Source of the DNA: an uncultured Bryobacteraceae bacterium
Lineage (GTDB): Bacteria > Acidobacteriota > Terriglobia > Bryobacterales > Bryobacteraceae
Length of the DNA: 44,641 nucleotides
NCBI GenBank assembly: GCA_938027685.1
Contig: CALJAM010000037.1
Location: forward strand, 1 to 44,641
Direction of reading: 5' to 3'
Part shown: positions 1-44,641 of the stretch, piece by piece
How positions within the stretch are numbered: position 1 is the first letter of the stretch
Layout: every line of letters starts with the position of its first letter
Program-made: the position numbers and the translations under genes
Notes under the pieces: model-generated
The model's input: the letters and a program-made list of their open reading frames with translations, nothing else
What the model was told of the DNA's origin: nothing
The model's database searches: none

Positions 1-185
1 AGCTGCAGGCTCAGGCGGGGTAAGGGTCCGCGAGCATCGCGGCGAAACGCCGCGAAGGGCCGAGAAAAGCCGCTGCGGGCCGACTAAACGGCCGCACGAC
101 CCGCCTCTGAGGACTCGCCAGCGGCTGATGAATCCCATCCGAGTAAGTCATCCGTCCACCCGGGTCCCTTTGTTCAACGAGCTCA
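1..185 (+). mobile_element. 3' end of an IS5-like element (remnant)
   Basis: The first bases encode the last residues of a transposase, LQAQAG followed by TAA at 21-23. They match the C-terminal codons of the transposase remnants at 10667 and 44444. Downstream, a hairpin-like GC-rich stretch leads to the 14-mer CGAGTAAGTCATCC (140-153), present identically in all three copies. The element then runs into TTTGTTCAACGAGCTC, resembling the outer end of the copy at 10489. The body of the element lies outside the window or is lost. Confidence 0.65.
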
Positions 186-204
186 TGATGGATAACACGA
201 CGGT

Positions 205-264
205 AATGGCAGAAAATGTTCTATGGAACAAGGCCAAGGCGGGTTTTTCAACAAACTTTTGGGC
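205..264. mobile_element. second IS end remnant, similar to the end at 11169-11219
   Basis: The stretch from AAAATGTT (213) to CAACAAACT matches 11169-11215 at roughly four of five positions with one gap, and has the same orientation. At 11219 the same sequence is the 5' outer end of a deleted IS5-like element, so this is probably another IS end abutting the 3' end at 1-185. No transposase reading frame accompanies it. Confidence 0.45.
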
Positions 265-1008
265 TCTGCGCTCGAGGGTAGCAGCACCGTGGTTCTCACC
301 GTATCGACGGGCAGATGCGGCGCCCGGTACACAGCCTTGGCAGTTGCCGGCGCTCGGGGTCGCCGGCCGGTTCCTCGGCCAGGTCAGGCTCCTGCACAGC
401 GCGGGAATCTGCCTTGCGCGGCCAGACTCAGGCTCGGCGCACCGGACCGTTGTCCGCCCGGGCTTACTCGCGCGGTAGCGCGGCGCCACAAACGTCCGTG
501 CTGGCATTCAACAGCGAGGTCATACGCCATCGCCGAGCTCAGCCAGAGCCGGAACCCGCTTCCGCCAGCGGTAAGAAGGGCGGCGCGGCCCTACGGTCGG
601 GAACGCTTCATCGCTCGCGGAGCCTAAAAGAACGGTTGGTCAAACAACCGCCCGCCGATCTACACGCTCCTTGCATCCACTTGCGCGATCGGCCCAATGC
701 TGCCCGGGTGGCGGGCGAGAGCCTTTGTTCCTGCTCCGCGAGCATCCGGCGCCGAGCGCTCTGGCCCGGGTCCGTAGCCAGCGTACCCGATTAAAGGGGC
801 CAAAGGCGCAGGTCGCTGTTTGCCCTTCGCACGGAGCCGGGACGGCATAGGATGTGCGACTTCGCCGCGAGTGGTAACAGGTCGGTCGGCCTCGCCTAAA
901 TGCTCGCCCCATCGGGCTCAGTGAACCGACCGCTGCGTAATCGACCCGGAAAGGCGCGGGCGACGGTCGTCTGCATAAAGGATCGCGCAGCGACAACGGT
1001 GGTCCGAC
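265..1008. other. intergenic stretch without recognisable gene
   Basis: Several overlapping open frames exist on both strands, but all are arginine/proline-rich, mutually overlapping, and typical of chance frames in GC-rich DNA. I see no RNA gene or convincing terminator. Confidence 0.5.
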
Positions 1009-1025
1009 TTAACCGTAAATAACTT
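1009..1025. promoter_or_regulatory. conserved 17-mer TTAACCGTAAATAACTT, copy 1
   Basis: This 17-mer occurs exactly again at 14970-14986, and in variant form at 19613-19628. Its core TTAACCGTAAA fits the palindromic pattern TTWACSGTWAA. It is AT-rich in a GC-rich neighbourhood and ends 78 nt before the start codon at 1104. A regulator-binding or promoter element is the likely meaning; the cognate protein is unknown. Confidence 0.5.
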
Positions 1026-1103
1026 CCTTTCCAGCGCTGCCGGTGCTAATCTCTTTTCGAGCGTTGCGCGACGTTCGCGCAAACCGGTGCGCTGCGGGAA
1101 CTC

Positions 1104-2399
1104 ATGGCTTCCGTAAACTCTGTGATGATATGGGCTCTGCTCTCCGCGGCCCCAATGGCCTTCGGCCAGCCACCTGCGCCGGCAGAGGGTGAGTTCACCC
1201 GCGGGCGCTTTCTACGTCTTTGGTGGTTCGAGGCCGGAATCGAGCACGGCAATCCCATGCCGAACCCGCGCTTCCGCGTGAACGCTCCTGAGGTAGTCCT
1301 CCATCCGAGCTTCGCTTACCGCTCAGAGGTGCGCGCCAGCGGCATGATGCAGCTCCGAATTCAAGAGGATTTAAGGTTGATCGAGGGCGCGGAATTATAC
1401 CTGGAGCTTTGGGGAGGCCACCCCGGCACGGCTAACAAGCGTTTCACCGTCAACGGTCGTAGCACGTACAAGATCCCCGAGGTGGGCACAGAGCAAGGTC
1501 ATTGTACCCACCAATATCCCCGCATAAAGCTCAAACGAACCGATCTCGTATCCGGCTACAACGCCATTCAATTCGCTTGCGACCAGGGAAAGTCTTTCTG
1601 GGGGCACTTCATCGTCGACAATGCATGCTTGCGTATCGAACTCCCCCGCTCGCATCCCGACCTCGCGAAGGCAGGCCTGACAGACTTCGACCCGCGAGTG
1701 GATGTTTTTCCGGGACCTGGGCCGGAAACGTTCACCATCTCGTTGCAAGCCGACGCCTCCGAGGTCGCCAAGATCGCACGTGTGGATTACTGGGGCTTCT
1801 ATGAAGGTTATGACGAAAACGGTGACGGGGTGTTTCGCGACTGGCACGGCTTCACCAAGAACCGACTGCCGACCGGTCACCTGGGCAGCGCATTTGAACC
1901 GCCGTTCCGTTTGCATTGGGATCTTGCCATGCTGCCGGCCCAGCGAGACATGGCTGTGCGGGCGACGATTACGCTAAAGGATCGCCCGAATTTGACTTAC
2001 GAAACCGCGGCTGTCACGAAGCTCGTGCACCAGGTGGGCGGCGCTCAGGTTCGAATGTACGGTGTTTCCGACAAGCCCGTTCCCTTCTGGTCGAGAGCCG
2101 GTAAGGCGCGCACTGCGAAGCTGGAACTCGACCTGGACCCATCCCGCATCGAACGTGCCGAGCTGCACACGGTAGTCTGGGACGGAGGGCGTGGTTCCGT
2201 GGCTGATTACTTCACATTGAATGGCCGCGCCTTCCCAGTCGCGGCCGAGGGTAAACACGATGTCATCTACACCGTCCTCCCCGTACCGCCGGACCTGCTG
2301 CGACGAGGCAGGAACGAAATCCGGTTGCTCTCCGATACCGAGCACCACGGCATCGAAATCCTCGAGCCGGGGCCGACGCTGGTCGTCCGCTACCGTTAA
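1104..2399 (+). CDS. secreted protein of unknown function with two similar beta-sandwich-like modules
   Basis: A 431-residue protein. The N-terminus (charged start, then WALLSAAPMAFGQ) is a Sec signal peptide cleaved near residue 22, so the protein is exported. Two stretches look related: about residues 90-185 (AELYLELWGGHPG, then FTVNGRSTYK) and about 345-431 (AELHTVVWDGG, then YFTLNGRAF, ending NEIRLLSDTEHHGIEILEPG). Each pairs a strand-rich segment with an 'F.(V/L)NGR' turn, which suggests duplicated jelly-roll or carbohydrate-binding-like modules. A short acidic segment YDENGDGVFRDW (about residue 235) resembles a calcium-binding loop. No catalytic motif is evident. A GGGA sequence lies 7 nt before ATG. 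It stands alone, with the conserved 17-mer at 1009 upstream. I do not recognise the family; a role in binding plant polysaccharide is a guess from context. Confidence 0.8.
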   Translation: MASVNSVMIWALLSAAPMAFGQPPAPAEGEFTRGRFLRLWWFEAGIEHGNPMPNPRFRVNAPEVVLHPSFAYRSEVRASGMMQLRIQEDLRLIEGAELYLELWGGHPGTANKRFTVNGRSTYKIPEVGTEQGHCTHQYPRIKLKRTDLVSGYNAIQFACDQGKSFWGHFIVDNACLRIELPRSHPDLAKAGLTDFDPRVDVFPGPGPETFTISLQADASEVAKIARVDYWGFYEGYDENGDGVFRDWHGFTKNRLPTGHLGSAFEPPFRLHWDLAMLPAQRDMAVRATITLKDRPNLTYETAAVTKLVHQVGGAQVRMYGVSDKPVPFWSRAGKARTAKLELDLDPSRIERAELHTVVWDGGRGSVADYFTLNGRAFPVAAEGKHDVIYTVLPVPPDLLRRGRNEIRLLSDTEHHGIEILEPGPTLVVRYR

Positions 2400-3870
2400 C
2401 GGGGGCCGGACGCGCCCAGCGAAACAGCATAGTCTCGAAATGATTCAGCCGCCTGGTCTCTTAGCGCAAAATCCAAAAATCCCACGCCACGCAATGGGTC
2501 CTTAATAGTCCTCGGCCAGCCTCCGCCGCAAGATTACCACTCGCAACGATTTCCAAGCGCGCTCCAGGAGGCGCCCAGGCGGTCAGACGTCCGGTTTCAG
2601 TGAAATCTACGGCGAATCCACCGGACTGGGCTCGCCCTAGAGCGGCCGATCGCCGGCGCCATGGGTAATGCTGTTGACGATCTGCTGCTGATCGGGCGAG
2701 TTTGCAGCAACCCGCCGCTGAGCTAAGCGGCCCGCCGGCGCCGACGGACTGGTCTGGCACGGGATGATTCTCCGCAGGAGTCGCGGCTGGATGCGGGGCA
2801 TCTTCCCGCGAGCCTTGCGGCGGGGTGATTGCACAGCGTTGGGGGAGCGACGCCCGCGCGTTGGTGAGCGTGCGTCGCCGGATCGCACGAGATCGGACCC
2901 CGCCCTGAGTCGGGGTTTCCGGCTGAACCTTCTCGCCTCAGGCAAAACCATCGGGAAACCCAACCGCGGACTCCGTTGCACGGTTCGGCACAAAGCCGCC
3001 ACTTGCGCCGTCAAGCGGAGATTGACCCGCGTGCAGGCGAGCGCAACACGCAAAGGGCGTTCCCACGCCGGCGCAAGTCGAATAGAACCCACGAATCGCA
3101 GCAGCGGCCGGCGAGACCGTCGGCCTGCGCGGTGCCGTGCCAACCGAGGCGCCGACTCACAGGCGAGCGCCGGGGCCCATTGCAACTGGCAAGGATGAAA
3201 GCCTACGAGCGGTCCTGTTGCGGAGCGGCTCCCCGGGTGCCGGGGGAGTTCCGGTACCACACGCTGCATCACACTATCGACCGACCCGGAGGTTGGACGC
3301 GCGCCACTGCGTCAACCGACTGAAGGAGTCGAGCAAGAGGACGTACGATACGGCGAACGTCCGCTAACCGCTCGCTGCTGTGACCGCCTGGGCGAGGCAG
3401 CCGGTAGGTTACCGGCTGAGTCGGAAGGCGTCGCAAGCTATGGCCGCAATTCCTCGGATGGGTATGCTTGGAACGAAGAGGTTGAAGCTCCACGACCGAA
3501 AGAAAGGGAGCCGGCGGCAACCCTCGATCGCGGCGCGTCACGACAGAACGCGGACGACAGCGCCTTTGGCGGCCGCGGGAGGGAGAAGACAAGAGCCCTT
3601 TGGCGGCACTGCATCGGGCGCCTCGCGCAAAGCCAGACTGCTCGCGAACGTGCTCATTCACGTCTGAATCGGCTGAGTAAGAGTACGAGAGATCGATATT
3701 GGGCCGCTCACTTAAAGCCCTATGGCGAGTCCGTAATAAGGATGCCCGCGGCGCGTGAGCGGACCGCCTGCTGTTTCCTAAAGGAAAGCTGGCTCCCGGA
3801 ACGATGTATGAATTTTTCCGCGTTCGCCTAAGTCGCTGTCTCGGTAACGCCAAAAGGCCGGTAGTTGGAC
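2400..3870. other. 1.47-kb stretch without recognisable gene
   Basis: The open frames here overlap on both strands, are dominated by Arg/Ala/Pro/Gly, lack ribosome-binding sites and show no recognisable domain. No tRNA-like cloverleaf, CRISPR-like repeat or transposase fragment was found by eye. It may be degenerate DNA resembling the IS-scarred region at 41054-42899. Confidence 0.5.
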
Positions 3871-5403
3871 TTACCAGTTGACATCGATGTGCGGCAGCCG
3901 CCGCGGCGGCTTCATAAGCGCGCAATGCAGTTGGAGCAGAGCGTAAAGCAGGTCATCGGCCCCGGTTATCGCTTCGTAGTGCTGCGCGCTTCCGTCGGCG
4001 CGGAACAAACCGTTGCCGGCGAATACCGTGAGGGCCATGTCCGCCGTGCGGCGGGCAAACTCTAGATAGCGATGACGCTTTTCCGCCGATATAGCGGGTT
4101 CCTGCGCAAGGGCAACCATCAAGGAGATCACTTGGCCCGCGGCTCGGGGCCATAGATCGGCACAATCCTCGGGCAGCCCCTCCGCAAGGTAGCGGTCAGC
4201 GGCCGCCTCAACGGCGGTAAGAAAGCGTCGGTCTTGGGTTTGCAAATAGCGCGTGTAGTCCAGGAGGGCTCGCCCGGAGAATCCGGCGCTGCCGTAACCC
4301 ATTCGCCACAGCGGACTCAACGTGGCGCTCTCAGTTCGGGTTCCCCCGCGGCTGACGACGAGCCGTCCGCGGGCGTCCCTGCGATCCGGGGGCTCGCTGG
4401 CGGCGGGCTTGGGGTTGGAACTGGAAGCCACGGTCTCGCTGGCCGGGTCAGAGAAGGCACGTTCGTCGAGCTCACGGACCATGGCCCGCCAAGCCTGGGT
4501 CCGTGAGGGAATGAGCGCCGCCGCCTCCCACAGCAATGCTCGCAGGGTGGGGTCCGCGGAGCGTTCAGGCTGCCAGGTGCCGGGTTGGATGAGAAGGCTA
4601 AAAGGCTGTGGCCGAAGGCTGGTGCGACTTTCAATGAGCGTCTCAGCGCGCTCGATAAACTTCGGATCGCGCGTCTGAGCGTAAGCGTGCGCGTAAGCCC
4701 AGATGTAGAACCCCGCATGGCGGGGATACGCTGCGCCGGTGGCCGGCCCGTATTGCGAGATCGCGGCGTGGCGACTGTAGTCGCCGATCCGTTTATTGCC
4801 TATCTGGGCCATCCAAAGCGCGTCGGCAAAGCGGAGTGCGCGGTACGCGTCGATTGCGTAGAGTTTTTCCCAAAAGGGGAAGCGACGATAAACCTCGTAG
4901 GTATCGGCGTAGCCCCGCTCATGCAGGAAATCCCAGCTGGCGTGTTCACCGGAGTACATCAGGCCGGTGGCGGGACTTTGGCAGTGCAACAGCCAGAAGC
5001 GCAGACAGGCATCGGCATGGCGAGCATAGCGTTCCTCGCCCGTCAACTCACTGAACTCATACAGGGTGCGCAACAGCATTATGTCGTGCTCGAGATTGTT
5101 GCCGACGGGTGCTCGGTCGCCTGGACGCACGCCCACGGGCGGCTCGGGGATGCCGTACCCCACGGCCTGAAGCTGACCGCCGCCTTTGCGGAAGTACTCC
5201 TCCGGCAGCGATGTCACGGGGAGCGAGAGCGTCTTCAAGTCAAGCATGGCCGCGAACAGCGGCGAATGGACGGGGCCGTAGCGGTCCGTGCCCCTCTCGA
5301 TCATGGTGTCGAGGAAGACGCGAACGGTATTTAGATAAGCGTCGGGCGGGGTGCCCTGAACCAGGGCCCCCGCCACGAAAAATGCGAGCCGGCGGGCGAG
5401 CAC
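3871..5403 (-). CDS. secreted (alpha/alpha)-toroid-like glycoside hydrolase/lyase-like protein
   Basis: Start taken at the GTG at 5403. It gives a 510-residue protein with a typical signal peptide (MLARRLAFFVAGALVQG), begins 4 nt after the stop of the upstream TonB-dependent receptor, and has a purine-rich TAGGAAA just before it. The open frame extends further upstream but only inside the receptor gene. The mature protein is helix-rich, with recurring motifs such as YEFSELTGEERYARHADACL, FADALWMAQIGNKR and GFYIWAYAHAYAQTRDPKF. The spacing of these 'D..Y...A..L..W' helices is that of six-hairpin or (alpha/alpha)-barrel carbohydrate enzymes (glycosidases, pectate/uronate lyases). An N-terminal MIERGTDRYGP segment resembles the substrate-side loop of such proteins. 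A Ser/Pro/Arg-rich linker (about 350-385) separates two helical halves. Coupling to the receptor supports a role in carbohydrate use; the exact family and substrate are not assignable by eye. Confidence 0.72.
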   Translation of the reverse strand: MLARRLAFFVAGALVQGTPPDAYLNTVRVFLDTMIERGTDRYGPVHSPLFAAMLDLKTLSLPVTSLPEEYFRKGGGQLQAVGYGIPEPPVGVRPGDRAPVGNNLEHDIMLLRTLYEFSELTGEERYARHADACLRFWLLHCQSPATGLMYSGEHASWDFLHERGYADTYEVYRRFPFWEKLYAIDAYRALRFADALWMAQIGNKRIGDYSRHAAISQYGPATGAAYPRHAGFYIWAYAHAYAQTRDPKFIERAETLIESRTSLRPQPFSLLIQPGTWQPERSADPTLRALLWEAAALIPSRTQAWRAMVRELDERAFSDPASETVASSSNPKPAASEPPDRRDARGRLVVSRGGTRTESATLSPLWRMGYGSAGFSGRALLDYTRYLQTQDRRFLTAVEAAADRYLAEGLPEDCADLWPRAAGQVISLMVALAQEPAISAEKRHRYLEFARRTADMALTVFAGNGLFRADGSAQHYEAITGADDLLYALLQLHCALMKPPRRLPHIDVNW

Positions 5404-5407
5404 TTTC

Positions 5408-8400
5408 CTAGAATACGCCCCGGATGGAGAACTGAACCACGCGATTGCCACCCGCGGTCTGGATGACGCCGAATGTCGCCTTATTAGCCATGTTGGTGCC
5501 CGGGGCATCCCACTGCGGGCTGTTGGTCACGTTGCTGGCGTCCGCCCGGATATCGAGATTGATGCGCTCATAAATCTGAATCCGCTTGATGACGGAGGCG
5601 TCCAGCGTCTTGCGATGCGGAGCCCGCAGCTCGGCGAAGTGGGGCGGCTCGGGAGGAACCATGTACTGCGTGGGCAGCGACAGGAACGCCTTGGTGTCGA
5701 AGTACGGATTCAGCACCTCGCGAGTTACCGGATCGACGCGGTCGCCGATGCGCTCGCGGATGGGGCCCTTCTTGGCCGCGTTACGCAGGCGGTAGGGCCG
5801 TCCGTTGCTGTCGGAGATCGAGAGCGGCGTCCCCGAGGAATAGAAGGCCCGGCCGCTCACACTCCAACCGCCGATGATCCGCGACCAGAGCCCGGTCGTG
5901 ACCCAGGGCCTGCCTTTGCCGAAGGGGAGGTCGTAAACAAAGGCCAAGTTCATGACGTGCGGCCGATCCATGTCCGAAATGCAGCGGTAGTAACGCTTGT
6001 TGACCAAACTGGTGAGGTTGTTCTCGATCATCTTCGAGATGGTGTGGTTGAAGATCACGGTCAGGCCGTGGGTAAGACGCTTCTCGAGATTGAGGAAGAC
6101 GGAGTGGTAGACGGTAGTGGCGGCGTTAGTCCCCTGCTGGGAGACGGAGGTGAACTGGGGGTAGGCCAGCCAAAACTGCCGCTGCGGAATCGTGCTCGAG
6201 CTGCCGAGCGGCGTATTCGCCGGCAAGATGCCGTAGAAGGGATTGGGAACCCGAATATTTTCGGCGGGGCCCAACTCTAAGTACTTGTCGGGCTTTTCGT
6301 TCAAATTGAAGCCCTGGTAGCCCTTGACGCTCAACATGCGGACGAAGGCCAGCTCCAGCCTGGTCTGCGCCGGAAGGGCTTGCTGGATGCTGAACTGCCA
6401 CTGTTGCGAGTACGGCAAGACCCGGTCCTGGGCCAGGAACGAGATCGAGTCACCCACCCGCGCTGCGAGCCCTTCCGAGGACCCTTTCGGCCGCGGCACG
6501 CCCCCCGGGAAGGGGTTGGCCAGCGTCGTAAACGGGGTCACGCCGCGGTCCGTCGTGCCTACGTAAGGGATCGAGGTGGAGAAGGTCGGCGGGATGGCCA
6601 GGGTGGTGTCCTGGTTGACCACCCCGCTCGAATAGAACAGACCGTAGCCGCCGCGAATTACGGTGTTCGCCAGCAGTTGATAGGCAAAGCCGAAACGCGG
6701 ACCAAGATTGTTCCAATCCGTCTTGCCCTGACGGCGAGAGACGTTGTTCACGCCGGCGAAGATCAGGCCGCCCCTGAGATCCAGACCCGGAACCTTAACA
6801 GGATTCGGGGCATAATAGTCAAACCCCCAACTGAGTTGGTTGAAACGCTCCGTGTAAGGAGTCTCGACCTCCCAACGCAGACCGAGGTTCAAAGTCAGTT
6901 TGCGCGTGACCTTCCAGTCGTCCTGCAGATAAGTGGCCGCGTAGTAACTGCGCAAAGCGTAGGGTGCCGGACCGGAGATCGATCCGGAGATTGGGATGCC
7001 CATGAGCAGCTCGGCCATCGAGGTCCCGCTCACGCGGCTGGCGGCGGCCACAAAGGGATCGGAAACCGTGAAGGTGGGTCGGAAGGTGAAGTAACCAGCG
7101 GCCTGTGAATCCGGGCTGATCTCATTCCAATTGACCACGCGGAAGTCGCCGCCGATGCGCACATTGTGCGCTCCCGCCAGCTTGTTCAGAGTGGGACGCG
7201 CCACGTAGGAATCATTGGCGCGGATCTTAAACCGGTGACCGATCATGTAAATCCCCTCGCCCATGTCGATGCCGGGCCAAGCGGGCCGAATCTGATTGGC
7301 CAGGATGTCGGGGTGCAGCTTCAGAAGCTTGGGGTCCAGTTTGTTGCCGGAGAATACGGTATCGCTCCAGTAACGGCTGAAGGCGAGCCGCAGCGAGGCG
7401 ACCAGCGTGGGGGAGAAGGTGTAATCGTCGTTGATGCTAGCGTTGTAGAAATGGCGGAAGTCGGCGTTGGGGGTGCCGCCAATCGGCGCGTTACGCAGGC
7501 CCTGGGGGACCGCCGTGAAGTGGACGGCGAAGTCCATGAAGCCGAACCGTCCAAACAGGCGCTGGCGCGGGCTGAGCATGTGGTCAATCCGCTGGCTGAT
7601 CTGCTTGGACGGCACGCGGTTCCTGGATTGCGCGACCCAATTGTACACGCCGATCTGGGTGGGCACGTTCAGGTTGGGCGCCGGGTAGACGGACATGACC
7701 GCCTGACCGGTCTCGTTCTGCAAGGAGGCGGGGATCACGTTCCCCGGGAAGGGTTGCCGGGTAACGGTGGTTCCGGTGACGACACTAGTGTAGGGGTTAT
7801 AGATGACCAGCGGCGTGCCCTGGGGACTGAGTGTCTTTGAAAAATCGCCGCGGCGCTCGGTGTCGGTGGGCACTCGGGCGGAGTAAGTGGTTCCACCTTT
7901 CCGCCCCTCCCACTGGATGGAGGTGAAGAAAAATGTGCGATCGCGGCCGTTGTAAAGCCTGGGCAGAACAACCGGACCGCCGAGTGTCCCGGAATAGAAC
8001 TGGCGGTTGTCGTCGGGCCGGGGAACGCCGCGCTTGTTGTTGGTCCAGGAGTTGGCGTTGAAGATTTCGTTGCGGATGAATCCCTCGAAAGAGCCGTGGA
8101 GCTCGTTGGTCCCCGAGCGCGTGGCGTAGCTGACGACGCCGCCGTTCGTGTGCCCGTAGGCGGCATCGAACATGGTGGTCTGCACGCGCAATTCCTCGAC
8201 GGCGTCACCGGAGGGCGAGGTGCCCATGGATCCGCCCTGTCGCGGCATCACGATGGAAGCGCCGTCCACGACGATTTCATTACGTCCTACGGTGGCGCCG
8301 CCGCCGTGCACGCTGAAGAAATGCTGCTGGGAGTCCGAGAAAGGACCGCCGAACCACTGCGACTCGCTGCGCACCCCCGGAGTCAGCGTGATAAGGTTCA

Positions 8401-8848
8401 GCGGGTTTCGATTCGGGAAATAGAGCAGGTCCACGAAGCGCCGATCTACGACTTGGGCCAGATCCGCCGACGCCGTCTGGAGCAGGGGCAGCTCAGCCGT
8501 AACGGTAATCGACTCGGTCGGCGCGCCGACGTCCAGTTGGAAGTTGAGTTCGAGTCTTTCGCCCGTGCGGATCTCCACGTTCGGGCGGATCACCCGCTTG
8601 AAGCCCACGGCTTCGACGGTGACTGTGTAGGCGCCGGGCTCCAGATAAGGAATGAGGTAGTAGCCCTCGGCGTTGCTCACCGACGAAGTCTTGACGTTGC
8701 TGGCGTTCGATTGGGCACTGACCGTCGCGCCAGGAATGACGGCCCCGGTGGGGTCGGTGATGCGACCCAGCAGGGTGCCGCGGTAGTCCTGCGCCCACAG
8801 CGCCAAGGCGCCGGCGAGGAAGACGAGGGGCAGACGGCAGGTGGACAT
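5408..8848 (-). CDS. Oar-like TonB-dependent receptor with N-terminal carboxypeptidase-regulatory-like domain
   Basis: 1146 residues from the ATG at 8848, which has GGAGG 8 nt upstream (8857-8861) and opens a clean signal peptide (MSTCRLPLVFLAGALALWAQ). Residues ~22-105 form a CnaB/CarboxypepD_reg-like beta-sandwich (GRITDPTGAVIPGATVSAQ, then GYYLIPYLEPGAYTVTVEA). A plug-like region follows (ITVTAELPLLQTASA, then VVDGASIVMPRQGG), and then a long beta-barrel with alternating strands such as YLQDDWKVTRKLTLNLGLRW. The chain ends in a terminal aromatic residue (FSIRGVF), as outer-membrane barrels do. It imports an unknown ligand, probably oligosaccharide, using TonB energy. The downstream hydrolase starts 4 nt after its stop, and the regulator-like gene at 8972 is divergent. 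It is paralogous to the receptors at 15033 and 36479. Confidence 0.92.
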   Translation of the reverse strand: MSTCRLPLVFLAGALALWAQDYRGTLLGRITDPTGAVIPGATVSAQSNASNVKTSSVSNAEGYYLIPYLEPGAYTVTVEAVGFKRVIRPNVEIRTGERLELNFQLDVGAPTESITVTAELPLLQTASADLAQVVDRRFVDLLYFPNRNPLNLITLTPGVRSESQWFGGPFSDSQQHFFSVHGGGATVGRNEIVVDGASIVMPRQGGSMGTSPSGDAVEELRVQTTMFDAAYGHTNGGVVSYATRSGTNELHGSFEGFIRNEIFNANSWTNNKRGVPRPDDNRQFYSGTLGGPVVLPRLYNGRDRTFFFTSIQWEGRKGGTTYSARVPTDTERRGDFSKTLSPQGTPLVIYNPYTSVVTGTTVTRQPFPGNVIPASLQNETGQAVMSVYPAPNLNVPTQIGVYNWVAQSRNRVPSKQISQRIDHMLSPRQRLFGRFGFMDFAVHFTAVPQGLRNAPIGGTPNADFRHFYNASINDDYTFSPTLVASLRLAFSRYWSDTVFSGNKLDPKLLKLHPDILANQIRPAWPGIDMGEGIYMIGHRFKIRANDSYVARPTLNKLAGAHNVRIGGDFRVVNWNEISPDSQAAGYFTFRPTFTVSDPFVAAASRVSGTSMAELLMGIPISGSISGPAPYALRSYYAATYLQDDWKVTRKLTLNLGLRWEVETPYTERFNQLSWGFDYYAPNPVKVPGLDLRGGLIFAGVNNVSRRQGKTDWNNLGPRFGFAYQLLANTVIRGGYGLFYSSGVVNQDTTLAIPPTFSTSIPYVGTTDRGVTPFTTLANPFPGGVPRPKGSSEGLAARVGDSISFLAQDRVLPYSQQWQFSIQQALPAQTRLELAFVRMLSVKGYQGFNLNEKPDKYLELGPAENIRVPNPFYGILPANTPLGSSSTIPQRQFWLAYPQFTSVSQQGTNAATTVYHSVFLNLEKRLTHGLTVIFNHTISKMIENNLTSLVNKRYYRCISDMDRPHVMNLAFVYDLPFGKGRPWVTTGLWSRIIGGWSVSGRAFYSSGTPLSISDSNGRPYRLRNAAKKGPIRERIGDRVDPVTREVLNPYFDTKAFLSLPTQYMVPPEPPHFAELRAPHRKTLDASVIKRIQIYERINLDIRADASNVTNSPQWDAPGTNMANKATFGVIQTAGGNRVVQFSIRGVF

Positions 8849-8914
8849 TGCGTTAACCTCCGCTGATATCATGCGCCCGAGCACCGCCCAGGTCAAGCCT
8901 CCCGAGGTGCGCAG

Positions 8915-8929
8915 CCGGTTGTAAACCGG
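8915..8929. promoter_or_regulatory. inverted repeat CCGGTT-GTA-AACCGG in divergent intergenic region
   Basis: Perfect 6-bp arms separated by 3 nt lie in the 123-nt gap between the divergent receptor gene (start 8848) and the regulator-like gene (start 8972). The position and symmetry fit an operator acting on both promoters. A following CATTAACG gives some resemblance, with one gap, to the conserved TTAACCGTAAATAACTT element in reverse orientation. Confidence 0.4.
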
Positions 8930-8971
8930 TCATTAACGTCGCTATGTTACACTAGCACCGGGGGTTGTCCA

Positions 8972-10177
8972 ATGACCGCTGAGGAACGCAGACAAGCCCT
9001 CGAGCGTGTTCTCGGCTCAGAGACGTTCCGCCATGCCGCCAGCCTCAGACGCCTCCTCAACTATCTGGGGGAGAAGTCGCTCAACGGCGAGGCCGACCAA
9101 CTGAAGGAGTACACGGTCGGAATTGAAGCCTTCGGCAAGCCCCCTTCGTATAACCCTCAACATGACGCCTCCGTAAGGGTGCAGGCGGCGAAACTGCGGC
9201 AGAAGCTCGAGGAGTACTATCGGGCCGAGGGAGCCGGCGACCCCATCCGGATCGTTTTCCCGAAGGGACGCTTCAAACTAGAGTTCCTGCCCCATTCGCA
9301 ACGCCCCGGCGTCAGGCGCACGATCGGCCTGTACGCGGGCTGGGCGGTGGCAGCAGCATTGGCGGCGATCCTGCTGGGTTTTTCGCTGCGCTCCGAACCT
9401 GGCCACGGCTTGCCCTGGAACCGGGCCATGGAGGAGATCTGGGAGCCGTTTCTGCGCAGCCCCCGTCCAGTGCTGATCTGTCTCGGCACCCCCATGTTCG
9501 TCCATTTCGGTCCGGTCTTTGTTAGGGATCCCCAACTGAACGAGCCTCAAGACCTCGAAAACTCTCCCTTCCTGCAGGCCCTCCGGAGCCGTTATCCCGA
9601 ACTTCTCACGGTGCCCACCTATCTTTACACCGGCGTGGGCGAGGCGATGGGGGCGGTCGATCTCGTGCGCCTCCTCGCCAGCCGCGGTCGTACGGCAATC
9701 GTCAAGCGCAGCAGCAACCTTTCGTGGGAGGACGTTGAAAAGCACGACGTCATTTTTCTGGGTTCTACGAAGTTCAATCCCCAACTGAAGGATTTACCCG
9801 GTGGCCTGGAGCTGGTCATGCAACCCGGCCGGATCCTCAATCTCAAACCGCGCCCTGGTGAGGCAGCAATCCTGCAAGGACACTGGCCGGACAGCGAGCC
9901 CTATCGAGTATCCGATTATGCCCTTATTACGCGGATCCAAGGCTTGCATCAGCGGGGCGAGATCATGATCCTGGGTGCGAATTCCACCGAAGGTACGCTC
10001 GCCGCGGTATGGTACGTAACCAGGCCCTCGCATGCCGCGGAGTTGGTCTCGCGACTCAAGACACGGGGCCAGTTGCCACGCCACTATCAGGTCGTTCTGC
10101 ACGCGCGCCTGAAACAAGGTATACCCATCCAAATCGCGTACCAATTCCACCGCGTGCTCGGCGAGCAACCGCGCTGA
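8972..10177 (+). CDS. membrane-anchored regulator-like protein, two conserved domains
   Basis: 401 residues. Residues ~1-108 form a small helical/wing-like domain: FRHAASLRRLLNYL, LKEYTVGIEAFGK, then DASVRVQAAKLRQKLEEYY and RIVFPKGRFKLEF. This 'LKEY.IG...FG....(Y/F).P..D..VRV.A..LR.KL..YY' pattern is known to me from many acidobacterial proteins, where it looks like a winged-helix-type DNA-binding domain; that function is inferred. One transmembrane helix follows at about 118-137 (LYAGWAVAAALAAILLGFSL). The C-terminal domain (~150-395) contains PVLICLGTPMFVHF, YLYTGVGEAMGAVDLVRLL, DVIFLGSTKFNP and DYALITRIQG, which are matched in order by the soluble homologue at 18473. With a cytoplasmic N-terminus the second domain would sense outside the inner membrane, like ToxR/CadC-type regulators. 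It is divergent from the receptor at 5408. The ATG start is preceded by GGGGG-rich sequence. Confidence 0.82.
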   Translation: MTAEERRQALERVLGSETFRHAASLRRLLNYLGEKSLNGEADQLKEYTVGIEAFGKPPSYNPQHDASVRVQAAKLRQKLEEYYRAEGAGDPIRIVFPKGRFKLEFLPHSQRPGVRRTIGLYAGWAVAAALAAILLGFSLRSEPGHGLPWNRAMEEIWEPFLRSPRPVLICLGTPMFVHFGPVFVRDPQLNEPQDLENSPFLQALRSRYPELLTVPTYLYTGVGEAMGAVDLVRLLASRGRTAIVKRSSNLSWEDVEKHDVIFLGSTKFNPQLKDLPGGLELVMQPGRILNLKPRPGEAAILQGHWPDSEPYRVSDYALITRIQGLHQRGEIMILGANSTEGTLAAVWYVTRPSHAAELVSRLKTRGQLPRHYQVVLHARLKQGIPIQIAYQFHRVLGEQPR

Positions 10178-10488
10178 GATCCGCGATTCGGGCCCCGGAA
10201 CGCCTGCCGCGATCCAACACAAGACCCGCGGCCCAGGCCTACCGGGGGTGCGCAACGGTGCCATCTTGGTCCTCCCTTGTTCCGCTCCTGTCCGTGCTCG
10301 TCGCAGATTTTCCCACCCCCGGTGTCGGCGAGCGCTTCCCTGGCCCGCCGTCCCGGGAACCCGATGAGGCCTCCGGCCTGCGAAGCCCTAGGAAGCCGTT
10401 CCAAGCGCCAGCTAGCCGCCCCGCCTACAATTACGGCTCTTCCGTGAGCTCCTCGAGCGAACGCGGCGCGGAAGCGCTCGGACCGGAG
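10178..10488. other. intergenic stretch between regulator gene and IS5-like element
   Basis: No credible coding frame or RNA gene seen. It ends at the CTAG that begins the terminal inverted repeat of the element. Confidence 0.5.
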
Positions 10489-11219
10489 CTAGGAGCTTGT
10501 TGAACATGCTGAACAAAGGTGCCTGTGGGGATGGATGACTTACTCGGATCAAATGAATCCGCCCTTGGCGAGTCATCAAAGGCAAGTTCTCTGCGCCCCC
10601 TCCCGTCGGCCTGCAGCGGCTTTTCTGGGGCCCTTCGCACCGCTTCGGAGCGGTGCTCGCGGGCCCTTACGCCGCCTGAGCCTGCAGCTCGGGCAAGCGC
10701 CGGGCATTGTAAGCCGCCTCCGCAAAATTCACCAGCCGGCTCACCTTCACCGAGCCGCGCAACTTCACCCGCTTGAGCCCCGCCACCCACTTCAGCCAAG
10801 CCAACACCCTCTCCACCAGCGGCCGTCGCCGCTGGCTCACCTCGTAACCGGCGTGCCGCGTCGTCCGCCGATCGAGCTGGACAGCAGCTTGTAGTCGAGT
10901 TGCTCGACCAGCAGCCGCTCACTCCGGAGGGTTTAGAAAAGCTTGAACAGCAGGGCGGGCGGCGGCCGTTCGGGCGGATGGGAGGCCGCTGCGTGCGAGC
11001 GTGAGCGTAGACACTGTCTAAGCGGCGCGAGAGGCCGGCCAGGACCTCATCGATCCAGGGTCGGATGGGGCGCAAGGGGTGATCGGCGGGGACGCGCTGC
11101 TCGAGTGAGACGCAGCCGAAAATCCGGGTTTGCTTGGGTCGTAGCCGCCGCTAGAACAATAACAGAACAAAATGTTTTTTTCGCACAAGCCCGAGGCGGA
11201 CTTTCCAACAAACTCCTAG
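10489..11219 (-). mobile_element. internally deleted IS5-family insertion sequence with terminal inverted repeats
   Basis: The outer ends read CTAGGAGCTTGTTG (from 10489, plus strand) and CTAGGAGTTTGTTG (from 11219, minus strand), 13 of 14 identical as inverted repeats. The CTAG at both ends fits the YTAR target duplication known for IS5-group elements, or may belong to the repeat. Between them lies a transposase with its middle removed. At 731 bp the element is well below an intact IS5-type element (about 1.2-1.5 kb), so it is non-autonomous. The 3' side shares GGATGACTTACTCG (10533-10546) with the other two copies in the window. Confidence 0.75.
10667..11099 (-). pseudogene. IS5-family transposase, middle deleted and frameshifted
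   Basis: Reading the minus strand, the N-terminal part HPLRPIRPWIDEVLAGLSRR and then, after a frame change, ERLLVEQLDYKLL match the DUF772/InsH N-terminal region of IS5-family transposases. The next recognisable segment is already the C-terminal end: RTTRHAGYEVSQRRRPLVER, then LAWLKWVAGLKRVKLRG and AAYNARRLPELQAQAA with a stop at 10667-10669. The DDE catalytic core is therefore missing, and at least one frameshift separates the blocks. It cannot encode an active transposase. Confidence 0.75.
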
Positions 11220-11302
11220 ACTGTGCCAGGAGCCGGTTCGGCAGACCGTGCGGACGCCTGAAGCGCCCCGCGTCGGATCGACCGTCAGAAACAAAAGAAA
11301 GC

Positions 11303-11308
11303 TATTAT
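11303..11308 (+). promoter_or_regulatory. candidate -10 box (TATTAT) just before a start codon; possible leaderless mRNA
   Basis: TATTAT sits 6 nt before the ATG at 11315, the spacing expected when transcription begins at or near the start codon. No Shine-Dalgarno sequence is visible. No convincing -35 hexamer is seen about 17 nt upstream. Confidence 0.35.
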
Positions 11309-11314
11309 AAGATC

Positions 11315-12562
11315 ATGCATCCCGGTCCCAAAATACGAGGCAACCTGAAGTTGTATTCCTTACTGCTGATTCTCGGATTCAGCCGGTTAGAACCTATTCG
11401 GGGACAGCAATGGCCGGTCGAGATGCCCTACCGGGTGTCGATCGCGGTGGATGCCACTGGATGCGAGGAAGTCGACCGTGTCGTGAGCCTCCCCCTGAAT
11501 TTCAGCGAGCTGCTGGGGCTTGCAGGCAGCGGCTTACCGTTCGCCCCCGAATGTTTGCGTCTTGTCGAAATCGATTCGCGGGGCCGGCTGCTGGACGCCA
11601 TGGTTGTTTTCCAGTTCGATTCGAACCAGGAGGAAGCCACCGAGCGGGGCACGGGTGGCGTTCTTTCATGGTTGATGCGTGCCCGGACGGGCGGGTCGGC
11701 CGTGCGGCGGTACCAGTTGTATTTTTCCGATCGTAGTCGGTCGTGTACCCCGGTGCAGTTCGAACCGTTGGTCCGCATCGAGGACGCCGGTTTCTATCGA
11801 GGCGACAGGGCGTGGCGAATCTGGACTGAGGCCGCCGTCTATTATTACCACCGCAAAGGCTCGGGCTTCGCCAGCCTGATTGACCGGGAGGGCAACGATT
11901 GGATTAGTTATTATCCCGAGGGTGGCCCGAAAGGCAATTTTCGGGGCATACCCAACATTGCTCCGGCAGGCTTTCATCCCGGACCTGGGGAAGGGAATAA
12001 AGAGAGTCGTATCGTGGCGGCAGGTCCTTTGCGAGTGCGGATTCTCTCCGAAACCGGGGACGGCCGGTGGGGACTTTTCTGGGACGTTTTTCCCTGGCAC
12101 GCCACGATGCGCCTCTTCAAAAAGGGTCCCCCGCCGTACTGGATTTTGTACGAAGGCACGCCGGGCGGGGAGTTCGACCTCGAAGACTACTGGGTGGATT
12201 CCAGCGGTCGGCGATTTTCGGTAGCGCCCTACGAAGGGGTGCAGTCGGCATGGCACGGGGAATTGCCCGATCCCCAATGGGTCTACTTTGGTGATCCTCG
12301 AGTGCAACGCGTGCTCTTTCTGTATCTTCACGAAAAAGAATCGGCGATCGCCGAGTTTTGGCATTTCGGTCGGGGTGGCATGACCGTTTTCGGCTTCGGG
12401 CGGGGACCGAAAGAGGGAGGCTGGCAAAGGTTACAGCGGATCCCCGCCGAGTTCACGTTCGGGTTCTTGGAAACGGTGGACTTCCGGCAGATCGGCCGAA
12501 CGATTGCCTGCCGGCTGTCGCGCGTCGCCGTGCAGTTGACCTCGCCCGAACGCCGGCGATGA
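11315..12562 (+). CDS. secreted protein of unknown function, rich in aromatic beta-strand motifs
   Basis: Start chosen at ATG 11315, the first that gives a signal peptide (MHPGPKIRGNLKLYSLLLILGF, cleavage after ~IRGQ). The longer open frame upstream runs antisense through the IS remnant and is not coding. The 415-residue protein has a first module up to ~145 (YRVSIAVDATGCEEVDRVV and YQLYFSDRSRS), which looks like a beta-sandwich. A larger C-terminal module contains YYYHRKGSGFASLIDREGND, RWGLFWDVFPWHATMRLFKK, WILYEGTPGGEFDLEDYW and FWHFGRGGMTVFGFGRG. The 'Y.G.PGG' and aromatic strands suggest a galactose-mutarotase- or lyase-like beta-sandwich. I do not recognise a named family or catalytic residues. 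It lies 95 nt after the IS end and is convergent with the FG-GAP gene (58 nt between stops). Confidence 0.72.
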   Translation: MHPGPKIRGNLKLYSLLLILGFSRLEPIRGQQWPVEMPYRVSIAVDATGCEEVDRVVSLPLNFSELLGLAGSGLPFAPECLRLVEIDSRGRLLDAMVVFQFDSNQEEATERGTGGVLSWLMRARTGGSAVRRYQLYFSDRSRSCTPVQFEPLVRIEDAGFYRGDRAWRIWTEAAVYYYHRKGSGFASLIDREGNDWISYYPEGGPKGNFRGIPNIAPAGFHPGPGEGNKESRIVAAGPLRVRILSETGDGRWGLFWDVFPWHATMRLFKKGPPPYWILYEGTPGGEFDLEDYWVDSSGRRFSVAPYEGVQSAWHGELPDPQWVYFGDPRVQRVLFLYLHEKESAIAEFWHFGRGGMTVFGFGRGPKEGGWQRLQRIPAEFTFGFLETVDFRQIGRTIACRLSRVAVQLTSPERRR

Positions 12563-12620
12563 CGCTCTCGGCTCACCGGCCTGACGGCCGCCGCTCCCAA
12601 GATGTCGATCGAGAAAAGGC

Positions 12621-14834
12621 TCAGCGGACGATCGCTCGGTTTTCGTAGAGCAGAACCCGGCCGTGGCTCCAGCCAATCGAGATCAGGTCCAGATCGCCGT
12701 CTCCGTCGATGTCAACGGCGAGGGCTCCGCAGTGGTGCTCGTCGCCGGTCCACACGACGTGCGGCTTCCACTGCTTGCCGGCCCCGTCCGCATTTTCGAA
12801 GACCATCAGCCGCGCGCGGCTGGGATCCTGGTAGTTATGCTCGCCGACGATCACGTCGAGATCGCCGTCGCCGTCCATGTCGCGCACGTCCAGACTCATC
12901 GGGCCGACGACGTCGAGACTGATGATGTGCTCCTGCCAGGTGGCGGTGGGATCTGCGGGTTGCTCGTACCAAGCGAGTTTGCCGGGCTTGTTGATGGCTT
13001 CGAAGCCCACCACGGCGTCGAGTCGGCCGTCGCGGTTGATGTCGACAAGGCGGTTCCGGTCGGGATCCCCGGGCGTGGGATGAATCACGTGCAAACTCCA
13101 ACTCGCCCCGTCATTGCGAAGCCAACGCGTGCCCAACAGTAGGTCCATATCCCCATCGCGGTCAATGTCCCCGTAGCTGAGGGCTTCGTCCTGTGAAAAG
13201 TCGCTGATCTTACGCCAGCGCGCTTCGGGAAAGGTGATCATTTGCACGCCGTAGCCGGCCTTGTGCCAGGAAAGCGCTACTTCCAAAGGACTCCGAAAGC
13301 CAAAGTGAGCCGCCGCCACACCCTGCAGGAAATCGCCCGCCGCTTGCAACAGGTCACGTACCGCGAAGGTCCCACCGCCTTTGTTGTGCGCGAGGACAAA
13401 TTCGGCATTGGCCTCCGAGCCACGGCCCTTGGTGCCCAGAATATCGATCAGGCCATCGTTGTCGAAATCATACAGGAGCGCCATGTTGCGCAGAGGCTCG
13501 CCCACGACGCGCCGTTCCCAACGGCCCTCAGGTCGCCTCGGGTTGCGATACCACCAGCCGCCGGTCACGACGTCCGGGAACGTATCACCGTCGAGGTCAG
13601 CCGCTGCGATAAAGATCGAACGCCAGGGCTTTTCCTCATCGATGACGTGCCGTTGCCAGCGATCGAGCGCCAGCGGCTTACCGCCCAGATTCAACCAGAC
13701 TTCGGCGAGCGGGTGGTTATGGCGGAAAGGCTTACTGAAGATGTCCAGATCACCGTCGCCGTCCAGGTCCGCCAGTTGTGCTTCATGCGTGCCTTGGCCG
13801 CGGTGCAGTTCCAACACGCGGAAGCGGCCGCGCCCGTCCCCGTACAGGATCCACATGCGGGCTCCAGGATGGTCCACCCCTTGGGAACTCCACTTGGCCA
13901 TCTCCGCTACGAAAAGGTCGATGTGGCCGTCGCCGTTGATGTCACCCGCGCGCAGGCTGTGGCCGTGGTTGACTTCAAAACCGAGCAGGTCGCGGCCTAC
14001 CCAGCGGCCTCTGCGCCACTCGAACAACTTCAATGGCAGGATGTTGTCTCCTGGGCCGAAAACGATCTCCGGTCGTCCTCCCCGGATGAAGTCAGCGACC
14101 ACTACCCGGGAGAACCGGTAGGCATCGTCTATGACGTGGGCACGGAATTCCCGTCCGCCTACGTGCTCGAACCAACGGCCGCCCCCTACCAGGTCCGGCT
14201 TGCCGTCGCCGTTGAGGTCACCGGCTGCCAGCCCTTCGTGCTCCTGACCTTCGGTCCAGCCGTAGATTTTTTGACAGGGCCATGTGTCGGCCGATCTTGG
14301 ATCCGCCGGGATCGGGCAAAACAGCAGCGCCCGATCGCCCTGGTTCCAGCTGATCAGCTCGGCGCGCCCGTCACCGTCAAAATCGCCGAAGAGCTGATCG
14401 TGGTGCTTCCTGCCGCCGGTGTTCTTCACGTATCGGCGTGTCCATCGACGGCTGAAATCGGGGTAAGGGTTCTCCCACCACCAGATCTTGTTGTCGTTGG
14501 CATCTCCGGCGAAGACCAGATCCACGTCGCCGTCCCCGTCAATATCGTAGGCGGCGCCTCCGGCTTCGATGCTGAGGAAATCCGGTTCGATCACATGTTG
14601 CGCCCAGCCTGCGGAACCGCGGCGGTACCAGATCACCGCGGGACCGGCACGACGGCCGGCGATCACAACGTCCTGTATGCCGTCCTTGTCCAAATCCGCC
14701 ACGACACAAGCGGTTGGCTCCATCGCAACGGGCGGGACGGGTAGCTCTAAACGGCTGCTGGAAAGATGGGTCCAGTACGGTTGTGGGGCGGCAGGTAGAG
14801 CCGCCAAGGCCAATAAAAGCCAACGCAACGTCAT
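12621..14834 (-). CDS. secreted FG-GAP/VCBS repeat protein
   Basis: 737 residues from ATG 14834, preceded by GAGG at 6-nt spacing; a GTG four codons earlier is the alternative start. The signal peptide is MTLRWLLLALAALPAAPQ. I count twelve calcium-loop repeats of the form D.(D/N).DG..D(L/V/I), for example DLDKDGIQDVVIAG, DIDGDGDVDLVFAG, DLNGDGKPDLVGGG, DFDNDGLIDILGTK and DIDGDGDLDLISIG, spaced 45-70 residues apart. This number and spacing fit a seven-bladed or larger beta-propeller of the integrin-alpha/FG-GAP type, stabilised by Ca2+. Such proteins are common extracellular surface proteins in Acidobacteria and Planctomycetes; their ligand is usually unknown. It is divergent from the TonB-dependent receptor at 15033. 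The long antisense frame opposite is a by-product of the repeated Gly-Asp codons. Confidence 0.88.
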   Translation of the reverse strand: MTLRWLLLALAALPAAPQPYWTHLSSSRLELPVPPVAMEPTACVVADLDKDGIQDVVIAGRRAGPAVIWYRRGSAGWAQHVIEPDFLSIEAGGAAYDIDGDGDVDLVFAGDANDNKIWWWENPYPDFSRRWTRRYVKNTGGRKHHDQLFGDFDGDGRAELISWNQGDRALLFCPIPADPRSADTWPCQKIYGWTEGQEHEGLAAGDLNGDGKPDLVGGGRWFEHVGGREFRAHVIDDAYRFSRVVVADFIRGGRPEIVFGPGDNILPLKLFEWRRGRWVGRDLLGFEVNHGHSLRAGDINGDGHIDLFVAEMAKWSSQGVDHPGARMWILYGDGRGRFRVLELHRGQGTHEAQLADLDGDGDLDIFSKPFRHNHPLAEVWLNLGGKPLALDRWQRHVIDEEKPWRSIFIAAADLDGDTFPDVVTGGWWYRNPRRPEGRWERRVVGEPLRNMALLYDFDNDGLIDILGTKGRGSEANAEFVLAHNKGGGTFAVRDLLQAAGDFLQGVAAAHFGFRSPLEVALSWHKAGYGVQMITFPEARWRKISDFSQDEALSYGDIDRDGDMDLLLGTRWLRNDGASWSLHVIHPTPGDPDRNRLVDINRDGRLDAVVGFEAINKPGKLAWYEQPADPTATWQEHIISLDVVGPMSLDVRDMDGDGDLDVIVGEHNYQDPSRARLMVFENADGAGKQWKPHVVWTGDEHHCGALAVDIDGDGDLDLISIGWSHGRVLLYENRAIVR

Positions 14835-14947
14835 AGGTCGCCTCACGCGCTCCTGCGGGCTGCGCTGTACCGTCGGCAGCTACAGGCAGACCGGCCGGGT
14901 GCCGTCAGAGCCATATTCTCTCAGACAGCACTCCTCCTCGTCAGCAA

Positions 14948-14958
14948 TTTGCGGTAAA
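14948..14958. promoter_or_regulatory. partial copy of the TTWACSGTWAA motif (TTTGCGGTAAA)
   Basis: It lies 22 nt (about two helical turns) from the start of the full motif at 14970 and matches its core at 9 of 11 positions of the degenerate pattern or better. It could be an auxiliary site for the same DNA-binding protein. Confidence 0.3.
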
Positions 14959-14969
14959 CAGAGGCCAAG

Positions 14970-14986
14970 TTAACCGTAAATAACTT
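14970..14986. promoter_or_regulatory. conserved 17-mer TTAACCGTAAATAACTT, copy 2
   Basis: Identical over 17 bases to 1009-1025. Here it is extended into an inverted repeat, AAGTTA-ACCGTAAA-TAACTT (14967-14986 region), with perfect 6-bp arms. It lies 46 nt before the receptor start at 15033, in the divergent interval shared with the FG-GAP gene. Probable operator or promoter element. Confidence 0.55.
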
Positions 14987-15020
14987 GCGGCCGGAGTCTC
15001 ACCCACGCACACTGCCAAAC

Positions 15021-15026
15021 AGGAGG
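15021..15026 (+). promoter_or_regulatory. strong ribosome-binding site AGGAGG
   Basis: A full Shine-Dalgarno match 6 nt before ATG 15033 fixes the receptor start and suggests high translation. Confidence 0.7.
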
Positions 15027-15032
15027 TAGTCC

Positions 15033-18000
15033 ATGACTCTCATCTTGCAGCGCGTCCTGCTGTGCCTGCTTCTGACGGTGCCCACCCTGGTGGGCCAGAC
15101 TTTCCGAGGTCGCCTGACGGGTGTGGTGACGGATCCGACCGGGGCCGTCATCGCCCAGGCTGAACTGGAGCTTACCAATTTAGCCACGGGCGTCTCCCAG
15201 AGAGTGGTCAGCAATCAGCAGGGCATCTACCTCTTCCCCAACGTCGAGCCGGGCCAATACCGGCTCACCGTCTCGCTCAGCGGTTTCAGGACTTTCGTGC
15301 GGGAACCGATCACCGTACCGGTAGGGGCCAACCTCACCCTCGACGTTCAGTTGGAAGTCGGTCCCATGACCGAGCGGATCACGGTGACCGCCGAGGCGCC
15401 GTTGCTTGAGAGCGAAACGGCTGGGTTCGGGCAGGTGGTCAACGAGCGCTTCTTGCGCGAAATGCCCCTCAATGCACGCAACCCAATGATGCTGGTGACG
15501 CTCACGCCCGGCGTGATCCCGCATACGGGGTGGTTCAGCCGCGAGGGCATCGGAACCGGGAATATCGAACAGGGGCGCGACCAGTTTGCAGCGGCCTTTC
15601 AGGTGGGAGGCGGCCGGCATCTTTCCAACGAAATCTACCTCGACGGCGCCCCCAACACCAGCGTGGATCGGGGCTACATGGCCTACATTCCGCCGGTGGA
15701 CTCTACGCAGGAGTTCAAGGTCGAGGCCAATCCGTTCTCCGCGGAATACGACCGTACCACAGGCGGCGTCATCAACCTGGTGACCAAAGGGGGCAGCAAC
15801 CAGCTTCGCGGCACGGCTTACGAGTTTTACCGCACCAGCCGCCTGGACGCGAACGACTTCTTCTTCAACCGAGCAGGGCGCACCGACAAGCCCATCTGGC
15901 ATCGCAATCAGTTCGGTTTCAACTTGGGCGGTCCCATCCGCGTAGACCGCACCTTCTTCTTCGTCAACTACGAGGGGTTGCGGCAGCTGGTGCCCTTCAG
16001 CTTTACCACCACGGTGCCCTCGGCTGCACAGAGGCAGGGGGATTTCTCAACCACACGCGCCACCGACGGACGCCTCATCGTCATTTACGACCCCCTGACC
16101 ACCAAGCGCGATCCTGTGACAGGGGCGCTGAGCCGGTCGCCCTTCCCGGGTAACGTGATTCCTGCCCAGCGCCATGACCGCGTCGGACGGGCTCTGGTGA
16201 ATTCTTATCCCATGCCTAACCAAACGGGTGACCCCATCACCGGGGTACGAAACCACTTCATGAGCGACAACGGGCGCAGCAATATGAACAACTACGGGGC
16301 GCGCATCGATCAGGCGTTCGGCGTGCGCAACCGCATGTTTGGCCGCTTCTCCTTCCGCAAGGACAAACGGACGGCGGCCAATCCCTATGGGCCGGGTCAC
16401 CCGGCGACCAACGAAGGCGCTCCCACGGACCGCGCCTATAACGTGACCTTATCCGACATCCACACCTTCTCGCCAACCTTTACGGCGGAGCTGCGCGCCT
16501 CTTTCGCGCGCCACCACACCGCGGAGATCTCTCCCTCCTACGGGTTCGACCTCACGTCGCTCGGTTTTCCCGCTTACATGGCCCAGGTGGTCAAGCCCTT
16601 CTTCCCCAAAGTGAGCGTGGCGGATCTTTCTTCCATGGGCCGCGACCGGTTCTACAATCAGGTGCGCGACACCGTGGCGGTGCAGGGCGCGGTCACCAAA
16701 CTGGCCGGGCGCCATTCCATGAAGGCCGGCTGGGACTTCCGCGTGCCCCGCTTCCATCTGGACCGGAACTTGAATTCCACCGGCACCTACAGCTTCAATC
16801 GCGCCATGACGCAGGGCCCCGATCCCTTGCGCGCTTCCGTCGTCGCCGGACATGGAGCTGCCAGTTTGCTGCTAGGCGCAGGCGCGGGCGGCAATGTGAC
16901 CCACACGGACGTCTTCACCTTGAACCGCCATTACTACGGTTTCTACTTCCAGGAAAACTGGAAACTGACTAACCGATTCACTTTGAATCTCGGCCTCCGT
17001 TACAATCTCGAGATCGGCCAGAACGAGAGCCATGACCGCATCGCTTACCTGGACTTAGATGCGCCCAACCCGCTTGGGCAAAAGGTGGGCCTGCCGCTTC
17101 GCGGCCTGCTCGGCTTCGTCGGCCGCGGCGGAGTCTCCCGGAACCTGGTCGAGACCGATAAAAACAACTTCGGACCGCGGTTCGGCTTTGCCTGGAGGTT
17201 GAAGGACCAAACCGTTCTGCGGGGCGGTTACGGCGTCTTCTATGCGCCGCAATGGATCGAGGCCTACGACGCGAACATGTATGCCAGCTTCAACTCCACC
17301 ACGGACTGGGTCGCGACGCTGGACGGCCTGGTTCCCGAGAACTACATCAGTAACCCTTATCCGAAGGGCTTCTCGTTGCCCAAGCGGGATCGTGATCCCC
17401 TGACCAACGTAGGTGCGACCATCTCCGGATGGATTCGCAACGAGCCGGTGGGCTACGTGCAACAGTGGAACTTCACCGTGCAACGACAGTTGACCAGCTC
17501 GCTGCTGGTCGAAGCGGCCTACTGGGCTAATAAGGGGACCAAGCTGCAGCGTTACGGCGGCGTCCCCGAAAACCAGCTCCCCAACCGCTACCTCAGCCTG
17601 CGAGCGGCCTTGAACGAGCTGGTACCTAATCCTTTCTACGGATACATCGAGCGGGGCGCTCTGTCCGGGCCTACCGTGGCCCGTCGTCAGCTGCTGCTTC
17701 CATTTCCGCAATACACGGCTGTGAATCGCACGGGGCCGTCGTTGGGCAACTCCGTCTACCATGCCTTTACCCTGCGCGTCGAGCAGCGCTTCACGCGTGA
17801 TCTCAGCTTGTTGGCTTCTTACACCGCGGCCAAGCAGATCGACGACTTCGAGGATCCCTTCGGAGCTCCGCCGCTCGATCGCGAGAACCTCCGCCTGGAG
17901 CGTTCGGTTTCCAGCTTCGATACGCCCCAGCGCCTGGTGATGAGCTACGTCTATGAGTTTCCCTTCGGTCGCCAGAAGCGGTTTGGCCGCACCTGGAGCC

Positions 18001-18431
18001 CGGTTTGGGAGGCTCTGGGCGGCGGTTGGAGTCTAGCCGGCGTGACGACCTTTCAGAGCGGCAACCCAGTGGCGATCTCACGGCCCTCGGTGAACGTGGG
18101 CCGCAGCGCGAAAATCGCCAATCCGAACGTCGATCGCTGGTTCGATACCGCGGTCTTCGCGCTGGCTGAACCCTTCACTTTCGGCAACGTGGGACGCCGG
18201 CTGCCCGACGTCCGCACGCACGGTCTGAAGGCCTTCGACTTCGCCCTGGGCAAGAACTTCGAGGTGAGCGAACGGGTGAGGCTGAAGTTCCGGGCCGAGG
18301 CCTTCAATGCGTTCAACACGCCGCAGTTCGCCGCGCCCTCGGGCGCGGTCGGGTCGGCCGCCTTCGGACGCGTCTCGTCGCAGTTAAACCGTCCGCGCTC
18401 GGTGCAATTCGGGCTGCAGCTGTACTGGTGA
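15033..18431 (+). CDS. Oar-like TonB-dependent receptor with N-terminal carboxypeptidase-regulatory-like domain
   Basis: 1132 residues. Signal peptide MTLILQRVLLCLLLTVPTLVGQ. The CnaB-like domain follows at ~24-105 (TGVVTDPTGAVIAQAELEL, then GIYLFPNVEPGQYRLTVSL). The plug-like segment includes ITVTAEAPLLESETAGFGQV and EIYLDGAPNTSVDRG. The barrel shows YYGFYFQENWKLTNRFTLNL and NNFGPRFGFAWRL, and ends in the aromatic terminus FGLQLYW. It acts as an outer-membrane, TonB-energised importer of an unknown substrate. The start is set by the AGGAGG at 15021. The soluble regulator-like gene begins 41 nt after its stop and is likely cotranscribed. The nearest operator-like element is the 17-mer at 14970. 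Confidence 0.92.
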   Translation: MTLILQRVLLCLLLTVPTLVGQTFRGRLTGVVTDPTGAVIAQAELELTNLATGVSQRVVSNQQGIYLFPNVEPGQYRLTVSLSGFRTFVREPITVPVGANLTLDVQLEVGPMTERITVTAEAPLLESETAGFGQVVNERFLREMPLNARNPMMLVTLTPGVIPHTGWFSREGIGTGNIEQGRDQFAAAFQVGGGRHLSNEIYLDGAPNTSVDRGYMAYIPPVDSTQEFKVEANPFSAEYDRTTGGVINLVTKGGSNQLRGTAYEFYRTSRLDANDFFFNRAGRTDKPIWHRNQFGFNLGGPIRVDRTFFFVNYEGLRQLVPFSFTTTVPSAAQRQGDFSTTRATDGRLIVIYDPLTTKRDPVTGALSRSPFPGNVIPAQRHDRVGRALVNSYPMPNQTGDPITGVRNHFMSDNGRSNMNNYGARIDQAFGVRNRMFGRFSFRKDKRTAANPYGPGHPATNEGAPTDRAYNVTLSDIHTFSPTFTAELRASFARHHTAEISPSYGFDLTSLGFPAYMAQVVKPFFPKVSVADLSSMGRDRFYNQVRDTVAVQGAVTKLAGRHSMKAGWDFRVPRFHLDRNLNSTGTYSFNRAMTQGPDPLRASVVAGHGAASLLLGAGAGGNVTHTDVFTLNRHYYGFYFQENWKLTNRFTLNLGLRYNLEIGQNESHDRIAYLDLDAPNPLGQKVGLPLRGLLGFVGRGGVSRNLVETDKNNFGPRFGFAWRLKDQTVLRGGYGVFYAPQWIEAYDANMYASFNSTTDWVATLDGLVPENYISNPYPKGFSLPKRDRDPLTNVGATISGWIRNEPVGYVQQWNFTVQRQLTSSLLVEAAYWANKGTKLQRYGGVPENQLPNRYLSLRAALNELVPNPFYGYIERGALSGPTVARRQLLLPFPQYTAVNRTGPSLGNSVYHAFTLRVEQRFTRDLSLLASYTAAKQIDDFEDPFGAPPLDRENLRLERSVSSFDTPQRLVMSYVYEFPFGRQKRFGRTWSPVWEALGGGWSLAGVTTFQSGNPVAISRPSVNVGRSAKIANPNVDRWFDTAVFALAEPFTFGNVGRRLPDVRTHGLKAFDFALGKNFEVSERVRLKFRAEAFNAFNTPQFAAPSGAVGSAAFGRVSSQLNRPRSVQFGLQLYW

Positions 18432-18472
18432 GATCCGCCCGCAGCGCCGCCCTCTGCTAAGATGAGGGCGAG

Positions 18473-19612
18473 GTGCTGCGGCGACAGGCGATTACCCGGA
18501 GCGAGCGCGAACTGGTGGGGCGCATCTTGTCCAGTCGCCAGTTCGCGCACGCACACACGCTCAAGCGCGTACTCCTGTACCTTGTCGAATGCGCCGACCG
18601 CGGCGGACCGCCTCCTAAAGAGTACGAAATCGCGGTGCGGGCCCTGGGCCGCCCGGAAACCTTCGATCCGCGCACCGATCCCATCGTGCGTGTCAGCGTC
18701 GCCAGCATCCGCAACCGCCTGGCCGCCTACTTCGCGACGGAGGGCCGCCGCGAGCCGTTGCGGCTGGAGATTCCGCGCGGCCAGTACGGCGTGATCTTTA
18801 CTCCGGCCGAGCAGGAGGCCGAGACGAGCGAGCCCGAGCGCGCACTGTCGCGATTTTGGGCTCCTTACCTAACCGGCCGCGCGCCGAACGTGATCATTTA
18901 CACCGAACCCTTGTTTTTCCGCGATAACCGCGGCCACTTCTACCGCGATTGGTATATCAACGATCCCTCAGGCTGTCAGCAGGTCCAGGAGCTGTTGAAG
19001 TCCTGCGGGTTGGGCCCGTTTGAGCCTGCCTATCATTACCTTTCCGCCGGCGAAGTGCACTGCATGCTCTCGCTCTCGCGCATGTTCCACGAAATGGGCG
19101 TCCCCGTGGAGACGCGCAGCAGCCGGGTAACCTCCTGGAACGAGCTCAGGCACGTCAATCTGATCCTTCTGGGCAGCCCCCGTACAAATCCTTTCTTGAG
19201 TTGTCTGCAGAGCGACGAGCCCTTCATTGTCACCTGCGATGCCATCGAGAACCGGCGGCCTCAGCCTGGCGAACTTCCCCGTTATGCCGGACTGCGCCGC
19301 ATGGATGGTGCTTTGGCCCGCCGAACCGAGTACGCCCTCGTCACCCGACGTCCGGCCCTGCTCTCCGGCTGCGCCATTACCATGATCGCTTCCAACCACG
19401 GCAAGGCCATCGAGGGCGCGGGGCATTTCCTCACGCTCGACGATCGGGTCAATGATCTTTTGCCTGCCCTTCGGGCCGCCGGCGAAACTCAGATCGCCTC
19501 CCGGTTCCAGCTCCTCATGCGCGTGGAAATGATGGATCTCAACGACGAAGTGGTGGAGACCGACTGCGTGGCGGTACGTGTGCTGAAGGAGACCGCCGCA
19601 ACCGTCAGCTAA
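18473..19612 (+). CDS. soluble homologue of the regulator-like protein at 8972
   Basis: 379 residues from GTG 18473, preceded by GAGGGCGAG. Residues ~1-110 carry the same N-terminal domain: FAHAHTLKRVLLYLVECADR, PKEYEIAVRALGRPETFDPR, DPIVRVSVASIRNRLAAYF and LEIPRGQYGVIFT. Unlike the protein at 8972, no transmembrane helix follows; a short acidic linker (AEQEAETSEPE) leads straight to the second domain. That domain aligns block for block with the other protein: NVIIYTEPLFFRD, YHYLSAGEVHCMLSLSRMF, VNLILLGSPRTNPF, EYALVTRRP and ASNHGKAIEG. DNA binding by the first domain and ligand sensing by the second are inferences. It follows the receptor at 15033 by 41 nt and precedes the dehydrogenase operon by 64 nt, so it could control either. 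Confidence 0.82.
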   Translation: MLRRQAITRSERELVGRILSSRQFAHAHTLKRVLLYLVECADRGGPPPKEYEIAVRALGRPETFDPRTDPIVRVSVASIRNRLAAYFATEGRREPLRLEIPRGQYGVIFTPAEQEAETSEPERALSRFWAPYLTGRAPNVIIYTEPLFFRDNRGHFYRDWYINDPSGCQQVQELLKSCGLGPFEPAYHYLSAGEVHCMLSLSRMFHEMGVPVETRSSRVTSWNELRHVNLILLGSPRTNPFLSCLQSDEPFIVTCDAIENRRPQPGELPRYAGLRRMDGALARRTEYALVTRRPALLSGCAITMIASNHGKAIEGAGHFLTLDDRVNDLLPALRAAGETQIASRFQLLMRVEMMDLNDEVVETDCVAVRVLKETAATVS

Positions 19613-19628
19613 TTAACGGTAAATTACT
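19613..19628. promoter_or_regulatory. variant of the conserved motif: TTAACGGTAAATTACT
   Basis: Matches the 17-mer copies at 14 of 16 positions. In its context TAATTAACGGTAAATTA (19611-19627) it is a near-perfect palindrome. It starts directly after the stop of the regulator-like gene and lies about 50 nt before the E1-alpha start at 19677, where an operator for the operon would be expected. Confidence 0.5.
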
Positions 19629-19676
19629 GCCGCCGTCGCCACGCCGAGTGTATTAAGAGAATTTCGGGGAACCTGC

Positions 19677-20672
19677 ATGAGCGTCACCCCACAATCGTCT
19701 CCCGCGGCCCTGGCCGCTCTGCCCCGTAACCTGCTGGAGCGGCTTTACCGCACCATGGTACGCATCCGCCTGTTCGAACAAAAGGCCCTTGAACTGTTTC
19801 TCGCGGGCGAGTTACCCGGGTTCCTCCACTCCTGCCTGGGGCAAGAGGCGGTGGCGGCTGGCGTCTGTGCCGCCCTGCGTGAAGACGACTACATTACCAG
19901 CACGCACCGGGGACACGGCCACGTGCTCGCCAAAGGACTCGCTATGGATCGCATGATGGCGGAACTGTACGGCAAAACGACGGGCTATTGCAAGGGCAAG
20001 GGCGGCTCCATGCACATCGCCGACTTCTCCTGCGGCGTTTTGGGAGCCAACGGCATCGTAGCGGCGGGACTGCCCATCGCCACCGGCGCCGCGCTTTCCG
20101 CTCAGATGCGGAGAAGCGGCCAGGTGGTGGCGGCATTCTTCGGCGACGGGGCGACCAGCCAGGGCGCCTTCCACGAAGCCGTCAACCTGGCAGCGGTCTG
20201 GAAATTGCCCGTGGTCTACGTCTGCGAGAACAATCACTACGCGGTCTCCACTCCGCTCGAGCGGCAGATGCGCATCGCGTCGGTGAGCGAGAGAGCCGCG
20301 GCCTACGGCATCCCGGGTATCACGGTCGATGGCAACGATGTGGTTGCGGTCTACCAGGCGGCCGGCGACCTCATCGAGCGCGCCCGGCGAGGCGAAGGAC
20401 CTGCGCTTTTGGAATGCCGTACGTATCGCTGGCTCGGGCACTATGTCGGCGATCCCGCTACGTACCGCCCTCCCGAGGAGTTGGCCTGGTGGAAGAGTCG
20501 CGACCCGCTGCTGATCTTCGAGCGCCGCCTCCTGCAAGAGGCGGACTTCAGCGAGCAAGAGCTCGCGTTGGTCCGCCGGGAAGCTTCGGATGAGCTCGAG
20601 GCCGCCGTCGACTTCGCCCGCCGCAGTCCCGCTCCCCGCCCGGAAGACGCTCTGGAGGATGTGTGGCCATGA
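19677..20672 (+). CDS. thiamine-diphosphate-dependent 2-oxoacid (pyruvate/acetoin-type) dehydrogenase E1, alpha subunit
   Basis: 331 residues, the usual length for E1-alpha of pyruvate, branched-chain or acetoin dehydrogenases. Together with the beta subunit it decarboxylates (or cleaves) its substrate on thiamine diphosphate and passes the acyl group to a lipoyl lysine. The ThDP/Mg2+ motif is GDG (156-158) with ENN (184-186), in FFGDGATSQGAFHEAVNLAA and YVCENNHYAVSTP. The conserved THRGHGH (76-82), GKGGSMH (107-113) and GANGIVAAGLP regions are intact. GGGGAA lies before the ATG. It opens an operon whose next gene overlaps by ATGA. The substrate cannot be deduced; acetoin-type enzymes are the closest in subunit size. 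First gene after the palindrome at 19611. Confidence 0.92.
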   Translation: MSVTPQSSPAALAALPRNLLERLYRTMVRIRLFEQKALELFLAGELPGFLHSCLGQEAVAAGVCAALREDDYITSTHRGHGHVLAKGLAMDRMMAELYGKTTGYCKGKGGSMHIADFSCGVLGANGIVAAGLPIATGAALSAQMRRSGQVVAAFFGDGATSQGAFHEAVNLAAVWKLPVVYVCENNHYAVSTPLERQMRIASVSERAAAYGIPGITVDGNDVVAVYQAAGDLIERARRGEGPALLECRTYRWLGHYVGDPATYRPPEELAWWKSRDPLLIFERRLLQEADFSEQELALVRREASDELEAAVDFARRSPAPRPEDALEDVWP

Positions 20673-21643
20673 GCCAGATCTTTTATCGTCAGGCAGTGCG
20701 GGACGCGTTGCGCGAGGAAATGCGGCGCGACGAGCGTGTATTTTTGCTTGGCCTGGACATCGGCCGGTTCGGGGGCACTTACAAGGCGACGCAGGGCCTG
20801 TGGGAGGAATTCGGCGACGAGAGGGTCCGCGACACGCCGCTCTCGGAGGCCGCCATCGCGGGCGCAGCGGTGGGTGCTGCCCTGACCGGCATGCGGCCCG
20901 TGGCGGAAATCATGTACATGGACTTCATCACGATCGCCCTGGATCAGATCGCCAACCAGGCCGCCAAGTTGCGGTACATGTCCGGCGGGCAGGCCCGCAT
21001 CCCCGTAGTTTTTCGGACCCAGGAAGGAGCGGGCCGGTCGTCCGCTGCTCAGCACGCGCAGAGCCTCGAGGCCTGGGTCGCGCACATCCCAGGTCTCAAA
21101 GTCGCGCTCCCCGCCACGCCTTACGACGTCAAGGGCCTTCTCAAAACGGCCATCCGCGACGATGCGCCGGTGGTCTTCATCGAGCACAAGCTTCTCTACG
21201 GCGTCAAGGGCGAGGTGCCCGACGAGGAGTACCTGATTCCCTTCGGCCACGCTCGCGTTTGCCGCCAAGGCACGGATCTGACGATTGTCGCCCTGTCCCG
21301 TATGGTTTGGAAAGCGCTCGAGGCGGCTGAGGTGCTGGCCGCCGAGGGGATCCAAGTCGAGGTGATCGATCCCCGCACCGTCGTGCCGTTGGATCTGGCG
21401 ACCATCCTCGCGTCTGTGCGAAAAACGGGCCGCTTGCTCATCACCCACGAAGCCTACACCGGTTTTGGCGTCGGCGCCGAAATAGCTTCGCAAGTTGTCG
21501 AGCAGGCCTGGCAGACGTTACGCAAACCGCCCCGCCGCGTTTGTGGACGGAACGTCCCCATACCTTTCGCCCCGGTGATGGAGAACTACGTGATCCCACA
21601 AGTCTCGGACCTCGTGGAAGCGGCCAAGGAGCTGATGCGATGA
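20669..21643 (+). CDS. 2-oxoacid (pyruvate/acetoin-type) dehydrogenase E1, beta subunit
   Basis: 324 residues from ATG 20669, which overlaps the alpha-subunit stop as ATGA; a GTG two codons earlier is possible. It contains the pyrimidine-binding half of the active site: DTPLSEAAIAGAAVGAAL (catalytic Glu in the LSE stretch), EIMYMDFITIALDQIANQAA and RTQEGAGRSSAAQHAQSLEA with the conserved His of the QHSQ-like motif. The transketolase C-domain fold follows (VEVIDPRTVVPLD, LLITHEAYTGFGVGAEIA). The full family length is present. The alpha2-beta2 heterotetramer is expected to be cytoplasmic. The next gene, a lone lipoyl domain, overlaps its stop. Confidence 0.92.
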   Translation: MSQIFYRQAVRDALREEMRRDERVFLLGLDIGRFGGTYKATQGLWEEFGDERVRDTPLSEAAIAGAAVGAALTGMRPVAEIMYMDFITIALDQIANQAAKLRYMSGGQARIPVVFRTQEGAGRSSAAQHAQSLEAWVAHIPGLKVALPATPYDVKGLLKTAIRDDAPVVFIEHKLLYGVKGEVPDEEYLIPFGHARVCRQGTDLTIVALSRMVWKALEAAEVLAAEGIQVEVIDPRTVVPLDLATILASVRKTGRLLITHEAYTGFGVGAEIASQVVEQAWQTLRKPPRRVCGRNVPIPFAPVMENYVIPQVSDLVEAAKELMR

Positions 21644-21891
21644 CGGAAATCCGTATGCCCCAACTTGGCCAGACGATGACCGAGGGGACCATCCAAAAGT
21701 GGCTCAAGCAGGAGGGAGAGTTCGTCGCCCGCGGCGAGCCGCTTCTGGAAGTGGAAACCGACAAGGTAGTGATGGTAGTGGAGTCCCCGGCCGAGGGCGC
21801 TTTGCTGAAGATCGTGCACGGTGAGAATGCGACGGTTCCGGTGGGCGCCCTGATTGCGGTGCTGGGAGATCCGAGCGAGCGAGTCCCATGA
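21640..21891 (+). CDS. free-standing lipoyl-domain protein
   Basis: 83 residues from ATG 21640, overlapping the E1-beta stop by ATGA. The whole protein is one lipoyl/biotinyl domain: IRMPQLGQTMTEGTIQKWLK, then LLEVETDKVVMVVESPAEG. The lysine to be lipoylated is K42 in ETDKV. In pyruvate and acetoin dehydrogenases this domain is normally fused to the E1/E3-binding and acyltransferase (E2) domains. Here the stop codon follows directly and the next gene begins at that stop, so nothing is missing through a frameshift. It presumably acts as a mobile acyl carrier for the E1 encoded upstream, with E2 core and E3 supplied elsewhere. A methylamine- or glycine-cleavage-H-type role is less likely given the E2-like sequence. 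Confidence 0.88.
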   Translation: MTEIRMPQLGQTMTEGTIQKWLKQEGEFVARGEPLLEVETDKVVMVVESPAEGALLKIVHGENATVPVGALIAVLGDPSERVP

Positions 21892-23012
21892 AACGCCCAA
21901 TCCGCTTTGGTCTGATCGGCCACCGCTTCATGGGCAAGGCCCACAGCCAGGCCCTGCACGATGTGAGCTTCTTCTTTCCAACCCCGTACGAGCCGGTGCG
22001 CGCCGTGATTTGCGGATTGGAAGCCGATCTGCCCGAGGCGGCCGCCCGCTACGGCTGGGCGCGCCATACAAAGGATTGGCGCGAGGTGGTTTCCGATCCT
22101 GAAGTGGACGTGGTGGTGATTGCCTCCCCGGGCAACACGCACTGTGAGATCGCCCTCGCCGCCGCCCAGGCCGGTAAGCACGTGATCTGCGAAAAACCGC
22201 TGGCCCGTACCGCAGAGGAAGCGGAACGCATGTGGCGCGCGGCCGAGCGCGCCGGGGTGAAGCATTTGGTGAACTTCAACTATCGCCGCCTGCCTGCCGT
22301 TCAGTTGGCCCGCGACCTCATCGCCGCCGGCAAGCTTGGCCAGGTCTATTATTTCCGCGGCACTTACTGGCAGGATTGGGCCCTCGACCCTGCCTTCCCC
22401 TTCGTGTGGCGCATGGACAAGAGCATCGCCGGAGATGGATCCATGGCCGATAAGGGTTCGCACCTGGTCGATTTGGCGCTCTTCCTGGTGGGGGACATCG
22501 CGGAGGTAGCCGCCGCGAAAACGATTTTCGTCCGCGAACGCGCGCTTGCCTCGGGCGAACCGCGCCCGGTGACCACCGACGACGCGGCCGCTTTCGTGGT
22601 GCGCTTCCGCAACGGGGCGCTCGGCCTTTTCGGCACTTCGCGCATGAGCGCCGGCCATAAGAACGCCCTGGGATTCGAGGTGAACGGAAGCCTGGGAAGC
22701 TTGCTCTTCGATCTGGAGCGCCTCAATGAACTGCAAGTCTACTTTGCAGGGGATGAACCGGATACGAACGGCTTCCGCACCGTGATGGTCACCGAATCGG
22801 CTCACCGCTACGTCGCACACTGGTGGCCTCCCGGCCACGTGCTGGGTTGGGAACACGCCTTCATACACCAGTACTGGGAGTTTCTCGAAGCGCTGCGCGA
22901 GGACCGGCAGCCTTCGCCCAACTTCTACGACGGATACCGCGTGCAGCTCGTGCTGGACGCGGTGGCGCTCGCCGATCAACAGAAAACTTGGATCGCAGTA
23001 CCCGAAGTTTAA
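21888..23012 (+). CDS. Gfo/Idh/MocA-family NAD(P)-dependent oxidoreductase
   Basis: 374 residues, start ATG 21888 overlapping the lipoyl gene stop by ATGA. The N-terminal Rossmann fold is IRFGLIGHRFMGKAHSQAL (glycine motif G-x-x-G-x-x-x-x-G variant). The family signature EKP lies in HVICEKPLARTAEEAERMW (about 100-119), with the Lys a usual catalytic residue. The C-terminal substrate domain has NFNYRRLPAVQLARDLI, YWQDWALDPAFPFVWRMDK and DKGSHLVDLALFLVGDI, where the GSH...D pattern provides the catalytic His. Enzymes of this family oxidise or reduce sugars and inositols. In this operon a role in converting a sugar or sugar acid ahead of the transketolase is likely. The substrate is unknown. Confidence 0.9.
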   Translation: MKRPIRFGLIGHRFMGKAHSQALHDVSFFFPTPYEPVRAVICGLEADLPEAAARYGWARHTKDWREVVSDPEVDVVVIASPGNTHCEIALAAAQAGKHVICEKPLARTAEEAERMWRAAERAGVKHLVNFNYRRLPAVQLARDLIAAGKLGQVYYFRGTYWQDWALDPAFPFVWRMDKSIAGDGSMADKGSHLVDLALFLVGDIAEVAAAKTIFVRERALASGEPRPVTTDDAAAFVVRFRNGALGLFGTSRMSAGHKNALGFEVNGSLGSLLFDLERLNELQVYFAGDEPDTNGFRTVMVTESAHRYVAHWWPPGHVLGWEHAFIHQYWEFLEALREDRQPSPNFYDGYRVQLVLDAVALADQQKTWIAVPEV

Positions 23013-23070
23013 GCGTATGCAAAAGGTATCCGAGTCTGGATTGCGAACTGACACGCAGTCGGCGAGGACC

Positions 23071-24105
23071 ATGACCGCCGTCGTCAAAACCCGGCCCGGT
23101 GTCGGCCACGTGCAGCTGCAAAGCGTGCCCGAGCCGCAGTGCGGTCCCGGACAAGTGAAGATAGAGGTCGCTTACAGCGGCATCTGCGGCACCGACCTGC
23201 ATGTTTACCACGACCGTTTCCCAAACTATCCGCCGGTAATACTCGGCCATGAGTTCTCGGGCATCGTGGCGGAAATCGGCCCCGGAGTCGACAGCGTGCG
23301 ACCGGGCGACCGAGTGACGGTGCTGCCCGCGTCGGCGGTCATCTGCGGGCGGTGCGAGTACTGCAGGCAGGGTTTCTACATGTTCTGCCCTAAGCGTCGC
23401 GGCATGGGGCACGGCGTGAATGGAAGTTTTACCCGGTATGTCGTGGTGCGCGAGGACCAAGTTTACGCGCTGCCCGAGGGGGTCAGCCTCGAGGAGGGCG
23501 CCTTGGCCGAGCCTTTCGCCAGTGCCGTCCAGGCCATCGAGGAAATGGGCGAGTTTCGCAATGGCGACGTCGTGCTGATTTCCGGGCCCGGCCCCATCGG
23601 TTTGCTGTGTTTGCTGCTGTTGAAGTCGCGCGCCAAAGTGATCGTGGCGGGAGCTGCCTCCGACTCTGCGCGGCTCGCGCTCGCCGCCCGGCTGGGAGCC
23701 GATATCACCGTCAACGTCGCCGAGGAGGACCTGCTCGCAGTGGTGGATCGCCAGACGCACGGACGGGGAGTAGACGTCGCTGTCGAGTGTGCGGGGACAG
23801 CCGAGTCCGTCAGAAATTGCCTCCGTGCCGCCGGCAAGCTGGGAGCTTACATACAGTTAGGCATCGCAGGTACCGAGCTGACCGTCCCCTTCGATTTGGT
23901 ATTGTATAAGCAACTGCGCGTCTGGGGATCGGTGGGTTACTCGGTCCGCACTTGGCGCCGCGTCATGGAGATTCTCCGGCAGCGCAAGCTCAACCTGACT
24001 CCGCTGATCAGTCATAAGTTGCCTTTGAGCCGCTGGCGCGAGGGCTTCCAGTTATGCGAAACCAAACAGGGCGTCAAAGTCCTGCTTTACTATGATGAGG
24101 CTTGA
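23071..24105 (+). CDS. zinc-dependent medium-chain dehydrogenase (sorbitol/threonine dehydrogenase type)
   Basis: 344 residues from ATG 23071 (GGCGAGGACC just upstream). An in-frame ATG at 23017 would add 18 non-conserved residues. The catalytic-zinc ligands lie in [13 protein letters not shown] and ILGHEFSG (Cys, His, Glu). The structural-zinc loop is [15 protein letters not shown] (four Cys). The NAD(P)-binding Rossmann motif is SGPGPIGLL. Length and motifs match polyol or threonine dehydrogenases of the MDR superfamily. It would interconvert a hydroxyl and keto group on a polyol or sugar-acid intermediate. It is separated from the preceding gene by 58 nt, the largest gap in the operon, and overlaps the next gene by 14 nt. 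Confidence 0.9.
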
Positions 24106-24892
24106 AAACAAGGTAGTACTGATCACCGGCGCCAGCAAGGGAATCGGAAAAGCCATCGCTCTGGGCATGGCTCGCGAGGGCGCCGACGTCTTTCTGAACT
24201 ACAACCTGGACGCCAAAGGCGCGGAAGAGGCCGCGCATCGCATCCGGGAGCTTGGAAGGCGGGCTTGGACCGTTCGGGCCGATTTGAGGTCGCCCGCCCA
24301 GATCGAAGCCATGTTCGAGTACCTGCGGCGTGAAACGCCCGTCCTCAACGTGCTCGTAAACAACGCTGCGATCACAGGATGGACGCCGCTGTTCGAAATC
24401 ACGGTCGAGAAGTGGGACGCCGTAATCGAGACCAATTTGCGCGGGACCTTTTTCACCTCTCTGCACGCCGCCCGCTGGATGAAGGAGACCGGCGGCGGCA
24501 GCATCGTGAACGTCTCCACCAACTGCGCGGAGCTGGGCGTGAAAAACCTGGTCGCCTACGCGACCAGTAAAGGAGGCATTCATGCGATGACCCGACAACT
24601 CGCCGTCGAGCTGGCGCCATACCGGATTCGCGTGAATACCTTCGCGCCCGGCCCTACCCTCGTGGAACGCAATCTTAGTGACGACCCCGATTACAACCGT
24701 ACCTGGGGGCAGGTGGTGCCTTTGGGCCGCGCTGCCGAGCCTGAGGAAATGGTGGGCCCGGCCATCTTTCTCGCCTCCGACGAATCCAGCTTCATGACAG
24801 GCCAGCTTTTCTTCGTGGACGGAGGATGGACTGTAGCCGGGCGCCTCCCGGAGGAGTATCTCGAGCGCACCGCCCGCAAACACTCGACATGA
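24092..24892 (+). CDS. short-chain dehydrogenase/reductase (SDR)
   Basis: 266 residues, overlapping the MDR gene by 14 nt (ATG 24092, or the next codon ATG 24095). It is a classical SDR: cofactor motif TGASKGIGKAIAL (about 12-24), NNAA (about 88-91), catalytic Ser in IVNVSTN, and catalytic Tyr-Lys in YATSKGGIHAM. The C-terminal DGGWTV segment is typical of 3-oxoacyl-reductase- or gluconate-dehydrogenase-like SDRs. A basic residue after the glycine motif is not evident, so cofactor preference is open. It probably oxidises or reduces a sugar-derived alcohol together with the neighbouring dehydrogenases. The transketolase N-subunit gene starts at its stop (ATGA). Confidence 0.9.
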   Translation: MMRLENKVVLITGASKGIGKAIALGMAREGADVFLNYNLDAKGAEEAAHRIRELGRRAWTVRADLRSPAQIEAMFEYLRRETPVLNVLVNNAAITGWTPLFEITVEKWDAVIETNLRGTFFTSLHAARWMKETGGGSIVNVSTNCAELGVKNLVAYATSKGGIHAMTRQLAVELAPYRIRVNTFAPGPTLVERNLSDDPDYNRTWGQVVPLGRAAEPEEMVGPAIFLASDESSFMTGQLFFVDGGWTVAGRLPEEYLERTARKHST

Positions 24893-25725
24893 CGTCCGAG
24901 TTCGATCCTGCCCGGCTGGCTGCCATCGCACGGGATTTGCGTGTCCTGATCCTGCGCATGATCGCAAACGCCGGCTCCGGCCATCCCGGCGGCTCCCTTT
25001 CGGCCGTCGATATCATCACTTACCTGTACTTCCGCCACCTGCGCATCGATCCGGAGCGCCCGCACTGGGAAGACCGCGATCGGTTCGTGCTTTCCAAAGG
25101 ACACTGCGCACCCGCCCTGTACGCCGCGCTGGCACGGCGCGGTTACTTCCCCGAAGCGTGGCTGTGGACGCTGCGCGATGTCGGCAGTCCTTTACAAGGC
25201 CATCCTGACATGCGCAAGACGCCGGGTGTGGATATGACCACCGGCTCGCTAGGACAAGGGTTCGCCTGCGCCGTGGGCATTGCACTCGGCGCCCGATTGC
25301 AAGGGAAGACTTACCGGGTGTACGCCATGCTCAGCGACGCGGAGTTACAGGAAGGAGTAACGTGGGAGGCGGCCCTGGCTGCGGCCCACCACCGGCTGGA
25401 CAATCTTATCGCCGTCATCGACAACAACCGTTGCCAGACCGACGGGTTCACCGCCGACATCGTCGCCGTCGAACCTATCGACGAGAAGTGGTCCGCCTTC
25501 GGCTGGGATGTGCAGCGCATTGACGGGCACGACTTCGTCCAGATCCATGCGGCCTTCCAGCGCGCGCTGCAGCCGCGGGGGCGCCCCCACGTGATCATCG
25601 CCGACACCGTAAAAGGTAAAGGCGTCCGCTCGATGGAGAACCGGCCTGAATGGCACGCGCAGCCCTTCACGCCGGAACAGGCCGAGGTCTTCATCGGCGA
25701 GCTGTTCGAAGGAGGTTCCAGTTGA
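24889..25725 (+). CDS. transketolase, N-terminal (ThDP-binding) subunit
   Basis: 278 residues from ATG 24889, overlapping the SDR stop by ATGA; the open frame continues upstream only inside the SDR gene. It corresponds to the first half of a transketolase. It has NAGSGHPGGSLSAVDIITYL with the substrate-phosphate/ThDP histidine, DRFVLSKGHCAPALYAAL, MTTGSLGQGFACAVGIALGA, and the ThDP motif SDAELQEGVTWEAALAAAHH (GDGEL variant with Ser for the first Gly) with DNN. Two-gene transketolases are known in archaea and in some bacterial sugar pathways (AptAB for apulose 4-phosphate, SqwGH for sulfofructose). The complex moves two-carbon ketol units. The acceptor and donor here are unknown. Confidence 0.92.
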   Translation: MTSEFDPARLAAIARDLRVLILRMIANAGSGHPGGSLSAVDIITYLYFRHLRIDPERPHWEDRDRFVLSKGHCAPALYAALARRGYFPEAWLWTLRDVGSPLQGHPDMRKTPGVDMTTGSLGQGFACAVGIALGARLQGKTYRVYAMLSDAELQEGVTWEAALAAAHHRLDNLIAVIDNNRCQTDGFTADIVAVEPIDEKWSAFGWDVQRIDGHDFVQIHAAFQRALQPRGRPHVIIADTVKGKGVRSMENRPEWHAQPFTPEQAEVFIGELFEGGSS

Positions 25726-26675
25726 CCGCCGCGCAGCCCAACCGGGAAATGTACGGCAAGACCCTGGTAGAGCTGGGGGAACGAAACCCCCGCGTGGTCG
25801 TGCTCGATGCCGACGTGGCCAAGTCCACCAACACGTACCGTTTTCGAGATCGCTACCCCGAGCGCTTCTTCGATTTGGGTGCGGCGGAACTCAACATGGT
25901 GTGCATAGCTGCCGGCCTGGCCGCCACCGGCTGGATTCCCTTCGCCAGCACCTTCGTCATCTTCGCCAGCCTGCGCGCTGTGGAGGCCGTGCGCACCTCC
26001 GTAGCCTACCCTAAGCTGAATGTGAAGATCGTCGCGACCAACGCCGGCGTGGAAATCTGCGGGGACGGGGTCACGCACCAGGGAGTGGAAGATCTCGCCG
26101 TCATGCGCGCTATCGCAAACCTTGTGGTCCTGGCGCCTTCGGATCCGGTCACCACCCGCCTGGCGACCTTGGCCATCGCGGAATACGAGGGCCCCGTCTA
26201 TATGCGGCTGGGCCGCCAACCCGCACCCGTACTCCATGATGAGTCGGTTGAATTTCGAATCGGTCGGATGATCCGGCTTCGCGAGGGCGGCGACGTAACT
26301 CTGATCGCCTGCGGCAACATGGTCGAACACGCCCTGCTCGCCGCCGAGGAGTTGGCCCGCGAAGGCATCGAGGCCCGCGTGCTGGATTGTCATACCATCA
26401 AGCCAATCGATCGGGAAGAAATCATCCGCGCGGCGCTGGAAACCGGCGCGATCGTCACTGCTGAGGACCATTCCATCCACGGCGGCCTCGGTGCTGCCGT
26501 CGCAGAAGTCGTCACAGAGACTTATCCCGTTCCGGTGCGGCGAGTGGGATTGCGTGACGTCTTTGCCAGCTCGGGGCGCGATCCGAAGACTCTCCTGGCG
26601 CGCTACGACATGGATTACCGCGCCATCGCACGCGAGGCTCGGCAAGTGCTGGCCTTGCGCGCCAGGCAGCGTTGA
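25722..26675 (+). CDS. transketolase, C-terminal (pyrimidine-binding) subunit
   Basis: Start taken as TTG 25722: GGAGG lies 7 nt upstream (25710-25715 region) and the TTG overlaps the N-subunit stop as TTGA. The next ATG (25749) would lose nine residues including QPNRE before the conserved MYGKTLVELGERNPRVVVLD. The open frame before the TTG is antifunctional overlap. About 317 residues contain the second half of transketolase: DADVAKSTNTYRF, RFFDLGAAELNMVCIAAGLA (catalytic Glu in the AEL/AEQ position), NAGVEICGDGVTHQGVEDLA and MRLGRQPAPVL. The C-terminal domain follows, with LDCHTIKPID and EDHSIHGGLGAAVAE. It pairs with the preceding subunit and is the last gene of the plus-strand operon. Confidence 0.9.
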   Translation: MTAAQPNREMYGKTLVELGERNPRVVVLDADVAKSTNTYRFRDRYPERFFDLGAAELNMVCIAAGLAATGWIPFASTFVIFASLRAVEAVRTSVAYPKLNVKIVATNAGVEICGDGVTHQGVEDLAVMRAIANLVVLAPSDPVTTRLATLAIAEYEGPVYMRLGRQPAPVLHDESVEFRIGRMIRLREGGDVTLIACGNMVEHALLAAEELAREGIEARVLDCHTIKPIDREEIIRAALETGAIVTAEDHSIHGGLGAAVAEVVTETYPVPVRRVGLRDVFASSGRDPKTLLARYDMDYRAIAREARQVLALRARQR

Positions 26676-27225
26676 GTCGGACTCTGCGAAGCGCCTTACC
26701 AAGCAAAGCGGAGGCCCCTGCGCTTCTTCCGCTCCTGCGAACCCTGAAGACTCTCTCGAAGTCCCTATGCCGCTTAATCAGCACGGAGTCGCGGACGTTT
26801 GCAACAACGGGCGCGAGCGAAGAGGCTTGCCTTGCGAAGCACCTACGGCGGGTGATACCTCAGCTATCAACACCACGAACTAAGTCTGGAATAACTCAAA
26901 GAACGTGCAAGAGTGGATTCGGCGGCCGCCCTAGCGGTCCCATCTCCGCAAGGCCTGCGTATCCGGGATTGCTTGGCATCTCCGTCGCCTCGAGAAGTCG
27001 GAAGCGGACCATCCTCGCACCAGCGAACGAACCCGGAAACGGACCGGCTGCGGGTGAAGCTGCTGCCGTCATCGCCCCAAGAGGTCGCTGACAAGTTGTA
27101 GCCGGCGTCGTCGCACGGTCGCAGGTACTGCCTCCGCGCATGCGGAATCAATCATTTGCAGCACTTAGTAAGTCTCGATGGCAATCCCTCAACAGCTCTC
27201 TCAACAACCTCGTAAAGACGGGACT
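26676..27225. other. intergenic region between convergent operons
   Basis: The plus-strand operon and the minus-strand GH28 gene converge here. The open frames are short and lack coding character. AGCGGA...TCCGCT at about 26708-26734 could form a 6-bp stem, but without a U-run, so I do not call a terminator. Confidence 0.45.
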
Positions 27226-28713
27226 TCACTCGATCTCGCGGCGGACTGTCCTCAAGTCATTGGCGGCCATCAGGACCTCGTCGCGCGGCGTGCGCTCCAG
27301 GTGTAGGAAGACGTTGGTGCCGGGCGCGGCGCGGCTACCGGCAATCATTACTTTCGTCGTTTCTCTCAGTACAATGGCGGCGAACTCCCCGTTCGGAGGG
27401 GCCTGGCGGCCGTAGAAGCCGTCGATGCGCAGCCCGTCGATGCGCGCGGCGTACAGCGCGTGACCCTCGCGCGCCGTTTCGGCCGCCTCCCAAGACACGC
27501 GCACATCACATAGCTCGAGATCTCGCACGTTAGCAAAGATCAGCGCGGCGGGGACGCGGGAGTAATCAGCCTCCGGGGCGACAGGCTGGGCAGGGCCGCC
27601 GCGCGGCTTGTCGGCGGCTTCCCATTCCTCGAAACCACTCAACCTCAGATCTAGCCCCCGGAACGAGACATTCTCCAGCGGCCTCTCCGGCATGCCGGCG
27701 ACCAGCACGCGCCCGCTGGTCGAGATCCGGATGTCGCGAAAGCTCACGTCGCGGACGGCGCCCACCCGCGACTCCTTCCGGCGCTTCTCCAGATCGATGA
27801 CGATGGGCCAGGTGGGGCCGCGGCCGTGTTTGGGCGCCGTCTGGATCGATATGTTACTGAACTGGATGGCCTCGAACGTTCCGCCGTCTTTACCGAAAAG
27901 GGCAATCCCGGTGCGCGAATCGCGGATGACGCAGTTCGAGAAGGTGCAGTGGCGGATGTCGGCCAAGCTTTCCGTGCCCAGCTTCAGCGCCGATGCCGAG
28001 CTGACGAGAGTGCAGTTCGTGACGGTAACGTTCTCGCAGGGTCGCACCGGCTCGCCGTAGCCCTCCGGCAGCCACGGAAGGATATTGGTCGTCTTGAGCA
28101 CAATGCAGTCGTCGCCGGCCTCGATGTAACAGTCGGAGATGTGCACGTTCCGGCTGGAATCGGGATCGATGCCGTCGGTGTTGGGACCGCGCCGGTGGTT
28201 GATGATCGATATGCCGCGGATCCATACGCGATCGCAGTTCTTCGGGTGGATCGTCCAGCGGGGCGAGTCCCGGATGTGGACATTCTCGATGCGCACGTCG
28301 TGGCAGCCCACCAGTTCGACCAGCGGTCCGAGACGTTCCTTGTGCGGTCGGAAGTCCGCGTCCCAGTTCATGTCGCCCTGCCCGTCGATCATCCCGCCGC
28401 CCTCGATGGCGATGTTCTCGGCGTTGCGCGCGTAAATCAGATGGGGCCGCCGATAATCCGCGAGATTCCTGCTCGCGCGAAGGGTGGCGCCGGGAGAAAG
28501 ACGCAAGGTAACATTGCTCCTAAGTACGAGCGTGCCCACCTTGTAAATTCCCGAAGGAAAATGGGCGACGCCTCCGCCCCCGTGCGCGAGGGCATCGATC
28601 GCTTTCTGGACGGCAGCCGTATCGTTGGTCTGGCCGTCGCCGCGAGCGCCGTGTTTTTTTACATCGAGAGCGAATGCCAGCGCGGGTAGCTGGAGTATCC
28701 AACGACGTGTCAA
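27226..28713 (-). CDS. GH28-like (polygalacturonase-family) right-handed beta-helix protein
   Basis: 495 residues from TTG 28713. An AGGAGG lies 8 nt upstream and the TTG overlaps the preceding stop as TTGA. This start yields a short signal-like N-terminus (MTRRWILQLPALAFALDV). The pectate-lyase-superfamily opening is YGA-like: KKHGARGDGQTNDTAAVQKA. The beta-helix coils include GGGMIDGQGD, then NTDGIDPDSSR (178-188) and GDDCIVLKT (200-208), the two aspartate motifs (NTD, DD) of GH28. The third GH28 motif, GHG, is replaced by SSASALKLGTES (~238-249) and the RIK motif is not evident, so cleavage chemistry or substrate may differ from polygalacturonases. Likely periplasmic or extracellular, acting on galacturonate- or rhamnose-containing polymers. 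Last gene of the LacI-controlled locus. Confidence 0.88.
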   Translation of the reverse strand: MTRRWILQLPALAFALDVKKHGARGDGQTNDTAAVQKAIDALAHGGGGVAHFPSGIYKVGTLVLRSNVTLRLSPGATLRASRNLADYRRPHLIYARNAENIAIEGGGMIDGQGDMNWDADFRPHKERLGPLVELVGCHDVRIENVHIRDSPRWTIHPKNCDRVWIRGISIINHRRGPNTDGIDPDSSRNVHISDCYIEAGDDCIVLKTTNILPWLPEGYGEPVRPCENVTVTNCTLVSSASALKLGTESLADIRHCTFSNCVIRDSRTGIALFGKDGGTFEAIQFSNISIQTAPKHGRGPTWPIVIDLEKRRKESRVGAVRDVSFRDIRISTSGRVLVAGMPERPLENVSFRGLDLRLSGFEEWEAADKPRGGPAQPVAPEADYSRVPAALIFANVRDLELCDVRVSWEAAETAREGHALYAARIDGLRIDGFYGRQAPPNGEFAAIVLRETTKVMIAGSRAAPGTNVFLHLERTPRDEVLMAANDLRTVRREIE

Positions 28714-29855
28714 AGTAAGTCCCTCCTGAGAGCCTTTCGTAGCCACTCGAAGTGACTCTCGCTCGCCAGGCCGTAGCAGTAGAATAACATTCCGTCGAGA
28801 TCCGCTGAGCGCAGCAGATCGAGGCGATCGCGCACGTCCGCCTCCGAGGCGCAATCCGGATGGTGGAAGACGAAGCCGCCGCGGATGGGAAGCGGCCTGC
28901 GGTCACGAGCAGGCAGCGACTGGAGTGCTGCGGCCATGCTTTCCCTGGAATACCCGAAGAATGTGACGGTGGCCGAATCGGCCCGCCCGGCCACTTCCTG
29001 CCACTCGAGCGGGCTCTTGCTCCCGCACTCCAGGGGCGAGTTGGCTACACGTAGGTTCAGGTGCACCGCGCCGACCGCAGCGCGAATTTCCTCGAGCAAC
29101 GAAGTCAGGAGGCGGCGCCGCGTGCTGAGCACCGCGGCCAGCGTCTCCGGCCCGAGTATCTCCTCCAGAGTCGCCGAGCCGGAGAGCGTCGCGAAGTAGC
29201 GCTTCACGGCGGCCCGGGCGCTCGCTGCCGCCTCTTCGGCCGGCTCGCCTATCGCCTTGCGGCAATAATCGCAGAAGCACACCGACAGCAGCCACGTGAC
29301 GGCCGGTGTCAGCGGTATGCCGCGCTTGTCGTGCAGCGAGTTGTGCTCCAGCCCGAGGAAACTCAGGGCCTCGAGATCCAGTCCGGAAAGGCCCGGGAAA
29401 GCAGCGACCTCGGCGCATAGCGCGATCACGTAGCGCCTCACCTCGGGATTGGCGGGGCAGAGCGCGTAGCTGTACCGCTCGCCGAAGGCGTTCCGGATGC
29501 AGCACTCGGGCGCTTCCGCCCCGAACCGGTCGTTGTGACACAGTACGATCCAGCCGTGCACTGCGAAGCCGGCGGCGCCACAGGCGTCAACGAACGGCCG
29601 AACCAGCGCCGCTTGCGGTGCGATGCGCGGCTGCCAACGGAGGTCCGCATACCAGCGCGGGTTGGCCGGAAAATACAGCGCCCCGGGATCGAGCTCATGG
29701 ACGACACGAAGCCGATTCCGAGGCAACAGCATGCGCCCTCCGTGATAACTGAAGGCAAGGTTACAGGCGCTCAGCCCGCAATCCTTGAGAAAAGCGACCG
29801 CCTCCGCGGGATCGCAACCCTCCAGATCCCAGGGATGCATCCAGATCGAGCGCAT
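28710..29855 (-). CDS. TIM-barrel-like protein of unknown family
   Basis: 381 residues from ATG 29855, which overlaps the SDR stop by one base (TGATG); the frame upstream of it lies in the SDR gene. No signal peptide, so probably cytoplasmic. The sequence begins with IWMHPWDLEG, then CGLSACNLAFSYHGGRMLLP, ALYFPANPRWYADLRWQPR, then DACGAAGFAVHGWIVLCHND, LSGLDLEALSFLGLEHN and FFGYSRESMAAALQSLP. The alternating strand/helix pattern with conserved aromatic, His and acidic residues after strands suggests a (beta/alpha)8 glycosidase- or isomerase-like enzyme. CFCDYC (~215-220) could bind metal or be structural. I recall similar unnamed proteins in other environmental bacteria but no function. Its place between an SDR and GH28 implies work on the imported sugar. 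Confidence 0.75.
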   Translation of the reverse strand: MRSIWMHPWDLEGCDPAEAVAFLKDCGLSACNLAFSYHGGRMLLPRNRLRVVHELDPGALYFPANPRWYADLRWQPRIAPQAALVRPFVDACGAAGFAVHGWIVLCHNDRFGAEAPECCIRNAFGERYSYALCPANPEVRRYVIALCAEVAAFPGLSGLDLEALSFLGLEHNSLHDKRGIPLTPAVTWLLSVCFCDYCRKAIGEPAEEAAASARAAVKRYFATLSGSATLEEILGPETLAAVLSTRRRLLTSLLEEIRAAVGAVHLNLRVANSPLECGSKSPLEWQEVAGRADSATVTFFGYSRESMAAALQSLPARDRRPLPIRGGFVFHHPDCASEADVRDRLDLLRSADLDGMLFYCYGLASESHFEWLRKALRRDLL

Positions 29856-30631
29856 CACTTCAGGTCGGAGAGATCCATCAGTGCCGCGTCGCGGCCGCCA
29901 TCCACCACGAGCCATGCCCCGGTGATCCACTCGGCATCATCGGAAGCCAGGAACAAGATGGCCTTCGCCACGTCCCGCGGCTTTCCAAGCCGACCCAGGG
30001 GGAAGGTGGAGAGCACACGACGCCTCGCTTCGGCCGGGTCACGGAAAGAGTTGAACCAGGCCTCGGTGCGCACCGATTCGACTTGGCCGGGAATCACCGC
30101 GTTCACCCGGATCTGGTCCGCCGCGTACTCCACGGCCAGTGTGCGCGTTAAGGCCAACAGACCGCCTTTCGCAACCGAGTACGGAAAGCAGGATCTGTTG
30201 CTCCGGAAGCCCTGCGTCGAGGCCACCGTTACGATGGCGCCGCGGCCGGCCTTACGCAGCAACGAGTACGCTTCGCGCGCGCAGAGCCACGCCGAACGCA
30301 GGTTCACGTTGAGGCATTCCTCCCAGTCGGCCTCGGTCGCCTCGAGGCTCGTCAACTGATACGGCTTACCTACGTTTATCACCAGAATGTCCAGCTTCCC
30401 GAAGCGGTCGCGGACGCCCGAGAATAAAGCAGCTACCTGATCCGAGCGCGTCACGTCAGTAGGAACCGCCATCGCCGCCGGCCCGATCTCGGCAGCCGCC
30501 TGCGCGGCCAGCTCGGGAATGAGTTCAGCGATGACCACCTGCGCACCCTCGGCAGCGAACAGAGCAGCGGTAGCGCGTCCGATGCCCCTGCCGCCGCCTG
30601 TTACCACAGCGACTTTGTCTTTAAGTCGCAT
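29855..30631 (-). CDS. short-chain dehydrogenase/reductase (SDR)
   Basis: 258 residues from ATG 30631, with GGAGGAG just upstream; longer frames run into the MFS gene. Classical SDR features are KVAVVTGGGRGIGRATAALF (cofactor), a conserved Asn-type segment at NVGKPYQ in place of NNAG, catalytic Ser in VTVASTQG, and PYSVAKGGLLALTRTLAVEY with the YxxxK pair. Probably NAD(P)-dependent oxidation or reduction of a sugar-acid or keto-sugar intermediate produced by the enolase-superfamily enzyme. It overlaps the MFS stop by 11 nt and the following gene by 1 nt, indicating tight translational coupling. Confidence 0.9.
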   Translation of the reverse strand: MRLKDKVAVVTGGGRGIGRATAALFAAEGAQVVIAELIPELAAQAAAEIGPAAMAVPTDVTRSDQVAALFSGVRDRFGKLDILVINVGKPYQLTSLEATEADWEECLNVNLRSAWLCAREAYSLLRKAGRGAIVTVASTQGFRSNRSCFPYSVAKGGLLALTRTLAVEYAADQIRVNAVIPGQVESVRTEAWFNSFRDPAEARRRVLSTFPLGRLGKPRDVAKAILFLASDDAEWITGAWLVVDGGRDAALMDLSDLK

Positions 30632-31879
30632 GTCTCCTCCCAACTCGGCCAACCCAGAAGAAAAGGGCCGCGCAAGCCGCCAGCGGCGCCAATCCCGCTG
30701 CCCAGAAAGCCGGTGCGTAGCTGTAGCGGTCCACGACGGCGCCGGTCGCGAAACTGAACAGCGCCCCGCCGAGGCTGGCGGCCATACCGGTAAGGCCAAC
30801 TGCCGTAGCCATGGTTTCTGAGGGGAAAATGTCCGCATGCAGCGCCAGGATGTTAGCGCTCCAGATCCCAAATCCGAAGGTGGCCAGGCACACCCAGGCC
30901 AATGCGCCGGCAGCGGAGGCGGCTCCGGCGACCTGCGTTCCGCTCGTCATGGCGAGCGCGCCTAACGTCATTACACCCTTGCGCGCCAGGGTGGGAGAGA
31001 AGCCGCAACGCAACAAAAAGTCCGAGCAGGCGCCTCCCGATAACTTACCCAGGTCCACAGTAAAGAACGGGATCCACCCGAACATGCCGATTTCTTTCAG
31101 GGAAAATCCACGGTAACTGCCTAAATAGTCGGGCAACCAGAACACGTAGAACCACCACACCGGCGTGGCAATCATCCGGGTGGCCATCAGCCCCCAGAGT
31201 TGCCGCCAGCCAATGATCCGGCCCAACGCCCAGCGCCGACGAGCCGGACTGGCGGGTGCGGTGGCTGCCCCGGTCACGACAATCCTGCGCTCCTCCTCGC
31301 TGAGCCACGGATGCTCGGCGGGCGCGCGGTAGATCACCAACCATGCCGCCAGCCACAGCAGTCCGATCAGGCCGGTCACGACGAAGGCCATTCGCCAACC
31401 CCATAGGATCGCCAGCGCGGCCACCATGGGAGGAGCCAGGATCGCCCCCACCGCCGAGCCGGCATCGAAGAAGCCCATAGCGAACCCGCGCCGCTCTTGC
31501 GGCAACCATTCGGCGATCGCCTTGCTCCCCGCGGGCCAGTTGGCCGACTCGCCCAGTCCCAGCAGGAATCGCAGCACGCCTAAACTGAGCACGCCTCGCG
31601 CCAAGGCGTGCGCTGCCGCAGTCAACGACCAGACGGTAATGGAAACCGCAAGCCCGATGCGCGGACCAATTTGTCGATCACGACGCCTGCAAAAAGCTGC
31701 CCGACGGTGTAGGCGAACATGAAAGCGGTCGTGATCGTGCCGTATTGCAGGCTTGTCAGACCCAGATCTTCGCGCAGCCGGGGCGCCAGGACCGACAGAG
31801 CCATCCGGTCGACATAGTTAATCACCGTGGAGAGAAACAGCAGCCCCACGATGAGCCAACAGAGCCGGCTTAGCTTCAC
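30621..31879 (-). pseudogene. MFS sugar-acid permease (ACS family, hexuronate/galactonate-like), single frameshift
   Basis: The N-terminal part starts at GTG 31879, 4 nt after the enolase-family stop. It encodes LFLSTVINYVDRMALSVLAP and TTAFMFAYTVGQLFAGVVIDKL, then runs off frame to a stop near 31622. The other frame continues [38 protein letters not shown] and on to 30621. Inserting one G at TTGGTCC (about 31664-31667) restores DKLGPRIG, the MFS loop motif. Joined, the protein is ~419 residues with twelve hydrophobic segments and the NYVDR and GLGES...AEW motifs of anion:cation symporters that take up glucarate, galactonate or hexuronates. All the rest is intact and downstream genes remain coupled, so a sequencing error in a G-run is as likely as a recent mutation. 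Confidence 0.85.
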
Positions 31880-31883
31880 GATC

Positions 31884-33032
31884 TTAGCCCCGGGTGAAAC
31901 TGGTCAGCACATCGTTCAGTGAGCTGAGAGGGGCGCTCGCGTCGCGAATCCTGCTCATGTCCACCTCCACGCCCAGGCCCGGCCCTTCGGGCACCAGCAG
32001 GTTTCCCTGCGCGTACCGCACAGGCTCGCGAGTCACGTCAACCGCATAGAGGCAAGGCCCGACCGGATCGGAGGCATAATCCAGGCGGGGAGCGACGGCT
32101 CCCACGTGCGCTTGCGCCGCGGTGGCGACGCTCAGTTCCTGTGTGGTTCCGATGAGACATTCGATATTGGCCGAATCGGCCAGGGCGAACAACTTCAACA
32201 TGCCGCTGATGCCGCCCGCCACCGTGATCGAGATGTTAAAGATGTCCACGGTCCGCGCCTTGATCAGCCGCAGCGCGTACTCCGGGCTGCGGACGTGCTC
32301 GCTGACCGGATGGTCGATCGATCGCCGGGCCTCGGCGATCGCTTCCACGTCGTCCCTGTCTACGGGGCTCTCGATGCTTTGGAATGGGAAACGGGCTAGC
32401 CTGCGATACGCCCTCAAAAAAGCGGGCAGCGTGAACAGCCCGCTGCCGTCGAGCGAGGTGATCACGATCCGGTCGCCGTACTTACCGCAGATCGCGTCCA
32501 GAAGCTCTTCGTCCGCGTCGGTGTTACGACCGAAGTAAAAGCGAAAAGCCCGGAAACCCTCATCGAACTTACTTTGCACCAGCTGCAGCCGCGCCGGCAC
32601 GTCCTCGCGTGAGGTCAATCGGAAAATTGGAAAACACACCGGCACCCGGTCGCGGCGTTTCCCGCCCAACAGATCGAAGACAGGGATCCCCAGCAGGCGC
32701 GCCTTCAGGTCGTGAGCTGCGATACTCACCGCGGCCCGCACCAGGCAAGCCTTCCCGTAAAAGCGAGTTCCCGGAAAGTTGGCCAGCATGAGGTCCTCGA
32801 TGACGTTAAGGTTTAACGCATCGCGCCCTATGAGCAGGGCCCTCAAACAACTTTCCAGGTCATTCAGATCCGGCATCATGGCCGGCAGGTGAGAAACGTC
32901 GGACATCTCTCCCCACCCTGCGACGCCGTTTTCGGCTTCCAGACGCAGCAACACGTGCCTGCTGGGCTCGCCGGCGATGCGCGGGGTGACGACGGGGAAC
33001 AGCGATACGTTCTTGATCAGAATACGACTCAT
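31884..33032 (-). CDS. enolase-superfamily (mandelate racemase/muconate lactonizing-like) enzyme
   Basis: 382 residues, ATG 33032 overlapping the GH115 stop by ATGA. The capping domain has HVLLRLEAENGVAGWGE. The barrel metal-ligand positions read D195 (ITSLDGSG), E221 (FQSIESPV) and E245 (HPVSEHV), consistent with Mg2+ binding. The usual catalytic KxK on the second strand reads RFY (164-166, in FRAFRFYFG), so the standard base lysine is missing. The last strands show VDIFNISITVAGGISGMLKL and IECLIGTTQELSVATAAQAH. Relatives dehydrate or racemise sugar acids (glucarate, galactarate, mannonate, galactonate). In this operon a uronate-derived aldonate is the natural candidate, but the altered motif leaves the reaction open. 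Confidence 0.85.
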   Translation of the reverse strand: MSRILIKNVSLFPVVTPRIAGEPSRHVLLRLEAENGVAGWGEMSDVSHLPAMMPDLNDLESCLRALLIGRDALNLNVIEDLMLANFPGTRFYGKACLVRAAVSIAAHDLKARLLGIPVFDLLGGKRRDRVPVCFPIFRLTSREDVPARLQLVQSKFDEGFRAFRFYFGRNTDADEELLDAICGKYGDRIVITSLDGSGLFTLPAFLRAYRRLARFPFQSIESPVDRDDVEAIAEARRSIDHPVSEHVRSPEYALRLIKARTVDIFNISITVAGGISGMLKLFALADSANIECLIGTTQELSVATAAQAHVGAVAPRLDYASDPVGPCLYAVDVTREPVRYAQGNLLVPEGPGLGVEVDMSRIRDASAPLSSLNDVLTSFTRG

Positions 33033-35065
33033 AAGCTCGGATGCCTCTGTCGGAGCTCATCGAGCAGTTGCCGGGTCAGGGCTTCGGCTCGGTCGAGATT
33101 CATCTTGCGGTCGCCGCGATACCAGTCCTTCCATGCGCCGCGACTAGCCAGAGCCTGTCCGCCGCGGACCTCCTTGATGCCGTCGAGTGCCGCCTCAACG
33201 TATTTCAAGGCTTCCGCTCCGCTTTGCGCCCGCGCCGCCCGGATGCCCGCCTCGAGCCAGCGCAGCAGGCCAAGCAGAATTTTCTGCTGCGCCGCCAAAT
33301 TGGTCTCAAAGAGAGCCCTGCCGGGACCCCTCAGGGAGGCGCGCACTGCGGACGCCTCGGCCGCCGCCGCTTCCATTGCGGCCCGCTCCCGCTGCACCAA
33401 ACTGAGTAGCCTGTTCAGATCTTCCGTTTCATCGGAGCGCGAGGGAACCACAACCGCGGAAAGCAGCCGGGAGAACACACGCTGGCCGGCGTGCAAAATC
33501 TGGCCGTCGAGCAGAACCGGCAGCCCGGTCGCTCCGTCGACCACATAGGCTTCGGAGAAGTGCCGGTACGCCTGTTCGGCACTATGGGCCACGCCGCCGA
33601 AGCGCTGGCGGCACCAGCGCGCGAAGTAGCGGTCCGGGTCGAACCCCTCAAAGTCGCGCAACATCCTCGCCGAGGCATCGACGCCCAGAGCAAATTCTCG
33701 GACGTTGGAAACATTCAGCAGCGCATAGTATGTGTCGCCACGTTCGACCACCCGGCGGAAGATCTCGTGCGTCTTGTGCGGCGAGACAGCCTGCACGAGG
33801 TGCGGGCCCGAACCCCACAACGCGTGGTGGTAGTAAATGCCGTAGCTTCGGCCGGGCTCGCGCGGCGTCTCATGAAAATCCGGCTGGAGTTTCCAGCCCG
33901 GGCTGTTGTCGGAGAAAATGACCGCAACGCCCGGGGGGAATCGCAGGTGACCCCTGCGGTGCAGCTCCGAACCTTCCATCCACAACGTGGTCGTCGCAGG
34001 CGGATCGGGCCTGCGGTCCACGGAACGGACGATCTCCCACTGCCGCGCCATCGCCTCGCAGATCAGCCGGCCCCTAGCCTGGTCCGACTCGGGCACGCTG
34101 GGGTCCGAAGCCCAGACCGGCCGGTCACCGATGCCGCGCAGCCCGAGCTGCCAGACCACGTTGGAGTATCGCGCCCACCGGCACGCGTAGAATCGCCAGA
34201 TTTCCTCAAATCCGGGACGACGACTCAGGAAGGAAAAGGCAACGTTGCGCCCCCGCAGCCGCCAGTAGTTCTGGAAGGCGAACCCGCTTACGCCCAGCGG
34301 CTCGACGTGGTGCATGGAGACGAAGAGCCCGCGGCGCGTCGCTTCCCGAACCATGCGCTCTTCATCCGGATTGGTGATGTCGGTGAAAGAAGCGGGGATC
34401 ACCAGGTTGTACTGAAGCCGCAGCATCGCTTCGTAGACGCGCGCCAACACCTCCGGCGCGGCGACTTGGTGGTAGTAGGGATACTCGATGTGCCGCTTGC
34501 CGCCGCCCGGTTTCCATTCGACCAGCAAGTCCTCGTCGTTCAGGAACCAGCCGCGAAAGCGGAAGGTCGGCTCGTCCGCCCAAATACGCACCCGATCCCA
34601 CCCGAGCCGCGAGCGCTTCGCCGGAGCACGGTCCGTCCAGAAGTACATGGGATCGACGCCCAGATATTGCTCGATGAAAGCGTAAACGCCGAACATCGCG
34701 CCGCGCTCGTCACTCCCGGCGATCAATAGACCTACGGGCGCCGTCTCGACGAGATACGCTTCCCATTTGCCTGCGAGCCGGCTGTAGGCGGCCGGCGCCG
34801 TCTCGCGCAATGTGCTTGCAGAGAACGCCGCTGACGCCACCACCACGCAATCGCCTCGACATGACGGGTAGCCCTGCACGATGGGAACCGTCCGACCGGT
34901 GATGGTGCGAACGTCGTTCACTAGGTCCTGAGCCGCCAGCCCCACACACTCAGGCTCGGCAGGCGGGACCACGATGCGCGCTACGCCTTTCGGCCCGGCC
35001 AGTTCGAAACCGCCTGCCGTCAGGACCCGGACTAGCAGCAGGGCAAGACCGGTCGTGCGACTCAT
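33029..35065 (-). CDS. GH115-like alpha-glucuronidase, exported
   Basis: 678 residues from ATG 35065, overlapping the preceding stop by ATGA. Signal peptide MSRTTGLALLLVRVLTAGGF. The N-terminal domain includes ARIVVPPAEPECVGLAAQDL and GKWEAYLVETAPVGLLIAGS, then DERGAMFGVYAFIEQYLGVD and PTFRFRGWFLNDEDLL, which are the characteristic opening of GH115 enzymes. These remove (4-O-methyl-)glucuronic acid from xylan. The central barrel has YNLVIPASFTDITNPDEERM and GLFVSMHHVEPLGVSGFAFQ. The C-terminal ~150 residues are helical. The protein is shorter than most GH115 enzymes (usually 800 or more), lacking the usual C-terminal beta-domain. Assignment to GH115 rests on remembered motifs. Confidence 0.82.
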   Translation of the reverse strand: MSRTTGLALLLVRVLTAGGFELAGPKGVARIVVPPAEPECVGLAAQDLVNDVRTITGRTVPIVQGYPSCRGDCVVVASAAFSASTLRETAPAAYSRLAGKWEAYLVETAPVGLLIAGSDERGAMFGVYAFIEQYLGVDPMYFWTDRAPAKRSRLGWDRVRIWADEPTFRFRGWFLNDEDLLVEWKPGGGKRHIEYPYYHQVAAPEVLARVYEAMLRLQYNLVIPASFTDITNPDEERMVREATRRGLFVSMHHVEPLGVSGFAFQNYWRLRGRNVAFSFLSRRPGFEEIWRFYACRWARYSNVVWQLGLRGIGDRPVWASDPSVPESDQARGRLICEAMARQWEIVRSVDRRPDPPATTTLWMEGSELHRRGHLRFPPGVAVIFSDNSPGWKLQPDFHETPREPGRSYGIYYHHALWGSGPHLVQAVSPHKTHEIFRRVVERGDTYYALLNVSNVREFALGVDASARMLRDFEGFDPDRYFARWCRQRFGGVAHSAEQAYRHFSEAYVVDGATGLPVLLDGQILHAGQRVFSRLLSAVVVPSRSDETEDLNRLLSLVQRERAAMEAAAAEASAVRASLRGPGRALFETNLAAQQKILLGLLRWLEAGIRAARAQSGAEALKYVEAALDGIKEVRGGQALASRGAWKDWYRGDRKMNLDRAEALTRQLLDELRQRHPSL

Positions 35066-36468
35066 GCGGAGACGATCGCCTCGTCGGTGAGGACTACCGG
35101 ATAGTCCCGCAAGGGAACATCCCTGAACAGCACCGTGCCTCCGCGAACTTCGTGCTCCGCGGGATGAACGAGGCCCGTCAGCAGGTCGGCCAATACCGGA
35201 CGTCGTAGCTGCGCCATCTTGCCTGTCCACATCGAGACCTGAACCGTTTTAGGTTGCCAGCCGACTTGTAGGTCCGCCGGATACCATACGGCGCCGAGCG
35301 GCGCCCCGCGGCGGACGAAAGTCGCCGTGCGCACCGCCGCCACTTCCGCGTCGCGCCGCGGGCTGTCGACACGCAGCGCAAAATCCGCGCCGACCGTGTC
35401 GGAATCGAACAGCGCACAAAGGTTCTGCAAAGCATAGTAAGAGGCCTTCGGAGTATAGTCGTGGCCGCGCAGAACCCCCTTGAAATTCGTCTGGCCGGTC
35501 TGGCCGGTCGCCCGGATGTAGTTCACCATGTCCACGGTGTGGAAGTAACTGGTCAATTCCAGCCCCAGAGCCAGATCGAGCAGCAGGCGGCGAAGCAACC
35601 ACTTGGCCTGGCGCACCTCGTCCCACTCCAAATCAGCAAGCGCACCCACGCCGCCGCTGGCCGATGGAGCGCCGTTTTCGCCTTGCCAGAGTGCCAGACT
35701 GGACTTGTACCGGTTCAGCAGTCCTCTCATGCTGCGAACTTCAGCCTCGTAATTGTGCTCCGGCACGGGCCGGTAGGGGTGATACGAGATCTTGTCCACC
35801 AGCTCCGCGAGACCGGCTTCCAGGCATCCTTCCATGTAGTCCAGAGGAACCCCTGCAAATGCGCCGCCTATGAGCACACAGTCCGGAATGGTTTTGCGCA
35901 GAACCGGCGCCGTCAGCCTCACCAGCTCCACGTATCTGACCGGATCTGGCTTGTCAGGCTGCCAGAAACCCGGAATGTTGGGTTCATTCCAAATCTCCCA
36001 GTGCTTGACGCGGCCGGCGAAGCGCTGCGCCAGGCGTTCCACATATCGGACCCACGCCTGTCGGGCCTCGTCGCTGTTGAGCGGCGCCCAACCTACGGCG
36101 GTAAAGTGCGGAGGGCCCGGTGTGTAAAGGGTGTTGCCGTAGCCCAGATTGAACCACGGCTGAATCCCGATGCCGCGCAGCGCATCGACCACCCTGTCGA
36201 GCCAACTGAAGTCGTATTCGCCCTTGCGCCGTTCCGTCCGGGCCCAGCCGGTCTGACAGCGCGCCCACTTCACGCCCGTCTGCGCCAGGTACGGATAGCA
36301 GCGCTCGGGATCGAACATCTCCCGATCGAGCGTTTCAAAGCCGATCGAGATCCTGGACGAGACGATTTCTCGGGAGGGCCGCGGTCGAATGCGACCGATC
36401 GCCCGCGGCGCCGCCTCCGCCATAACCACCGATGCGGGAACTACTCCCAGCAGCTGTCTTCTGGTCAT
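35062..36468 (-). CDS. clan GH-A glycoside hydrolase (GH39/GH5-like TIM barrel), exported
   Basis: 468 residues; ATG 36468 lies 10 nt after the receptor stop, with TAGGGA upstream. The N-terminus MTRRQLLGVVPASVVMAEAA resembles a Tat- or Sec-type signal. The (beta/alpha)8 barrel shows YLAQTGVKWARCQTGWARTE and EYDFSWLDRVVDALRGIGIQ. The acid/base Glu is E162 in HWEIWNEPNIPGFW and the nucleophile Glu is E264 in LWQGENGAPS, both at the strand-4 and strand-7 positions of clan GH-A retaining enzymes. KISYHPYRP supplies the conserved His/Tyr. GH39 beta-xylosidase-type activity would fit next to a GH115 alpha-glucuronidase on xylan, but GH5/GH30-type activities cannot be excluded. A beta-sandwich-like tail follows the barrel (~370-468). 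Confidence 0.88.
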   Translation of the reverse strand: MTRRQLLGVVPASVVMAEAAPRAIGRIRPRPSREIVSSRISIGFETLDREMFDPERCYPYLAQTGVKWARCQTGWARTERRKGEYDFSWLDRVVDALRGIGIQPWFNLGYGNTLYTPGPPHFTAVGWAPLNSDEARQAWVRYVERLAQRFAGRVKHWEIWNEPNIPGFWQPDKPDPVRYVELVRLTAPVLRKTIPDCVLIGGAFAGVPLDYMEGCLEAGLAELVDKISYHPYRPVPEHNYEAEVRSMRGLLNRYKSSLALWQGENGAPSASGGVGALADLEWDEVRQAKWLLRRLLLDLALGLELTSYFHTVDMVNYIRATGQTGQTNFKGVLRGHDYTPKASYYALQNLCALFDSDTVGADFALRVDSPRRDAEVAAVRTATFVRRGAPLGAVWYPADLQVGWQPKTVQVSMWTGKMAQLRRPVLADLLTGLVHPAEHEVRGGTVLFRDVPLRDYPVVLTDEAIVSA

Positions 36469-36478
36469 ATGTGTATCC

Positions 36479-39400
36479 CTACCACAGCAGCTTCAACCCT
36501 AACTGGAATTGGCGAGCGAAAGTGACCGTCGACGTTATCCTGCCAAAGTTGGCGTGACCGAACGTCCCGTTGGGCGATGCGTACTCGGGCCGGTTCATCG
36601 CATTGAAAGACTCTATTCGCAGTTGTATTTTGATCCGTTCTCCGATGCCGGTGTTCTTGAACAGCGAGATGTCCCAGTTGTTCTTGCCCGGCGAGCGTAC
36701 ATCGGGCAGACGCGTGAGCCCGACGTATTCCAGCGTCTCCCGCTGCCGGAAGGCCGTGGTGTCGAACCACCGGTTGATGCTGCGACCCTCGGTCAGCCTG
36801 GCGCTGCGCCCGAGACTCTCGGCGCCGCTGATGTCAATGGGGACTCCACCCTGGGCCGTGTAGATCACATTCAACTGGTAGCCTTCCATCAGCTTGCCCC
36901 GGAGACCGCGGGCCGAGGCCGAATACTTGCGCCCCCTCCCCAGCGGAAACTCGTAAAGGGCAGCCGCCACGAATCGATTGGGCACATCGAAGGGTGCGAG
37001 TTGTTTCGTGAGCTCGGTGTCCTGGTCGTTCAGGAAGATGATCCGATCGAGCTGCTTCGCGAACGAGTAGGATGTTTGCAGCGACAGACCGCCGGAAAAA
37101 CGTTTGTTGAACTTCACCTGTAGGGCATCGTAGCGACTGGTGCCGAAACTCTCGTCGTTGGCTGCGAGCCCGGTGAAATGCGGGTAAGGGCGAACCAGCT
37201 GTCCGCGGGTCACGGTGGCCGTGGAAAGTGGTTCGGAGGTAACTACCCCGCGGAAGGGATTGGGAAACGTGTCATTCAATGTGTTCCGTCCGGTAAGTAC
37301 GTAGTTGGCGCGCGCGGCGTCATGGATGGGCTTGGGAACGAAGTTCACTTCGTGTCTGACCGGCAGTTGGCCGGAGGTCGACCCGACATAGGCTATGTCC
37401 AGGAGGAAGTTCTGACCGAATTGGCGCTGGATGCTGAACTGGTACTGCCAACTGGTGGGATTCTTACGCTGGGTATTGACATAACTGACTGCCTGTCCGA
37501 TGTATGTCAACAGGCCTAACGAAGCTCCGGGCGGCGCCTGAATCCCCTCGGGGAAGGGATTCGAGAGCGTGTTGGCGGGCGTCAGACCGCCGTCGATCGA
37601 TGTGATCATGGTGGTGGTGTTGGAAAAGCCCAAGCGGATTTCCGAAAACTGGGTAGTGGCGCTGAAGAAACGTCCCATGCCTGCTCGGATCACGGTCTTG
37701 GGACTCAGCGAATAAGCCACGCCGATGCGCGGCGCGACATTGTCTGTGTCCAGGTCCGTCAGGGCGCGGCTCACGCCGTTTACGCCGGCAAACAACAGGC
37801 CGCCCCGAAGCTGAAAGGCGGCAGGCGGCACCTCGGGAATGGGATTGAGCGCGTAGTTGGCGCGCACCCGAGCATTGATGGGTGATTCGGCGCCGAAATC
37901 GAAACCACGGTTCAGCCGGTTATAACGTTCGGTATACGGCCCTTCGATCTCGTAGCGCAGCCCGATGTTCAGATTCAGGCGGGTGCTCACGCGGATGTCG
38001 TCCTGCACATAGAAGCCGTAGTAGGTGCCGGTATCCGCAGGCGAAGCGTTGTAACCCACGGACCCCGAAGCCACGGCGCCGAGCAGGAAGGAGGCCAAGC
38101 CGCTGCCGGCGGTCACGCTGGCGGCTTGAGGATTGGGCCCCCGAGTGAACACCGAGTTAAAGGAATAGGATCCGGCCGCATTAGCCGGCAGCGAGATCGA
38201 GTTGGAATGAAGCAGCCGCCCCTCCGCCCCGAAGCGCAGCGCGTGGCGTCCCGCCGCCTTGATCAGGCCCGCGCGGACGGAATGCGTGTCCTCCGCATTC
38301 TTGGTCTGCTTGGCGGCCGAGGCCAGCGTGGTGTAACCGGAAATAGCAATGGTCGGAAAAGCTTGCGCTGTAAGTTGGGGAAGCAGCGCGGGAGGGAACC
38401 CGAGGCCCTTCATGTCGAAACCCAAAGTGTCGGCGGCCTGAAGCTGGAGAAACCGGCTGAACCCATAGCGCAGATTAAGCACGGTGGTCGGGTTCAGCGT
38501 GATGGTGTCATCCAGCGCTATACCGGGTGCAGTCCGGTCGTCAAAGTCTCCGGTCAGTTCGTTCTTCAAAGCCCCTTGGCGCCGCACGCGGAAATGTCGC
38601 CACGAGTGGCGGAGAAAGATCGCGTGCCGGTCGGAGAAACGATGATCGATGCGATAAACGTAGCCGTTGTCAAAAACCGGGTCTTTGAACGAAAGCAGAT
38701 GGTTGTTGGCACCGGTCACCGGATCGCCGGGCGCGTTCGGCAATGGGTAGCGGCCGATAACGTTGCGGGCCACGGGATCGAAGCGATTCTGCGGGATCAC
38801 GTTGCCCGGAAAGGCGTCGCGAACAAAGGCGGCGCCCTCGCGGCGCGTCGTGGCCGGGTCGAATATGGTGACGGGAGAGATCGTGTTGCCGACGCGCACC
38901 CGGGTTTGGGAAAAATCGCCCCGGCGCTGCAGCTCCGTGGGTACGGTGTTCACGTTGGCTCGCGGAACACCCTCGCGCGACCCCTCGAAGTTGAAGAAGA
39001 AAAAGCTGCGGTTCTTGCCGTTATAGAGCTTGGGCAGGTAGATCGGGCCGCCCGCCGAGCCCCCGAACTGGTTATAGCCGAACTGGGGGATGGAGGTGGC
39101 GAACGGATCGCGAGCGTTGAAGGCCGAGTTGCGCACAAACTCGAACAGCGCGCCGTGAAAGGCGTTCGTGCCCGACTTGATGGAGGCGCTGATCACGGCG
39201 CCCCGGAAGCGACCGTACTCCGCGTCAAAGGCGTTCGTCAGCACCCGGAACTCCTGCACCGCGTCGACCGAAGGCACGTATTGGATCAACCCGTCCGAAC
39301 CCGTGTTGGGTACGCCGTCGAGCAGTGACTCCGAGTTACGTTCCGAGGCGCCGGAGACCGCGATGGCTGAGATGCCGACATTGGCAGTAACGCGCAGGAA

Positions 39401-39910
39401 CGTGGAAGCCTGGGTGCGCGAGGTGAACAACAGCCCCGGGGTCAAGGCCGCCAAGGCGTACGCGTTGCGCCCGTTCAGCGGCATGTCCACCACCGTGCGC
39501 CCGGTGATGAGCTCGCCCCGCGAAGCCGTGGCGGTTTCCAGTTGCACGACTTCGCCGGTCACGGTGACCGAGGTGGTGATCTCCCCCGGCTCCAGAGTCA
39601 CGTCGAGCACCGGGCGGTCCTGGATCTGGAGCGTGATGCCGTCGCGGACGTGCTTCTTGAAACCGGGGAACTCCACCTCCACCCGGTAGCGACCCGGCGC
39701 CAGCCCGGGCATTACGTAATGCCCGCTTTCGTTGGTGACGGTGCGGGCCGCCAGACCCGTCTCGACGTTGGTCGCGACCACCCTAGCGCCGGTGATGACC
39801 GCTCCCGTCGGATCGGTAACCCGTCCGATGATGCTGGCACGATATTCTTGCGCGGGCAGCATGCCGGCGCCGATGGCTAGGACGATTACGTACCGAACTC
39901 CTCGCCTCAT
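36479..39910 (-). CDS. Oar-like TonB-dependent receptor with N-terminal carboxypeptidase-regulatory-like domain
   Basis: 1143 residues, ATG 39910 with GGGAGG upstream. Signal peptide MRRGVRYVIVLAIGAGMLPAQ. The CnaB-like domain runs ~23-105 (GRVTDPTGAVITGARVVAT, then GHYVMPGLAPGRYRVEVEF). The plug-like part includes VTVTGEVVQLETATASRGEL and ESLLDGVPNTGSDG. Barrel strands include YYGFYVQDDIRVSTRLNLNI and NVAPRIGVAYSLSPKT. The C-terminus FQLGLKLLW ends in Trp. It leads the catabolic operon as the outer-membrane importer. A LacI-type operator (39923-39936) lies 12 nt before its start codon. Confidence 0.92.
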   Translation of the reverse strand: MRRGVRYVIVLAIGAGMLPAQEYRASIIGRVTDPTGAVITGARVVATNVETGLAARTVTNESGHYVMPGLAPGRYRVEVEFPGFKKHVRDGITLQIQDRPVLDVTLEPGEITTSVTVTGEVVQLETATASRGELITGRTVVDMPLNGRNAYALAALTPGLLFTSRTQASTFLRVTANVGISAIAVSGASERNSESLLDGVPNTGSDGLIQYVPSVDAVQEFRVLTNAFDAEYGRFRGAVISASIKSGTNAFHGALFEFVRNSAFNARDPFATSIPQFGYNQFGGSAGGPIYLPKLYNGKNRSFFFFNFEGSREGVPRANVNTVPTELQRRGDFSQTRVRVGNTISPVTIFDPATTRREGAAFVRDAFPGNVIPQNRFDPVARNVIGRYPLPNAPGDPVTGANNHLLSFKDPVFDNGYVYRIDHRFSDRHAIFLRHSWRHFRVRRQGALKNELTGDFDDRTAPGIALDDTITLNPTTVLNLRYGFSRFLQLQAADTLGFDMKGLGFPPALLPQLTAQAFPTIAISGYTTLASAAKQTKNAEDTHSVRAGLIKAAGRHALRFGAEGRLLHSNSISLPANAAGSYSFNSVFTRGPNPQAASVTAGSGLASFLLGAVASGSVGYNASPADTGTYYGFYVQDDIRVSTRLNLNIGLRYEIEGPYTERYNRLNRGFDFGAESPINARVRANYALNPIPEVPPAAFQLRGGLLFAGVNGVSRALTDLDTDNVAPRIGVAYSLSPKTVIRAGMGRFFSATTQFSEIRLGFSNTTTMITSIDGGLTPANTLSNPFPEGIQAPPGASLGLLTYIGQAVSYVNTQRKNPTSWQYQFSIQRQFGQNFLLDIAYVGSTSGQLPVRHEVNFVPKPIHDAARANYVLTGRNTLNDTFPNPFRGVVTSEPLSTATVTRGQLVRPYPHFTGLAANDESFGTSRYDALQVKFNKRFSGGLSLQTSYSFAKQLDRIIFLNDQDTELTKQLAPFDVPNRFVAAALYEFPLGRGRKYSASARGLRGKLMEGYQLNVIYTAQGGVPIDISGAESLGRSARLTEGRSINRWFDTTAFRQRETLEYVGLTRLPDVRSPGKNNWDISLFKNTGIGERIKIQLRIESFNAMNRPEYASPNGTFGHANFGRITSTVTFARQFQLGLKLLW

Positions 39911-39922
39911 CCCTTGCCTCCC

Positions 39923-39936
39923 TGTAACTGTTTACA
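39923..39936. promoter_or_regulatory. LacI-type operator, TGTAACTGTTTACA
   Basis: Near-palindromic site (consensus TGTAAA-CG-TTTACA type) lying in the 38-nt gap between the lacI stop and the receptor start. It matches the site at 40993 at 13 of 14 bases; the following CAAC is also shared. Its location at the leader of the receptor gene fits repression of the catabolic operon. Confidence 0.7.
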
Positions 39937-39948
39937 CAACGACTTGAG

Positions 39949-40983
39949 CTAACGCGCCGCCGGTGGCGGCCCAACCGATCCCCGCTCCAGGACCTTGCAG
40001 GGCAGCGTGCGTGCAGGGATCCGCAGACCCGGTCTGCCCAGCTTGGCCAGGAGCATTTGCGCCAGCTCGGCGCCGAGTCTTTCCTGGAAGACAGACACGC
40101 TCGCCAGCGGAGGCTCCAGGAGCGAAAACTCCTCGCGATCGCCGAATCCCATCAGGCTCATCTGGCGCGGGATCTCGATGCGCCGCTTCACCAGCTCCTT
40201 CCAGACCCCTGCAGCTATTTCGTCGTTGCCGGCGAAGATCGCGGTGGGCGGCGGCCCGTCCCGGAGCAGCTCGGCTGCTGCGAGCTGTCCGTAATCGATG
40301 TTCCTGATCTCCCAGCTCGCCGTCACTCCGAACGCCTCCAAGCCCGCGCGGCTCATCGCCAGGCTGTAGCCCCCGTGTCGCCGACGGAACCAAGGCAGCG
40401 AGACGTCCCCCACGAAGGCGATACGCCGATGGCCAAGGCGCAACAGGCACTGGGTGGCCTCGTAAGCCCCGGCGACGTCGTCGTAAGTGATCGAATCGGT
40501 CTTCAACTCGTCCCTCGTTCCCACAAACGTGTTCCCCATGACCACGTACGGAAGCTTCAGCCGCGACAGGGCTTCGAGCAAGTTGCTGTAATGCACGCCC
40601 GCAAGGATCACTCCGTCCACCGCTCCCTGATGCACCAACAGGCGCGGCAGATCGAGTCGAGACCCCGGTACACCCGCTGAGTAGCGGAACGACGCGAACA
40701 CCAGATCGAAACCGGCCTCGTTCAGCGCCCGCTCGCAGGACATCAGCACTTTCATCTGCATGGAGTTCATCGCATCGCGGTTACCCAGCAGAAAGCAAAC
40801 GGTCTGCGAGGCTTGGCGGGATAATCGCCTCCAATGGATGTTGGGCCGGTAGCCCAGCTCCTCGACGGCCTTCCGGACCTTGCGGGCCGTGGCCTCGTCG
40901 AAATAGCCGGAACCGTTCAGCACCCGCGACACGGTCGCGATGCTGACGCCCGCCCTCCTAGCCACGTCCCTAACGGTTGCCAC
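39949..40983 (-). CDS. LacI/GalR-family transcriptional repressor
   Basis: 344 residues from GTG 40983 (AGAGG upstream). The N-terminal helix-turn-helix is intact: ATVRDVARRAGVSIATVSRV, then the hinge-side EELGYRPNIHWRRLSRQASQ. The periplasmic-binding-protein-like effector domain includes QTVCFLLGNRDAMNSMQMKV, DGVILAGVHYSNLL, HRRIAFVGDVSLPWFRRRHG, IFAGNDEIAAGVWKELV and MSLMGFGDREEFSL. It is a cytoplasmic dimeric repressor, likely released by a sugar or sugar-acid inducer. Two matching operators flank it: one directly upstream of its own start (autoregulation) and one before the downstream receptor gene, 38 nt from its stop. Confidence 0.93.
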   Translation of the reverse strand: MATVRDVARRAGVSIATVSRVLNGSGYFDEATARKVRKAVEELGYRPNIHWRRLSRQASQTVCFLLGNRDAMNSMQMKVLMSCERALNEAGFDLVFASFRYSAGVPGSRLDLPRLLVHQGAVDGVILAGVHYSNLLEALSRLKLPYVVMGNTFVGTRDELKTDSITYDDVAGAYEATQCLLRLGHRRIAFVGDVSLPWFRRRHGGYSLAMSRAGLEAFGVTASWEIRNIDYGQLAAAELLRDGPPPTAIFAGNDEIAAGVWKELVKRRIEIPRQMSLMGFGDREEFSLLEPPLASVSVFQERLGAELAQMLLAKLGRPGLRIPARTLPCKVLERGSVGPPPAAR

Positions 40984-40992
40984 AGCTGCCTC

Positions 40993-41006
40993 TGTAAATG
41001 TTTACA
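40993..41006. promoter_or_regulatory. LacI-type operator, TGTAAATGTTTACA
   Basis: A 14-bp site with TGTAAA/TTTACA arms, 9 nt before the GTG start of the LacI-family gene. Same sequence class and orientation as the site before the receptor gene, including the flanking CAAC. Implies autorepression. Confidence 0.72.
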
Positions 41007-41050
41007 CAACAGGCCCGCCCTGTCAAGGCCCGCCTCTCCCGCAGGTGGTC

Positions 41051-41230
41051 TCAACCCGCTTGTGTGAAAACACGGAGGTTCCGGTTACTCCATTCCAAAT
41101 TGAACCTGTGAAAGACCCCATATACGACCGGATCCACGCCGTTCACGCAGACCATCGGGCGGATGCGCCGCCGCACCTCCACGAACACCCCCCTCGATCA
41201 CGTTCGTCGTGCCCGGGTGCGCCATGAAGG
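41051..41230 (-). pseudogene. C-terminal fragment of an IS256 (mutator)-type transposase
   Basis: On the minus strand the segment reads HPGTTNVIEG and, after a one-base frame change, VFVEVRRRIRPMVCVNGVD, then VYGVFHRFNLEWSNRNLRVF and a TGA at 41051-41053. The 'TTN.IE..F.E.RRR' and 'F...W....L..FTQ' pattern is that of the C-terminal end of mutator-type transposases. Both the frame shift and the lack of a catalytic DDE region mark it as a remnant. Confidence 0.5.
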
Positions 41231-42899
41231 CATCGGAAATGCAATACGCTGCTGGCGCCGAGGTCGGAGAGGAGAAGGGTGGGAGACGCCGCGCCCGTTT
41301 CCGAGAGCGGCCCGACGGATCGGTCCCACCGTTAGCTGGGGTAGTCCTCATGCAGGCGTGGGCTTGCTACTAGGCTCGGTGAGGCGGCCGCGGCCTTTAC
41401 TGGCGAGCCTGGCCCCTACCTCGCAAGCACCCTGCGGGCAGAACGGCCGGCGAGCGGCGTATTCTGCTGCCGAAGCTCGGGTCTGAAGTCCCCTACCATA
41501 GCGCAACCCGCATGGATGGAACAGCGAGCCTCCGCGATCTCTTATCGAACAAGGATTCACCGGGCTGCGGGAGCTCCCTTGGCTCGGCACTGGGAGGGCT
41601 TGAACCGGCGATTTCTCGCCGGAAGCGAAACCCGCCCGTCCAACCGGGCCTCGTGGAGAGGGAACCCTAGGAAAATCGGGATGGGGCGCGGGACACCTCC
41701 TTGGCAGGCCGTTCGGCGAGCCTACAGCAGGCCGATTCGGTGGCGGCACTGCGATTCCCGAGGCGCCGGTAGCGGAACGTAAGGCGAAACTGCCACGCGG
41801 CCGGCTGGTGTATGCGCGGAGGTCAGCTAGCGGCCGAAGGCGGCAGGATCATCCCGCGATCGTAGCAGCGCTGCTATCGGTCGGGCCTCGGCGGAGCGTG
41901 TTCACACGATCGGTCCAGGCGCTGGTGCCCCGCTGCCGAGGGTTGCCGGCCGGTGACAGAGGAAAGCCTTCCGCGGGCGGTTCACTCGTAAGCTGCTCGA
42001 AAAGAGGCGGCTCGGCTAAGCCAAAGAACGCCGGCTCGTGTGCGGCTTTACCGGGGCGGATCCCGGGCGATGCTCCCACGTGAGGCTGCTTACCCCGGGA
42101 GGGCCGCCGGCCTGCGTCCGCACGGTTCATGAGTTTGTCGATAAAGCTCTTCAGGCATTCGGCTCGATACTTATTGATAAGTGCTACAAAAAATTGGTCT
42201 CGCAAAGTCGGAAGCAGCGTCGGACGGCCGTGTCGGAATGCGGGTAAGAATTTGTCAACGAATTCTTGAGGAGAGGCGTCAGATTTCGAGTCGCGGGAAC
42301 TTTTCTGATCGCGGCCCTGGCTCTCGGCGCGAACAGAAAGCCGGCTGCCTGGGCGCAGAAGCTGCCCTCCGCCGTGAGGAGAGCAGTCGGCTTTAACTGG
42401 TGTTCTCGCGGGGCTGGGCCGCGTGAGGTTGGGCGAAGCGCGGACCTGCGCGTGGCTGTGACGTGCTGGCGGCCCCGGGCCTGTGCCCGATCCGCAACCC
42501 TCGCCTGCACATCGCCCAGGACGGCAAGTGCGCCAGAGGCACTTCGACACCTGGCGGACCCGCGTCGCGATAAGCGAGCGATGACATCGTCCTCTGCGTC
42601 TCGCCGTCGCCGGCCGCTGCCGCCTGCTGTGTCGCGCGCCATGCAGGATCTCGAAAACCGCAGGGGCGCGTCGCTTTCTTCACAGCCGTCTCGTGTCGGA
42701 CGAGCGAGCGCAGGCTGGCCTAATATCGCGTAACCCGGCAGCATGCAGAAGCCGCTTCCCTCGCCGTCGGCTGCTAACGGGTTCTATCCGTGCCTGCGAG
42801 GCCGCCGCCAAGGATTAGGATCGCAGCTACCTCGGCACCGCCCGCCTCCGAAAGCGCCATGGTTGCCGATCTCTCACGCTTCGAAGCACGTTCGAGATC
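41231..42899. other. 1.7-kb stretch without intact genes, probable IS graveyard
   Basis: No complete coding frame with coding character is visible. Short blocks around 42120-42270 (GAGTTTGTCGATAAAG near 42129 and, inverted, GAATTCGTTGACAAATTC ending near 42262) resemble weak terminal inverted repeats and the IS ends described at 264 and 11219. No RNA gene recognised. Confidence 0.4.
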
Positions 42900-43838
42900 T
42901 CAAGGATCCCGCCGCCGCGACTCACCTGCGAAGAGTTCTTCGGAACGGCCCAGTTGCTCAATGACCTCCACGAGCCGGCGATAAACAGGCGCGGCCTGGC
43001 TCGCGCCGCTCGCCAACTTGCCCGCTGCCACGGCGGCTCGCGCCAACCGCACCAACACCTCCGCGACTGCACACTCGGGGATGCCGCTCACCTTCGTTCC
43101 GCGGTAGTTACTTAGGATCGCCTGAATGGCCTTGGGCAGCCGCTTGGCGTCCACTGTCCCATCCGCCAGTAGATAAGGGAGCTTCCACGTCCGCCAGTCC
43201 GAGGCGTCGCCCGCGTAAGCAAAACAGAAAGCTGGCAACTTGTACCTTGGGTGGAGCAGGCCCTGCACGGCCCTTGCAGGATCCGTGCCCCCGGTGGCTC
43301 CGGTCGCAGGCTCCGCGACCCATCGAACCGTGACTCCTTCCGGCCGGCGGTAAATCCCGTGCACGCTCAGCCACCAGAGGGCCTCGGGCGGTTCCGACGT
43401 CGCCAGCGAAACCAGCACCCGGTCGGTGAGACCTCCCGAGTGCAGATCGGCCGCATACAACATTCCACCGTCGCTCACCGCCAGGCAACGGATCTTTTGC
43501 TCGGAGGCGTAGCGCCTGGCTTGCTCAAGCGCTAGTTCGACGGCATGCCGGTTCCATGCCGGCGATCCCGGGCGCTTGACTTCCACGAGCAGATACTTCA
43601 CCCCGAGCCGGCTGAGCACAAGGTCAGCGTACTTGAGCTGATGGTTAAGGTCCGCCAGAGACCAGTCCAGCACCTGGGTAAAGAAGTCTTCGAGGATGCC
43701 TTCGGCCACCTTCTCGGGGGCGCGTCCGTGGCGAGCCTGCTCGCTCAGCCTCAGCCGACGCTGCTCGAGGAAACGCGGCCAGCTCTGGCGAATTCGTTCA
43801 ACGCACCTGCGGTACGAAGCCAGATGCTCGGCACCCAT
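42900..43838 (-). CDS. PD-(D/E)XK-like nuclease-fold protein, unknown role
   Basis: 312 residues from ATG 43838, the first start that leads into conserved-looking sequence (MGAEHLASYRRCVERIRQSW); the frame continues upstream but with low-complexity Arg/Ser/Pro content. Residues ~50-95 carry a nuclease-like core: ILEDFFTQVLDWSLADLN, then LKYADLVLSRLGVKYLLVEVKRPG. The D...EVK arrangement is the PD-(D/E)XK signature seen in restriction-type and HsdR N-terminal domains. Next comes NRHAVELALEQARRYASEQK and AVSDGGMLYAADL. The second half (~170-312) is unrecognised, ending in helical segments. No methyltransferase, helicase or toxin/antitoxin partner is next to it, and it is flanked by IS remnants. 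A defence or repair role is only a guess. Confidence 0.72.
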   Translation of the reverse strand: MGAEHLASYRRCVERIRQSWPRFLEQRRLRLSEQARHGRAPEKVAEGILEDFFTQVLDWSLADLNHQLKYADLVLSRLGVKYLLVEVKRPGSPAWNRHAVELALEQARRYASEQKIRCLAVSDGGMLYAADLHSGGLTDRVLVSLATSEPPEALWWLSVHGIYRRPEGVTVRWVAEPATGATGGTDPARAVQGLLHPRYKLPAFCFAYAGDASDWRTWKLPYLLADGTVDAKRLPKAIQAILSNYRGTKVSGIPECAVAEVLVRLARAAVAAGKLASGASQAAPVYRRLVEVIEQLGRSEELFAGESRRRDP

Positions 43839-44280
43839 GTTCGACTGAGAGCCGAGGATAGCACAGACGGCTGGGGAGGCTTCGTGCCGGGCGCCTGAAG
43901 CTGGGCTCAAAAGCGGCACCCGTCGCCACCCTTCGGCGCCACTTGATCTTCGGAACTCGAAGGGCCACCCAAACGGGCGGCCCATTTCGGAGGGTTGCGC
44001 AGACGGACGGGTGCGTGAGTCTCTTCGAACGACAGCAAGGCGGCCGACGTAACCGTCTCGCCGGCAGACGGTTGGCAGTGGCACGCGAGGGGCGCCGGTA
44101 GCGGTTCGTCCCAGGAAAGCTGTTTACAACAAATCGTGAGCCGGGCGGGACTCGCACCGGCCCTCCGCTTGAAGAATTCGCGCAGTTACATCGCTAGACT
44201 TACCTCTTCATAGCTTTCTGAATTCGCTGTTGTCTTATTGCATCTGTTGCTTTATCGAAACCGTTACGGCGTTATACTTA
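43839..44280. other. intergenic stretch upstream of the PD-(D/E)XK gene
   Basis: No gene recognised. It contains a half-site CTGTTTACAACAA (44119-44131), similar to one arm of the LacI operators, and AT-rich DNA from about 44170 to 44280, which may hold a promoter. A T-arm-like stretch near 44130-44165 does not fold into a tRNA. Confidence 0.4.
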
Positions 44281-44600
44281 AAAGCTTGCTGAACAAAGAT
44301 GCTTGTAGGAACGGATGACTTACTCGAGAGAGCTTTATTAGAGCGCAGCCAGCCCTCAGAAGCAGGTTGTGCGGCCGTCCGGTCGGCCCGCACGCGCCCC
44401 TCCCAGGCCTTTCGCGGCACTTCTGCGGGGTGCTCGCGGACCCTTACCCCGCCTGAGCCTGCAGCTTGGGCAGGCGCCGGAGATTGTAAGGCGCGGCCGC
44501 AAACTTCACCAGCCGGCTCACCTTGGCCAGCCCGCGCAACTTCGCCTGCTTGAGCCCCGTCACCGAAGTTAGCATCTTGCTGACAAATGCTTCGTGCTAC
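44281..44600 (-). mobile_element. IS5-like element remnant, 3' end
   Basis: The outer end AAGCTTGCTGAACAAAG (44282-44298) and GGATGACTTACTCG (44313-44326) match the copy at 10489. On the minus strand the transposase C-terminus reads VTGLKQAKLRGLAKVSRLVK and then PYNLRRLPKLQAQAG, stop 44444-44446. Upstream of about 44600 similarity is lost. The C-terminal codons (LQAQAG, TAAGGGTCCGCGAGCA) match the window-start copy more closely than the 10667 copy. Confidence 0.65.
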
Positions 44601-44641
44601 CGCGCAGCGTCACGCGGTCCTGCTTTGGTCTTTGCGAAATC

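Follow-up and report, generated by a model that had tools for sequence, protein, structure and literature searches.

In FecR/FecI signalling, a regulator gene is paired with the gene of a TonB-dependent receptor. To our knowledge, little has been established about the substrates or the regulation of Oar-like TonB-dependent receptors. CadC/ToxR-like regulators combine an N-terminal winged helix, a single transmembrane helix and a C-terminal domain beyond it, and the OmpR/PhoB family (PhoB, ArcA) shares the winged-helix fold. For ArcA, PMC3798270 reports direct repeats arranged in tandem with a spacing of about 11 bp.

The two proteins analysed here appear to represent a novel version of the ToxR/CadC type of regulator and belong to a family common in Bryobacteraceae. 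They are encoded in a 44,641-nt stretch of DNA, here called the window (contig CALJAM010000037.1, GCA_938027685.1), from the 3.93-Mb genome of an uncultured Bryobacteraceae bacterium. The setting is a sugar-polymer locus of a soil bacterium. The membrane-anchored protein has the CadC/ToxR-like domain order, but in both proteins the N-terminal domain is missed by Pfam and its model lacks the N-terminal sheet, the presumed sensor belongs to another fold family, pairing with Oar-like receptors is frequent, and there is a soluble sister clade. A winged-helix fold is predicted, as in the OmpR/PhoB family, and the candidate sites would fit tandem direct repeats spaced by about 11 bp; neither protein, however, has a receiver domain (Pfam), and the presumed sensor and the DNA-binding domain share one chain. 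The pairing with a TonB-dependent receptor recalls FecR/FecI, but neither protein carries a FecR domain or a sigma factor (Pfam), and the system would be one-component. Keyword searches of a literature collection listed no paper on this regulator family. The genes concerned, named by their first coordinate, are:

3871..5403, minus strand: Pectate_lyase_2-like protein, directly behind receptor 5408
5408..8848, minus strand: Oar-like TonB-dependent receptor (OMP_b-brl_4 and CarboxypepD_reg), divergent from 8972
8972..10177, plus strand: membrane-anchored regulator, 401 aa; predicted winged helix ~1-108, transmembrane helix ~120-140, BcsB/GH67N-like C-domain ~150-396
15033..18431, plus strand: Oar-like TonB-dependent receptor (OMP_b-brl_4 and CarboxypepD_reg), 41 bp before 18473
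18473..19612, plus strand: soluble regulator, GTG start, 379 aa; predicted winged helix ~9-111, joined by a short linker to a C-domain of the same type (~122-370)
19677..26675, plus strand: presumed target operon, sugar oxidation

The regulators are full-length homologues (26% identity over 378 columns, 124 bits, E=2e-36 in a single BLASTP comparison), and the sequence blocks quoted as common to both in an earlier, sequence-only reading of this DNA lie in the same order in the alignment. That reading was also right in proposing membrane and soluble forms, since the hydropathy scan and the structural models (pLDDT 91 for 8972 and 90 for 18473) concur in placing a transmembrane helix between the domains of 8972 only. 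Its inter-domain stretch has a hydropathy peak of 1.98 at IGLYAGWAVAAALAAILLG and a modelled helix at 120-140, while that of 18473 peaks at -0.54 and has no helix at that place. No hydrophobic segment was found in the 18473 linker, nor in any of the 13 clear soluble forms, which make up one clade (soluble meaning a linker <30 residues and no hydropathy segment over 1.3). Weak segments (0.35-1.46) occur in six further proteins of the 114, one of them a fragment; all six were grouped with the membrane forms, so the soluble form may have arisen a second time (L155). The tree was built by a quick method that leaves the deep forks weak, after three of the 114 proteins (<350 aa) had been dropped, and genes were called with our own hexamer script.

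No Pfam family was matched by either protein at E<=0.1, and NCBIfam gave no match for the two; PADLOC gave none. Structure prediction gave a CadC/PhoB-like winged helix as the N-domain of both, in which a beta-hairpin wing comes after the recognition helix (helix 67-85, strands 92-95 and 104-107 in 8972, and likewise in 18473). The structural matches listed include the DNA-binding domains of SaeR (Z 7.0 and 7.6), CadC (6.5) and PhoB (6.5 and 6.8), which are middling values and agree with the nucleic-acid-binding fold expected earlier. Aligned by hhalign to four of the genome's own Trans_reg_C proteins, the N-domain profile reached a probability of 73% (E 3e-5), compared with 0.1-2% for three other alignments. 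Among relatives, five of 37 N-domains matched the Trans_reg_C model of Pfam at E<=0.1, the best of them at 2.4e-5. A profile search with the N-domain (A7) gave nothing usable against PDB sequences. The N-terminal strands of OmpR-type domains are absent from both models, which start with a helix and have no strand before residue 92 or 96; PMC5430869 gives the CadC DNA-binding domain an N-terminal four-stranded sheet. At E<=0.001 an N-domain profile found two proteins in the genome, 8972 and 18473. Since these N-domains are unseen by Pfam, a Pfam-based census of membrane-bound regulators, as presented in PMC10269533, would probably miss most of the family. To judge by the modelled folds, both proteins would bind DNA. 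If so, the sensor of 8972 must be periplasmic, because one transmembrane helix separates its domains; its predicted side of the membrane follows from the DNA-binding fold, and charge bias was uninformative on topology (49/95).

By fold, the C-domain matched the flavodoxin-like/CBD region of BcsB (Z 12.1 over 171 residues at 3.5 A, and 11.5, in two models) and the N-terminal domains of the glycosidase families GH67 (Z 10.7), GH115 (up to 9.8) and GH84 (9.1). Unlike in those proteins, it is here part of a regulator. Sequence kinship with them was not detected by hhalign (probability 1.9% for two BcsB, 1.1% for GH67N), a weak test in which GH67N against BcsB itself gave 3.4%, so the fold names no ligand. 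The C-domain profile (A6) found nothing usable among PDB sequences. Between them, the A6 and A7 profiles drew weak hits among PDB sequences (de novo proteins, flavodoxin, cytoglobin), which were discarded. Sharing a fold with both glycosidase N-domains and BcsB, the C-domain could be an enzyme or a structural adaptor instead of a sensor, but this is highly improbable: the glycosidase ranges matched are N-terminal parts, which we take to be non-catalytic, and of the 155 C-domain matches in the loci retrieved, counting duplicates, 153 come with the winged helix. The C-domain would be a ligand sensor.

The gene order proposed earlier, with 8972 divergent from one Oar-like receptor and 18473 directly 3' of another (41 bp), was confirmed. 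The gap between 8972 and receptor 5408 is 123 bp with the receptor start at 8848. This start was chosen by coding score; it would be 8896 if a TTG were used. The family sample comprised 116 distinct members, 115 with neighbour counts. An Oar-like receptor lies at position -1 in 55 of these 115, in divergent orientation in 49 of the 55, compared with 34/720 at distance 3-8 (Fisher p 1e-30, with non-independent rows), and the neighbourhood count thereby shows the receptor enrichment that the sequence-only reading anticipated. The loci were picked mainly as best matches to 8972, so this rate does not describe a random sample; by tier it was 18/26, 15/21 (two tiers), 6/18, 5/12 and, lowest, 3/21. 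After thinning to <35% identity it was 11/21.

The regulators could instead serve other genes, their linkage to receptors arising only from co-residence in polysaccharide loci, and this would fit the 60 of 115 members without a receptor at -1, among them a whole clade of 12 that lacks a receptor on both flanks, as well as the three of 18 proteins with the N-domain and other C-termini that also have a receptor there. It is very unlikely, however, because the linkage peaks at -1, falls to 13/98 at -2 and 4/87 at -3 and is mostly divergent, and because the common DNA sites lie inside the intergenic regions themselves. A C-domain that senses the receptor and not a sugar would also fit two observations: 49 of 115 members have a divergent receptor as their partner, and the receptors carry a CarboxypepD_reg domain at the N-terminus. 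The membrane form would then contact the periplasmic CarboxypepD_reg or plug domain and report occupancy to the winged helix, on the model of FecR with the FecA receptor. BcsB domains act through protein contacts within an envelope complex, according to PMC11379886. We nevertheless regard receptor sensing as unlikely, since many membrane forms have no adjoining receptor and the soluble form has the same type of C-domain in the cytoplasm, with no access to one.

For regulators acting on adjoining receptors, candidate sites were found in the DNA between the genes. The divergent receptor/regulator intergenic regions have in common a tandem motif of ~11 bp, represented in the window by:

8915..8936, no strand assigned: tandem site CCGGTTGTAAA-CCGGTCATTAA, 11-bp period, between 8972 and receptor 5408

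Of the 49 divergent regions, three were discarded because their gap did not fall within 20-400 bp, and one of the remaining 46 because it measured <40 bp; among the 340 control regions, 51 shorter than 60 bp were also left out. The log-likelihood of the motif was 214, against 70-91 in four shuffles and four control draws and 81-84 in three further control draws with equal restarts. Per region, the value was 4.8 in the divergent set and 2.7 in the intergenic DNA downstream of these same members, which served to control for shared descent. A matrix built with one clade left out reached at least 10 bits in 8/8 regions of that clade and in 10/289 controls. Among lags 5-30, lag 11 was the strongest (z 5.1-6.4, 43 regions), with z 2.5-3.4 at lags 10 and 12; one clade supplies much of this signal. 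The 8915 site is the best match in the window (16.8 bits; 16.7 at 3397) when the window is in the training set. With its clade held out, the site (scored at 8912) has 11.3 bits, which is fifth in the window, third among 63 genome receptor promoters and exceeded by 3/289 controls. The 8915 element, pointed out in the sequence-only reading, belongs to a motif recurring in loci of other genomes, with modest individual support. The idea that the motif alone singles out this site was weakened by the clade hold-out and by a genome search with an idealised membrane-form site, which found 2 places against 6 matches of the backward control.

Common sites might also be elements of promoters or of another regulator. 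CCGTTA/CGGTTA occurs in 8/30 receptor promoters without a family neighbour and 22/340 other regions (27/45 family regions), and a motif match at 39925 adjoins a LacI-type gene. Three of the 30 promoters scored at least 10 bits. Such an origin is improbable, however: the promoters of 63 of the 65 Oar-like receptor genes of the genome (start codons script-assigned), taken together, show no enrichment of the membrane-form motif, and the distribution of the soluble-clade sites described below also argues against it. The ACCGGTTA motif was rejected as a general Oar-promoter element (at least 10 bits in 4/63 genome receptor promoters and 13/289 controls).

The 14970 element, also noticed earlier, belongs to a second, different motif that recurs in loci of other genomes. 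Its matches in the window are:

1009..1025, minus strand: soluble-clade site AAGTTATTTACGGTTAA, ahead of gene 1104/1155
14942..14958, plus strand: second, weaker match with 3 mismatches, before receptor 15033
14970..14986, minus strand: soluble-clade site AAGTTATTTACGGTTAA, 46 bp ahead of receptor 15033
19613..19629, minus strand: soluble-clade site CAGTAATTTACCGTTAA, 47 bp ahead of operon 19677

At <=2 mismatches, the site AAGTWATTTACSGTWAA occurs three times in the 3.93-Mb genome, each time inside the window, and the three sites precede receptor 15033, operon 19677 and gene 1104/1155; the backward control gave 0. The soluble-form sites are thus confined to the neighbourhood of the soluble gene (3/3). 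At <=3 mismatches, 17 matches, all intergenic, were found in 232 kb of soluble-form loci and six, one of them intergenic, in 1.54 Mb of other loci. In a first background count, 5 of 11 matches were duplicates of soluble-form loci; these and other duplicates were excluded in the recount. The site is absent at this threshold from six of the 13 soluble-form loci. Among 11 other genomes with a soluble form, searched at <=2 mismatches, six lack the site and two have distant sites only, and the summed count of 11 equals that of the backward control (11). The site lies near the soluble gene in 6/11 places in these genomes and, at <=1 mismatch, in 5/6; at <=1 mismatch, it occurs in none of 11 genomes without the soluble form.

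Most probably, 8972 and 18473 are one-component regulators that act locally on the uptake and catabolism of polysaccharides, with 8972 sensing in the periplasm and 18473 in the cytoplasm. The local targets are well supported computationally, and the earlier idea of a receptor-linked sensor/regulator family gains support from the winged-helix models and the receptor enrichment. The N-domain, as a divergent OmpR/PhoB/CadC-like winged helix, would bind half-sites in tandem, spaced by 10-11 bp, in the vicinity of its own gene, and the C-domain, with the fold of BcsB and the GH67/GH115/GH84 N-domains, would act as the sensor. From the periplasm, 8972 would control its divergent neighbour, receptor 5408, together with the lyase-like gene that follows this receptor; 18473, missing the transmembrane helix, would sense in the cytoplasm and control receptor 15033, the sugar-oxidation operon 19677 and gene 1104/1155. 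Activation seems more plausible than repression. The ligand would be a carbohydrate, the likeliest candidates being fragments of a uronic-acid-rich polysaccharide outside and a breakdown product inside. A tentative extension, possible though doubtful, is that an alpha-glucuronidase (GH67/GH115)/BcsB-type glycan-related domain became a two-compartment sensor coupling Oar-like uptake to catabolism, with a small regulon per member; the membrane-fused form would read periplasmic uronic-acid oligosaccharides and the helix-less form a cytoplasmic breakdown product. The family offers a predicted switch, operator and regulon for individual receptors, so that receptor substrates could be sought via the regulator.

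Rfam gave no match at gathering scores in positions 1-20000. Operon 19677 encodes E1 dehydrogenase alpha and beta subunits, a lipoyl protein, a Gfo/Idh/MocA oxidoreductase, a Zn-alcohol dehydrogenase, an SDR and a split transketolase, and GH28, GH115 and GH39-like genes are also present in the window. The order regulator, receptor, lyase-like gene recurs in three further genomes (L031, L032 and L098), giving four genomes in all with a PL2-like gene behind the receptor. Families listed for the near set, 95 genes no more than two positions from a divergent member, include FAD_oxidored (6), Beta_helix (5), Pectate_lyase_2 (4) and Sulfatase (3), none of which is among the 25 listed of the 157 families of the far set (95 of 216 genes at least five places away); given the small numbers and the shortened lists, this is no more than a hint.

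The two regulators of the window lie where the sequence-only reading had placed them, and their computed alignment covers their full length (26% identity, 378 columns, E = 2e-36). As had been read, a transmembrane helix between the domains occurs in one protein only: one hydrophobic segment was found in 8972 and none in 18473. The receptors beside them, 5408 (divergent from 8972) and 15033 (41 bp before 18473), both matched OMP_b-brl_4 and CarboxypepD_reg, in keeping with their description as Oar-like.

8972-10177 (+), membrane-anchored regulator, 401 aa
18473-19612 (+), soluble regulator, 379 aa

Both regulators were modelled from alignments of the window and genome contigs (26 and 24 rows), with mean pLDDT of 91.2 and 90.1. 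The structure prediction proposed as a check on the N-domain gave four helices followed by a hairpin, and the solved neighbours listed were SaeR (Z 7.0 and 7.6), CadC (6.5) and PhoB (6.5 and 6.8), values that are middling alone. Sequence comparison points the same way as these winged-helix neighbours: hhalign against four Trans_reg_C proteins of the same genome gave a probability of 73% (E 3e-5), with the first core helix and the recognition helix aligned (VRIQ..KLRQKL on VDVHI..LRQKL), and three unrelated alignments used as control gave 0.1-2%. The Pfam Trans_reg_C model matched weakly in 5 of 37 N-domains of relatives. The predicted C-domain has as neighbours BcsB (Z 12.1 and 11.5), GH67 N-domains (10.7 in both models), an archaeal S-layer anchoring domain (9.7, 10.2), GH115 (9.2, 9.8) and GH84 (8.8, 9.1); no sequence kinship of the C-domain to BcsB or GH67N was detectable by hhalign. 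Foldseek alone was weak (best E 5e-4 and 2.4e-3).

Both proteins would bind DNA through the N-domain. Because 8972 combines a predicted DNA-binding fold with a single helix, its C-domain would sense in the periplasm. The C-domain of 18473 would sense in the cytoplasm. Charge bias was no help for topology: K/R residues were more numerous ahead of the helix in 49 of 95 proteins. For the membrane form, the presumed mode of action is that of CadC/ToxR. A census of membrane-bound regulators describes Acidobacteriae as rich in them and relied on Pfam DNA-binding models (PMC10269533), which do not recognise the 8972 and 18473 N-domains. In the CadC domain, four strands precede the helices (PMC5430869), and these are absent from both models. 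The regulators were therefore classed as a variant and not as plain CadC/ToxR members.

Of 200 genomes from the order, at least 184 matched 8972 at E<=0.001, and of 150 from the family at least 148 matched 18473 at that threshold. Among the matches listed, many weaker ones span the N-domain alone in both searches, and the named records belong to Bryobacteraceae, Acidobacteriaceae and other Acidobacteriota, with one Aliishimia (N-domain) and one Lutibacter (residues 10-346) as outliers. These two (loci L053 and L047), of which the one from Lutibacter (Bacteroidota) is almost complete in length, are a hint of broader distribution or of transfer. Of 297 genomes from the phylum, 36 (26 in the same class) had a match to a C-domain profile, and 153 of 155 C-domain matches carried the N-domain too (fetched loci, duplicates included). 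In a tree of 111 proteins, a branch with SH-aLRT 100 separates the 13 forms whose linker is short and lacks a hydrophobic segment from all the others; six further proteins with weak hydrophobic segments were counted as membrane forms.

Linkage to receptors was counted in 116 distinct family members, including both of the window. In this neighbourhood count, which had been proposed earlier, an Oar-like receptor is the gene directly upstream (position -1) in 55 of 115 members, 49 of them divergent, against 34/720 at a distance of 3 to 8 genes; the other positions gave 13/98 (-2), 15/111 (+1) and 4/97 (+2). Fisher p was 1e-30 for -1 and 9e-4 for +1, over rows that are not independent; with one representative per 35%-identity cluster, the receptor was at -1 in 11 of 21. 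The 3.93-Mb genome has 65 Oar-like receptor genes (from 66 matches, two of which are parts of a single gene), so a receptor neighbour is not rare in itself, and the N-domain profile found only 8972 and 18473 there (E<=0.001). There are exceptions to the linkage: none of the 12 members of one clade (L080, L144-L154) has a receptor on either side (-1 or +1), and in the lowest-ranked tier of matches one was at -1 in 3 of 21. Of the proteins with the N-domain and other C-termini, 3 of 18 had a receptor at -1.

Unsupervised search of 45 divergent intergenic regions (those of >=40 bp among 46) found a common 22-bp motif, aaACCgGTtAatTacCGGTtAc; the best runs gave 38-40 sites. Its log-likelihood was 214, against 70-84 in four shuffles, 81-91 in four equal samples of other intergenic regions and 81-84 in three more control samples with equal restarts. 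The divergent regions are kin by descent, and therefore 31 downstream intergenic regions of the same members were run as control, giving 2.7 per region against 4.8 and a different consensus. With the clade with the clearest sites left out, log-likelihood was 133 for 37 regions, and the resulting matrix scored 8/8 held-out regions at >=11.8 bits; >=10 bits was reached by 10/289 controls and 3/30 receptor promoters without a family neighbour. Among lags of 5-30, 11 bp was strongest (z 5.1-6.4; lags 10 and 12 at 2.5-3.4), much of the signal coming from the clade left out above. The direct repeats bound by ArcA have an 11-bp centre-to-centre spacing, and the PhoB box is given the same spacing (PMC3798270).

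8915-8936, membrane-form candidate element, CCGGTTGTAAA-CCGGTCATTAA
3398-3418, palindrome CAGCCGGTAGGTTACCGGCTG, within 2400-3870, a long segment in which no genes were called

When the window's clade was held out, the 8915-8936 element scored 11.3 bits; this ranks third among the 63 receptor promoters of the genome that were examined, and 3/289 controls scored higher. An idealised pattern matched two places in the whole genome (the 8915 site and one on another contig), a search that is uninformative because its backward control matched six times. The 3398-3418 palindrome has no obvious target, but its fit to the divergent-pair motif is about equal to that of the 8915 site.

For the soluble form, the pattern TTTACNGTAAA came from reading upstream of receptors in the window, L094 and L095. 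With one mismatch, the 13 soluble-form loci held 11 matches in intergenic DNA and 2 within genes, with new ones in L084, L085 and L088; elsewhere there were 6 matches in 178 kb of intergenic DNA and 10 in 1.6 Mb of genic DNA. From these matches a longer pattern, AAGTWATTTACSGTWAA, was drawn. At <=3 mismatches it has 5 matches in the window (chance mean 0.04) and 17 in the 13 loci, all intergenic, over 7 loci, two pairs overlapping on opposite strands; 1.54 Mb of other loci held 6, one intergenic. At <=2 mismatches the whole genome has three sites, all within the window (backward control 0):

before gene 1104/1155
46 bp before receptor 15033
47 bp before operon 19677 (19677-26675, +; E1 dehydrogenase/sugar oxidation)

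At the same threshold, 11 other genomes with the soluble form had 11 sites (backward control 11), six of them on the regulator's own contig within ~8 kb (G130 one, G145 two, G119 three) and five elsewhere (G194 three, G205 one, G119 one), with none in 6 of these genomes; 11 genomes without the soluble form had 4 (control 21). When <=1 mismatch was allowed, the genomes carrying that form had 6 sites, of which 5 are close to the regulator; the 11 lacking it had none. Since the counts in other genomes are no better than the backward control, the evidence is position. Ten of the 17 matches are 43-67 bp upstream of a start codon, with eight of these pointing away from that gene; of the remaining two, one weak match reads towards the gene and one sits between divergent genes. 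A constant side and spacing would be in keeping with an activator, and regulation may be by activation. Genes downstream of the sites include receptors, the E1-dehydrogenase operon, transketolase and alcohol dehydrogenase. In L088 (G119:C290), the soluble regulator has three perfect sites within ~8 kb: two precede receptors and the third a transketolase gene.

In its gene content the window resembles a polysaccharide locus. Behind receptor 5408 lies a pectate-lyase-2-like gene, a gene order kept in L031, L032 and L098, and GH28, GH115, GH39-like and enolase-superfamily genes (26675-36423) suggest a pectin/glucuronoxylan locus; MFS, Gfo/Idh/MocA and split transketolase genes are also present. 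The ligand may be of uronate type. Solved GH115 enzymes have an N-terminal part with the same fold as the regulators' C-domain.

1155-2399, protein without any Pfam match, soluble-clade site upstream
11315-12562, protein without any Pfam match
36479-39910 (-), third Oar-like receptor
39949-40983, LacI-type regulator, just upstream of receptor 36479

Two of the three receptors in the window adjoin the 8972 and 18473 regulators, and one adjoins the LacI type.
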